Source: Castanea sativa
Lineage: Eukaryota; Streptophyta; Magnoliopsida; Fagales; Fagaceae
NCBI RefSeq assembly: GCF_040712315.1
Contig: NC_134017.1
Span: 48,047,636 to 48,111,635 of the forward strand
Direction: 5' to 3'
DNA length: 64,000 nt
The position numbers and the translations under genes were made by a program. Below, piece after piece: positions 1-64,000 of this stretch (positions are counted from its first letter, which is position 1; each line of letters opens with the position of its first letter). The notes under the pieces are model-generated. The model ran no database searches and had not been told where the DNA came from. It worked only from the letters and a program-made list of their open reading frames with translations.

Positions 1-1136
1 GTGGTGGGAGTAGAGTGCAAGTAGAGGGTTAAAAATCCCAATTCTTCCCAAATATAGCTAGTAGAGAAAAATTTTAAAAATCATATCCCACATGTTTCTT
101 ATCGAAATTAATTCATCCTTGTTCTCGAATCGAAACTCCAAATGTCTACTGTGGTGGTGTTTTCCCAACAACTCTAGGCTAGTTAGGGTCGAACCCCCAA
201 TTAATTTGTATTATGAATTGGATTTAGCCCACAATGGGATGTCCCAGAGAAATTCCTATGATAAAAGGTGGTGACTAGATGGTGTTTCGATAACAACCTA
301 TTTTGGAATTTGGCTAGCCGAGGAGGCTACCAAGTGGCAAAGTTCACCCTTTTTAGGTCTAAGTTGGACCCTCTTACCTCTGAGACTACCTTCTATTTTC
401 TCTTCGTAATTTCGGTTCCAACCCCTACTCTGATTTTCCCTTCCCTTTTTATACCTCTCTCTTAGAGAGCCATCACTTATAGGGCTAAAGTGGGTCTCTG
501 AGTCTATATCACTTTTTCTACATGTTTCGTCGTGTGCCAAAAGTGGGACCCAAACTCTGCTATTAAGAAGATTTTCTAGTAACTTGTACCTGCCGCCGAA
601 TCTTGTGCTCGGATGGCGGATTTCCAAAGGCACTACATTATATCCTTGATAGAGATAGATCCTTGCCTACATGTTTAGTCATGCCGAGGAGGGGCATTTC
701 TAATTACATCTCACCTAGTGAAGATAGGTCTTATTCGGGCTGGTTTTTGCCCCAGATGGGCCAGACCCAGCCTTAGGATGAACCTTCCTTTCTACCGAGG
801 TTCAGCCCCAGATGGGCCAAGCCCAGCCTGGGGATGGGATTTCCTTTCTGCCCCCCTATATTTACTTTACAATGACTAAAACCTCAATTATAAATTCAGA
901 GTAGTGTGAGAGATATTCATGAAATAGTAAGCAATGGTCATTTCTTGGAAATGTGTTTTGCAGTATAATTATCATTCATAGACCCAAATTAACTCCCTTT
1001 TAACATTACCACTATTTCAGAATTAATATGCCCGGATTATCATTGAATCAATTGTTGGGCTTTGTGGAGTCTAGTTGTGTTTGATCTGGATTATGACCCT
1101 ACATGAAATAATATTGTTACAATTTTTAATGGGATA
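1..1136. other. Non-coding, decayed repeat-like DNA
   Basis: No open frame here has recognisable protein similarity. A 14-bp motif (CCCCAGATGGGCCA) occurs at 751-764 and again at 806-819 within a short imperfect duplication. GC-richer patches of this kind are typical of old LTR retrotransposon debris, but I cannot name a family or draw boundaries. Confidence 0.4.
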
Positions 1137-1191
1137 TTTTCTGAGGCTTAGTCCGCAGCTTAGTCCATGGAGCAGACTAAGCCTCAGAAAA
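1137..1191. repeat. Short perfect hairpin (17-bp arms)
   Basis: The arm at 1137-1153 is the exact reverse complement of 1175-1191, with a 21-base loop between them. The loop contains a further partial copy of the arm motif (CTTAGTCC). It could be the core of a small foldback element. No flanking duplication was recognised. Confidence 0.7.
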
Positions 1192-4100
1192 TTTTTGGCC
1201 CCCTTTTTGTAGCCTATTGTGAATCATGTGCATAGAATTTAAAAACTGTTGTTTTAGGCATTAGGGTTTTGATGTTTTTTTAAGAGAGAAAAATGTATTG
1301 CCGCACTCTGTATTTTTCCTTGAGAATAGTGAAATCCCTGCAACTCTGTGGATGTAGGCAAATTGCCAAACCACGTAAATACTGTCTTGTGTGTGATTAT
1401 TTTTTCTTTAGCGTATATTTTTTTTCTCTATTTTTGCATCTCATAGATCTGGGAATTTCGTACATATTCCCATCATCAATCCCTTTAAAAAGATAAATTT
1501 CACCAAAATTTAAAGGATCATTAATACTTTGACATCCGAATTAATAAAGTGCATGCAATTCCACCATTATATTTAGTCTTGACCAATAGGAACACGAAAT
1601 GTTATTTATATTAAATTAAATCAACATGGGATCAATCAAAATCAATTGCTCATAATCACACATGATCAGACTTGACCACATAGATGTATATTAACCGTTA
1701 AAACTTGATTTGATGATATCTTTTTATTCTAGTGATTTGATTGAGGCCCGTGGCATGTTGTTTTCATCGTTATAACTTCAAGATTTATCTTATGTGAAGA
1801 AATTGGAACTAAAGTGGCATTTTTACCACTTAAGGCTTGAAATTACCATTTGTCCACTTAATAACATTAAATGCATATAGGAAAATGGGGTGTCTACAAG
1901 ATTATACAAAAAACATTAGATATATATATATATATATATTACTTGTTTGAAATATATGTTTATAGTCAACTTAAATTATGAATTAGTTTAGGCATAACAA
2001 TGATCATACTAACACATTAAGCTTAAAAAAATAAATAAATTGAACCAAGAATGAATAAATTAAATTAGAAATTATATCTACATTATATTTTCTATGCTAA
2101 TCAAGTATTTAGTTTAATAAATTAACTTTTTTGAATTAATTTCGTCTAATATATTTTATCTTAGTCTTGCTCCCGTACCAAAATCTCAATTCTACTAATG
2201 TGGGCGCAACGAAGAGTATACCCTAGCCGAGTGGACTGTGGCAGAGAAAAGTGGAGTCGTCACCTAGATTAGCTCTAAGAACCATATTGGGCCTTTTGGG
2301 CCAATCACTTACATGCATGGATCTGCATAGCAGATTATGGGTCTGGAGTTTAGGTATGGCTTGGGAAGTTGTTAGGCATCCAAGACTTCCCAGCTTGTGG
2401 ATTGGCCTCCATTATGCATTGTTGGAACATATTTAATTAAAGAGTTAATTAAGAGAGCCCCTAATCCTTAACTTGAACATACATCATGCACTTAAGGAAA
2501 TAACACCATAACATATTAAAGATCACAATATAAAAGGAAATAAATAAAACACAATCAAACATATAATAAAAAGGAAAAGATAACAATTAAATTACACACA
2601 TAAGGAAAGATTATAAAATAAACCAAACATGGCAAACAAGTCCAAACAAACATGGAAAATAATTAAACACAATTAATTAACCTAAACATGGTCAAACAGA
2701 ATCAAACATCATGTGAAAAATAACTAAATAACAAAAATAAGAATTTTTCCCTAATCTGGGTTCAGGGTGCGCATGCATACTCAACTACACGGACGCATGG
2801 TTGAACCATGCGCACGCATACTCGATGATGTGTACGCATTCTTTAGCACAAATTCAAAAAATTACATTTTTACAGATTTAATCTTTCAAAAATATAAACA
2901 TATAAATCAAACAAGCATATTAGAACCCTAAACACTAAACTAACATAAAGAAAATATAACAAACATCAATATATATAAACAAACAAACATGAAAAAAAAA
3001 AAAACAATTATACTAAACTAACATTAACTCAATAAACATGTCAAACTTAAGAGGAATCATTTGAGAACTAAAGAAAAAAAAAGAGAACAAAAACAAAATA
3101 TACTAAACCACAGTCAGATTAATAAACAAAAAAAGATCATAAAATCAACTAAAACAAGTAAGAACACTTAACATAGTATTAAACAAAGAATCATGTGAAT
3201 CCTATGTAGCAAAGTGGGAAATTATGGAAAATAGACTCACCTTGCTTTAGAATCATAGATTTGAGATTGTTTGACTAACCCGTGCCTACAACACAAAGGT
3301 TAGATGGAGAAGACAAAGATAATCAAAGAACATAACAATTGTTAGTAATCACAACTCATGTTCAAAAGGTTTTGAAAGAGTTTTAGAAAACAATTTTGAA
3401 AGCAACCTTTCTGCCTTAGAACAAACTAAAGAGAGGTTTTAATTTTGTAAAAAACGAGCTTAGGCCCTACCTTAGGGTTTTGAAAATAGAAAATAGGGTT
3501 TTAGAGAAGATGGAGGCCAAAAAATCACTCTCTCTGGCTAGGCTTTTGATTAGACATATAAGATGAGTATTTAGAAGTTAAAATTAGGGTTTTCGGGGCT
3601 TTCTAATGATTTTGGATGTTCCCAAATGTCTAGGGGCCAACTCACATTAAAGAATGATGTTTTGGGCCCCTTAAAAATGAAGTTCTGGAACCCAGAAAAT
3701 CGGCCTGCGTACGCATGGTGCATGCATGATTCATGCGTATGCATGCTCCCCAAAAACCCTGATTTGACAGCTCTGATGGCCCAGCTTAACTCACTGAATA
3801 TAAATCCAAATTAGGAAAAATTTGTGTTCATATTGAAGCTTAGGATGTCTACTTTCCAATGAAATAAACCCTACTAAAAATTTATTTGTGGATCAAAAGG
3901 TATGGTTAAAACAATGAGAAAATGTCATTTTTTAGAATCGTTTTCAACATAATTGGAGCACTTTTGAGTTGTGATTACGTCCAAACTATTGTAAACTCTT
4001 TAAATACCCTTGGTTAACATATGTCAAACTCATCATTGGGGCTGGGAACCAAAATTTCTTAACGGTTACAAAATGAAGTGTCTACAACTAATACCTTAAC

Positions 4101-4941
4101 ATGTAAGTTAATATTCGATATGACTCAAGTATACCTCTTACATCAAAAATCATTAATTGATATGAAAAAGCAATAGTAATTGAATTTATTTGCAATTATT
4201 TTGGTAGCCAGCATGCACAATATGAATAGCTTTATCTGTTAACATCATCGTACTTATGCATAGGTAGACCACCACAAAGAGTTTTGTATATTTTTCCCAT
4301 TATTTTCTACATAAAAAATAGGGCATAAAAAAATAATTTTATTTAACTGCTTAAATATGACGTTTCCTTACCGTGTATAATTCATTTTCATATTTCCTTA
4401 GTATGAATACAACACAAATGTCCATACTCATACTATTTCAAGAGTACTCAAAAATATTTCTTCAATGCCAAGAACCTTGTATCTCAACTAGCATATCTTA
4501 GTATTTCCAACAAAGGCATCTAAGATTTAAACTCCTCTTCCACATTGTAACCGAAAAAAAAAAAAAAAAAAACTTCAACGTTACCTTTAGGAATGGTTTT
4601 TGGACATAGAATAGGTACTATTGAACCCTCAATTTGGCTTGCCATTTTTTAAAATGAAAATAAATCTTTTTGTCTATTCTTAATACAATATTGTTCAATT
4701 TATATATAATAGTATAGACATTTGTGGTTTCAAATGTCTTAGATCCAAGGTGTAATCATGATTTAGTCTTGCACAAATTGTATTGCCTTGCAAATGACAC
4801 AATGATACATAAAAGCCATCATAAGAAACCATTTTATTTGATAATAATTATTCAAATGACATTACAATAAGGAAAACCAAACAAACGTTATTCAAACTTT
4901 ATAGTGGTTCACCCTCACTATTTCATAGATTTTTCAGAATT
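1192..4941. other. Non-coding, A-rich region with probable retroelement remnants
   Basis: I see no gene. Around 2180-2480 and 3230-4090 the composition changes abruptly (GC-rich 'GGGCCTTTTGGGCC' type stretches, then A-rich text), as in decayed LTR elements. The phrase GTGTCTACAA recurs near 1890 and 4078. A TA microsatellite lies near 1921-1940 and an A-run near 4553-4571. The end of the region is the 3' flank of the germin-like gene; a polyadenylation-like AATAAA on the minus strand lies near 4833. Confidence 0.4.
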
Positions 4942-5801
4942 CTAGTTTGGCGCGAATGCCTTTTGAAGATATTCAACTACATTCTTGTCTAGTTGGAAGG
5001 CCTTGATGAGAACATCAGGATTAATGGGAGGAACGGATCCAAAGACTGCGTTTGCTATGGTGATCACTCCAGGATTTTGGCTGCTGAGACCAGCAAAGGC
5101 AAGACCAATAGTCTCCCCTATGTTGAATTGGAAGTGAATGAGTCCAATTGGGAATACAAAGACATCTCCCTTGTTTAGAACTTTGGTGAAGAGTTTGTTT
5201 GGGTTGGATGTGACAAATCCAACTAAGAATGTACCCTCAATGACTACAAAGAGCTCAGTGCCACGAGGGTGAGTGTGAGGAGGATTCAGGCCATATTGTG
5301 CAAAGTCAAGGCGAGCCAAAGATATGCCTAGAGTGTTGAGACCTGGTAATTTATCGACGTTCACTAGAGTGACATTTGATCCGACTTTGTTTCCAGTGTT
5401 TCCGGGAATATTAAGTCCGGAGAAGAAAAAATCATTCGCTGAGACCATTGCAGGGTCCTTGCAAAATTTTCCATTCACGAACACTACACAAAGAAAGAAA
5501 AGTTAGTTATTGTTGCAAATAAGATGTTTGTGTAACAATGTACTGTAACATGTCATGTAGGGGGAAAAAACCGTTGGGGCATAATTTTATTAACGTAAGA
5601 ACTTATAATAAATTCAAAAGAACTTGATTGATAATACCACTACTGCTAATAATACTAAGAGTGTGTTTTATACATACCACCAGATTTGATGTCGTTAATT
5701 GCAACACAGAAGTCTTGCAAAGGACTAGGATCATAGGCAGAAACAAAGGAGGATGCCAAGGCCAAAATGGCCACAGTCGCAAGGAAAGAAACACCTTTCA
5801 T
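4942..5801 (-). CDS. Germin-like protein (secreted cupin), two exons
   Basis: Exon 1 is 5801-5678 and exon 2 is 5483-4942, with a GT..AG intron of 194 bases. The junction restores the frame and gives about 221 residues, the usual germin-like length. The first ~22 residues form a hydrophobic signal peptide ending near VSA, followed by the conserved N-terminal CVAIND. The cupin box A is [10 protein letters not shown], carrying two His and one Glu metal ligands. Box B is [10 protein letters not shown], carrying the last His. Germin-like proteins are apoplastic, Mn-binding hexamers; members show superoxide dismutase or, in true germins, oxalate oxidase activity, or act as wall proteins. Which activity applies here cannot be read from sequence. 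No break is seen and the gene looks functional. The start is supported by the signal peptide and by a TATA box about 85 bases upstream. Confidence 0.93.
5484..5677 (-). other. Intron of the germin-like gene
   Basis: The donor is G|GTATGT and the acceptor is TGTAG|TG on the minus strand. It interrupts the codon for Val at about residue 42, a position where many germin-like genes carry their single intron. Confidence 0.88.
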
Positions 5802-5885
5802 TATATTTGAGGAGGTTATCTCTACGTTTTATGGTATACTATTCTTGGTTGAGTGAGGGATGAGAAACATAGCAATATTGAAATC

Positions 5886-5895
5886 TCTATTTATA
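5886..5895 (-). promoter_or_regulatory. TATA box of the germin-like gene
   Basis: The minus strand reads CTATAAATAG, 85 bases upstream of the ATG. That spacing would give a 5' leader of roughly 50-60 bases. Confidence 0.7.
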
Positions 5896-8800
5896 GAGAG
5901 GAATGGGAGAAGCGGTCTTTATTTTTGCAAAAACTTGGTAATTGTTCAACTCTGTCACATTTTTTTATTTAATTAGGTGAACCAAATGTCTTTACCGGTT
6001 TAACCACTACTTGTCTTCACATATTTTAAAACCTATCAAATGGGACCTCTTCAATGGCATTGTGCAGTTTAAAGGTTGCTTTGACAAAAATAATGTTGAT
6101 TTTGCCAACCAAAAGATAAACCTAATGTTGATATTATAATATTATATATATTGCTACATTTATTTATTGTAATGACAGAGAAGCTCCTATTTATGTTGGA
6201 CTCTGTCCTCATTAGTGAATTTTCCACCGTCATCGGCTGCAGAATTCGATGCGCAACAGACCAATGACATTTGCGTAAATTCTTTAACTCAAATTGCTTG
6301 TAACTGAGGAGAATTTCATTGACCTTATCTTATTTGGTGTACTAAAGACTTCTTAATGTTTAGTTAGATATAAATTATTGTCTAGGACCAAGTAACCAAC
6401 AACTACTATGGTATCTGTCTGGTATATCCTTCTTCTTTCCCCCCCTCTTTTTTGTTGTTGATAATCTGCATAAAGATTTCTTTCCCTTTTTTGCTCTTTA
6501 TGCTCTTTGTTGGTATTACTCTTTACTGTGTGCAGTTTGCTTGCTGGACTCTGTTGTGTGTTTATCTCGAGTTATATTTAATTTTTCAATATAATTGGTT
6601 GATAGATATTTTTCTCTCGACTGTGATTCGCTTATGTTCTTTGTGTGTTTGCAAAGTTTATTATTTGGTAGATGTAAAAATTGATCCTCTTCTATATATC
6701 TTTTCCAAGTAATGAGGTAGTGATATAACTTCAATATTCTTTTACTTTCCAAGAACAATATTGAATAACACAAACTTATTTTACTCTTCCTTCTCTCATT
6801 CTCTAATTCTTCGGTCACTAGATCAGTATTAAGGTTTTTTAATTATAATTTTACTGTGTTTTTGTTGATAAGAATTATCAAAATTTTCTGTTATGTAGTC
6901 ATATACTTTTATTTTTTTTGTTTTGTTTTTATTTGCAACTTTCCGGGGCATTGCACAAACTGCATGAAAATAGCTATCAATGCATTGTAATCTATAACAA
7001 AATGTTCTATAGATTTTTCAAGATGGTATGGAATAATCAATAAAGTTCATATCTACCATGCTTGAATATAAAATTGCTTTATTTTTGCACTTTCTTATGG
7101 TGTTTTGCTTAGCTTTTACTTTTTTGTATGGTGTGGCAAAAGAAATTATTTGACTAATATTTGGTTTATACAGTTACCAAGCATCTTAATAAGGGCATCA
7201 ATGCTGCAAATAAATGTTTTGCAACTAGCAATGTATCTAAATTCTTTACTCTTTCTTTTGGCTCTTTAGAAGTTTTAACATCTAAATTTTGGGTTCATAT
7301 TTTGCAATATAAGAAATTGTCTTGACAAATTTCAATTGCTATAATCATGGATTATTCTTTTGAGGTAACCTATCTTTCTCTTATATTTTTTCTAATATAT
7401 AGTCATATGTTTTTTTGTTGATTCTTTAAATTTTTAAGCCTTTAAGAAGTTTAACAAATTAAAATTTTGATTCAATTTTTGCAATATTATATTTTTGTTT
7501 CTATTATGTAGTTATATGTTTTTTTTTTTCAATAATTTCTAGGCACTGAATCTTTTGATTCTTTACTCTTTCTTTTGGCTTTTTAGAAGTTTTAACATCT
7601 AAATTTTGGGTTCATATTTTGCAATATATGAAATTGTCTTGACAAATTTCAATTGTTATAGTCATGCATTATTCTTTTGAGGTAATCTATTTCTCTCTTA
7701 TATTTTTTCTATTATGTAGTCATATATTTTGTCTTACCGTTTGAATGAATGTGACTTAAATATCACAAACTACTGTACCTTTTAAAAAAATACTTTTCAT
7801 ATATATGTACCTTTTTGTATTTTTACTCTATTTTTTATTTTTATTTTTATTTTTACGCTGCTGGGTCTTGAATTTTGATGAACAAGCATAGATAATGAGT
7901 TAACCTCATAAATTTGTTTTTTTAAATTTTTATTATTTAAGAACCAAAAAGGTGTTGATATGTTTCTTGCGGCATTTTTCTCAATTACATTACCTGAAGG
8001 CAAGAGCCATTTTCTCTTGCCAAGAATAAAAGTTGGAATCATAAGTAGATGAGAGGCAAGAAGGTGGCAGCTGAGGCTATGCAGATAATAGGAGCATTCC
8101 AAGTGCTTCCTATATTGATCCTTTTCTATCTCGATTAAAACTCTATGGCCTTTACTGGTACATCATTCTTCTTCTTTTTACATTCATATATTTTGAAATC
8201 TATTCTTTCCAGTGCATTTATTTGTCTTCATTCTCTAACGAAGTCAATTTATTCATCTGATACGCCTTTTTGTTGTTCTTTTACGTGTTAAAATATTATA
8301 ACTATTGCCTATAACACTAAATTAGCTTTTCTAATTCTCAAAAAAAAAAAAAAAAAAAATCTTTTCCAAAACCTATTGCTCAAGATTAATGACTCTTTCT
8401 GAGTGTCAGTGTCATTTCTGAGTGTAATTAGCTACTGTTTCTATGTAAAATCTTCTATAGTTTTTATTTTCTCATTTTTGGGTTTTTTTTGTTGCATTTT
8501 ATATGGCAAGAAAAAACTCAGGATTTTGCAAAAAAATTGAGCAATGGGAGGGATTACATTAGTGTTTTTTCCCTCTTAATTTGTAACTTATTTTTTCAAG
8601 TAATCATAACTTTAAGAAAATTTAAAATTTAAAATTTTTGTTTAACTAATTCGTGCATCCTACAGATTAGCGACTAGTAATAATAATAATAATAAAGAGA
8701 CAAATCCCAAAGCCCATAATGCAATGCATTGATAACCCAACCCTTTAAGCATCATATACCAGAAAGTTTATCTCACAACCTATAAATATGGCCCTTACAT

Positions 8801-9175
8801 TTGGCAAAATCAACATGTCGAATTGGAAAAAATTTAGATGCATGAAACCCAACTAAAAAACCCATTAAATAGCCTACCAAATTGGCCGAACTGGGCCCAC
8901 CAAAAATTCAACCCTAGTAAGCCTAGGGCCCATGTCTGGGCCGAAAGTCAGAATACTTATGGTACTTCTTTCTAGGCCAAGCCCATGTGTGAAGAAGCTA
9001 GCAAAGGCTAAAAATAGGAGAGGTGGATTGGAGGGTAAGAGAGTCATTCCGCATCTGCTTTGACTTGGACACATTGAAAAAAACTCTCAAAAGAGCTTGG
9101 AGAACTTGTGACACGATTGAGCTCATACTCGATGCAATATGCAATACACAATTGCTCATGGAAGAATTAAAAACT
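5896..9175. other. AT-rich non-coding region
   Basis: No supported gene. It contains an imperfect direct repeat (7241-7415 and 7558-7731), an A-run near 8341-8359 and a short AAT microsatellite near 8678-8695. Open frames are short, low-complexity and without family resemblance. Confidence 0.5.
7241..7731. repeat. Imperfect direct repeat, period 317 bp
   Basis: The block 7241-7415 recurs nearly unchanged at 7558-7731 with only scattered substitutions. Part of the same text also appears degenerately near 7435-7525. This is a local tandem-type duplication in non-coding DNA. Confidence 0.8.
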
Positions 9176-9277
9176 TGTAGGATTAACGCACAAACCCAAC
9201 ACAATTGCGTTTTTTTTTTTCAGCAAAAAAAAAGAAAAAAAAACGCAATTGTGTTGGGTTTGTGCGTTAATCCTACA
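9176..9277. repeat. Foldback with ~43-bp arms and a homopurine loop
   Basis: 9176-9218 is the reverse complement of 9235-9277. The loop is nearly pure A/G. A third copy of the inner arm (CGCACAAACCCAACAC) lies at 9308-9323. The transcript would form a very stable hairpin. No target duplication was recognised. Confidence 0.85.
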
Positions 9278-11907
9278 CAAAAATATAAAAAAAAAAAAAA
9301 TAAAAAAACGCACAAACCCAACACTATTTCTTACTCCAAATAAAGGACTGAATCAACATTTAATATTGTTTTTCCTAAATCCTCAAATTGGGAAAGTGGA
9401 TTCCCGTTTAGAGAAGCATTTCTCATGGCCTTGGTTCAATTGGTTACCTTAAACTTGAGGAAAATAACCTTGTTGGCATTATGGTCCGTTTGATTACGTG
9501 GATTTTAGGAAGAATTGAAAAAAATGAAAGAAAATGGAGAGAGAAAAAAATTGGTGTTTAGTTAAGTGGATTTGTAGAAAGATCACTAGTGGACTCTTAA
9601 GTGTTTTCTTCCAAAATTGAAGAGAAAACTAAAGAAAAAACATTATGACAGCCAAAGATCAAATTTGCCCCTCCCTCTCCATTGTGTCAATTATGTTCAC
9701 GTTGTGTTGTTGTTGTCGTTGTTTTTTTTTTAGTCAAACAATTGCCTTTGCATTTTTTGGCTATTTTATTTATTTATTTACTTATTTTTATTAACGGTGG
9801 GTTCTTTAATTTATAACAAATGGTGGCTTTCACTTTTTTATTTTTATTTTAAAGAAGGCACCTCGAATTGTTATATATAAATAAAATAACAAAGAAAAAT
9901 AAAATATTATTACAATATTAATGACATGTTAATTTATATAAGATGTTACTTTTAATTTTAATTGATAATAACTTTTTTTTTAATGATTGTAAGGAAATTA
10001 TTTTTTATATTATGTAATTGGAGCTTGAGAGTAATTATACAAATTTCATTTTCAATCCACTCACATTTCTTTTCAATTAAACAAATAAGTTTTTCACCCT
10101 TCCACTTTTTCACCTTCCAAACCAAACACATAAGAGTAAAAACAAAATCTATTTTATCATCCAACTTTTCTATCCCTTCTCCATTTTCTATCCTCCTATT
10201 TTGCACCCCTCCAACCAAATGAACCTTAAGTGTTCATTACTCAACACAAGTGAATACTAGTGTCCAACTTCCAATTAACAAGAAACTTAATATTCATACT
10301 AAGAAAAATGAGAATAAGTACTCTATTTTTAAAATCTTAATTTTATAAAATGTTATTGAGTGGTGTAACATTAACAAAATGGTAAACTTGATGTCGTTTA
10401 TATATAACTGCTGGTGTGGGGTTTGTGTTGATTAATGTATTAGCAATTTAGCACCATTACTCAATTGTTTAAACAAAGTTCACGGCTTCACTCTTGGTAG
10501 GCAATCCTAGCATTCAATAGGGGTGGAACTAATTATTTATGACTCTGTGTAACTGAATTAGAGTAAGACTTGGTTGAAAACTTGAAATCCAAATAGAGGA
10601 ACTAAAAATGAGGCACTAGTTTTGTAGTGTTCACATTTGGCAAGGAAATGCTAGTGAAATAGAAAGCTTGAAGGAGAGAATCATCGTGAGGAAAGCAATA
10701 TTTATCTCGTGTATATTATTTTGACTTTCACTAGGAAGAGGATTTTTTTTTTTGGGGACAGTTCGAATGTAGATTTTGATTCATAGGATTCTATGATTTG
10801 GATATATGCATAATTTCCCCTCATATATAGTATGTGGTGTGGGAGCCATACCTTGTGAGAAGCTAATACATTGTGAGAGACAAATCCACAATTCATATAA
10901 TTTATACTATAACAGATAGATTCTCCTAGAAATGGATGGGTGAAAATGAAATGAATGTCACATAGTAGGAATAGGGTAAATGATTCATGTATGAGCTAAT
11001 TCAATTATATGTGGATTAATATACATTCAAGAATTAGGCTTTTTTATTTTATATGATTTGATAGTCTGGGATTGGAATTCTAATTTTCGTTACAAAAGAA
11101 AGTATACAATAGGTGCATTATTCATTTTTATTGAGCTAAAAGGTAGAATAATTCCAACTTCAAAAATCTAACATGACGATTGAATATTAAGGTCTTCAGG
11201 TTTCAGTAACAAGGAGGACCACAAGGCAAAATTTTGGGCCAACTTTCAGAATTCTTAGTCCCAATTCATTTTGATTAGTCTATAAAATCAATGGTCGGAT
11301 TGTTTTTCTTCCCTTCCCTTATTTCTTTATATTAGTGTTTTCCTCCGTACGCTTGAAATTGAATTTTGGAATTTGTTACCGTCTCCATTAATTGAATCAT
11401 AAATTCCATACACAAAAATCAGGGAAATTATTGTGTACTCCCAAAGTATTATAAATGCATACTCTTTCATTTCACATAAATAGTGGATTCCACTAATTAA
11501 ATTCATAGTGACACCCACCATTTAGGAGTACCTAATCATTTTCCAAAAAATCATGTCATTTCTTGTATAACTGAGATATGCTTGCATTGTATGCTGCTCT
11601 TAAAATGCCACATTGCCACTACCACCGTATAATATCCACACAAAATATATAATTAAAATAAAAAATGAACAAATAAACAAATCAAAGGAAGAGGAAATTT
11701 GTAACTTTGTTTGATTAACTAGAACAAGCCAAATTCTTACACAGATCAATACACTGTCATAAGCATCCCATATTACCTAATTTAGTCTAATTTGGAACAA
11801 AGCAAAAGGAAAAGGGAAGAAGAAAGGGTTAAATTAGAGAGTAAGTCCATGACCATGAGACACAATCCTATGCTAAGTTAAGAGCTAGTCCCCACCTTCA
11901 AATTGGT
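9278..11907. other. Non-coding region upstream of the MULE target gene tail
   Basis: No supported gene. The stretch 9479-10225 starts with GGTCCGTTTGATTA and ends with the reverse-complement-like CCAACCAAATGAACC. That suggests an old hAT- or MITE-like element, but no flanking duplication could be matched. The rest is AT-rich. 11,560-11,907 is probably the 3' flank or UTR of the next gene. Confidence 0.4.
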
Positions 11908-12480
11908 TTATCTGACAGTACAGGCAACTGCATAAGCCCAATACTTGAGATGCTCTTTCATGGCCACATTATCATCGAATGATGCCATCAGATTCTTATT
12001 TCGATGTTGATCCCCAAAACTCTGATTCTGATACCCACATGTTTCCTTAAACATTGAAAACATAGAAACTTCCTCCACATCAAGGCACAAATGAAGCTCT
12101 CCTAGAATCTTTCTACTCTGACTCAACCCTCTCTTGCTTCTTCTCCTTGTCTTCCTTCTCTCTTCCTTCTCAGCTGACATTTTGAGCTCGATCACTTCAT
12201 CTTCAACATGATTGGCCATCTGGAGTTCAATTTCATCAGCAAATTCACCACATTTGGTGCACATTGGGTCCAAATTCTCATCATTTGGCAACTCATCTGG
12301 CTGGTTTTGAAGGATTGGAGAAATGGGTTCGGATGATTCTTCTTTGGAAGACTCACCATTGACATGTTCTTGTGTGTCAATTCCATCACTGGCTGAATCC
12401 AAAGACTTGTTCTTTGATGCAACAATGTTGGTGAAGAACCAAAGAGAGTCTAAGCTCTCAATGACCCATGAACCATCCAT
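11908..12480 (-). CDS. Small plant protein of unknown function, promoter displaced by a MULE
   Basis: One uninterrupted frame of 190 codons begins MDGSWVIESLDSLWFFTN and ends HLKYWAYAVACTVR. The middle is acidic and Ser/Glu-rich, followed by a basic KTRRRSKRG patch that could act as a nuclear localisation signal. I recall plant hypothetical proteins with a similar WAYAVACTVR-like C-terminus but cannot name the family. The frame stays open 48 bases further upstream, but that extension runs through the 5' leader into the MULE end, so the ATG at 12,480 is the native start. A MULE target duplication sits at 12,506-12,514, so only about 25 bases of native leader remain before foreign DNA. Expression, if any, must now depend on the MULE terminal repeat. 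Confidence 0.7.
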   Translation of the reverse strand: MDGSWVIESLDSLWFFTNIVASKNKSLDSASDGIDTQEHVNGESSKEESSEPISPILQNQPDELPNDENLDPMCTKCGEFADEIELQMANHVEDEVIELKMSAEKEERRKTRRRSKRGLSQSRKILGELHLCLDVEEVSMFSMFKETCGYQNQSFGDQHRNKNLMASFDDNVAMKEHLKYWAYAVACTVR

Positions 12481-12505
12481 GAGAAACAAACAACAACAAC
12501 AGAGC

Positions 12506-12514
12506 CAAACAAAA
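12506..12514. repeat. Left 9-bp target site duplication (CAAACAAAA)
   Basis: It is identical to 31,614-31,622. A 9-bp duplication is the hallmark of Mutator-superfamily transposition. Confidence 0.93.
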
Positions 12515-12722
12515 GGCAAAAATAGCAAATTAGCCCTTAGTTTCTAAGTATATAGTTAGCAGGCCCGGTTAGTAAAATATATAATTTACTAACATCTCGA
12601 GTCTTAGAGGCTCGATTTTGGCCCATAAATCGAGTCTTTGAGGCTCGGTTTTTGCAGGTTGATGTGGCCTTTTTTCCACGTGGCCTCCACCTAGAAATCG
12701 AGTCTCTAAGACTCGATTTATG
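12515..12722 (+). repeat. Left terminal inverted repeat of the large MULE
   Basis: It aligns base by base, with small differences, to the inverse of 31,406-31,613. The shared text includes the motifs TATATAGTTAGCAGG and AATTTACTAACATCTCGAG. It contains palindromic CGAG..CTCG modules. Confidence 0.9.
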
Positions 12723-12806
12723 TGACGTGGCCATTTGGGTATGATGTGGTTGATCCACGTGGCAAAACAGGAAACCGAGTCTTAGAGACTCGATTTCAAT
12801 TTGGGG
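12594..12806. repeat. Left sub-terminal palindromic modules
   Basis: There are four imperfect palindromes of about 24 bp with half sites of the type AATCGAG / CTCGATT, near 12,596, 12,629, 12,695 and 12,774. They are separated by ACGTGG-containing spacers. Regularly iterated palindromes in MULE ends are plausible transposase binding sites or promoter elements. Confidence 0.85.
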
Positions 12807-12829
12807 TTTTTTCAAACTTAACGCCTCTC

Positions 12830-13129
12830 ACACAAATACTCTCCCCTCTCTCTAACACAGCAGACTCTCACGCTCTCACTCTTCCTCTCACCCACCCTCA
12901 CTCTCACACACCGAACCTCACTCAGTCTCACTCGCTCACCCTCTCCACTCTCACTCAGTCTCCACCCTTTTCCTTCAATCTACGCGGTCTCTCAAAGCTA
13001 AAAAAAACGTGAGTGCTTTGTACAAAGTACAATGGGAAAAATATGAGAAAACCTTGATTGCGAAATCTGAGAAAACCTTGCTCTGCGCCTCCACTGCCTC
13101 CCTCTTGCTCACAGAGAACAACTTGTAAG
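12830..13129 (+). promoter_or_regulatory. Probable non-coding leader exon of the PMD gene
   Basis: A CT-rich stretch (12,830-12,990) follows the terminal repeat. A strong donor AAG|GTAAGTG ends the block at 13,129. The acceptor TTTTTGTGCAG ends at 14,481, two bases before the PMD ATG. This predicts a leader exon and a ~1.35-kb 5'-UTR intron, with transcription starting in or next to the terminal repeat. An alternative donor GTGAGT lies near 13,010. Confidence 0.5.
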
Positions 13130-13460
13130 GTAAGTGAATCTGGGTTTATTAGAATGGGTATTTTCTGTGTGTGTGTTTGGTTTGGGATTTTGGGTTTGCT
13201 TTGGCCGTGTTGGTATGCTTGTGAATTGAATTGATGTAGGCTATTGTTTATCATTTGCTTTGGCCGACGAGCTTCACTCTGGTGTACACACTCTTTCTAT
13301 TGTCACTAACACACCTCAACAAGCTGAAGCCAAAACCCAATACCCAATAAATAGTCAGTAGTTATATATTTCTCAACGTTATTATTTCCATTTCCATTTC
13401 CATTTCCATGTGACAGAGATTTTTACTTTTTTTTTTTAAACTGCTTTTGCTATTATTATG

Positions 13461-13930
13461 ATTGCTAAGAAAACTGTCTACTGTAAATAACTATATCCAG
13501 ATTTGTAATAGAAGAGGTATGATTTTAGCATGAACTGTTTTTGTTATTCAATTGTGCTATTGCTTATGAGTTATGGGGTGTGTTTGCATAAGCTGTTTTT
13601 TGAGTTTAAAGTGAGTGTATGTAAAAAAGGTACGAGGCGTTTGGGTTTTAAAAATGCTCTGTTAAGTTCTTAAAGTGCTTAACCATTGCTAAGAAAACTG
13701 TCTACATCAATACTATATCCAGATTTGTAATAGAAGAGGTATGATTTTAGCATGAACTGTTTTTGTTATTCAATTGCGCTATTGCTTATGAGTTATGGGG
13801 TGTGTTTGTATAAGCTGTGTTTTGAGTTTAAAGTGAGTGTATGTAAAAAAGGTACGAGGAGTTGTGGTTGCAATTCAGAGTTTTGGGTTTTAAAAATGCT
13901 CTTTTAAGCTCTTAAAGTGATTAACCAAAT
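13461..13930. repeat. Tandem duplication, period 224 bp, in the PMD 5' intron
   Basis: 13,461-13,684 is repeated from 13,685 with few differences. The second copy carries a short insertion (GTTGTGGTTGCAATTCAGAG). It lies wholly within the predicted 5'-UTR intron and so does not affect coding. Confidence 0.85.
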
Positions 13931-14482
13931 GGTCCCATGGTCTTTAGTTTTTATTGTTTTCGGATCCAATGCATGTTGCCTAAGAGGGTTTTGGACTTAA
14001 GTTTTTATTATTGTTGAAGTTGAACTAAACAACTCCATGTTTTAAGATCTTTGTTCGAGTGGTCTTGTACTTTTGCATCTAGTGATCTATTGTGGATTTT
14101 ATAAATTCACTTTCTTTTCGCTTGTGTTTCTCTTGTAAAATGTTAGGAGGGCTTTAAAGAGACTTCTTGTTGAGTGGCCTAGGGGATGAAAGGTAATTTC
14201 ATTAGGTGAATGGAGAGTGGAGACACAGTTAGCTCTACAACACAATTTAAGGAACATGGGATTGAGGGGGTTTTAGGCTTCGGAAGCTTGGATTTTTCAA
14301 TCAAGCTCTCTTGGGGAAATAGCTATGGCGTTATGCCATAGAATTAGTCCTTTTATGGATTAGGGTTGTGGGAGTAAATTTGGTGAGATAGGGATCAATG
14401 ATGTCTTGTTTAGTTATACCTACTTCCATAAGCATATTATGTGTTCATTTCTCAAACTAACTGCTTATCATTTTTGTGCAGT

Positions 14483-17346
14483 ATGGCTACTGCAAATGCT
14501 GGGCGGATTGACTATACAGAGCCTGGACCCATTGACAGGTCGGTGTTGTCAAAGCAGCTCAAGCATCGGTCCGAAGCTATTTGGAATGGGCAGGTAAAAC
14601 ATAACACTTAAGATTTAACTAATGTACATGCATTTAATTTATACAATGTACATGCATATGCCACCCATATATTAATCCATGGTTCTATTCTGTGCAGGAT
14701 CTAGGATCCGTTACCTGCCGTAGCCGTAGTTCAGAGTTCTCCAATAGAGAGCCAATGGTGGACAACCAAGTCAGGAACATCATCAAGGCAGTTGGTTTGG
14801 AGGGACTCCTTTGGGTCCCGGGTAGAGAGATTGACCATGGTCTGATAATTGCCTTAGTGGAGCGATGGCGGCCCGAGACTCACACCTTCCACATGCCACA
14901 TGGTGAGATCACCATCACATTGTAGGATGTGGAGGTTCTTCTCGGGCTTCCTGTTGATGGTGACGCTATAACAGGGAGCACGCAGAAAACTTAGGTGGAT
15001 GTGTGCCGGGACTTCCTTGGCTTTCGACCTATAAATCAAGACAACCATAAGCAACTTATTGGTCAGAGGATTCTCATCAACCAGCTTTTGGAGCAAGTTG
15101 CCGATCCATTGCCGCCTAATGTTGAAGAGGACCAGCTGCATAAGTACGCACGATGATACATCCTAGCGCTACTGGGGGACACAATATTCATGGACAAATC
15201 CGGCGATAGGGTGCATCTAATGTGGGTGCAACAGTTGGAAGACCTTCGTAACCCACGAAGGTACAGTTGGGGAAGTGCTTGCCTTGCATGGTTGTACCGA
15301 GAGCTATGCAGGGCAAGCGAGGACACCAGTCAGATTGGTGGGTGCTTACTGTTACTCCAGTATTGGGCATGGGCCAGGTTCTCCTATTTGTGCCCCGCAG
15401 TTGAGCATGGTCCGCCAGTGGGTGCTTATGGTCCTCCAGTGCGTGGTCCATTGTCCCTGAAGGAAGTCTTTACCTCATGCACGTCATATACATTATGCGA
15501 TCATTCCCTAAGCCTATAATAATGTAACTTGATTTTATTTATTTATTTTAAAGGCTTCTAGCAATTTTTTATGTCAACATTGCGTAAATTTCAATTAGAG
15601 GTTCAATATATATGATCACGTTAATATACTCTAATTTTGTGATTGTCATGTGGCTTGTATGTGCTTTGTTTTTTATAATCGAGTTTCTTATTCTATTGAT
15701 ATTATTAATTAAGTAAATATCTATAAGATGATCTCAGTAGTTATATGTGATTACATTATAGTTTTAACATTGGAATTATCTCTGTACGAAAGTTGTAGAT
15801 ATTGATCTATTGCAACTGATTGTAGGTGGTTGTGGGTCCCAAACAAGAAAAATAGGCCCGCCCACATCTTCAGGGACAGGTATCGCGAGCAAATAGCTTC
15901 AATGTTGCCAGGCCAGGTATGAAAATGCATTGTTTTACATGTTTAGGAACAAGATATAGGTTTGGTGAGCTTTGAAATATAAACATTGCTACCTAATGTG
16001 TTGTGTACTTGTTTTTTGGCTGTTGTAGGTGGTGTGGCAGCCATATGAAGCTGAGTTAGAGGACCTTCTGCCATGGTGCGTTGCAGGGAGGGCCGTGTGA
16101 ACGGCAACGGTGCCACTTGTATGTTTCCACCTAGTAGAAAAACATACACCGGATCGTGTCGTTCGTCAATTTGGGATGATCCAAGAAATTTCTCGCAATG
16201 TTGACACCGACACTGTGCTTCATGGCATTGATTTGAGGGAGAAATTCAGTGTTGATTGGATGCGAAAACATGTTGTGCATATCGATGAGTAGGGTAATCG
16301 CCTTCAACGGCGTTGTGAAGCAGTGCTTGGTGATATGCCTTCACAGCACGAGTACCACGACTGGTTCAAAAGGATAACTCGGAGGTTCATAGATAGGCCT
16401 GGTGCTATAGTGACTCTGCTGGTAACTTCTCAATGTCTTCTACATCTTACCATACTGAAATAGCATGAAACCACTGTTTAGATAACATGATAGTATCACA
16501 TTTTTTGCTTAGCACTTGGTCTCTCTATAATTTGCAATTATTACTAGCAGAACCAATTCTGAACCAACATTTATTTTATTATCGATTGGCATTGTTGATT
16601 TGGTATTGCATTAATAATATGTGTGGTTTTTCCATGTGCAGATTGAGGGATACGTCCGTTTTTTGAGGCGTCACCCAGTGGGCACGGAGGACCACAAGGA
16701 CATTACTGAGGTCCTGACGGCAGTGCATGCAATTGAACGTGTACAACCTCCTATTCCTGAGGCCACGAATGAGGAGGCACCTACTCCTACGGGCCCAAGC
16801 ACTACTAAGGGCCCAAGCACGAGCACAACCCCAGCCGGATGTCTCCCTCGTCCGCTTGTTGCTAGCCCTCGGGTTGTCCCTACCCCCGATCCTTCTTCAT
16901 CCACCCCACATCCATCCCCTACCCCCACCATTCCTTCACCCACCCCACATCCATCTCCTCGCCCCACCATACTGACACCCACTCCACATCCTTGTCCTGG
17001 GTCTGACATTTGTCCACCCACTCCACGGTCATTTCCTCAGCTGTTACCCATTCCATCCTTTGACCTGGGTATTGATCCAACTCCACCTGACATGCAGCAG
17101 GAGCCACCCTCCCACAGTACATCTACTGCCCTGTCTTCAGCCATCGACCTACCCCATGTTCAGGCTGAGCAGACTGTTGGGTTACCTGCAGTGGCAGAAG
17201 GTCGGCCGAAACGCATATCAAAGGCACCTCCTTGTGGGACAGAGGGGCACAAACATGGACACAATGCTGGGCTCGAGGCATCTGACGAAGGACATGCAAG
17301 ACCTCCTCCTCATTATACGAGACGGCATAAGATTCAAAAAAGGTAA
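14483..17346 (+). pseudogene. Plant mobile domain (MAIN-like, PMD) gene of the MULE, with five premature stops
   Basis: Predicted exons are 14,483-14,593, 14,698 to about 15,500 (exact donor unclear), 15,826-15,916, 16,029-16,421 and 16,642-17,346. Family signatures are [14 protein letters not shown], the VEVLLGLPVDG core, RYSWGSACLAWLYREL and LLQYWAWARFSYLCP. The tail is rich in Pro, Ser and Thr (repeats of PHPSPTPT) and ends in basic residues. Without the stops the protein would be about 690 residues. In-frame stops sit at 14,923 (TAG), 14,992 (TAG), 15,154 (TGA), 16,098 (TGA) and 16,290 (TAG). Context suggests one replaced Gln and four replaced Trp. No frameshift is seen. PMD proteins include Arabidopsis MAIN and MAIL1, nuclear proteins linked to silencing and gene expression, and PMD genes are known inside plant MULEs. 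Here it occupies the place mudrB has in MuDR. Confidence 0.88.
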
Positions 17347-18470
17347 CTCAAAGCTGAATGTGAAACAACACACTTTATAACTAGTGGGTAGAAATGTTTT
17401 CACATTTCAATCTACTATTGATTACTTCATGATATTATTATGGAGATCAATATGATTTTAACGTACATTTTTGGAAGTAGGTGATGGGAACGAGTACAGA
17501 GGGGGCCAAAATGACAGTGATGCAGGTGTAGAAGACGGTAAGCAACTACTCTGACTTTGGCGGTTAAATCAATGGCCATTGTCTGCTACTATGGTAAAGT
17601 CTTGGGCTGCCAAGCCTAAGTAACAATTGAGTTTGAGTCTTGAGAGTTGAGAGTAGCTGCTTAATGCATATGTCATGAATGGTTGGACCCGATTGAGAAG
17701 TATGTGCATGTTTTATCTCTAAGTTACCAACATCTTCAATTGAATTATTTGCTTTGCACATGAATCTGATCCTAAACCATGTTGCTTATGTACTCGCTGT
17801 ACGTGGTTGACACGTGGTATTTTTGCCAAGTTTTTTAGTTTTTACTTTTTCAGAGATTCTAAATCTAGGACATGGTTTGATTTGATGTTGGTGTTTGTAA
17901 AGGACTAGGATAGATATGTTTCAAATGCAACCCTGAAATTTTTGACTCATGAGCTGATGAGCGTACTTTCTCTGGTAATGATGTAGATTAACCACAAAAT
18001 AAAAAAAAAAGTAAATTTTTTTTTGTTGAGAAACACGTATATAATGGACACGTATATAATGGAGAGGATGAAATAAAAAAATACACTCACACGTCAATAC
18101 CACGATAATACTAAAACTGTATGCAGAATAAAAAAAAAAAATTTAAATATTTATTTATTTATTATGATGATGGTATTAAACTAATCATACCTCAATTTGT
18201 AAGTTTTTTAATAGATCTCCATTAAAAGTAGCTACAAGTCCATAAGCATTTTTCTTCCATAATTTACTTCACAGTGAAGCTAATACGAAAGGTTGATACC
18301 CATTTATGTTGTAGTGTTTCTTGTGTTGGGAGGTATCCTTGTTGAGTGATTGTTGAATAATGTAATCGTTTAAACGAATCCCTGTATTAAAGTTTTTTTT
18401 TTAATGAGTTATGTTTATGTAGAGTTTTTATTTGAATCTTTATGTGGATGACTGTAAGCATTGTTTGCAG
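17347..18470. other. MULE interior without a supported gene
   Basis: Near 17,482-17,538 a short open segment flanked by splice-like signals (AG|GTGATGG, GACG|GTAAGC) may be a last, alternative 3' exon of the PMD gene. Beyond it I see only AT-rich non-coding DNA. Confidence 0.35.
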
Positions 18471-18576
18471 CCTGATAGATCAGATGAACAGGCCAGAGTT
18501 GAAGCTACTGGGGGTGGAGTCATCTTTGTGAATGGAGCTCGAGTTGAAGGCATTCTTGCAATGTCCCGAGCAATAG
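18471..18576 (+). pseudogene. Captured single exon of a protein phosphatase 2C
   Basis: The 35-codon exon reads [15 protein letters not shown] then [16 protein letters not shown], the conserved PP2C segment around the LAMSRAIGD motif. It is bordered by TTTGCAG and GTAATA, intact splice sites. Group A (ABI1/AHG3-like) plant phosphatases look closest from memory. No neighbouring PP2C exon was found, so it is a fragment and cannot make an enzyme. Codons are uninterrupted, which suggests a recent capture or tolerance. Confidence 0.82.
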
Positions 18577-19831
18577 GTAATATTTTACACATTTAACCAA
18601 AGTATTTCCTTGTCAAATTACATTTACGACCACATGGTATTGGTATGACTCCTAAATGTTCTTATTGCATGATTACCATTTGTGGTTTTATAAGGTAACA
18701 TTTTAAGTTCAATTGAATGCGATTTTTCGTTTCTTATTTTTTTTAAGTGGTTCTAGCAAATGAAAATGCTTCTGAAACTATGGTTGTTTGTACACCATAT
18801 AAGTTAGCAACATGCATTGTCTTTATCATTTTCACAATGTATTCTCTTTTGACTTAATGATTGAATGCGTCTCTTGAAGGTTGTAGTAACAAACATATAG
18901 GGACTGCATTCCTTTTTTTTTTCTTTTTTTTTTCTGGTAAACCCTTTAAATTGTGAGGCACTCTGGTGAATTGAGAAGTCAGATGGGTTATGTCATTTTG
19001 TGTCAGTTTACATTAGGATTCAGCTATTTGTGCATCAAGCAGGTCAATCCTTGAAGTGGCCAAGTACAGAACTTCCAGTACAATGAAGTGGTTAGTCTGA
19101 TCTTGGCTTGCCTCTTGACTTACAACTGAAGTTGTCTTCCAAAAACCAGTATAACAAACTTTGCCATGGTGATCAATGGTAAACATTCTTAATTCATGTC
19201 TTGGTTTTTGAAGATGTTTCATCTCTCATGTTGAAAAAGGTTGAACAATAATGAACATCTTCTCGTATGTCCTTAGTGTAAAAAAGGTTCCTTGACGTTT
19301 TTAGGAAATTTAATATCATGCAATTATAATATGGACATGAAGCTTAGCTTGTCTGTCATTATACATTGGAATCTGAGTGGGAGATTCTTTTTCAATATAA
19401 AATTTACTTGAGCACCTATAAAGACAACAACCAAATCATGGGTCTTGTTTTATTTTTATGGGAGTTTGGTTATTTGGATTCTGACAGTAACATTTGAAGA
19501 GCTGAGTTGTCAAGATGTGACCTTGTTTAATAACTCACCGTGATCCATTATAGTGAAGAGGAACTAAAATGGCTTAACCATGACAGATGTGATTATGGAC
19601 TCTGCATGTTAAGCTTAAATGGCAGTAGGTGTTCATGGATAACTGAGAGAGATAAAGTAGCTGTTAGGTTATGTGAATGTAGTTTATGGTACTAAGCAGA
19701 GTTATTTGTTGATGTGTATATCAGTTTCTTATTTGTGTAGGATTGTTGTCTTCATATTATGTGGCTGCATCTGGGATAATGGCTAACATGTTTGAGTCAT
19801 TTTTGTATAGCTGAAAACCTCTAAGCTGAAG
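18577..19831. other. MULE interior, non-coding
   Basis: AT-rich, with no gene recognised. It may hold intron or flanking DNA that came with the PP2C exon or with the SEC22 exon to the right. Confidence 0.35.
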
Positions 19832-20014
19832 ATGGTGAAGCTAACTTTGATTGCCCGTGTAACTGATGGTCTTCCACTAGCAGAGGGTCTGGATGATGGC
19901 CGTGATTTAAAAGATGCTGAATTCTACAAACAGCAAGTGAAGGCTTTGTTTAAAAACCTATCAAGAGGTCAGAATGAGGCTTCAAGGATGTCAATTGAAA
20001 CTGGCCCTTACGTG
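19832..20014 (+). pseudogene. SEC22: Captured first exon of SEC22 (longin-domain R-SNARE)
   Basis: The segment reads MVKLTLIARVTDGLPLAEGL, then GRDL..AEFYKQQVKALFKNL and SRMSIETGPYV. This is a near-perfect match to the start of plant SEC22, the vesicle SNARE of ER-Golgi traffic. It covers only the first ~61 residues, part of the longin domain. The remaining longin domain, the SNARE helix and the membrane anchor are absent. No stop interrupts it. The following bases (NGIL...) look like an intron read-through or a novel sequence. Confidence 0.88.
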
Positions 20015-20629
20015 AATGGTATCCTTGTGAGATTTTTCATGTGTGTGTGTGTGTATGTATTTTCCCAGTATTACTTACAACTCAGATAGAAACAACAGTA
20101 TTATTTCTGTTACAATGAGTACGCAATCTGTTTATAGTTTAGAGAGTATTCAAACACAATGTGAAACCCAACTTGATTCAATCTACCCAAAACTGAAACC
20201 GCAATTGAATTGGGGTTGGCTTCAAACACAACGTGAAATTATGGAGATTTTATATCCATAATAGATGATTGTGAGATATTGAGTTCCTTGTAGGCGTTGT
20301 GGTCTAGTTAAAATTGTTCTATCATATTTACCTAACTAATGCAAGATTTGATGGGGATAGCAGCTTCAGTTTAGAAATTATGCTGTCTTTTTCAACATGT
20401 CTCTATGCTGAAGTACCCTACTTTTATATAAATATTTTCTGGGTTTCTTTTAAAATATACCTTTTTTTACTTGTTGGGTTCTATTAAAACAAGCATAGCT
20501 TTTTGACTCCTTCATTGTGCTAGAACCACTGTTGATTCAACCTTCTCTTCGTAAACAAGAGTTGGCATGTGAAGAAAAATAATGAGCTATTGTGTCTATT
20601 GGCAATACTAAAATTTTATAGTTTACAAT

Positions 20630-21870
20630 ATTAGCTTGGTTCATACAAGTATAAGAAAATATTTTGAATTATTGAACTAATGAATTAAGGAGGGGCATAC
20701 TATCTGCGGCAAGATTAATGTTACAGTGTCTTTTAGGTAGCATCCAAAGGTATTTCCTTTTCTAATGTCCCTATTGTTCTAAACTTGCTAATTTCTTCTT
20801 GCTTATGTGTTGCACTATAAATCCACAGACCATTTCCAATGATTTTGGGGTGTAATGAACTTGATTGTGCTGTTTGAAGAAGAGATTGCGAGTTGGTCGA
20901 TACTGATATACTGCACTAATAATTATGTTTAAGGATTTCTAGGTTGAGATTAGGCTTAAAGAATAGCTAAATATGGCTATAAACTCTAGAGAACAAATGC
21001 ACAAAGGATAGTAAGGAAGAAAAGGAAGAAGAAAAAAACAGCGTGGGTGAGAGAGAGATGAGACAAGATTGCCTCAGAATTAGAAGGAGGTCTTTTTTGG
21101 AGTTTTAGCTAGAGAATAATTACTAGAATATTTACTGTCAGTTGGGTGCAACCACTTAAAATTCTAATTATTGATGTTTTTAGCTGTTTGTCCATAACTT
21201 GCTTAAATGGAGATGACATCTGTATAGTGTTTTATTTTATTATATTTTTTTGCTACTGATGTTTTGGAAAATTTCTTTACCTCTTTATGCAGAGATATTT
21301 TGAAGTGCAAAGCTAATTTTTGAAAGGGTGCCAGCAGGAAACAAGGGACAATTGGTAAAAACATCTCGCATCCTAAGTATGTGATTAGCTTTTTGTTCTA
21401 TCTTTTTCTTATGATGAGAAACATCTCAGTTGATCTCATATGCAGAACCAATTGAGGGCTCTATAATTGTGAAGCAAGTCAGCTAATGAAGCATACGGAA
21501 ATCAAGGTTTTATATCTTACATAATCGTAGCTTGGTTCATAAGGTGTATAAGAAAATGAGTTGAAATTATAGAAGTAATGAACGATGAAGTTTATACAGG
21601 ACAAAAGCAAGGTTATAGTGTCTTTTAGACTCCATCCAAAGGTAGACCTTTTCTATCATCCTTAGAGTTGAAAACTTTGGGGATTTCTTCTTGGTCTGGT
21701 GTTGCATTAAAGATCCTTAAGTGTCCTTTTCCTATTAATTTGGGTCCTATAATAGTGATTATACTTTCAGAAGAAAGGTATGTCAGTTGGTCTAGAATGG
21801 CAGCAGGCATTGTTCTAGAGTAATAATCAGAAGTGTTAGGAATTTTAAAATTGAATTAGACTTAAGGAAT
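20630..21870. repeat. Diverged direct repeat of ~350 bp
   Basis: 20,630-20,975 and 21,524-21,870 share the same order of motifs (GCTTGGTTCATA, TATAAGAAAAT, GTGTCTTTTAG, CATCCAAAGGTA, TTTCTTCTTG, AGTTGGTC). They show many substitutions, so the duplication predates other events in the element. Confidence 0.7.
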
Positions 21871-21933
21871 ATATATGTGTGGTTAAAATTCTGCAGAGTG
21901 AAGCAAAATATATATGTGTGTGTGTGTGTGGGT

Positions 21934-21937
<4 letters not shown>

Positions 21938-21969
<32 letters not shown>
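21938..21969. repeat. GA microsatellite
   Basis: About sixteen GA units follow a short GT run (21,916-21,930). Confidence 0.95.
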
Positions 21970-24115
21970 ATTGCATATACGGAGAAAGAGATTGCATATA
22001 TGGAACTTATGACTTAGGTTTGTGGTCCTTCACTTTTGTCTTTGTTTGTTTCAACATGTTCCTTTGCTTTGGCCTGTTATGTCTATTTAGACATTATGTT
22101 GGAAAGATTTGTTTCGTATGTTCTGATGCTATCGGCTGTCACATATCTTTCGACTTGTGTCTCTGTATTTGTTCATTATCATATGTTTTTATTTTGTGGC
22201 TAGTTTTCCTCCTTACGCTCTAAAGTCCTTCAGTTTGAGATCATCTTGAGCTTTAGTCTACAGTTAGTAATCTTAACACTGATACAGGTATCTCCAAATA
22301 TTGTAGGTAATTTTAGCTTTACAGAAGAGATTACAGTGAAATCTGCTGGAGTTGCTGCCATGAATATTGTGTCCAAGAAATTGAAGAAGAAACATAACAT
22401 CACTAGCATGAAGCTGCATAAACATGGGCTGATGCTATAAATGGCTGGGCGTTCCTTGCCATGCATTCGAGTGCAAGATATGCACATTGTGTTACAAACA
22501 TGTAAGCATGAATTACAATTTCTTACTCAATTTACTTAGATATTGTATACATGTTGGCCAATGAGTTATGTCATTTATCTTTCTAATGCTTCACTTTCCC
22601 TTCTTTTCCCAGATGGTCGAGAGAGTAGAAAAATATGAACATATATGTTGAGCCACGCGTGCGAGAGGAACAATTGAACAGAGTCATCTTACTTCAACTT
22701 CGTACAAACTTGGAAAGATGGTGAGCAGTGAAATTTTTGTAATTGGAAGATGTTCAACAACTACTACTGACTCAATTGTTCCATGTGTAATTCAATATAC
22801 ATACTTTCTCCACTTCTCATTTAAATTGTTCAATCCATGTTTTTTTTTTTTCAAAATTTTTTTCTTTAAATAGATTTTTAACCATTGCCCTAAGGGCATC
22901 CGTTAACATTTTTGTTTAAAATTTTAAAAATAAATTAATATTGTCCAAGTCTTATCACTCTGTTAAGCCACGTAGGATATATAAACTAACGGACATAGAT
23001 AGAAGCTTGAAAAATAGAACATTTTGCAAAGTTTTAGGGAGGAAAATTGAACACTCTTTTGCTGTGACTGGGTCCAAACCAACTTTCTCTTGAGCAATTA
23101 ACCTTCAATCCAATTTTGCAAAAAGCAATTTTCCTTTTCATGGCTCTAACTATTTGTTTGAAAACAACTTATCTAGCATTTTTTGCTGAAAGTATGCACA
23201 GGAAAGTAATAAAATAAAAATAAAAACAAATAGATTATAGAGGCAATTAAAGTTGATCTTACAGGATGTTTTGCGCTGTACAACCACTGATTAGTAAAAT
23301 ATTGTTCTTTGTTAATTGCATCAAACTATAATTATGTCTTGTAAAATCTTTGTTTAAACACAAATGAAAGACTCCATTATTCATTATTGCTAGCACCTTT
23401 TATTCAAAGCTGCCCATTTTTTTATGTTTATGTACTGAATTTTTCCTCACATGAATTATAGGGATTTTGATGGTAAATTATGATTAAATACAACATGCCA
23501 ATTATTCATTATGAAGTTCTTTTGTATATATTGAGAAAAATCTTTGTTTCCTCTGGCCTGATTTGCAATGCCATGTGTAGGATTGTTGGGGTTGGCACAA
23601 ATCCTCAATAGGGAAGTCGAAGTTAGCTTCATGATTGAATTAGCAAAGTTAAAATCTTTATTGGGATGTACATGCCTTTCACATGTTTGAATTATAAGTA
23701 GACATGGGGGGTTTGTTTGTGGGTAAATGCATGCGGGGTAGAAAGTCAATTGAAACCAGCTCTGTGATTTTGGAGGGAGTTACAGTACCAAGAAACATTG
23801 TTCAAAAAATAAAAAAGTATCCTCACATTACCATGCGTCTCTTGAAATATGCATTGAACTGTTAATTAAACAAGAGTTTACATCACTAAAAAAAAAAGTC
23901 TTAAAGTGATTGTCTTTCTGCCCAATTTTACCTAACTAATATGAACAATGGAACATGATTAATTGCCTTGTTTAGTGCTTCATGTTAGATTTAAAAATGT
24001 ACGCACTCTTCATTTTTGTAGGACAATAGCACATACAGATTTGAAGCTAGAATTGTCCCTCCATCCCTAATAAACTTTGAAAATAGGCAACCAACTATTT
24101 GATAACTCTTCAAGA

Positions 24116-24431
24116 TGCCTTAAGACAGTTAACCACAAAATCAGCTCTATATATTGAAAGTGGTTCAAGTCTCCAATGACTATATGTCCATAAACTCACA
24201 TCATAACCCACACCACCAGATAAAATCAATGATTGGGTAGAAATGTTGTTGATTTCGTCATTTTATGGAGGTTCATATGGCGGCCGGTTTTCAAGTTCTG
24301 CTTCAGCAGCAGTGAGATTCTCTTTAGCTTTAATGATTCTTTCTTGACGAGATTCTTCTTGCTTCCTCAGGTCTTCCATTTCTTTATATTTTTCCCTCGT
24401 ACTTGCACCCCCTATAGAAAATGTAAATGAA
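24116..24431 (-). repeat. Left arm of a ~315-bp inverted repeat, with a coiled-coil gene fragment
   Basis: Its reverse complement matches 25,468-25,780 almost throughout. Read on the minus strand it gives a coiled-coil segment (EMEDLRKQEESRQERIIKAK, then AAEAELENRPPYEPP) followed by a stop. The sequence resembles C-terminal regions of GMI1/DMS3-type chromatin proteins, but this is a memory-based guess. Arm and gene fragment are in better condition here than in the right arm. Confidence 0.8.
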
Positions 24432-24582
24432 TGGAAACCTGAGGATTTAGGATTTCAAGAGTGATACTGTCATTGAAAGAAGCTAGAGACTATCTTTCTC
24501 TTGAATTTCACAGCCAAGTGCCTGACATAGTGGCCTACATGAAAACCTTGCTGGAAACTGAAATCATATCGTGTCACTTTAG

Positions 24583-25034
24583 GTGCTACAAAGACACATT
24601 CAATCAAAGTTGCCCAGGTCTGGTTTCATATTTCTAAAAAAAAATTATTCATTTCCAAATGAAGCTAAATTTTTATGAAATAGAATTGATTGATTCTCCG
24701 TACCCTGGTCTCTCTTTTTTTGTCTCTCCCAGTGGATGCTCCAAATGTAATGGTGCAATTGGTTACATTGGCTCCATTGGAAATGAGAAGTTTGGAGAGG
24801 AGATGACAAAAAATTAAAAATCAGCGGGTGTTAATGTGAGTTTCTCTTCGTCTTAGACTTACAACTGAACGTTGGTTATGTCTTCACCTTCTTCCTCATG
24901 TTAAGACAATTATGAAAATTGTAATTAGGTACATTATTACAAGGATGAATCTACATCAACTGGAACCTGTGCTGTTTGTGTGGTTGGTGGTCAGAGGTCA
25001 GTTCATATGTCTGCACGTAATCTCGAAATGCAAG
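24583..25034 (+). pseudogene. ADK: Captured adenosine kinase fragment (three exons with introns)
   Basis: Three exon-like segments with splice sites occur in order: 24,583-24,617 (GATKTHSIKVAQ), 24,733-24,835 (WMLQ, then after a frame change GAIGYIGSIGNEKFGEE) and 24,929-25,034 (VHYYKDESTSTGTCAVCVVG). They match consecutive exons of plant adenosine kinase, the PfkB-family enzyme that phosphorylates adenosine to AMP. A frameshift after WMLQ and an in-frame TAA near the end of the second segment show decay. Catalytic C-terminal exons are missing. Retained introns indicate capture at DNA level. Confidence 0.85.
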
Positions 25035-25467
25035 GTCAGTTCTATCTTATAACTTTGATTGCTCGGTTTCATGATCTCGAAAAATTGTATCTCCTTCATT
25101 ATAATGGGACTTGTGTTCTCTATAATAGCTGATGATTATCAGGTACACATCTTATATTTATGGAATTATGAGAAATATATTTGTCTATTATGACTTTGGT
25201 GTTAGATGTTGGAACATTTACAGTGTTCAATTCTAATCTGCAGGAAATTGGAGTTTTAGTCACAATATTTTTTGCCTGTTCCATGCTTGCGTTGGCCTGA
25301 TTTTACCTTCACTGGCGAAATTAAGGACAACGTATGTTAAAGTAAGTTTTCTATCTTACAACTTTTGAAGAGTCAGCTATAAATTTTGTCAAGAAAGAAT
25401 CTCCTGTGGTGCCTCGTAGCTGTACGTTTCTTGTCACACGATTGTATTTATTCTTAGGTTTGGAGGT

Positions 25468-25780
25468 TCATTTACATTTTGTATAGGGGGTGCAAGTACG
25501 AGGGAAAAATATAACGAAATGGAAGACTTGAGGAGCAAGCAGAATCTTGTCAAGAAAGAATCATTAAGCTAAAGAGAATCTCGCTGCTGCTGAAGCAGAA
25601 CTTGAAAACCGGCCACCATATAAACCTCCATAAAATGACAAAATCAGCAACATTTCTACCCAATGATTGATTTTATCTGGCGGTGTGGGTTATGATGTGA
25701 GTTTATGGACATATAGTCGTTCGAGACTTGAACCACTTTCAATATATGGAGTTGATTTTGTGGTTAACTGTCTTCAGGCA
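25468..25780 (+). repeat. Right arm of the inverted repeat with a decayed coiled-coil fragment
   Basis: It is the inverse of 24,116-24,431. The coding remnant (STREKYNEMEDLRSKQ...) has an indel and stops relative to the left arm. The two arms enclose the adenosine kinase fragment, so a transcript of this part would fold into a long double-stranded stem. Confidence 0.85.
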
Positions 25781-26331
25781 TTGTAAAAAAGATATGAAAT
25801 AGTTTTTTTTGCTATCATAAAATGTATTGGTGTACCTATAAAATAAACTGTGATCTTGTTGTTGTATTGGTGCAAGAGTCCCCAATGGACTACATTGTAT
25901 GTATAGGTATTCTATTTGCAACTGTAAAGTCTGGAAACTAAACTAATGGTCATTATGTTAATGGTCAGATATTTAGATTTTATGTTGTAACTTCTTCAGT
26001 TAAATCAATCTTCAATCCAATTCAAGTACTTAACTTAGGCCACCTAATCCAACGCAACCCTTTATTTATACAAAAATCTAATTTCTTTTGTTGATAAGCC
26101 ATGTACAAGAGGAAAAAATTTATATTTTTGAAACAGTGTCATAACTCTATTTTAGATGTGTTTCATAGTTTTGTTATTTATCTGAAATTAATTATCAAAT
26201 TTAGGAACTAAACTATTTAATTTATGTCTTTGAAACTAAACTACAAATTGTCCAGAAATTTGAAATTAAACACCCTCTATTTTAGATTAATTTTAGAGTT
26301 TTGTTATTTATCTGAAATTAGTTATCAAATG
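25781..26331. other. MULE interior, AT-rich
   Basis: No gene. A ~60-bp phrase (AGTTTTGTTATTTATCTGAA) occurs near 26,168 and 26,291 as an imperfect tandem copy. Confidence 0.5.
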
Positions 26332-26714
26332 TAGAAATCGAGCCTTTGAAACTCAATTTTTAATGTGGAAATCGAGTTTCAAAGGCTCGATTTGATTTCA
26401 GTAGCTTTTTAAATCAAGTTTTAAAAACTCGATTTTCATTGAAAATCGAGTTTCAAAGACTTGATTTACATTCGTGTACCACCAAATATAAATCGAGTTT
26501 CATAGACTCGATTTACATTGAAAATCGAGTTTCATAGACTCGGTTTACATTGAAAATCGAGTTTCAAAGCCTCGATTTATATTGAAAATCAAGTTTCAAG
26601 GACTCGATTTTTAGTTTAGTGGTTTTTTTAAAAAATAACATCCCGTGGAAATGCCGCCTTTGAAACATTTTTTAAGCAAAGGAAATCGAGTTTCAAACAC
26701 TCGATTTCCACTGG
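26332..26714. repeat. Internal array of nine terminal-type palindromes
   Basis: Nine imperfect palindromes of 24-26 bp share the half sites AATCGAG and CTCGATT of the MULE ends. They are spaced about 30 bp over most of the array. They lie 0.5 kb beyond the 3' end of mudrA, in the middle of the element. This could be the buried end of an older or nested MULE of the same family, or an internal binding array. Confidence 0.88.
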
Positions 26715-27246
26715 GATTTAGTTTTTTTTTTTTTTTTTTTTTTTTTTGCAGCTACTGCAGCAATAAACCAGAATTAGTTTTTCCCTTTCCCTACAGTAGT
26801 AAACAACTAGATACAACCAATCAAAGGGAGAGTAGTACATCAGAAACAAACAACCGAATTAAAACAGTTACTATTCATTGCTGGCTACGCAAAAGCTGCA
26901 CAATGCAACTAATGTAACGAGTACAATGGATAGCAAATAGTTCAATTACAACAACATTCAGCAATAAAAAAAATATAAAAAATAACAACTAACTAAAATT
27001 AACATAGTCTACATTCGGCAACAACATTCAACAATAAAAAAAAAAAAAAACACTTGTAGATAACCACAGCATTCAGCACTTGTCCATACAGAAGATAACC
27101 ACAAGTCCCACGTACATTGCCAAAACTTCAATCGAGTCTCCGCTCGCCTGACAAACATGAAAATACAATCGTTAGTTTCCAAATACGAAGAACAAAAACC
27201 AAATGAAATTCATAGCATATTATATAAAAACAGTGAGAGCACTTGC
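26715..27246. other. mudrA 3' flank
   Basis: It holds a T-run (26,728-26,748) and A-rich stretches, and likely contains the 3' UTR of mudrA. No gene. Confidence 0.45.
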
Positions 27247-30200
27247 CTAGTTTGTAGCACTACCACTTGTCGAAGCCCCACGGGAATTGGGACAGCTTCT
27301 ACGGTTATGCCCCTCTTGATGACACACTCCACATCGCTGCCTCAGTTGAATCTCCCTCAAGTCCGGATCTTCCCTCCGGCTTCCCCGTTCTCGCCGTACC
27401 CCATCCATTTCATTCCTTATTCTTGAGGCCACAGGACGACCTTTGGCCCGCAACAGCTGTGGGTCAGGCACCCACCGTGGTCCGCGAACGTCCCTTCACA
27501 ATAACTCTGACTTTGGCACTACAAAATTATGTGAATATGTCTGAATGGCGTTGTTCAAACTGTAACATGGGTCAATATAGCTGGTCGCATCGAGGTGCAG
27601 ACCTTGAAGAACTTTAATTGCGTGTGAACAAGGGATCTTCAAGTTTTGCTACTTTCCGCAACCACATATTCTATCAAATACCTGTACTTCATGACTGTGG
27701 TTTCCCCCTCCACCTCTATGGTCGTTGTACGGGGTAAGCACTTGATATACACCAGTTTCATGATTAAAATTCCTCACAGTGTGACCTGCAGTTTTCTGCG
27801 CATTTTTGTTATAGATCTCCATTGCATAATCACTCCACACCTTACCTTGAGAGAGATCTTCCGTAATTTTTTTATGTCGATCGTGGAAATATGCAACAAG
27901 TTTGGACCAAGTGAACTTAACCATTGCCGCAATAGGCAAACCGTGGGCACCTTTAAGTACCCCATTAAAGCACTCAGAGATATTGGTTGTCATTGCCCCG
28001 TAACGTCTTCCACCATCATGTGACTGGGTCCATTTGTCCAGATCCTCACTGATTAAATATATGTATGGCATACAGCGTGCAACATGGCGATCAGTAGGAT
28101 CTACACCCCTCAGTAAATTAATCTCGGCCTCCTTAATGATTTGCATTATGGATTCAAATTTAGCTTCATGGGTCGCATATCTAGCTTTCAAGGCCAATGC
28201 CTTTAGAATCGGGTCATCAAAGCGTCTGTTGAAGTTGCTAGCAACATGTCGAAGGCAATATCGGTGATATACTTGTTCTGTTCCGTCCCTCCATCTAGGC
28301 AACTGTCGAATGACATTTTTTATACCTTTATGTCGGTCAGAAATAATGCAAATGCCATTGGCAGGTGTAACATGCTCAATCGAAGCCCTGAGACACTCTA
28401 AAAACCACCCCCAACTAGCCTCTGACTCCTTGTCCACAACAGCAAAGGCAAGAGGCAAAACCTTTTGATTGGCATCGGTTGCCATTGCAATCATCAAAAC
28501 CCCTTTGTATTTACCATACAAATGAGTCCCATCAATATTGATCACTGGCCTACAATATTGGAATGCAGCAATGCATGGAGCAAATGCCCAATATACATAG
28601 CGTAGTAACGCAGAATTCTCGTATGGCCTAGGTATGGTGTGATAGTTGTACTGGGTACCCGAATCCTGATCCAAGTATGCCAACAACAACTTTCGCAACC
28701 TTTGGTAAGACTCCTCCCAATCCCCAAATATCTTAGCAATTGCCTTTTGTTTTGCGTCCCATACTTTATAGTAAGAAAGCTCATGTTTATACTTAGTACG
28801 TATGATGTCCCAGAGATCTTGTATACGAGCAGTGTGATTTTGTCGCAATTTTCTCACAATTTCTGATGCAACAAAATTAGAGTCCATCATTTTATCGTCT
28901 CTTCGCAGGCCAAAGGGTATACAAGTGTGTGGACCCACATAAGACGTGACCATCCATAAACCATTAAGTTTAACCTTCATGAATGCCCCAACGTACCACT
29001 TGCAGCTGTCATCAACGCATGCAGCACACAATTTACTTTTGGTGGACCTCCGGATTATAAAATTTCTATTATCATTTGCTGCGTATATTATCAATGCACG
29101 CTTCACCGCCTCCTTATTTGCAAAAGTCAACCCTTTATGAAAATGCATCCCATCTTCCCAAGTAGAAACAAATGGTATCTGAAGACGTGAAGGATCAACC
29201 ATATTTTCCTAAGTATTTGCGTAAAATGAGTCGGCAGGAGGTCTGTAGGCAATGGTCGTATTTGTATCATGCTGGATGCCAATATCATCGTCTGCATCAC
29301 CTTCATCATGGTACTTCATATTTTCCTCTTCAAAATTGGGAACGACTTCATGGTCATCCATATCGTTCTCAAAGTCGCCTCACTCAATCCTGTCTTCGTA
29401 TTCATCCACGTCATCAATATTTTCACCATCATTCGCAGCATGATCTTCGTCTTCGTCTTCCTCCTCTAAATGTGTTTCTTGAGGATGGAGGGATTCACCA
29501 GTATTGGCAATATGATCTTGAGATGAGAGCGTATAACCTCCCATTGTAGTACATCCATCATCTAGGGCTGTAAATTGTAAAGCCGTAGTTGTTTGTTGCA
29601 CCACCTCAGTATCAACTTCTACAAGCGGCTCCGAACTTACGTACAACTCAGCAGCATTTATTTGGGGCATTTTTTGGATCCTATTAAACATCATCTTTAC
29701 ATGTTTGTCTTCTTTGATCGCCATATACCCGTAATTTATTCGTTCACGAAGGACTTCTTGTGGGTAACGATAAATAATCTTGATGTCATACCAAGCAGGG
29801 TTCAAATTCAATGAGTGCATTATTTTCCTCTTCAAATCATCCAACGTCTTCAACTTACAACATATCATCATGTAGTAGCATTCAATACCCGGTCCTCTAA
29901 ATGGGAATCCGTCAATCTCTCTAGGATTGTCAAGGGGTCCACCATAATATACATTTATATTAATATTCGTTAGAGATTGTGAACCTATTAGAGAGTAAAG
30001 TATAATATGTTAGTGACATATTTTATCTATTTTATTTAACATCAATTACAAAACCTTGAATATCTACTCAAAGTACAAAAATTACAACTTCTCACCCCAC
30101 AATTGCATATACTCACCCCACATCACATACAAACACACTCAATCATTATCATTTCGTACTCAAACAAATAAAAAAACTAAAGACAAAACTCACCCCCATT

Positions 30201-30913
30201 ACAAAATTTCGACTCAGTTCTAACAAAAATATAAATAAAAATATCAAACCAAACAACAAAAGTCATGAGGATGTGCAAATGAATGAGTGTAATTTGATCA
30301 TGAGCAATCAAAATTAGACATATCATCTAATTTCAAAATCAAGGCATTAATATACAGTTAAATATACCAGATGTGATATACAAACTCAAATTTAATACAA
30401 ATTATGGAGAAAATGAAGCAGATAAATTCACCGAAAGCTAGCAAAAAGACTTCCTAGATCATGAATAAAAAATATATATATATATCTTTCTCCTCACTTT
30501 CTAAAATATATATATATATATTTATATAAATATATATAAATATAAATATATATGTAAATATATATAAATATAAATATAAATATAAATATAAATGTAAATA
30601 TATATATATATATATAAATATAAATATAAATGTAAATATATATATATATATATAAATATAAATATATATGTAAATATATATATATATATATATAAATATA
30701 TATGTAAATATATATATATATATATGTATGTAAATATATATATATATATATGTATGTAAATATATATTAAAAATATTTTATATATAGTGGTTAATACAAA
30801 GAAATAACAAATAATTAGGAAATGTCATGACAATTCAATGCAAGCAACACTTTCTAAAGCACTTATATACACTAAACAACCAACTAGAGAGTGAGGAGAC
30901 CCTTACCTGACAT
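27247..30913 (-). pseudogene. mudrA: mudrA-type MULE transposase, two exons, four premature stops
   Basis: A seven-base coding exon (30,913-30,907, MS plus one base) splices with CAG|GTAAGG to an acceptor AATAG at 29,985. The frame then runs to 27,247 without a shift, for 914 residues. Domains in order: N-terminal MuDR region (VYYGGPLDNP), acidic linker, DNA-binding region with CAAC..C near residues 290-340, and the MULE transposase core. The core's catalytic Asp lies in INIDGTHLYG (about 487), the second Asp in ISDRHKGI (552) and the Glu in NISECFNGVLK (673). A SWIM zinc region (CGCGK..CSHA) and a C-terminal zinc knuckle CGVCHQEGHNRRSC follow. Stops occur at codons 204 (TGA), 261 (TAG), 781 (TAG) and 832 (TGA), the last two clearly replacing Trp. 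The catalytic triad lies in one open 517-codon block, but no full protein can be made. Confidence 0.92.
30470..30785. repeat. AT-rich satellite-like block (TATATA / ATAAAT)
   Basis: Runs of TA are interspersed with ATAAAT and TATGTAAA units over about 300 bp, in the predicted 5' intron of mudrA. It is probably slippage-prone. Confidence 0.92.
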
Positions 30914-31060
30914 GAGGATGTGCAAATATGCTACTAGGATTGTATGAGAGTGAAGAGAGGAGCAATGTCTGTGTGAGAGTTGAGAGAGGAGCAATATTTG
31001 CTGAATGTGTATGAGATGGTTTTGCTGAATGTGTGAGAGAGAAGCAATGTTTGCTTTTCT
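30907..31060 (-). promoter_or_regulatory. Probable leader exon of mudrA
   Basis: On the minus strand this is a CT-rich block ending in ATGTCAG|GTAAGG. It mirrors the CT-rich leader of the PMD gene at the other end. Transcription from the right terminal repeat inward is inferred. Confidence 0.5.
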
Positions 31061-31278
31061 GTACAGTTCTTTTTTTTAAGATTCCTGAGACCATGCTACA
31101 TTGACTTATCTAGACCATGCTTTCTTTTTCTGAAGATTCACGAGATACTTATTCAGACTAGACCACTACACTGACTTAGACCATGCTTTCTTTTTCTGAA
31201 CATTCACAAGACATTTATTCAGCCAAGACACTGACTTATCCAGATGGAAGTGACAGATGGGACTTAAGCAAGGGGAAA

Positions 31279-31535
31279 GACCCCACTTAAAAATCGAGTT
31301 TCTGAGACTCGGTTTCCATTTTAGTAAACCGAGTCTCTAAAACTCGAGATCTAAGTGGCGTCTACGTGGACTCACCGGTAGGAATCGAGTCTCTACTGCT
31401 CGGTATAAAACTCGAGTCTTAGAGACTCGATTTTCAGGTGGACGCCACCTAGAAAAAATGCCACATCAAACTCCAAAATTGAGACTCAAAGACTCGATTT
31501 TTAGGCTCAAAATCAAGCCTCTAAGACTCGAGATG
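31279..31535. repeat. Right sub-terminal palindromic modules
   Basis: Six imperfect palindromes with CGAG/CTCG half sites lie near 31,291, 31,325, 31,381, 31,411, 31,478 and 31,508. They correspond to those at the left end. Confidence 0.85.
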
Positions 31536-31613
31536 TTAGTAAATTATATAGTTTCAAAACCGGACCTGCTAACTATATAGTTGAAAACTAAGGGTTAATT
31601 TACTATTTTCCCC
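31406..31613 (-). repeat. Right terminal inverted repeat of the large MULE
   Basis: It is the inverse of 12,515-12,722, followed directly by the second CAAACAAAA duplication at 31,614-31,622. Confidence 0.9.
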
Positions 31614-31622
31614 CAAACAAAA
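31614..31622. repeat. Right 9-bp target site duplication (CAAACAAAA)
   Basis: It is identical to 12,506-12,514 at the other end of the MULE. Confidence 0.93.
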
Positions 31623-32584
31623 CCATCAAACTTGGGTAAAACAAGAGTAGAGCGGACAGTAACTATAATCATTTAAGAATAGAAGAATGAACTTCGTGAT
31701 TTGCTACAGTAATTTTTGGATTGACCCTCTTGACATTATTATCATTCATTGATTGTTATTTTTGAATGACTAAAATATCCCTTTTTATCTGACATTTTAG
31801 GATGATTGACGAGGATAGTTTGGTCCTTTTGGGAAAAAAAGTGGGCAGTTTTCACCGAAAGTGCAATAATTTTTGTGTGATTAAATGCATTTGTCAGTTA
31901 CACACTACAATTATTGGTGAGTGGTTCCCACGCGCCTCACTCGAAAGTGAGAGTAGCAGCCACTTTTATTTGAACTTTGTGACTCTTTGAGACTTTGACT
32001 ATTCCTGAGTCCGTTAAATTCGATGACAAGTCACCCAACGGTCGAAAACAACTTGGACTTGGTAGTGCAGTTTGGTTGTAGTTTTTTAGAAAAAATAATT
32101 TTTTGAAAAATTTAAAAACTACAAAACCAATTTCACACCTATTGCTAGTTATAGGTTCACGGTAAAAGTGTTAGGAAATCAATTATAATCTACCATATAA
32201 GATGATTGTGAGTCGGAAATTAATTGTAAACTTGTAGTCTTAAATAAGTTAAATAGTCAAAGGCTTTGTAGCTGAATTAATACATTCACATGTGCAAAGT
32301 GCTTGGGGGTCTAAATGGGAAAGAGTTCGAGCTGCAAAATTAGCAGCATGTTGTAATTATTTCTAAAAAAAAATAGATAAGTTAAATAAATTTAGAGTCG
32401 GTGTTTTTATGGCAATTGTTAATAAATAATTTTGGGAAAGTTTAGACGCATTTTCATGAGAAATATAAAAAGTCATAAAAAATTTAATTTTTTTTTTCAT
32501 AAAAAGTTTACAAAATATTTTCTAAACTAATATCATTAGGACATCGGTTAAATTTTCTCATAAAATTAAACATGATTTTATATT
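31623..32584 (-). promoter_or_regulatory. Former upstream region of the gene at 11.9-12.5 kb
   Basis: If the 19.1-kb MULE and one duplication are removed, base 31,623 follows base 12,514. This places this DNA directly upstream of the 190-codon gene. It has no coding potential that I can support. No clear TATA box is visible close to the junction. It ends at the duplication of the second MULE. Confidence 0.6.
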
Positions 32585-33069
32585 GGGCAAATTATACTCC
32601 CCTCCTTTGAGGTATAGAAAATTACACTCACCCTAAACTTGAAAGGAAAAAACACTCCACTCCCTTGAAATTTTTTAAAAAATAACACCCCCCCCTTCTG
32701 TTTATATTAGTAATGGAATATTCCAATTTTTAAAAAATTCTCTTTACCAAAGTTTAGCCATGGTTAGTGAAAAGAGCATTCACATAAAATAAAATAATGA
32801 AAAGAGTATATTATTAAACATATTGCTTAAGTGGATTTTTTAGTCTCTTCTATCACCTTTCCAATTGATTTTTTAAAGTTTGATGATCCTCTTAAATTTT
32901 TTAATCGCACATCTCTCCAACACTTTGGATATAAATTTATGAAATAAAACAATTTGTCGAAACTTTCAAGCTTTTATTGTTTAAAAATGAGTTTGAAATT
33001 TTCAGAGTCACTTATCAATATAAAAAACTTTCAAACATGGGTAAATTAGATAGATTATACATATGTGCA

Positions 33070-33123
<54 letters not shown>

Positions 33124-34241
33124 TATCAACGTGTTTTTGTGTTGCTATTTTTATTTCATTGCAATTTATATTAGACCACATTTTCATCACACATGGTATC
33201 TATTTATAGATTTATTAAATTAGTTTTAATTATTCAAAGTACAAGAGAAACTCTAGAACTTCAAATCAAGTATTTTTCTTCATGCAAGTCAAGTGAGGTG
33301 TCAATGGCTATTGGCTTCTACTTTCCAGCTCATTTTTACATTTACTTCTTTACTGCCAAGTATTGTTTCTTTGGCTGAATTATTGATAAGTAGCATCCAC
33401 TTATTGAATTGGAAATTACCTTTCAAGCATTATAGACAAGTTTGGGCTTTTTCCAAATACTAGAACTACTTCTCAAAAGCTAATTTTTTAGTTATATTAA
33501 TTTCAAAATTTTGGTTTAGGATATTCAACGAATATAAAATCTTCGAAAAAAATGCCGAAGAAATAAGATAATAGAGCATGAGTAAATATCCAAAGCATTG
33601 TGTAACAAACAAATTGAGCATTTTCAAATAAAATCCATCAACGAAAATGTCTTTGAACTTTGAAGTAAACCCATTAACAACAACAAAAATCAAGCTTTTT
33701 CAAAAAAAAAAAAAAATTAATGCTTTACAAATTGTTTTGTAAATATTATACCATTGTGCACATAACAATCTATCTACACATAAATTCCAAAAATCTATGG
33801 CTCAACTATGCTAAAATACAAGAAATTTTGAGGGCTTTGTCGACATTTACTTGGTTATTCAGGTTTTGTCGTATTCACTGTGGAATTATTGTTGGGCCAT
33901 GGGATGGGAGGTTGTAGGGGACTAGTTGAGGTGTATTTGCAACTGTGAATTTGTAAATAAAAGTCCATAATATCAATCTAGGTTTTCAAAGAAGCGGGAA
34001 AGGATGAGCGGGAAGGGATGATTGCCGAAATTTTGGGTTTTATAAAACTTTTAAGAATAAGTTGAGGGAAATTTTGGAAATATGTTCTTAACTAAATGGT
34101 AGGTTAGTACACAACATTTTTAACATCAATTTAACAGAGTTTAGTTAAATGAATGTCAAAGGGGGGAAATGTTTTTTCTTTTTAAGTTTGAGGGTGAGTG
34201 TCATTTTCTCAAACCTCAAGGGAGATGAGTGTTATTTGTCC
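32585..34241. mobile_element. Non-autonomous Mutator-like element, 1.66 kb
   Basis: Ends of about 120-130 bp are inverted copies (left GGGCAAATTATACTC, right inverted GGACAAATAACACTC). They are flanked by identical 9-bp duplications TTTTATATT at 32,576-32,584 and 34,242-34,250. No transposase frame is present. A TA microsatellite (33,078-33,120) lies inside. Its terminal sequence differs from that of the large element, so it belongs to another MULE family. Confidence 0.88.
33078..33120. repeat. TA microsatellite
   Basis: An uninterrupted TA run inside the small MULE. Confidence 0.95.
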
Positions 34242-34250
34242 TTTTATATT

Positions 34251-34866
34251 TTTATGAATAGAACACTGTTTTTTTTTTTTTTTAGTTTATTAATCCCAAA
34301 AGTTAAACATGGTTTTATATTTTTATAAACGGGATACTGTTTTCTTTTTTGTTTGTTAATCCCAAAAATTCGTTTGACTTAGTATTTTTTAGAAGCTAAT
34401 TGTTGGAGAACAATAAGTAAAAAATGAAGAAATGTTTTAATTGCATGACCCAATTAATGAGTCATGCAATTTATTTAAATAAAATATGTTAATAATTTTA
34501 TGACCGGAGAATTCTTTAAAATGCCAAAACGGTTTGAAAAAAATTTTGTTCATAAAAATCTTTCGGGAGAAAAACTTTGTTTATAATTAGCATCTTTTTA
34601 ATTTTCAAAAAAAAAAATGGCAAACACAAGAATATTCATAGATTTATGTGCAAAGTATTAGCCATTTTTATTAGATAATATTTTTTTGTAAAAAATTTAT
34701 TTGGAAAATAATTATTTTTAATAGATTTCTTGAAATAGTTTTTTTTTTCATTAGACGTGAAAATCTTTAAGAGATGTGCCTCTTCAAGTAATAGTCTAAT
34801 GATAATGACATCTTTTGTGATACTCTATAAGAAAGAAAAACTTTTGTTTTTTAGAAGCGTGTTTCA
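34251..34866. other. AT-rich non-coding spacer
   Basis: No gene. The phrase TTTTTATGAATAGAACACTGTTTT and a close variant repeat at about 34,249 and 34,319. Confidence 0.5.
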
Positions 34867-36141
34867 CACTACAAAAAATGAGGGCTATAGCCGCGTTTAT
34901 AAAAAAACGCGGCTATAGACCAAACCTATAGGAAACGCGGCTTCAGACCCAACCTATAGCTGCGTTTTGTTAAACGCAGCCATAGGTTAGGTCTAAAGCC
35001 ACGTTTGTCAGTGTCTTGAGCTGCGTTTTACGTCCGGGTTATAGGTCCAGTCAAATAATATATATTTTTTTAAAAAGATGACCTGTGCATTCGAATACAT
35101 TATTTTTTTATATAAGGGTGGGGCTATAGCGCGTTTTCGAAAACGCGGCTATAGGTAACACCAATAAAAAAAAACCCAGAAACCCCACTTTCCCACCTAC
35201 CCCCACTCTTATCTTTTCTTTCTTTGGTCATTCTTGTCTACTTTCTTGGGTTTCTTTCTTTCTTCTCTGCAAATCATGCCCAGCTCTTCTTTCTTTCTCT
35301 CTCTCTCTTTTTTTTTTTTTTTTTTCCTTCTTCACTCCAACACAGCTCTTTTTTTTTTTTCTTTGTTTCTTTGCTGCTATTTCTTTTTTTCCTTTTTTCT
35401 TTCTTTCCTTCTTTTTTTTTTTTCCTTTCAATACAACACACACACTCCTCTCCCTCAGTGTCCCACCGGTACACTCCACACCACCATATACTTCATTTTT
35501 CAAGCAAGGGTCACTGGAAAACTTCATAAGAAAAGTTAAAGGCTCACTCATCTCTACTATTTGAAGTAAAAATTCTCTAACCTTTTTATGGGTATTATAC
35601 TTTTGTTAGAGGTTATTTTTGCTATTGTGTTGCTGATGTTGTGCTTATGTTTAAATGGATTTGTGTTCTTGAGCTTTTGTGTTTTTTGAATGGATTTAGT
35701 GTTAAATTTGGGTTGGTTTTGTTGAATGAGAGGAGATTCATGGGTTTGTATTGCTATATTTTGGAGCACGTTGTATTTGTATTGTCAGTATGTTGTGTTT
35801 GATTTTGAATTTTCTGGGTGTGTTTGACTTTAAACTTTTTGGGTTTGTGTTTGATTATGAATTTTCTGAGTTTGTGTTTAATTTTGAATTTTTTGGGGAA
35901 AAAAACCCCAATTTTTTTTTAAAAAAAAAAAAAAACTTGAATTTTTGAATTTTTTGGGGAAAAAAAAACCCCAGTAAATTTTTTTTTTTTTTGTTTTTAA
36001 AAAAACTTATAGCCGCGGTTTAAATGCAGCTCAAAGCGGGTTTGTTGCCGCGTTTTTACAAAACGCGGCTATAGGTCTCAGACTATGGCCGTATTTTTTT
36101 GAAAAGCACCTATAGACCCGAAGCCTTAAGCTTTTCCAGTG
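34867..36141. mobile_element. Non-autonomous CACTA-like element
   Basis: It starts CACTACAAAAAATG and ends with the inverse of CACTGGAAAAG. Both ends carry sub-terminal copies, in both orientations, of a GCTATAGCCGCG-type motif (34,883-35,050, 35,125-35,157 and 36,008-36,075). Such motif arrays are typical of CACTA (En/Spm) ends. Between them is a CT-rich, low-complexity filler with no transposase. The 3-bp flanks (TCA and GGT) do not match, so the right end or the insertion has been altered. Confidence 0.68.
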
Positions 36142-37037
36142 GGTCTTGTGCATTGTTTATGGGAGCCATAAAACTCTTTTTTCAACAAAATTTTCATTAA
36201 AAATGGGTCCCACAGCACAATTCACACATTTAAAAATTATTTTGTTACAATGTTTTTAGTTTTCAGTAAAATAAGTGGTATCCAAACACACCTTTAATAT
36301 ATTACGATGAGAAAAAGGAGGTTGGTTTTTCTTTTTAGTCTTGATTTGGAAGGTCCGTTTAATTGAAATGGCTACCAATAATGGCTTTTGATTTTTTTTT
36401 CCTCATTTTTGGGATTTTTCCAACAAAATTCGGGTTCTTGAGTTGCCAAAAAGGGGATTTTATGAATGATTTTTTTTGGGGGGGGGGGGGGGGTTGGGTG
36501 TGAGCGTATATTTTAGTAGAGTCTCGTTATCTCCAAAAGCTTTTCCTTTTTATTTTATTTTAATGTTAGTATTTATTTATAGAGGAAGGAGCCTTGAGTT
36601 GTCTAAGGATTTTGGAGACTCAATATTCATATGACAATGATAATTGAAGTATTTGAGTCCCAAAAAAAGGTTTCCAAAATATTTCAATAAATAATTTTGA
36701 CACTAAGAAAAAATTGGAAAATTCTTGTTTCTTGTACAAATTTGTATGGCTTTAATATTTGACTTGAACAACATGTTTCTTGAAGTCTTAAACCATTCTA
36801 GATCTACCCAATTACAAGTAAAGTGCATTTTTTCAAAGGATTATGCAATTACATTAATAATGTCCCAAACAGTATCAATTACTAGATAGAGGACTTTGTT
36901 AAAAGGGTGAAGAAAAAAGCAGGTGGAAAATATATTTTCTTTAAAATTAAAACTTCAGTTTTCCTCAATGTTTATAGAGATTGATTTTTTTCATTAATCT
37001 TTTTGCAAAGATTATTATGTGATGAAAAAAGAACAAC
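36142..37037. other. Non-coding spacer
   Basis: No gene seen. A G-run of about sixteen bases lies at 36,478-36,493. The last ten bases (37,028-37,037, AAAGAACAAC) are the left target duplication of the SINE. Confidence 0.5.
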
Positions 37038-37321
37038 AATTTTTTTGATAATCAAAAGGGGGGGCATGGGTGACCATATGTGGCTTACTCCCTAGGGCAT
37101 GACCTGATAGGGGCACCCTCTCGCTAGGGAATGCTGGATTGAGCCATAACTACTGTGACCAGGATGTCACAGACCTTACCCTAGCACCCCAAGAGAGCCA
37201 GCGGATGAGGCACAAAGCATGCTAGGAGCCCACCCCCCACATGGTACCTGCCACAACTCGAACGAGGGACCTTGTGCATGCTTGCGGGATCTCACACCAA
37301 CTGGGCCACCCCTCTTGGGGG
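37038..37321 (-). mobile_element. tRNA-derived SINE
   Basis: On the minus strand it begins CCCCAAGAGGGGTGGCCCAG. It has a pol III A box (TGGCCCAGTTGG, within 37,291-37,310) and a B box (GTTCGAGTT, within 37,251-37,271) at tRNA-like spacing, and ends in a GATTATCAAAAAAA tail. It is flanked by a perfect 10-bp duplication AAAGAACAAC (37,028-37,037 and 37,322-37,331). The ~284-bp length fits plant SINEs. Confidence 0.9.
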
Positions 37322-37627
37322 AAAGAACAACTAACTAAATGGTAGGAGTTAATGTTATTCTAGATCATCTTGGAGCATCCTACTTAAAGCAAATCTTGAG
37401 AGCTTAAATTTTGATGAGAGGCTTTTTATTATTGGAACTATGTGTGGCTCTGTTACAGAGATCGATCTCCATGATCTGCTTTCGAGTCACCTCATAGTGC
37501 AATGTATGACACTTGATATTAGGTCTTGGTACCATAGCTTAGGAGTTGGATGAATTTGTTATCTCTCATTCTTTTTTGTTTGAAGTTATAAAATATGTAC
37601 GATTACTGAATCATTCAACCATTTCAA

Positions 37628-37729
37628 ATGTCATATTTTACTTCCCAAATATCAGTATATTTTTGTCATGATCATTCAACCATGATCATGACAGAAATAT
37701 ATTGATATATGGGAAGTAAAACATGACAT
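37628..37729. repeat. Near-perfect foldback, ~49-bp arms
   Basis: 37,628-37,676 pairs with 37,681-37,729 around a few-base loop, with a handful of mismatches. It is MITE-like in form. Confidence 0.85.
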
Positions 37730-37732
37730 CTA

Positions 37733-38142
37733 AAATGTAGCTCTTTGTGTTGGAATGTATAATTTGTGTAAATCGTGTTTTATAATATAGATACTAGGCA
37801 AACTTATTGACCAACAATGCTATAGTAAGTCCTCAAACAATGCTTTAGTAAATTTCTTGAAGAATGCACCGTCTCTAGAACGTGAATGTTGTTGGATACT
37901 AAGGGCATGTTTGGTAGACTATAATAGACACTGTAATGTAATAGTTATTCCTAAGGTTAAGTTATGTTTTAGATGTAGCTCTTTGTGTTGGAATGTACAA
38001 TTTGTGTAAACCGTGTTTTATAATATAGATACTGGGTAAACTTACTGAACAACAATGCTATAGTAGGCACTCAAACAATGCTATAGTAAATTTCTTGAAG
38101 AATGCACTCTCTCTAGAACGTGAATGATGTTGGATACGAATA
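37733..38142. repeat. Direct duplication of ~170 bp, offset 236 bp
   Basis: 37,735-37,905 recurs at 37,971-38,142 with few differences (both begin ATGTAGCTCTTTGTGTTGG). The foldback ends just before the first copy, and the last bases of the foldback region (TCTAAAATG) precede it. Confidence 0.85.
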
Positions 38143-38490
38143 AGAAAATTATGTCAACAAGGGGTTACAATTTTTACCATAACATGAAGGAATTTAGGTT
38201 CCCTAATGTTTTCACAATAAATGAACCTCTTTACTTAGGCTTCGAAGACTTTTCTTGATTTTTTGTCCATCTTTCTTTTTGCATTCACAATTATGCAATT
38301 TTGTTCTCTCACCATCTTTCATTATCCTTTAATTATTCATCATGTTTCTGTTTTCACATTTCAAGTGGCATACTTGCAACATTTGATGGTAAAAGTGATT
38401 TTGTAGGGATATATGTCCTATTGACAAGTGATTGTTTTTTCCCAATTAAATACTTTCTTAGTACATACTTTTTTTTTACCAGCATACAAT

Positions 38491-38547
<57 letters not shown>

Positions 38548-41029
38548 AACATTTCCTAACTTTTCAACTTTCCATTTATTAATCTATCAAACTCAATCTA
38601 ATAATAATTCAAACTCTTTTCAACTCTATGACTCTCCTTCTCCTCAACTAAGCATCTATGAAAACCATTCAATTGCTAACCTATTAGAATTCCAAAAAAA
38701 AAAAAAAAAAACCTATTGATTTGTGTGTGTGTGTGTGTATGAATATACTTGCAATTGCTCTACCATACTTCTGCAACTTTGGAAGTCTCTCTAAAGTGAG
38801 TTTTTTCTTTCTTTCTTTTATCCCCCATATTCTTTAGGTTTTCAGGATTAATTTTGTTGGTGATGTGGCATCAAAGATCTCAAGTGCCAACAACATTGGT
38901 TCCTATAAACCAAGCAAAAAAACTCAAAGCCATGGTGAAGAATACAGTAAAAGATTTGTAGTGGAGTTTGGCTACTATAGTTTATGTAGTCGTTAACCAA
39001 TGTTTAGAAAGTGGTGTCTCATATAGAAATGTATATTCAAATTTCCAGTAAATTGTAGATGGACGAGGGTTTTTTTTTTTCCCCCCATTGATGGATATCT
39101 CTTATATGCTATTTTCACCATTATGGATATAGTATTCTCTATATATATGCATAGCATTAATCAGTTTTGTTGTATGTACATATTATTTGTGACATGAACA
39201 TAGATGCATAACTTAGTACAAGATATGCCACTATTTTTTTTTGGTTTTGTATTGTAACAAATTTAGATATTATTATGGGATGCCATTGCTGGAAGACTTT
39301 GCCGAAATAGAATTTGATGTCAATAGAAAGAAATTCAAATCAAAGGACACGTATAAAACTACATAAGGTAGCAATAGACAACCAAAAAAAGGCTAGGGTG
39401 AAAGATTATCCAAGTTTCGACAAAGCCTCAAAATCCACGAAGACCAATTGGATGTAAGAAATGGCAAGACGATGTATGCTCGGCTATCTGAATAAATTGA
39501 ATTTGGAAAAAATATGAAAAGGTCAATTGAATTGAATTGAGTTCCCTATCACAAGTCCTCTCTCTCCCTCTTATAATTTTGATTTAATTTTTGTTTGAGT
39601 TAATACTTAGTCATCTTGAAAGTGAGAATTTGAATTTATATCAAAATACAATTTTGGCTATGTATTAGAATGTGTGTATTGGTTATTTGAATAATATCAA
39701 GTGTATTTTTGTGATGATTTTTTTATTATCACGATAATATCCTTTAAGAGAATGAGAAATTTGAATAATATATTTGAAACTTAAAAAGTTTAGTTGTAAA
39801 GAAAAAAAATTAGGAAAACATAATGCATTATAAAATAATTTAAAAGAATATGAACCACCTAAAAATGGATAAATATTAATCAAATAAAACCAAAAATAAT
39901 ATAATGATATATTTGTAAATATAGAGAGATGAAACATAATTTTAGAAATTGTTAATTTCATGGGAGAGCAAATTATCTTCAACAAATTTAGAAGAACAAA
40001 TTATACATTATATCACAATTACAAAATAATTATCTATTCTCATACATTACGTGGGTCTACGACAATATATAAATAGAGACCTCATGTGAGAATACTTGAG
40101 GCCCTACCATGTGGCACTCTAATATTGCATTTAGCTTCTTTTTTTTTTTACCTTTTTCATTAATTTTTTTTACTGTTACCCAATAGATCATAGTAACTTA
40201 TTTTTACTATTATATAAATTATATAAATATCTTTCAAATTATTTGTCTTACATTCTGGATTTTGTGTTAGTAAAGTTTTTTTTTTTTTTTGTTGTTGGAC
40301 ATTGTTTCAATAGTTGCAAAGGCAACTAAAATTTTAGTAATTTAATAATATTTTTTAAATTAATGCACTAAGAATATCCATTAACTTTTACCTTTTTCAT
40401 ATTTTTATCTTTTTAACATCTCTCTCACATAAAAAAATAGAATGGCACCAAATCTCAATGTATAAAATTAGGTTGGAAATTCAAATTGTGTAACTTGAAA
40501 GATAATAAATAAAATTTTTAAAGAAATTTTCTATTAATAAGTTTCCTCATGAAAATTGTTAATAAACCATTTTAGCAAAATTTTGACATCACTTTCATCG
40601 GAAATATAAAAAGAGGTAAAAATATTAGTTACTTTTTTATTTTTCCCCAAAAGTTTCTAAAAATAGTTGCTAAACTAATGCACTTAGAACACCCATTAAC
40701 TTTTCCCTTTAAAAATAGTTCCTACACTGGAGACCCAGTAGGCTTGTAGTGTAGTACTCTAAAGCCTCAACAACCTTTAGGACTTAAATATAATTGACTC
40801 TATCGTTGTTTCGTGTAACTAAAATGTTTTAAGGAAACATTTGTTCATTTTATTGTAAAATTTGATAAAATCTAAAATTTTTTTCTGTTAATCATAAAAT
40901 CATTTGTAAATTGTATTACTCATAAATTTCTTTGTAAATTGTAGTGAAACCTTTGATTTTTAAAAAATTGGTAAATCATCTTATAAAAACATGTAAGCTA
41001 CTGTTCTGGTGACTAATGTAGGTGGTCTA
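38143..41029. other. Non-coding, AT-rich region
   Basis: No gene. It contains a CT microsatellite (38,493-38,543) and a GT run near 38,722-38,738. A block at 40,543-40,705 shares diverged text with 32,405-32,570 (dispersed repeat). Confidence 0.5.
38493..38543. repeat. CT microsatellite
   Basis: About 25 CT units. Confidence 0.95.
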
Positions 41030-41263
41030 GTCATCTGCTCATCTGCAACTTCGGTGGTTGAGCAACCAATTTTAGTGGTTTGCACTTGAAAAAAAATTGC
41101 ATGTCACAACAAAAACCTAAAAATATTTTGCGAAAATATTTTTCAGGTAAATTTTTACATGTAAAATTTTTTACATTGGACAACGAAATTGACTGAATTC
41201 CTAAAATAGTGGGAAACAAGTGCATGACCTACGATATATCCTTTATGTATTTGAGGAAGATAA

Positions 41264-41319
<56 letters not shown>

Positions 41320-41880
41320 AACAACAAAAATAGCCTCCAATAGAGGTAGTATTAGTATTGGTATAAACTGTGTTATATTCCAGATCAATAAGACACACGT
41401 CAAAAGTAAAGCCAACTCCACAGACGGAGTATCCAAAATAAGGAAGTTTTGTTGTAAGTGGACAACCATCTTTGCAAGAGAATCAACACAAAAGTAGGCT
41501 TCTCTAAAGCAGTGGATTCTACTGGGAGATTTATGTCTTGCAATCATCAACCATAAGTGCATATTCAACATTTAAGGAATCTTTTACCCAAAAAAAAAAA
41601 AAAAACATTTAAGGAATTATTATTGGTGAGCAAGATAACAACATAGCTGGCATCAATTTATAATTTCAACAAATTGAATTTGGAGTAGAATGCATAGGCG
41701 GAGACCATCCCGTACTGCCCATAGCTCAGCTGCTAAGCTATTAGCCCAACCAATAAATCTACTGAATCTTTTCACCCATCTTCCTTGACAGGTTCTAATA
41801 AGAACACCTCCACTAGCAAACCCAGATCCATCTTACCTCTGGGATTTGGGTCTTTCGTAAACTACCTGCCATTCTACTCT
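41030..41880 (-). pseudogene. LINE RNase H domain fragment
   Basis: Read on the minus strand, 41,880-41,660 gives DGSGFASGGVLIRTCQGRW then NSLAAELWAVRDGLRLC. After an interruption with an A-run, 41,571-41,380 gives REAYFCVDSLAKMVVHL. These are the start (DG..GGVIR..AELWAL.DGL) and the end (FREAN.CADSLAK.G) of the RNase H domain that closes plant LINE reverse transcriptases. The catalytic order is preserved but the frame is broken, and a TA microsatellite (41,268-41,316) lies within it. The upstream reverse transcriptase is absent, so this is a 5'-truncated, dead copy. Confidence 0.75.
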
Positions 41881-43153
41881 CACACTCAAATTTTTTTCAA
41901 CTTAGGGTTGGTCACTAAAAACGTCACGTGCCATTTTTACTGTTCAGCAGCCACACGCACGTGAAGTCACTTACATAAACGATGCCGTATAGTTAAAGAC
42001 ATTAAAGAAAATTAGAGTGATTAGACAAAGATAGAACGGTGACATTTTGGTCCTAACCGTTAATACTGCAGGTCTATTAGAGGATTATAAGATATTATTG
42101 TTAGTTATAGAATCAAATTTTAGATATAAAATATATTTATATAATCAGAGTTTGTTATATAAGAAAAGAGAGGTGTATAAATGTGATTAGTGTAATGATT
42201 CATCTTTAAGCTAGTAATATCTCTCATTTTTTGTGTACATTTGATGAATATTGTATTTTGATAAAAGCTAAATGAAGAACATGGTTTGGTACAATACCGC
42301 TCCTTGCAAAGAATTTGGATGAAAGGTTTTACTGTATTGCCCAAGTGAAGTGCTACTTTTCAATGGGTAGTTTCACCGTGGGGCATAAATTTTTCCTTCT
42401 ACACCATTTGGTCAAGTTGTACCAAGAATTCAATCTGACACAATTTTGATACTTTGGGGCCATGCACATAGTTTCATAGTGAGTTCCACTTAGCATAAGA
42501 GAAGAAAATTCGAATTCTAGTTTTTTCCAAGATTGACTATGCATGTAAAATATTCTGTCAAACTCCCAAGATATTTCACAATAATTTTTTCAATTGAAAT
42601 AACAGAATATTAGCCAAATTCTCTTCTTCTTTTACATTTTTGAAAATGATATAGGTGGCATACATTTGTTGATAAGCTTTAAGATGACCCAAATTTAGGC
42701 ACAATCTTCCCATTAAGCTCAGTCCTAAAAAATAATCCAAGAACCTTTTACAAAAGTTCACTTAATCTTTCAACTAAGTTGTGGACTTTAAAGCAAAATA
42801 CACATTATTATAAAGGGGGAGCAAACCAGAATTCAATTTCATCATCAACTGTCTGCCATTATCAAATACATGTTTATTTGGCAAAAGTTTACAATTCAAT
42901 TCATTTTTACCAACTACAATTTGGAGTTCAAATCTCTGCCCCAAACAACTAACAAGCAGTTTGTGCTAGTACCAACAGAACTAACCAAATCACACAATAT
43001 CAAATCAGGCAACAAAACAGAAGTTTAAATCTAATCAATGAGTCTAAGTTTAACCTTTTCACCTTCCTAACCTTTGCATGAGAGCTTTGGACACTACAAC
43101 TGCAAAGAAATTGAGCCTCAAACCTTTAACTCGAGCTTGTACGAAGATTCTGA
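41881..43153. other. Spacer and 3' flank of the left array gene
   Basis: From about 42,277 to 43,150 the DNA is clearly homologous to 47,488-48,360 and to 52,153-52,830, the 3' flanks of the other two array members. The duplicated unit is therefore larger than the coding region. No other gene. Confidence 0.7.
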
Positions 43154-44311
43154 TTAATTCCATAATTCAACTATCATATACTCCATTACATCCCGAGTTT
43201 CCTTCACATCTGTATGCTCTAGTTTGAATGAAGAAATTACCTTCAATTTATTAATATCCTTCCATATATCATTCAGCTTCTTCTTAGATTGCTTGAGACC
43301 ACATTCAAGGGCTGACTGAGCAACATTTAGTTCTTTGGGAAGATGTGGATGACTCATAATACATTCCAAATGCAGAGCTAGCTCTAGGAATTGATCAAGG
43401 AGCAGATGCAGAACTTTCTTGAGGAGTTGATCAAATAGGTCATCAATTTGGCTTCTTTTGTTTGAGCTTTCCTTCTGATCGCTTTCATCTATTTCTGTTT
43501 GCTCCAAACCAGCCCACTTTCCTTTAATTGGTACATTCATTTTGGCCTGGTCCAGCAGAATGACAATGTTCTTAATCACAATGGAATTCGCATCTTCAGT
43601 ACAGATCCATTCAAGTGCAGAGTTGAACCTTTCAATCTCTGCTTCAAATTCTTCTTTCCCTGACATCATAAACACTAAATCAACAAGCAGTCAAGACAGA
43701 TTAATCCCAACTCTAAAAGCATGAGCCTTTATCACACTCAGAACCTTGAATTCTTTATCAGATACTTCGATGTCACACTCTTCTATGTACTCCATCAAAC
43801 TCTTCTTTCCATTATCTCTATCATTCTTGAATCTTTCTTTACATTCACGCATCAGTGTTTGCATCTTTTGTTTAAAATCCTCACCAGCTTCGTCCTTTTT
43901 GAATGCTTCACCAATACTTGCAGCTATCATTCCCCGTAAATCTAGTTCCAATCTTTCAACATTGGTGGAAATGTCTTCAGTATTAGCTGTATATTCATCA
44001 TCTTCATCATCAGATGAGTTTCCAAAGGCCTCTGTCAGCTTCCCTAAGAACCGCTTTCTCACATCTTCATCTTTCTTTAATTCTTCAGTTTCTTTTCTGT
44101 CATCACTGCTCGGTCCTGGGTTGAAATTTTCATAGTCTCCAAGATTGATGTCACTGATATACTTCACATCATCTTCTTCTTGAAGGAAAAGCTTCAGCGT
44201 CTCATTGAACCTCTTACTATAGTCTTTGATGTCCAATGTTTCTGTGGAAAGACACAATTCTGAAACTCTAGCAGGGTCAAGATCAAGGATTTCTTGATCT
44301 TTGTTAGCCAT
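43154..44311 (-). pseudogene. Array member A: unknown acidic coiled-coil protein with a nonsense codon
   Basis: It starts MANKDQEILDLD, the start conserved in all three copies, and stays in one frame to 43,154 (385 codons). A TGA at 43,693-43,691 interrupts it after RVGINLS. The intact sibling B has CGA (Arg) at this point, so this is one C-to-T change. The short N-terminus lacks most of the 63-residue module (ETLD joined directly to IKDYSKRFN). The acidic linker (SSDDEDDEYTAN) and C-terminal block (VLHLLLDQFLELALHLECIM) are kept. The TATA-bearing block seen before B and C is missing. No known domain is recognised. It could still yield a 206-residue truncated protein. Confidence 0.65.
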
Positions 44312-44847
44312 TGATATATCTCTACAAAAGCCTTTGAGAGGGAGAAAGTGTTTGGGAAATAAAGGACGGACTGATCAGTGCAGATAACTCGAGACTTTGA
44401 GAGACAGAGACAGAGAGGGACAAAGTATTAGGATTTGTTTCAGTAATTATCAGTCATGAGTGAAAGATTCCATCACGTGCTGGTGATATTTTATTTGGCG
44501 CACTTTGGGTTTGCTTAGATGAGAAACCAATCTTGTTTTTGGACAAAATTAGATAGGAGGATTACATTTAATAAAACTAATAGCCATAAAACAGTAATAA
44601 ATAAATAAGAAGTTATAGATTTAATTTTATTTTGGACAAAATTAAAGAGTGCAATTTTATAATTTAACATTTTTTATTTATTATTTTGAGTCATCAATGA
44701 ACAGGTTTTTGGATTTTATTTATTCATCCTAAATTAATAGGCACCTTATTATGTAAAGAAACATTATAAACCTCCATGTTATTTGATAGTGATGTTAATA
44801 AACTTGGGTAATTGGTTAATTTGATTGGGTCAACCAAATATCTAAAC
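44312..44847. other. Promoter region of array member A and spacer
   Basis: 44,440-44,520 is homologous to the promoter-proximal DNA of B and C (GGTGATATTTTATTTGG, then GCACTTTGGGTTTGCT) but lacks the ATTTTATAGGAGG (inverse TATA) segment. The end is the left TAAAC duplication of the solo LTR at 44,843-44,847. Confidence 0.6.
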
Positions 44848-45602
44848 TGTAAGTGCACAATTTGTACTCGGTCTAATCACTAGATGGACCTAGGCCCATA
44901 GAGTCTTATACAATGAAATTTGTAGAGTATAAGTTTGAAATCTAGGTTAGGGATATTGGAGTGTTAATAAACAGGCTAGAATGCCGCGATCTATGCAAAT
45001 AATAGATGAATATGGTAAAAAAACTCTCCTCGGACATAAGCCGAGGATTACTTGTATTGCCTCTCTTTCTTTAAGCAAAAGATTGCAATTGGTGTTCAAG
45101 TCTTTTCTCTTCTTTCTCTTCATACCTCTCCTGTCCTCTTATATCCATCTTCTTCTTCCCTTTTTCTTCCATGTGTAGCACAGATTTTCCAAATAGATAT
45201 TTGTCCAATCCACCACCTTCTTGAAGTCTTCAAATAATAGCTGGAAGGCTGAACATTACTGTTCAGATGTCATTTCTCCATTAATGCGGCCAGGGAGGTA
45301 GATGCAGGACCTTTAATGCGGTGGTAGCAGCTTTTTTCCTCTAATATTCCTCGCACATTCTTCCTTCTAACGACTGCTTAGATCACGCATTTACCCAATA
45401 GATCTTCTAGAATTCTGTCTTTAAATCCTTTAGTACGTCTCGTGGCTTTTATGGGGCCCATCCGAAGAGATACTCCTTCTCCCCTTGTAAAATGAACTGG
45501 CCTGTGGGCCTCGAATGCTTTACTTGAACAGACTTACACCACCAAATCAGGCCCAAGGCCCAAATATATATATATATATATATAATTTATTTTTCCCTCA
45601 CA
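44848..45602 (-). mobile_element. Solo LTR, 755 bp
   Basis: On the minus strand it starts TGTGAGGG and ends CTTACA, with TG..CA termini. It is flanked on both sides by TAAAC (44,843-44,847 and 45,603-45,607). A perfect 5-bp duplication with no internal region is the product of LTR-LTR recombination. Its end (ACAAATTGTGCACTTACA) resembles the end of the Gypsy LTR at 62.4 kb (ACAATTTGTGACCTTACA), so it is probably a related Ty3/Gypsy family. A TA run lies near its start. Confidence 0.88.
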
Positions 45603-48360
45603 TAAACAATATGGAAAAACATTGATCTATTAATCTTTTTATCTAAGTTTGGAGGCTAAGTTACTAGGTCTAGGTGGGCTGAGATAAGGCTAAGTTACCA
45701 TGAAATCAATCTTCTACACTATAGTGATCAATGATCATGTTACATCATCCGAGTCAACAACATGTTATAGACATCCAAGAGCATACTATTCAAGATTAAA
45801 ATAAGTGCTGGTGTGTGCATGGTAGAAAAACCTTAATTTTGGCATTTGATTGCATTTGAACATATTGGAAAGTAAAAGCATAGTGCTTATTGTGTGCTAT
45901 GTTATAAGGCTAAAAACATGCTTAATTTTGAATCTAATGACATTCTAAGATCTAACATACATTAATGAATAAACTTGTTAAGAGCATAAGCATAGACATT
46001 CAAAAGAGCATAAGCATAGACATTCAAAGCACATTTAAAATATAAACACACATAGATCCTAGATTCTGACATATTACCGAAAGAGACACGTTATAAAGAC
46101 ATGCAAAGAACTCTAAGGGAGGGAGGAGATTCTTTTTAGAGGTTGTGGAGGAGTGAGACAACAAATTGTCCCAATGTGGCCTGACAAGAAGGCCAAACCA
46201 CAATGGTACCTTTCTTTGTTGCTTCCTCTAAAACCTTAAAAGAGAACCAAGGTAATCCTTTAGATCTTTGAAGGAGTGAGGTATCAAGTAATAAGCTATA
46301 AACCCAAGTGTTTGGAGGAGGACCGGTCTTCACCTTCTAGTGTTTGGAGACCAAAAAGACCAAAGCATCAAAGAAGCTCCTCTTTATTACCTTCTCTAGA
46401 GTTCTAGAGGAGTTGGGTCCATTGGATGAGCATTCCACCCCTTTTTATAGTGAGGGAGAAGATTTTAGAGGGGTGGGTGGTTCAGTTTGGAGTCAAAGTG
46501 AGTAGGGAGCAAGAAAGGACCGAAACAGAAGGAGATCAATAATGTCTAGTCCAAGTGCGAATTGACACTTGAACCCAATGATAGCCCACCACCTTTCCTC
46601 TTTTGCATGATTTTTCATTAAATGCTATGATTTTTATAAATTCAACCTCGTTAAATACAACCGTAAAGGAGAATGCACATTGGTGAGACAAAAGCCCAAA
46701 ACAAAGGTTTTAGAGGAAAATTATCATTGCACACACTATGTTACATACAACCGTATAGATTGCAATTGTGAAATCGTGTTTTTGCAAACACGATTTTAGT
46801 TATAATTTTTAAATGGTGAGAACACGATTTCAACTGTGTTCTTTACATACAGTGGTAACTATCACCAGTCGTCTTTTTGGAGGTCAAACAATTGCATTTG
46901 ACATTATCAATTAGAAGCGATCAAACATTAAAAAAAATCCATACACCAAATAGTGGATTCAGTTTAAAAGTTCGGAAGACTTTGAGTTTTGTTACAGTTG
47001 CGGCAGATTTGGTCATTCCTGATTGGGCTGTATCTTCTCCTAGTGATAAGTCAAGAACAAAGGCGCAAGGGATATGGCCATATGGGCCACTACTTGTTGG
47101 TTCGAAGGCTAAGAGGATTATGGCTCTCTATGATGAAGTCTTGACCTATAAATATAAGCTGGTGTAGGAGTTAAGACTTTTGGTGATCCAAGATAGGCTG
47201 GAAAAAAGGGCATGCAGTATGGTCCTTGCTTATCCTTTATGTATGAGTGGTACATAACCATGTCTTTCCTCCGGAATTTGGGCCATTTAAACTACATGGT
47301 ACTGCAGTCTCACCCTCAATTCCCAATGTCAATATTATAGACAAGTAAAGCAAGAAATTATTTAAACTGAAACTCTCCACTATTATGCATGATGAAGTAA
47401 TGGCTTATAATGGCAACAAGCTGCAGTTGTGTGGGTGAGTGGTGCACATTTGAGGAATGTGTTTTGAGAAAGGCTAAATTTAGAACAAGGTTTGGTACAG
47501 TGCTGCTCCTTAGAATTCATTACAAAGAAGATGAAAAGGTTTTACTGTATTTTCCATGCAAAATGCTGCTTTTCAATGCGTAGTTTCAACATTGGTTAAG
47601 CTGTACCAAGAATTCAGAGTCTGACACTACTTTGATACTTTGGGTCATGCACACCGGTTCCTTTATATCAGAATTGAGCTTCGTAAAAGTTAATTTTGGG
47701 GGATTAGTAACATGCCATAGTGAGTAATACTTAGCATAAGAAAAAAAATTCAAATTCCAGTCAAGATTGAATATGCATATCAAATACTCTGTCAAACTCC
47801 AATACAATTTGCAATAAATTTTTGAACTGTACCAATGGAATATTGGCCAAATTCTCTCTTCTTTCACATTTTTGAAATGATATAGGTGGGACATTTTTGT
47901 TGTTATGCTTTAAAATGACCCAAATTTACAAACAGTATTCCCATTAAAGTTCAGCCTTAAAAAGAATCCAAGAACCTTTTACAAAAGTTTACTTAATCTT
48001 TTAATTAATTTGTGGACTTTTGAGCAAAGCACACAGTAATAAGGGGAAGAGGGAGCAAACCAGAATTCAAATTCATCATCAACTATCTACGATTATCAAA
48101 AACATGTTTATTTGGCAAAAAGTTTACAATTCAAATCATTTTACCAACTACAATTTGGGGTTTAAATCTCTGCTCCAAACAACTAACATACGGTTTGTAC
48201 AAGTACCTACAGATCTAAACAAATCCCACAGTATCAAATAAGGCGACAAAACAGAAATTTATATCTAATCTATGAACGTATGATTAATCTTTGCTCCTTC
48301 CTAACTTTTGCATCGTAGCTCTTGATACTATAAGAACAGGGAAATTGAGCCTCAAACCTT
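45603..48360. other. Spacer and 3' flank of array member B
   Basis: 45,603-46,740 is non-coding with repeat-like text. Near 46,788-46,836 lie two short palindromes of the type ATCGTGTTTTTGCAAACACGAT, possibly an old terminal repeat. An open frame at 46,877-47,167 has no family resemblance. From about 47,160 to 48,360 the DNA is the duplicated 3' flank shared with member C (51,125 onward) and, from 47,488, with member A. Confidence 0.55.
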
Positions 48361-49764
48361 TCACTCGAGCTTCCATGATTTGGCTATCATATAATCCATT
48401 GCACCATCCATTTCATGTAGTTTGAATGAAAAAATTGCCTGAAATTTATTAACATCCTTCTGTAGATCGTTCAGCTTCTTCTCAGATTGCTTGAGACCAT
48501 ATTCAAATGTTGACAGAGCCATGTATATTAAGTATTGTTCTTTGGGAAGTTGTGGATGACTCATAATAGATTCCAAATCTAGAGCTAGGTTGCAGAATTG
48601 ATGAAGGAGAAGGTACAGATCATCCTCCTGATTCCAATTTTCTTTCCTTACTTCATTCAATATTATGGCGTGTTCCAGTACAGTGAAAATCTTGTTTATC
48701 ACCGTGGAATTCTCAACTTCAGTACTGGCCCATTTGAGTGTAGATCTCAACCCATCAATCTTTCCTTCAAATTTTTCTTTCCCTGACATCATAAACACTA
48801 GATCAACGAGCAGTCGAGACAGTTTTTTCCCAACTTCAAAAGCATCAGCCTTTATCAAAATCATTTTCCTGAATTCTTCACTATCTATGCCAAACTCTTC
48901 CATGCACTCCATCAAACTCTTCTTTCCATCATCTCTACGTTTCTTGAATGTTTGGGCCATTTGGCTAATACTTGCAGCTATCATTCCCCGTAAATCTTTT
49001 TCTAATTCTTCAATACAATTGTCATCACCTTCATCATCTGACGAGTTTCCAATGGCCTTCTCCCCCTTGGCAAGGAACCGCCTTTTCACATTGTCATCTT
49101 TCTTTAATTCTTCATTCTCCTCTTTAGTTTTTTCACTGTCTTCACTGCTCGGGCCCGGGTCGAAACTTCCATCTCCAAGATCAATATCACTGGTATCCTT
49201 CGATAACTTTGGAAACTCATTCGAAGTCTCCTTGACAGCATCTTCATCTTGAACGAAAGGCTTCAGCAACTCATTGAACCTTTTACCATGGTCATTTATG
49301 TCCTTCTGCAGTGACTGAAGATCCATGATCAGTTGGCTTATCTTTGGGTTCAATGTTTCTGTGGAAAGACAAAATTCTGAATCGCTGGCAAGGTCAATAT
49401 CGATATCATTCAAAGTCTTTTTGACAGCATCTTCTTCTTGAACGAAAGGCTTCAGCAACTCATTGAACCTCTTACTATGGTCATTTATGTCCTTCTGCAG
49501 TGACATAAGATGCATGATCTGTTGGCTGATCTTTGGGTCCAATGATTCTGTGGAAAGACGAAATTCTGAAACTCTGGCAAGGTCAATATCAATATCATTC
49601 AAAGTCTCCTTGACAGAATCTTCTTCTTGATCGAAAGGCTTCAGCAACTCATCGAACCTCGTACAATGGTCATTTATTTCCTTCTGCAGTGACATAAGAT
49701 CTATGATCAGTTGGCTTATCTTTGGGTCATCAAGATCAAGGATTTCTTGATCTTTGGTAGCCAT
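48361..49764 (-). CDS. Array member B: unknown acidic coiled-coil protein with triplicated N-terminal module
   Basis: The frame starts MATKDQEILDLDDP and gives 467 residues. The open frame continues upstream only through a non-ATG codon, so the ATG at 49,764, conserved in all three copies, is chosen. Residues ~11-195 are three copies of a 63-residue module (DPKISQLI.DL.SLQK.INDH, then FDELLKPF or FNELLKPF, then EED/DEDAVK). An acidic linker (GPSSEDSEKTKEENEELKKD), a Lys-rich stretch and a helical C-terminal block (LLVDLVFMMSGKEKFEGKI; LNLALDLESIM-like) follow. It is highly charged and probably coiled coil; no signal peptide or membrane segment. I recognise no family. It has a TATA box and no break, so it is the likely functional member of the array. 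Confidence 0.72.
   Translation of the reverse strand: MATKDQEILDLDDPKISQLIIDLMSLQKEINDHCTRFDELLKPFDQEEDSVKETLNDIDIDLARVSEFRLSTESLDPKISQQIMHLMSLQKDINDHSKRFNELLKPFVQEEDAVKKTLNDIDIDLASDSEFCLSTETLNPKISQLIMDLQSLQKDINDHGKRFNELLKPFVQDEDAVKETSNEFPKLSKDTSDIDLGDGSFDPGPSSEDSEKTKEENEELKKDDNVKRRFLAKGEKAIGNSSDDEGDDNCIEELEKDLRGMIAASISQMAQTFKKRRDDGKKSLMECMEEFGIDSEEFRKMILIKADAFEVGKKLSRLLVDLVFMMSGKEKFEGKIDGLRSTLKWASTEVENSTVINKIFTVLEHAIILNEVRKENWNQEDDLYLLLHQFCNLALDLESIMSHPQLPKEQYLIYMALSTFEYGLKQSEKKLNDLQKDVNKFQAIFSFKLHEMDGAMDYMIAKSWKLE
49232..49745 (-). repeat. Tandem in-frame repeat, 189-bp period, about 2.7 copies
   Basis: The phrase TTGACAGCATCTTC and its following text recur at about 49,232, 49,421 and 49,610. 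The period is a multiple of three, so each unit adds 63 residues. Copies differ by scattered substitutions only. Member C has a single module and member A a deleted one. Confidence 0.9.
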
Positions 49765-49878
49765 TGATATCTCTACAAAAAGCTTTTGAGGTGGAGAAAG
49801 TGTTTGGGAAATAGAAGACAGACTGTTTAGTTCAGAAATATTGGGTGTTTGAGAGACAGAGAGGGCCAAAATATTAGG

Positions 49879-49887
49879 ATTTTATAG
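49879..49887 (-). promoter_or_regulatory. TATA box of array member B
   Basis: The minus strand reads CTATAAAAT, about 115 bases upstream of the ATG. The same segment precedes member C. Confidence 0.65.
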
Positions 49888-52834
49888 GAGGGACTTATGG
49901 ATGGTTGTTCAGTTATTTCAGTTATGAGTGAAGGATTGCATCACCTGCAGGTGATATTTTATTTGGTGCACTTTGGGTTTGCTGAGATGAGGGACTAATG
50001 AGTGGATAATCTTTTATGTCATCAGAATGTGAATGAATCTGTGATAATGAGATGATACAGTAGTAAAGGATAAATACAGGGCACCCATCAATATAAAGTG
50101 TTCTGTTTCATCAATCTACTTGCTTTTTGTTGAGACTTTTTTTTTTGGGTGCTAAATTACAAAAAAAAAAAAAAAAAAAAAGTATCTCAACAACCTTTAA
50201 ATGCAAGTGATGATGAAATGTGCCTAAGCTTTAACAGTCACTTATAAAATTCCCTTATGAGTTTTAAAAAATGGCGTTAGTATTTCAAGCCTTACTAATG
50301 AGTTCAATAGGTCAAACATAACTATTACAAGTAACGAAGTAAACAAAGAAAGATTAAATGTGTAGGTAAATCGAATGGGATAAAATCTAGTTAACCTTTG
50401 TTTAGAGCCTGCAAGTGTAAATTGGGGTAGATTAAAGTGACTGTGGATGCTACTTGGAAAGATAGGAAGGCAATTGCGATTGTGGCATCCAGTGACCATA
50501 TGCAAATAGCATTTATGTTGAGATCCAATAGTTGAAAATTCCTCTTTCTATTGAATGTTAATTTTAAAATCTAAATGTTAGATTACATATTATTAATACA
50601 TCCTCCATACTTGCAAACTTTCAAGAAGCTCAAAAATCAATAGCTATAATATCAATCAAATGTTTAAATTTCATAATTTTTGTAGTATAAAATTATGCAT
50701 AAAAATATAAGTTTATTAATCTAATAGAAAATAACATCTAGATTTGAAAGAAATTTAACACGTGTGTTAAGAACATAAAAAATATAAAATTTAACTGTTA
50801 GATTTTTAAAATTCGTATCTAAAAAAAAAATATTGGCAAAAAATTTGAAGGGCTTTTCCTTTGATGAAAACTTATTCTAACGGGACGTTGAGAGAATAAA
50901 AATGATAATTATATGTATAAATGTAACAAACACGAATTATTAAAATGTTGAACCTAGTGTATATTGAAAAAATAAATATAGATTACTGAGAAAGAAAAAA
51001 AAAGAATAAACATAATAATTATTATTTATATTTATTTTCAAGAATTGCCATATTGTGATTTACTATATATAGTGTTGTTTAGGGTAGTTCCTTTTGTCCA
51101 AAGTTATCTAAGCTATAGATATAGTCGGTGTAGGAGTTGAGAGACTGATTCTTTTGATGCTGTAAAATAAAGGGAATAAAGGGTATGGAGTATGAACCTT
51201 GCTTTTCCTTTATACATGTAAGGTAAATAACTATACACATTCGTATTAGCTCGTTCAAAAATTCATCTATGATATAAAAACTTACTATTTTTATTTTACA
51301 TACTCACTTTTCGAAATATCTCACATTAGATTATCTATTTCACACTAAATTTCATTAAAATATTAATTTTTTTTAATTGTTCATTTTTCTTCTCACACAA
51401 CAATTATTATTCACTTTCTTTCTTCATCGTCGAGATACATAAAGAAAAGCAAAAAACAAAATGTAAAATGAATAATGTTAGTATAAATTTATATAGTTAC
51501 TATAGCAACTATATATGTTTATACAATTTTGCATGACTTGATGCAGGTAAATTTTGAGTTTAGTTAGCTAAAATATAGTATTTTTTCTATAATACAAGCA
51601 CCACTGTGAGTGTTCTTAACCTCCAGAATTTGGGCTTTGTAAACTACCTAGCATTTGCAGTCTCACCCTCAATTTCCTATGTCAATATTAGAACAATGTA
51701 CCAGATTGGTGCTGGACTTCACATGGGAGACACTCTGTAATTGCATGCGATACATATTTTTGGATTAAATAAAATTATCTAACATCTCTCTCTTTTCTTC
51801 TGTGAGAGAGCTAACTAAACCCCAAATTAAACAAACCGTGGTCTATGAAATACTGAGTTGATTTGGAAATTGGGACAAGACTAAATGCAGGAGCAATATA
51901 ACAATGTCTCACTATTTATAAACTGCAAAATATTTGTTGTTATTATTATTGTTATTTTTTTATGGTACAAGCAAGTGTTATCCTCCCATAAAGAGAACCT
52001 CCAAGAATTTAGAGATAAGTAAAGCAAGTTATAGTTCAATCCGAAACTGACTACTATTATGCATGATGAACTAATGGCTTATAAAGGCAACAACTTGCAG
52101 CTGTGTGTGTGGTGCACATTTGAGGAATGTGTTTTGAGAAATGCTAAAAGCAGAACATGGTTTAGTACAATGCTGCTCCTTAAAAATCATTATAATGAAG
52201 AAGCATAGGTTTTACTATATTGTCCATATGAAATGCTGCATTTTGATGTGTAGTTTCTCTGCGGGCTTGAACTTTTCCTTCTGGTTACCAACAACATTTG
52301 GTCAAGTTGTACCATTATCAAATACACAGTAATAAGGGGGGCCACCGGGGGGGGGGGGGGGGGAGAAGCAAGTCAGAATTCAAATTCATCATGAACTGTC
52401 TACCATTATCAAATACATGTTTATTTGGTAAAATCTTACAATTCAATTTATTCTACCAACTACAATTTGGTGTTTAATTCTGTGCGCCAAACAACTAACA
52501 AGTGGTTTGTACTAGTACCCACAGAACTAAACAAATCCCACAGCATCAAATCAGGGAACAAAACAGAAATTTGTATCTAATCTATGAATCTATGTTTAAC
52601 CATTGCACCTTCCTAACCTTTGCATGGGAGCTTTGGACATTGAAAGAGAAAGGAATTTGAGCCTCAAACCTTTCATTAGAACTTGTACGAAGTTTCTGAT
52701 TAATTCCTTCACATCTTATGCTCTAGTTTTAATGAAAAATTTTCCTTCAAATTTTTAATATCCTTCCATATACCGTTCAGCTTCTTCTTAGATTGTTTGA
52801 GATCACTTCCAAATCTTGACTGATCCACGTACAT
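49888..52834. other. Promoter of B, spacer, and 3' flank of member C
   Basis: 49,930-50,000 is the promoter block shared with A and C. 50,000-51,100 is AT-rich and non-coding with an A-run (50,161-50,180). From ~51,125 to 52,830 is the duplicated 3' flank, including a G-run (52,347-52,363). 52,715-52,834 is the untranslated remainder of the C-terminal coding region of member C. Confidence 0.55.
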
Positions 52835-53860
52835 TCAGTTTTGTGTTTTGGGATGATGTGGATGACTCATAATACATTCCAAATGCAGAGCTAGCTCAAG
52901 GAATTGATCAAGGAGCAGATGCAGAACTTTCTTGAGGAATTGATCAAATAGGTCATCAGTTCGGCTTCTTTTGTTTGAGCTTTCCTCCTGATTGCTTTCA
53001 TCTAGTCCTGTTTGTTCCAAACCAGCCCACTTTCCTTTCATTGGTTCATTCCTATTGGCCTGTTTCAGTAGAGTGCCAATCTTGTTAATCACCACGGAAT
53101 TCTCATCTTTAGTACTGACCAATTTGAGTGCTGACTTGAACCTTTCAATCTTTGCTTCAAATTCTTCTTTCCCTGACATCATAAACACCAAATCAACGAG
53201 CAGTTGAGACACATTAATCCGAACTTCAAAAGAACGAGCCTTCCTCACAATTAGAGCCCTGGATTCTTTCCTAGATACGTCAAACTCTTCTTTGCACTCC
53301 ATCAAACTCATCTTTCCATCATTTCTATCTTTCTTGCGTCTTTCTTTACATTCACGCATGAGTGTCCGCATGGTTTTCTCAAAAGGCTCATCAGCTTCAC
53401 CACTACTTGCGGCTATCATTTCCCGTAAATCGTCTTCCAATCCTTCAATATTGGTAGAAATGTCTTCAGCATTAGCAGTAAGTTCACTGCCTTGATCATG
53501 TAATGAATCAGACTCCATCATCTCCCTACAGGTCTCCATCACCTTCGCTAGGAATCGCTTCCCCACGTCACCATCATTCTTTAATTCTTCATTTCCCTTT
53601 TCAGTTCCTTCGCTGTTATCACTGATATCCTTTAATAATTTTGGAAGCTCATTCAAAGTCTTCTTGACAGCATCTTCTTCTTGAACGAAAGGCTTCAGCA
53701 ACTCATTGAACCTCTTGCTATAGTCTTTTATGTCCTTCTGCAGTGACTTAAGATGCACGATCAGTTGGGTTATCTTTGGGTCCAATGTTTCTGTGGAAGG
53801 ACGCAATTCTATATCACTGGCAATGTCAATATCAAGGATTGGTTGATTTTTGTCAGCCAT
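52835..53860 (-). CDS. Array member C: unknown coiled-coil protein, C-terminally truncated by frameshift
   Basis: It starts MADKNQPILDIDIASD (ATG at 53,860) and gives 341 residues. It holds one module (DPKITQLIVHLKSLQKDI, then RFNELLKPFVQEED), an acidic linker and the helical block (LLVDLVFMMSGKEEFEAKI; KKVLHLLLDQFLELALHLEC). After MSHPHHPK the frame changes to TQN and a stop. The bases beyond (52,834-52,715) still resemble the last ~50 codons of member A, so a small indel removed the C-terminus. A TATA box is present. The gene may still be expressed as a shorter protein. No family recognised. Confidence 0.65.
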   Translation of the reverse strand: MADKNQPILDIDIASDIELRPSTETLDPKITQLIVHLKSLQKDIKDYSKRFNELLKPFVQEEDAVKKTLNELPKLLKDISDNSEGTEKGNEELKNDGDVGKRFLAKVMETCREMMESDSLHDQGSELTANAEDISTNIEGLEDDLREMIAASSGEADEPFEKTMRTLMRECKERRKKDRNDGKMSLMECKEEFDVSRKESRALIVRKARSFEVRINVSQLLVDLVFMMSGKEEFEAKIERFKSALKLVSTKDENSVVINKIGTLLKQANRNEPMKGKWAGLEQTGLDESNQEESSNKRSRTDDLFDQFLKKVLHLLLDQFLELALHLECIMSHPHHPKTQN

Positions 53861-53978
53861 GGATAGGTCTAGAGAAAGCATTTGAGAGGGAGATAGTGGT
53901 TGGAAAGTAATTGACTGACTCATTTGTGCAGAAATCTTGATAGTTCGAGAGACAGAGAGGGCCAAAGTATTAGCTAGG

Positions 53979-53987
53979 ATTTTATAG
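53979..53987 (-). promoter_or_regulatory. TATA box of array member C
   Basis: CTATAAAAT on the minus strand, about 119 bases upstream of the ATG, in the same context as in member B. Confidence 0.65.
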
Positions 53988-54671
53988 GAGGGACTTAGGG
54001 ATGGTTGTTTCAGTTATTTTAGTTAGGAGTGAAGGATTGCATCACCTGCAGGTGATGTTTTATTTGGTGCACTTTGGGTATGCTAAGATGGGAGACTAAT
54101 ATTGTATTTCACTTAATCTTAACAACAAACTTATTGTGGACTTCCGTTATTTTATTTTTTATTTTTTTCATGCAGTGAGTTAATTTGAGTCATCAGTTAA
54201 TGGATTTTAGGATTTAATTATCTTAAAAGATATGGGGATTGGATAAAAACAAAAAAAGATATGGAGATTTTTTTCAATGAGGATATAACTATTTCAAAAG
54301 GGTGGAAATTTTTTAAATATGAATTTCAAAGATGAGGATTTGTTCATTTTAAAAGAGAAAATAAATTTTTCTAGGAAAGATCCAAGGATGAAGAATTTTT
54401 CTAGGTAAGATATGGAGACTTAGCATGTTGGCTGCAATAAGATCATGCTAAATGACATTCAAGTCCAATTGATCACAAATTTGAAGTAATCACTTCCATT
54501 TCTTTATGTCCAAAATAATCGAAGAATTTCATTCTGATTAGTTAATTGTACGAATTACCCTTGCATTTCATCTTCACCTAAATTCTAGTTCATCCTGATG
54601 CATTTTTCTTGTTTTGGTTAATTCCACCAAATATTATGGTCAATATGTGAACCAAAAATTGATTTTCTTTG

Positions 54672-54702
<31 letters not shown>

Positions 54703-56029
54703 ATTCCTTTTATCAAATTGAGTTGATATTGTGGGGAGATAAACATCTTAGGGAGATTCAAATTGAGAAGTTAGAATAACATATAAAGACACTAGTTAAG
54801 CCTCTCAATGGCTATGGGTATGAGTTCAATTGTTACTAATTACTCATTTTTCTTATTAGTATTCAATATAAGACTATACTTTTTAACCAACCACTCCACT
54901 TGCAAGTGAGCATTCCAACAAATATAATATACAATAGTAGAATCTTGATTATCGCAAAGTGGATTGGACTTTTTGTCCTTTGTACTTTTGTTGTCCTTTG
55001 TACTTTTGTTGTTTGTGCGAGTAAGGAAAGACTCATGGGATCTATCTTTTACAAAAAGTTCCAATTGCCAAGGATCAGGCAAATACTTGGCAATTTCAGG
55101 TAGGGTTGGCCTTAGGCCTAGGCCACTTAGGCCATTGCCTAGAGTCCCCTACTAGAGAAAGACCCCAAATTTATTTATTTATATTTAAATATTTTCGGGA
55201 AATATTAAAAAAATTAGTTTATATTTTTTTTTTCATTAATAAGAAGGCCCAAAGAATTAAGTAATGCTAAAGATAGAGATAAGAAAAAGTTAAATAAAAT
55301 AGATCTTACAAATAGACGTGTCACTAATAACAAGTAATCCAAATAGGAAAATGTTAAAAATACTATAAATTTTACTACATAACCTTTATAATTTGATATG
55401 ACAACAAATATGATAGGTAGACTTCAACAAACTATTAAATGTATTTTTCATTGAATTTTTGTGATTAGTGATATATCTTTGTATAAAGTTGTGATTTACA
55501 ATTATGTTTTATATTGGCTTTATTCCATGACAAAAAGTGTTGTAATTGCAATAAATTATTTCCTTGTATTTTGTGGGATTTTATTGTATTGGGTTTAATA
55601 TTATGTTGGTGAAGAATCAAGCATGCAATGCAGATCAGTGTAGTTTCACGACTAGCTCGCAAGAAGCTCGCGAGTAAAGGTTCTTACAAAAAGGCCACGT
55701 GAGAAGCACATGCTGGAAGCTAAAGAATCGAGTGCCAAGTTGTATTTCGCGCAAAGTACTCGCGAGAAACTCTTTCCCTAGAGGATTTTAAGTGTGACTT
55801 TCTTACCTTACCCACAAAAGTAAAAAGAGGCTATTTTAGAGAGAAAACCCTAGATAGGTTTCTACAACACAACACACCCACCTTTTATAGAGAGAGCTAC
55901 TCATCCTTTAATGAGAAATCATTGTAGTCTTTTCTCCTTTCTCTCTCTCATTGTTATACCTTAAAATGAGATTTATATCCAAACACAACTCACACATATT
56001 TAGAGTGTAAAGAGTGTTTTGGTGTTTGG
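53988..56029. other. Non-coding spacer with retroelement fragments
   Basis: 53,990-54,110 is the shared promoter block of the array. A TA microsatellite lies at 54,680-54,702. 55,620-55,930 has repeated CTCGCGAG-type motifs and looks like part of an LTR. No gene. Confidence 0.5.
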
Positions 56030-56930
56030 TGTTGGGAAATTTAGACTTCGGTTGATAAAATTAACAAGTTTTAAACTCAAGTTGTTAATTAGATTTATTA
56101 TGAATAAACCTTGCTCAAATATACAAACATCAATATCATGCATAGTAAAAAAGTAAATAAAACAAGATATAATGACCCACGAAAACCAATAAAACAAACT
56201 CGTTTCACAGTAAAAAACCTAGGGGCGAATCTTCCTGAAAAGTAATTCACTATAGTAAAAAGAAGTTTCAGATCTAGTACAAAACATTTTTCCCTAAACT
56301 CTACAATCCCTGTAGATGAACTTACAGCAGAAACCTTCTATCACTTCAGAACCTCTGAACTCTTCAATATATGAACTCCACCTTTTTGCACAGATCCCAG
56401 AACGTGACTAACTCCAGCAACTTGAAGAAGATGTTGTTGGCTTTAAAGTTCTTCACTTTATCAACAATGAAGATCAAAAAGCACTTGGTTACAAAACCCT
56501 AAGGTGAAAAGATGTAGTAACTTCTTGTAGAGAGAATAAGACACTAGTTCACTTTCTGCATATGTTCTACATGTATAACGGCTTTTAAAATAAGCCTTAT
56601 ATATGTCTAGGGTTGTGAGAAAATAAACCTTACACATACATGTCAACATGAGCCGAAAATTAGATCTGAAAATTCTGATTTTGTAGATCTCGATAGATTT
56701 AGCTTCTATCGAGCTTCGTTCTTAAGTCTCGATAGATACTGTTTCTGTTAAGATATCTATTGAGCGAACAACTTTTCTTCACTTGTTTCTTGGTCCAATC
56801 TTCATGGATTTAATACTTGGCTTGAACAACATGTTTCTTAAAGTACTAAACACATCCTAGATCTATCCAATTACAAGTAAAGTGCTTTTTGTCAAAGGAT
56901 TAGCCAATTACATAAAATATATCCCTAACA
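56030..56930 (-). mobile_element. Copia-type LTR (3' LTR, minus orientation)
   Basis: On the minus strand it starts TGTTAGGGATATA and ends TTCCCAACA, about 901 bp. It is directly preceded on that strand by a polypurine tract (AAAGGGGGGAGAT, 56,931-56,944), the signature of a 3' LTR. A diverged second copy lies at 58,866-59,757. Confidence 0.72.
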
Positions 56931-57243
56931 ATCTCCCCCCTTTGGCAATCCGTGACAAAATCACAACAAACAAATGAATCATGAGAGAAGTCTTAAATCA
57001 CTACACTTATAACCACTTGTTGGATTACAAAACAAATCTAACCCTACTACAAACTCTTGAAAAACTTTGCAAGAAGAAAGTTCATGGCACGGTAGACTTT
57101 CACAACCTGTTTTTCTGAAACACTTAAACAAGACTCATCAATGCATCATGTGTGAAATAGAAATAAAAGTTGCATACATAAAGAAACATGTGTATAAAGA
57201 GAGAAAAAAAATAACACATGTAAAGATAGGTGAAGAAGACATA

Positions 57244-57283
<40 letters not shown>

Positions 57284-58865
57284 AGTACAATGTATGTAAA
57301 ATTGGTCACAAGACCGGTGTACAAAAAGCAAAAAGAAGCTCCTAAAACAATAAGGAGGTAAACACTCCCCCTATCAAGATGAAACACAACTCCCCCTTAT
57401 AAAGGCATGTATTTCTTCCCCTAACATGTAAAATCTTAAAAAGAAACCACATTTTCTCCCCCTTTTTGTCATGATTGACAAAGAGTACAAGAAGTTATAA
57501 AACTTCACCCGAGAAACATAAAAATGATCAAAGGGGTACAAGGAATCCATATAAATGTATGAATATAATGAAACAAGATGTTATGGATGACAAGATAATA
57601 AAAAGATGCAAAACATGTAAAAAAAAATGCATGCAAGAGGGTCTCGACAGTCGATAAGCTGTTGAGCTGGCAAAGTGCACATAAAATTGCCTCGATAGAT
57701 CGAGATATGTGTCGATAATCTATCGAGAAGCTACCAAAAAATCTTGTTGGATCAAGAATCTGTTGAGAAAGTATCGAGCAGACAAAGAGCATAGAAATTT
57801 GGCTCGATGGATCAACCTAGCTGTCGAGAAGCTATCGAGGTCAAATCCAGAAATCTCGATAGAAGAAACTTGTGTTGAGCTACTGCTGAGATGCTGTCGA
57901 GAAGGTATTGAGTAGTTGTTGAGAAGACAGAAGCAAGGTTTTCTAAGGGAGGAAAACCACACAAGATGAATGCAACAAGATAGCTACTCAAACAAGCATC
58001 CAAGCAGCATGTTAAGCATTCAAACACAGCTTAAATCTAGATGTAAAGCATTTCTAGATCAAAAGATACACATACATACTAAATAAGTCTAACCAATTTT
58101 ATTTTTTAAAAACAAGATAAGACAATTTAGCAAGCATATATTAACACACGTATCCTTTGTGATGGCTAAATCACATTGTATCTGCACATGTATCAAGAGT
58201 AGCAAAGAATTTGCGTGTTGTGTGTGAAACAAGGCAAGAGTGCATAAGTGTCTTATATTATGAAGATTTGAGAGATGAGAAAATCAAATATACTCTCACA
58301 CAATCATAACTGTTTGATGGGGACTATCACATTTGAGGTACATCTTATAACTCTCATATCTCCTAGAAACACGCTTGTAACCATATTAAAAGCATTTTGA
58401 TTCTTTTTGTTTTTATTTTTCTTTGCATATTTTTCTTTTAAGCATAGTATGCATGGGCATATAAGAGAGAAAAGAAATACCCAATTATGTAAGCCAAAAC
58501 ATTACAATTTTGCTATCCCAAAGCACACAGGTGTTATACATGATTGGCGGGCTTTAGTGATGAGATGGTTATTTATGCCATTCTCTTAGGATTTTCTAGT
58601 CATTCCCATCAAAAAGAGTAATATGAGTATTAAGTATAAAAGATTACTTATTCGTATTCATCACCAACATGAGCCATAAAGCTCACTTGCTTAATTGTGC
58701 ATTAAAATGCTCATCTAAGTCACAAGAGATACAAAGTTTAGAAACTTTGTTTCAATGGCCATCCAAGGTACACAAGTACCAATATACACAAACACACATT
58801 GTTTTTGTATTTTTCTCTTTTTTATTTTGAAAAACAAGCAAAATAAAGACTAAACAACCAAGTTT
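56931..58865 (-). mobile_element. Decayed internal remnant of the Copia-type element
   Basis: It lies between the two LTR copies. A second purine-rich tract (AAAAAGGGGGAGAA on minus, near 57,452-57,470) is of the kind found near the 3' end of SIRE-like elements. No pol gene remains. A TA microsatellite lies at 57,250-57,278 and a cluster of CGATAGA motifs at 57,640-57,910. Confidence 0.55.
57640..57910. repeat. Cluster of CTCGATAGA / TATCGAG motifs
   Basis: Exact and near copies of TCTATCGAG and its inverse CTCGATAGA, plus degenerate versions (GTCGAGAAG), recur about every 20-40 bp. The same motif pairs occur within the LTRs (56,690-56,765 and 59,515-59,610). Confidence 0.75.
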
Positions 58866-59757
58866 TAAACCCGGTTGATAGAATTAACAAATTTTAAACC
58901 CGAATTGTTAATTAGATTTATTATGAATAAACTTTGGTCAAACGCACAAACATTAATATCATGTCAATATCATGCACAACAGAAAGTAAATAAAACAAGA
59001 TATAATGACCCAGGAAAACCAATGAAACAAACTTGTTTCACAGTAAAAAACTGGGGGGAAACCTTCCCAAAAAGAAATTCACTATGGTAAAGAGAAGTTT
59101 CAGATCTAGTACAAAACCTTTGTCCCTAAACTCTACAATCCTCATAGATGAACTTACAGTAGAAACCTTCTACCGCTTCAGAACCTCTGAACTCTTCAAT
59201 ATATGAACGCCACCATTTTGCATAAATCCTAATATGTGACTAACTCCAGCAACTTGAAGAAGATGTTGTTGGCTGCAAAGTTCTTCACTTCATCAACAAC
59301 GAAGATCAAGAAACACTTGATTACAAAACCTTAAGGCATAAAGATGCAGAAACTTCTTGTAGAGAGAATAAGGCACTAGGTCACTTTCTGCATATGCTCT
59401 ACATGTATAACGACCTTTAAAATAAGCTTTATATATGTCTAAGGTTGTGAAAAAATAAACCTTACACATACATGTTAGCATGAGATGAAAATCAGATCTG
59501 AAAATTCTGATTTCGTAGATCTTGACAGATTCAGCTTCTGTCGATCTGTCGAGCTTTGTTCTTAAGTCTCAATAGATACTGTTTCTCTCGAGGTTTTTGT
59601 CGAGCTTTAATGAACAACTTTTCTTCACTTATTTCTTGGTTCAATCTTCATGGCTTTAATACTTGGCTCGAACAACATGTTTCTTGAAGTACTAAACCTA
59701 TCCTAGATCTACCAAATTACAAGTAAAATGCATTTTGTCAAAGGATTAGCCAAACAC
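58866..59757 (-). mobile_element. Second copy of the Copia-type LTR, truncated at both ends
   Basis: It is homologous to 56,040-56,910 in the same orientation with many substitutions and indels. Homology stops at GGATTAGCCA (59,753) and at CAACCGGG (58,875), before the LTR termini. No primer binding site follows it, so it is probably not the intact partner of the first LTR. Confidence 0.65.
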
Positions 59758-59789
59758 TTGGAAAGCTTTGGAGATTTACCAAAAGAAGC

Positions 59790-60291
59790 CGATAAGGCTT
59801 GGTGGATGCAATTGGGTGATATTGCGGGATCCGAAAAGCTAGTGAAGACAAGACTCCGAGTCTGTTGGTAGCAAGAGCTTGGAAGGCTCAAGTACATTGG
59901 GCAAATTAGGCTTGGAGGGTCTTTTGTTATTCGTGTACTTGAACTTGTTCACTAGTGGATCGATTTCGACTTGAAGGGTTGCCGAGAGGTTTTTCGCTGA
60001 GTTCTTCAGTTTCATCTTCGATAACACGTCTTGGTGTTATCTTGTGTTTGCATCCCTCTTCTCTTACTCTTTAAGCTTTACATTTATTGTTGCTTGCTTG
60101 CTTATGGCTTAGAGAGTAGTGTTACCAGTTTATTGTGCTTTATTTTCTCTTGTTCCGCATTTAGATAAGTTAAAGTAAATTATTTTCTCTTGTTCCGCAT
60201 TTAGATAAGTTAAAGTAAAAGCAATTAAGCTATAATTTAAAATTAGAGGTCTAAACAAGCACTAGTGTTTTCACACTAATTGAGCTTTCAA
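59790..60291 (+). mobile_element. 3' part of a second Copia-type LTR (plus orientation)
   Basis: It lies directly upstream of a Met-tRNA-type primer binding site. It contains an exact 40-bp tandem duplication (60,141-60,180 and 60,181-60,220). The 5' start of the LTR is not identified. Confidence 0.55.
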
Positions 60292-60293
60292 TC

Positions 60294-60304
60294 GGTATCA
60301 GAGC
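60294..60304 (+). other. Primer binding site, initiator Met tRNA type
   Basis: GGTATCAGAGC is complementary to the 3' end of initiator methionine tRNA, as used by most plant Copia elements. Confidence 0.75.
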
Positions 60305-60342
60305 AGTACACTTATATTGGTTTAATTACCTAAGTGTGATCC

Positions 60343-60801
60343 TTGACCCTTTGTTTGTTTTGCATGGATAGTGCTTTGTATGCTTCCTTGCATATTTTGG
60401 ATGATGTTTATTGTAACATGCCATGTGTTTGTGAAAATGCCTTTATGAGTATTTATCTTCATGCTTGTGATGACATGTTACATGAATCTTTGGGTGTTGT
60501 TAAAATTCCAAATGTCAAACTCATGAAGAAAAAAGATAACAAGTTTCATGAGAATTTGAGCAAGTTCATTTGTGAAAAGGATGATTTGATTGCTAAGCTC
60601 AATGAATCCAACAAATTGGTTGAAAAGTGTAAGAAACTTGCTGAAAATTCTCTTGAAAAACTAAAGGAGTTCGAATGTTTGAATGTGGACTTGGATGCTA
60701 AACTTTTTTTGTCTAACAAACTTGTTGATGATCTTAAATGTGAAAATGAATCTCTTAAGATGCATGATATACATGATAGATGTATGCTGGGCTTGACCTG
60801 A
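60343..60801 (+). pseudogene. Copia gag-region fragment (coiled coil)
   Basis: An open segment of 152 codons includes ICEKDDLIAKLNESNKLVEK then FLSNKLVDDLKCENESLK. This is a charged coiled-coil sequence that I associate with the gag region of SIRE-like Copia elements in woody dicots. It ends abruptly in HDIHDRCMLGLT. The zinc knuckle and pol that should follow are absent, replaced by unrelated repeat text. It is a truncated copy. Confidence 0.6.
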
Positions 60802-61275
60802 GTTGTCATGATAGATGTATGTTAGGGTTTTGGGATGATTGATGCCATGCTGATTGCTAGATGTATGCTAGTGTGTGTGTTAGTATAAATAACAATATTG
60901 AATAAGCCTTTAATGAGATTAAGACAAAAAACACAATGGCTGGAAGCCGACCCACGGGTCGGGTGGGATTAGGTGTCTAACACCTTCCCATCCTCAATAC
61001 CTAAACTCTAAACCCATACTCTAGTAGTAAGAAAAGTCCTTCATTGTAAGGGCACTATATTTATGGTTTCTAAACCCAATATATGTGGTGACTCTATTAG
61101 TCCATAACGATGGATGAGATCGTCTCAATGAGAGAAGAGGAAATGAGACTGAGAAAGGAAAAGAGGATGGTTGGGATTGGGCTTTGTGAGAGAGGAAAAG
61201 AGAGAGGCTGGGATCGACCTGGAGAAAAAAGAGAAGAAAAGAGAGGAAAAGAAAGAGGCTGAGCTAGTTGTGAGA

Positions 61276-61327
61276 GAGAGAGAGAGAGAGAGAGAGCAAG
61301 AGTGTGTGTGTGTGTGTGTGTGTGTGT
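61276..61327. repeat. GA then GT compound microsatellite
   Basis: GA units are followed by GT units, separated by a few bases. Confidence 0.93.
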
Positions 61328-61595
61328 TGTGTGGGTTTAATTCTAATTTTTTGGGTTTGTGTGTGTGCTTAATTTTGTGTTTGTTATCTAATAAACAAAA
61401 TGTCAAAAAATTGAAAATGTTCTTCTTGTGTTTAAATCTAGATTTGTGTTCTTGTTATTCTTGTTCAATATAAACTTAGATCTCAATTTATGTTATTTTT
61501 GGTTTTTAATTCTTTTTTTATTTAGTTAAAATTGATAAATTAAAATTTTAAATTTAGATGTTGATGTGACATTTTTTAAATGCCAAATAAAATTT

Positions 61596-61597
<2 letters not shown>

Positions 61598-61646
<49 letters not shown>
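61598..61646. repeat. ATT microsatellite
   Basis: About sixteen ATT units lie directly before the start of the Gypsy LTR. Confidence 0.93.
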
Positions 61647-61647
<1 letters not shown>

Positions 61648-61651
61648 GGGG

Positions 61652-62457
61652 TGATAAATCCAGTATTACATGTATATGTGCCTATTAGGCTAGAGGCCCA
61701 ATCCAAGGATATTAAATAGTCCGAGGATGGGGAAATATCTACCTAAGAGGCCGTATTGGTGAGTAAAGAGGTAAAGTCTGATCAAGATCATCCAAGAAGA
61801 TGGTCCGAGGAGGAATCCTTTCTCGGCAAAATCAAGCCGAGGTAGGAAGGTGTGGCCCACCATCCAGAAGCAATGTTCTAGGAGATCCTGTAAGTAAGGG
61901 TATACATCGTGGATGCATGGGATAAGGAAAAGGCTATGAAATATCTAAGATAAAGCTGCTTTCATTGCATTAAATGCTCTGCAGCTAACTCCCTAGCCGT
62001 ATTAATGAGGAAGTGATGCTTGAGCATAAGAGTTTAGCCCTACAGCTACTTTCAAAGACTTCAGGGAAGGGCTGATGGGACAAGTATCCAAACCAATAAT
62101 CTAATCCATACGTGGAGGATGTAGAGAGGAAGAAGGATGATATAAAAGAAGGGGGAGACATTCAAGGAAGAGGAGATAGGAGAAACGAAAAAGGAAAACA
62201 CTATAAATTGAATATTTGTAATCTGTTTTTAAGAAAGGAAAAATATAAGAACAAGCTCCTCGGCTCGAGTCCGAGGACAAATTTCCATCATAGAAACTAG
62301 TCCATCTTTGTCATTTTGTGATCTTGGGCCACTGCCTTTGTTAGCTAAGCTCATAAGAAACTAGATTTCAAACCCACTCTTTACAAATTTATTGTATCGG
62401 CTCTTTGGGCCTATACCATTCCTATTTTTGGGTTTAGGTACAATTTGTGACCTTACA
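61652..62457 (+). mobile_element. 5' LTR of a Ty3/Gypsy element (5' boundary tentative)
   Basis: The 3' boundary is firm: CCTTACA is followed by ATTGGTGCCGTCTGTGGG, the primer binding region common in dicot Gypsy elements. The TG at 61,652 is a plausible start, but the other LTR is outside the window. A TATA-like TATAAAAGAA at 62,141 and iterated CCGAGG/CTCGG motifs (for example 62,250-62,275) lie inside. Confidence 0.62.
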
Positions 62458-62460
62458 ATT

Positions 62461-62477
62461 GGTGCCGTCTGTGGGAA
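62461..62477 (+). other. Primer binding site of the Gypsy element
   Basis: GGTGCCGTCTGTGGGAA differs by one base from the GGCGCCGTCTGTGG form widely seen in dicot Gypsy elements. Confidence 0.65.
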
Positions 62478-62510
62478 ATCTTGGTGTTTGTTTGAGTTTA
62501 ACATTCAACT

Positions 62511-63900
62511 ATGGTAGGTTCAGGTCCTCACCAGGCGAAGTTTATGGGGGTCCCAACGTCAGGAGCGTTCCCTCAATCTTGAGTGAGGCAGAAACCGGGA
62601 GGGGAGTGCACATACTGCCCATACTAGCAAGAGTCAATCATTGAGTGGAAGTTGTGCCTCTCATGCAGAGCGTGCTAAAGCCATGCAGCTGGAGATCGAT
62701 CATTTGAAGAGAAAGCTACGCCATAGGCAACGAAAAGGAACCCCCTCCACTTCTGACCCTTCTTTTGGTGATGATGGAGATAGTAGCTATAGGCCCAGAT
62801 CAAGAACTCCCCCTAGTGAGTCATATTCGTGTGAAGGGGATAGCCTGCTTGACCACAAAAAGAAAAGTTTGTCTTGCAAATGCCTGGGAAACGACGCTAT
62901 GAACAGGGCGTTGAACCAAATTGCTAAATCACCTTTCACATGCCGTATTGAGGAGGGTAAACTTCCTCGGCAGTTCACTCAACCAACGTTCACCTTGTAC
63001 AATGGACGAACAGGCCCTGTAGAGCATGTGAACCACTTCAATCAGAGGATGGCCGTACCCTCCAGGAATGAAGCTTTGATGTGCAAAATGTTCCCATCCA
63101 GTTTGGGACTTGTGGCAATGAGGTGGTTTAACAGCTTGGGAGTAGGTTCTATAGATTCCTTTAAGGGACTTGCCCGGGCATTTGGGTCCCGCTTTATTAC
63201 GTGTAGTAGGGTTCCTTGGCCCTTGGACTCCTTGTTGTCTATGACTATGCAAGAAGGAGAAACTTTGAAAATGTATTTAGATATATCTTGGGAGACGTTC
63301 AATGAGATTGATGGGGATTTTGATGATGTGGTCATAAGAACTTTCAAGGTCAGCCTGCTTGCCAAGCATGGTCTGAGGAAATCATTAACAGGAAAGCCGG
63401 TTAATAATGTACACTGGCTTATGGACCGCACTGACAAATATAAGAGGGTCGAGAAGGATTGACAATGAAGTAAGGGTAAGGGGAAGATGGTCCCTTATGA
63501 CAGGAGGGACTTCAGGTCGAATCAGTTCAATAATAATCGTCAACGGTGAGATCTGGGCAGCCAGAGGGTGTTGTGGCACCACAAGCAGTTAACTTATTTT
63601 TTCGAGAACTAGTGCATCAAATCCTGGAGAAAATCAAGAATAAACCTTTTTTCTAGTGGCCAAACAAAATGGGAGGGGATCCCACAAGGTGTAACCAAAG
63701 TCTTCATTGTTAATACCATCAGGAGTGATGGCATACTACAGAGGATTGTAGAACTCTATAGGGGTCACTTGGAGCAGTTTGTATGAGGAGGTAAGCTAAA
63801 GCAATTCATATACCATCCCGTTGGACAGGGCGGCCAGGCAAGGTCAGGATTTCAGAGGGATACTTCTTCAAAACCACCTATAGGCATAATCAATGTTGTT
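62511..63900 (+). pseudogene. Gypsy gag, decayed
   Basis: The longest open part is 62,641-63,462 (273 codons). It holds HAERAKAMQLEIDHLKRKLR, then the retrotransposon gag core (FTLYNGRTGPVEHVNHFNQR; MCKMFPSSLG.VAMRWFNSL; FITCSRVP). Beyond 63,462 the same frame continues as recognisable gag (KGKMVPYDRRDFRS; ILEKIKNKPFF; WPNKMGGDP) through stops at 63,460, 63,466, 63,547 and others. An ATG at 62,511 begins a related but shifted frame. The copy cannot make a full Gag. Protease, reverse transcriptase and integrase would lie beyond the window. Confidence 0.82.
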
Positions 63901-64000
63901 CTTGCCACACCAAGAAGAATTAGTTTCCACCATTCCATGGTAATATCTGTAGCCCAGCCACTTGAAGGAGAATGCTACCCCGAACCCAAAAGGAGCAGAA

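Follow-up and report, generated by a model that had tools for sequence, protein, structure and literature searches.

The 64-kb stretch of Castanea sativa DNA analyzed here (the window) contains a 19-kb element in which two genes and pieces of other loci lie between long terminal inverted repeats (TIRs). Its features, and an open frame beside it, are the following.

11911..12480, minus strand: open frame, possible host gene, read from the sequence
12506..12514, no strand: target-site duplication, left copy (CAAACAAAA), directly abutting the element end
12515..31613, no strand: whole element, 19,099 bp, delimited by its ends and the duplication; a second full copy is at C2:21363674-21383456
12515..12811, plus strand: left TIR, four palindromes
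14483..17343, plus strand: gene with a plant mobile domain (PMD), identified by Pfam PF10536 matches to two exons, a gene model, and homologues
17790..19430, plus strand: captured fragment of a PP2C gene, consisting of two blocks (17790-18685 and 18679-19430), with an exon at 18465-18581 (Pfam PP2C; PDB PP2C matches)
19426..20424, plus strand: captured 5' portion of a SEC22 gene, with coding sequence at 19832-20017 and an intron (SEC22b matches)
20422..22534, plus strand: C7 locus fragment without a named gene (source C7:5396702-5398733, 95/92% identity)
22535..26130, no strand: cargo block partly common to many family copies, no source locus found
26335..26710, no strand: internal array of nine palindromes, separating the cargo from the transposase gene
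27250..30009, minus strand: Mutator-like transposase gene in one frame (Pfam MULE; homologues)
31276..31613, minus strand: right TIR, six palindromes
31614..31622, no strand: target-site duplication, right copy (CAAACAAAA), directly abutting the element end

Ends, genes and palindromes

A single 19.1-kb MULE with a perfect 9-bp duplication had been proposed for this locus, and CAAACAAAA is indeed found exactly at both borders of 12,515-31,613, with two element genes and host gene fragments between them, as had also been predicted. The ends, expected to align over about 205 bp in inverse orientation, do so over 202 bp with 87% identity (12,519-12,719 against 31,609-31,409), and share an additional inner match of 42-47 bp. 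The probability that two random 9-mers from the 64-kb window are identical is 2.7e-5, and a third occurrence of CAAACAAAA is located at 63,661, far beyond the element. In the Mutator superfamily the duplication ranges from 8 to 11 bp and long TIRs are typical; the element agrees on both counts (9 bp; 202 bp at 87%). An Rfam scan of the whole 64-kb window gave no match. On the left side, the first ATG of the possible host gene (11911..12480) is 25 bp from the duplication, and the element would occupy the 5' region of this gene, as read from the sequence; the frame has no Pfam match.

Both genes of the element are directed inward. The PMD gene, with exons at about 14483-14593, 14698-15471, 15827-15916, 16029-16421, and 16642-17343, runs from the left end and contains five in-frame stops, and the transposase gene runs from the right end and contains four (29382, 29211, 27651, and 27498). 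The transposase MULE domain, PF10551, scores 64.9 bits, the cut-off being 27.6 (E 9.8e-18), and a DBD_Tnp_Mut match in the same protein is just under its cut-off. Seven of the nine stops fall at Trp or Gln positions of the aligned homologues, one transition away. In this element, PMD and transposase are separate convergent genes with no fusion between them, and none of the 240 homologues listed has PF10536 and PF10551 in one protein. Across the genome, 22 of the best 40 PMD matches have a listed transposase match within 40 kb, and 21 of these 22 pairs are convergent, with gaps of 2.1-3.5 kb in three and 8.1-19.8 kb in 18; the other 18 PMD matches have no transposase neighbour among the matches listed. 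Adjacency judged from Lithocarpus locus numbers was dropped as too weak.

The TIRs contain 17-bp palindromes of the CGAGT...ACTCG type. When up to four mismatches are allowed, 19 such sites are found in the 64 kb (four at the left end, six at the right end, nine in the array at 26,339-26,703, and none elsewhere), and each of five shuffled windows has between zero and two. The array at 26.3-26.7 kb resembles TIR material, as would be expected of two adjoining MULEs, one with PMD on the left and one with the transposase on the right, whose shared outer duplication would be due to chance or to their having moved together; comparison of the array with the TIRs, palindromes included, scores 46-54, whereas none of 200 shuffles exceeds 42. 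However, the outer TIR sequence is absent at the array when the palindromes are left out (7-45% of 1000 shuffles score as well), and a complete inner element was rejected because this palindrome-free comparison is no better than shuffles. In each of the five copies examined the array has an internal position, the convergent layout holds in 21 of the 22 neighbouring pairs, a chance match of the 9 bp has a probability of about 3e-5, and the C2 copy largely contradicts two separate units, an arrangement that is hardly credible.

Family copies in the chestnut genome

Other copies sharing the same ends as a unit, for which a search had been suggested, do exist, namely the C2 copy and other large elements. 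The C2 copy (19.8 kb) shares with the window element its ends, its two genes, and the bulk of its cargo, with about 95-98% identity in genes and cargo. It is flanked by a 9-bp duplication of its own (CCTTGCCTC), which on the right lies 4 bp farther out than the expected end; its right TIR is only 87% identical to that of the window. Therefore, the unit was transposed whole, in accordance with the original prediction that everything between the ends is one insertion. The 19-kb stretch is, with high confidence, one degenerate copy of a two-gene chestnut transposon of the Mutator superfamily, inserted as a unit.

The left TIR has at least 40 other long matches in the genome, from a search in which 40 of 1,227 candidates were scored; each TIR search covered 40 of about 1,220 candidates in this way. 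Pairing was based on 41 of 52 left-TIR matches and 40 of 99 right-TIR matches, short partial ones being left out, along with 39 of 137 cargo matches and 25 of 40 transposase matches. It yielded at least 27 elements, 18 of them large (15.3-27.9 kb) with the window's included; thus 17 elements of 15-28 kb exist besides it, the C2 copy among these, although the sizes of the larger copies may include nested insertions. Among the 41 left matches, 13 had no partner among the right ends listed, one of these being the second TIR of the C4 element; with 40 candidates scored per search, this figure carries little weight. Ends were read in 20 further pairs, and two paired elements, both small, were outside this set. 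Of the 14 large ones, 13 have perfect 9-bp duplications (11 by rule and two more once the left end is set at GGAGAAAATGG) and one has a single mismatch. The six small ones comprise two perfect duplications, one with one mismatch, and three with none by rule (two with two mismatches and one with four in the stricter script below), so that 13 of the 20 are perfect by rule and two more on reading. A stricter script found 10 of 20 perfect and two of 20 with one mismatch, because it misplaced the left end in five copies whose terminal letters differ. There are also damaged or atypical copies; for example, a large C4 copy has no duplication at its ends, a large copy at C5:59.8 Mb has lost its right terminus, and tandem TIRs are found in some copies (C5 and C4).

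The order of parts in the family is TIR, PMD gene, cargo, palindrome array, convergent transposase gene, and TIR. Two points go beyond the original prediction: large size is common in this element family, and cargo is confined to one slot, between the 3' end of PMD and the palindrome array.

Captured cargo and its sources

In the window copy, 4.7 kb of cargo matches sequence at three distant loci, one each on C10 and C7 and a third at another place on C5; two of the three are recognizable host genes. The PP2C fragment matches C10:35929532-35932616 (90/97% identity) with a 1.47-kb internal deletion and a 7-bp shared word at the deletion junction, and the SEC22 fragment matches C5:2178554-2179554 (92.7%); introns are included in both matches. 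The remaining block (22535..26130) has inverted arms at 24093-24446 and 25450-25804 and an adenosine kinase-like fragment at about 24929-25036. Cargo differs from copy to copy. For example, PP2C runs on across the window's inner junction in a C9 copy, SEC22 runs on past the window's junction in the C2 copy, and the position of the C7 fragment is taken in C2 by 2.77 kb of other cargo, starting with further SEC22 sequence. Because these sister copies hold longer PP2C and SEC22 pieces, the window copy has shed cargo and acquired 2.1 kb from the C7 locus.

Alternatively, a MULE of ordinary type, about 11 kb long, might have been enlarged by later nested transposons rather than by captured gene DNA. 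A cargo-free form of 11.5 kb (duplication GCCATCAAC) does exist, several direct repeats lie inside the C4 copy, and the 22.5-26.1 kb block and the C7 piece lack a source locus and a named gene, respectively. On the other hand, the 4.7 kb matches three distant loci with PP2C and SEC22 introns included, and most of the cargo travelled inside the C2 copy. Further cargo frames compared with Pfam, a part of the total, gave nothing convincing and no transposon family match, and the direct repeats of the window element, a 245-bp pair in tandem and, at 20.6/21.5 kb, a 70% pair, are not LTR-like. Enlargement by nested transposons is very unlikely.

The joining of the captured pieces can be read at three cargo junctions that have known sources on both sides; one has a clean homology (7 bp) and the others about 0-3 bp by reading, and the overlaps between cargo blocks in the source alignment are 7, 5, and 3 bp. 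The little homology at two of the three would suit end joining of host fragments, or small Pack-MULE or Helitron insertions, in place of templated gap repair; yet no small-element ends were recognized at the junctions read, and the C7 piece replaces SEC22-side sequence, as in a filled gap. Assembly by end joining or small insertions is conceivable but doubtful. In the templated reading, which is preferred, cargo would be acquired and exchanged as a break inside the element is repaired by copying other loci, probably through interrupted gap repair with template switching, and deletions in the cargo would arise via short homologies.

Known MULEs and a possible history of the family

Several known systems resemble the chestnut element in part; the sources are cited here from their available portions. 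The MuDR/Mu system of maize has long TIRs, a 9-bp duplication, a MULE transposase, and two oppositely transcribed genes (PMC9168764). All of these are found in the window element; however, its second gene is PMD instead of mudrB, host cargo lies between its two genes, and it contains an internal array of palindromes. The chestnut element is several times larger than MuDR. Another example is the Pack-MULEs, which are non-autonomous and without transposase (PMC4858842), those of Jiang 2004 being of 7 kb or less (PMC6431247). Host gene fragments (PP2C and SEC22) are likewise captured within the chestnut MULE, but it has both element genes, and its large copies reach 15-28 kb; because the transposase gene is present at 27,250-30,009, it is not classed as a Pack-MULE. 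MULEs with captured PMD-C genes have been described in grasses and Amborella, with PMD fused to the transposase (PMC5418596), whereas the PMD of chestnut (PF10536), although also inside a MULE, is encoded by a gene of its own, convergent with the transposase gene, and the host is a eudicot. Abermu elements have a transposase gene, a 9-bp duplication, and, in some members, an opposed second gene, as in chestnut; Hvu_Abermu is 8.2 kb and a Bdi member is about 15.4 kb by listed coordinates, and in the available description neither PMD nor named host-gene cargo is ascribed to them (PMC9168764). Finally, MULEs with multiple TIRs carry these in tandem (PMC3310237, in the part available), as do the C5 and C4 copies mentioned above, whereas the window copy has single TIRs and the internal array. 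The chestnut family thus belongs to the Mutator superfamily and is set apart by its size, its separate PMD gene, and its cargo turnover. A literature search for PMD together with Castanea found nothing, a weak test of absence from print.

Mobility of the family could be explained if the transposase of an intact relative binds the palindrome-rich ends and moves the whole unit, which would be inserted with a 9-bp stagger; the window copy would since have been silenced, methylated, and left to decay through cytosine deamination. More speculatively, the PMD protein might help the element to evade silencing, and the chestnut family offers a natural case for the speculation, already made in the available part of PMC5418596, that PMD proteins carried by MULEs counteract silencing. 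A tentative and rather improbable extension is that the giant two-gene MULEs of Fagaceae took up PMD independently of grasses and Amborella, that PMD shields them from silencing and so permitted growth to 15-28 kb, and that the cargo bay gains, trims, and swaps host pieces copy by copy, these being spliced onto the PMD message to give new PMD-host fusion proteins. Caution is advisable with annotated PMD-host fusion genes of oak and chestnut, which may be transposon cargo.

Captured gene pieces in MULEs are known mostly from small Pack-MULEs without transposase. This transposase-bearing family retains apparent intermediates (one form is empty, one captured gene occurs in both longer and shorter versions, and one copy shows a swap), and the source loci are traceable in the same genome; therefore, the acquisition of host DNA by MULEs becomes directly testable. 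The PMD gene might instead be a passenger with no role for the element, a reading with a fair claim that still falls short of the likelier one. Both genes of the window copy contain stops, and the authors of the Abermu study, in the portion available, consider that its reverse gene may have no importance in transposition (PMC9168764). Against a mere passenger, PMD matches are found within 16 of the 18 large elements, and the other 39 of the best 40 PMD matches are 93-97% identical to the window's exon.

Ends of the element and a second complete copy

In the window (G000, the chestnut genome, chromosome C5:48,047,636-48,111,635), CAAACAAAA is found at both 12,506-12,514 and 31,614-31,622, enclosing a segment of 19,099 bp whose ends align in inverse orientation with 87% identity over 202 bp, plus a short inner match. 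The chance identity of two random 9-mers from the window is 2.7e-5. The original prediction of a single 19.1-kb MULE (Mutator-superfamily transposon), with long inverted ends and a perfect 9-bp duplication, is borne out. Palindromes of 17 bp, of the type CGAGTCTTAGAGACTCG, are present in both the left and the right terminal inverted repeats (TIRs). Allowing up to four mismatches, 19 palindromes were counted in the 64-kb window: the left TIR has 4, the right TIR has 6, and the remaining 9 form an array inside the element (26.3-26.7 kb), so that none lies outside these places; five shuffled windows gave 0-2 each. The element carries two convergent genes:

14,483-17,343, plus strand: plant mobile domain (PMD) gene, PF10536 in two exons
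30,009-27,250, minus strand: Mutator-like transposase gene, single frame, PF10551 (E 9.8e-18)

In the transposase gene, DBD_Tnp_Mut was slightly under its cut-off, and four in-frame stops and no frameshifts were found; the PMD gene has five in-frame stops in the exon model used. Alignment with 12 and 16 homologues gave tryptophan at six of the nine stop positions, glutamine at one, mostly cysteine at another and a variable residue at the last. Because the stops mostly replace tryptophan or glutamine, this decay would fit a silenced element undergoing cytosine deamination. The window's PMD copy groups with Castanea in a tree of 50 PMD matches. Beside the element, a minus-strand open frame, with its first ATG 25 bp from the insertion, is probably a host gene.

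A second complete copy has been located at C2:21,363,674-21,383,456 (19,783 bp). Its identity with the window element is 95.4% in the PMD part, 95.5-95.9% in the transposase part, 98.1% and 97.7% in the cargo (window 17,601-20,424 and 22,533-26,130), 97.5% in the left TIR and 87%, with a gap, in the right TIR. This copy is bordered on each side by CCTTGCCTC, the right one 4 bp past the expected end. Since the two insertions lie in different places and have different 9-bp duplications, they show that the whole unit transposed as one piece. The claim that genes and host fragments form a single insertion thus holds, as the C2 copy repeats the ends, both genes and most of the cargo, with a duplication of its own.

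The window element is a Mutator-superfamily transposon; Pack-MULE, as its class, is excluded by definition (for sizes, definitions and context, PMC3903597, PMC6431247, PMC9168764, PMC4858842, PMC13317346, PMC8616336 and PMC3310237 were used). Its novelty is in the size class, the separate PMD gene and the cargo slot. According to PMC5418596, MULEs captured PMD-C genes twice, in grasses and Amborella, and an anti-silencing use is put forward there as speculation. In those elements PMD-C is fused to the transposase, whereas in the chestnut element PMD is a separate gene. In eudicots, PMD-C has been described as mainly genic (PMC7156037). Such elements in Fagaceae were not found in a limited literature search, little aimed at Fagaceae genera by name.

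Size and structure of the family

A first look at the genome gave 1,227 left and 1,223 right TIR candidates, of which 40 each were scored. Pairing of 41 left and 40 right TIR matches, with a tandem-TIR element counted once, resolved at least 27 separate elements, of which 18 measure 15.3-27.9 kb and the other 9 measure 2.6-11.5 kb. Other copies with the same ends, for which a search was originally proposed, do exist. Ends were inspected in 20 pairs, including 14 large ones. By rule, the 9-bp duplication is perfect in 13 of the 20 (11 of the 14 large); two further large elements have a perfect duplication if the end is set at GGAGAAAATGG, and in the last of the 14 the two sides differ at one position. 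Under a stricter script, 10 of the 20 pairs were perfect. Among four large elements beyond the 14, the duplication is perfect in the window and C2 copies. No duplication was found at the ends of the C4 copy, and the C5:59.8 Mb copy has lost its right terminus.

Of the 18 large elements, 16 contain a match from the 40 best for PMD and 11 contain one from the 40 best for transposase; the latter count omits the C2 and C5 copies, though transposase is present there by direct comparison. Besides the window element itself, 11 of the remaining 17 large ones hold parts of the window cargo (39 of 137 cargo matches used), and by separate comparison so does the C4 copy. A listed transposase match lies within 40 kb of 22 of the 40 PMD matches, with none listed for 18; in 21 of these 22 pairs the two genes face each other, separated by 2.1-3.5 kb (three pairs) or 8.1-19.8 kb (18 pairs). 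In five fully read copies palindromes are confined to the ends and a single internal cluster, apart from an additional site in C4. Two chief terminal variants, the GGCGAAAATAGCAAATTA and GGAGAAAATAGCAAAATA types, were seen among the family ends L033-L072, and TIRs are tandemly duplicated at one end of two copies (C5:59818218-59818834 and C4:47191545-47192219).

Sources and turnover of the cargo

A cargo-free copy of 11.5 kb, with GCCATCAAC at each side, was found at C2:32,329,361-32,340,890; it passes from the PMD end (window 17,545) directly to a palindrome array and the transposase gene. The window cargo includes:

17,790-18,685 and 18,679-19,430: PP2C gene, source C10:35,932,616-35,929,532 (90 and 97%)
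19,426-20,424: SEC22 gene, source C5:2,178,554-2,179,554 (92.7%)
20,422-22,534: C7 locus, source C7:5,396,702-5,398,733 (95 and 92%)
about 24,929-25,036: adenosine kinase-like piece

Cargo with matched source loci on C10, C5 and C7 totals 4,693 bp. The SEC22 source is 46 Mb from the window, and later SEC22 exons continue there by eye. Since the PP2C and SEC22 pieces include introns, the captured sequence was copied from DNA, not message. The window and C2 copies skip 1.47 kb of the PP2C source, with TTTGTGG common to both sides of the jump; the C9 copy matches this source unbroken for 1.63 kb, spanning the jump point. Beyond the window junction at 20,424, the C2 copy runs about 0.9 kb further along the SEC22 source, followed by other sequence until agreement resumes at 22,533, and has 2.77 kb in all where the window has 2.11 kb of the C7 locus. 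Because the C2 copy continues SEC22 at this place, the window lineage has lost SEC22 sequence and gained C7 sequence. The C4 and C5 copies contain cargo pieces other than the window's, which by eye we take to resemble acetyl-CoA carboxylase and SRP72.

Parts of the block at 22.7-26.1 kb are common to many family copies. Inverted arms of about 354 bp (24093-24446 and 25450-25804, 91% identity) are present in the cargo of many copies; if transcribed, they might form a hairpin that feeds small RNAs. A PP2C-cargo-like piece (96%) lies in opposite orientation at C9:44327539-44328091, beyond the C9 family copy by some 10 kb, and a second SEC22-cargo-like locus (88%) at C5:2161748-2162754, 17 kb from the source locus.

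Predicted PMD-host proteins and other features of the window

Among the 120 best PMD homologues listed, 17 matches have an extra Pfam domain. In 18 homologues scanned, mostly picked for having such a domain, PMD is followed by a host-protein domain in 14, host sequence precedes PMD in one, and neither applies to three. The domains are proteasome, glutamate synthase, P5C reductase, Cu/Zn SOD, acyl-ACP thioesterase, MGS, aminopeptidase, AAA lid, ALIX (slightly under its cut-off), RdRP, RING, NAP, CHCH and NOG1, clearly partial in 7 of the 14; in the homologues P0182 and P0184, the PMD part was recognized by BLAST and under the Pfam cut-off, respectively. All 14 proteins, which are gene predictions and might include annotation-made fusions, belong to Quercus, Castanea or Lithocarpus and are spread across the PMD tree. 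PMD is in first position in 14 of the 15 PMD-host proteins, as expected from the element layout in the window. The pattern is weaker in transposase homologues: of two scanned with extra domains, one has the domain before and one after the transposase.

Elsewhere in the window, tandemly duplicated gene-like segments occupy 42233-54109 on the minus strand, with open frames of 107-506 aa and no Pfam matches above cut-off; one has a 189-bp internal repeat (49217-49728). Direct repeats of about 0.88 kb (56049-56907 and 58872-59753, 86% identity, 2 kb between) may represent the LTRs of a short element. A 291-aa open frame at 62587-63459 is Gypsy gag-like by eye, with no Pfam match, and a Cupin gene (Cupin_1, E 2.2e-52), germin-like by eye, lies at 4945-5502.
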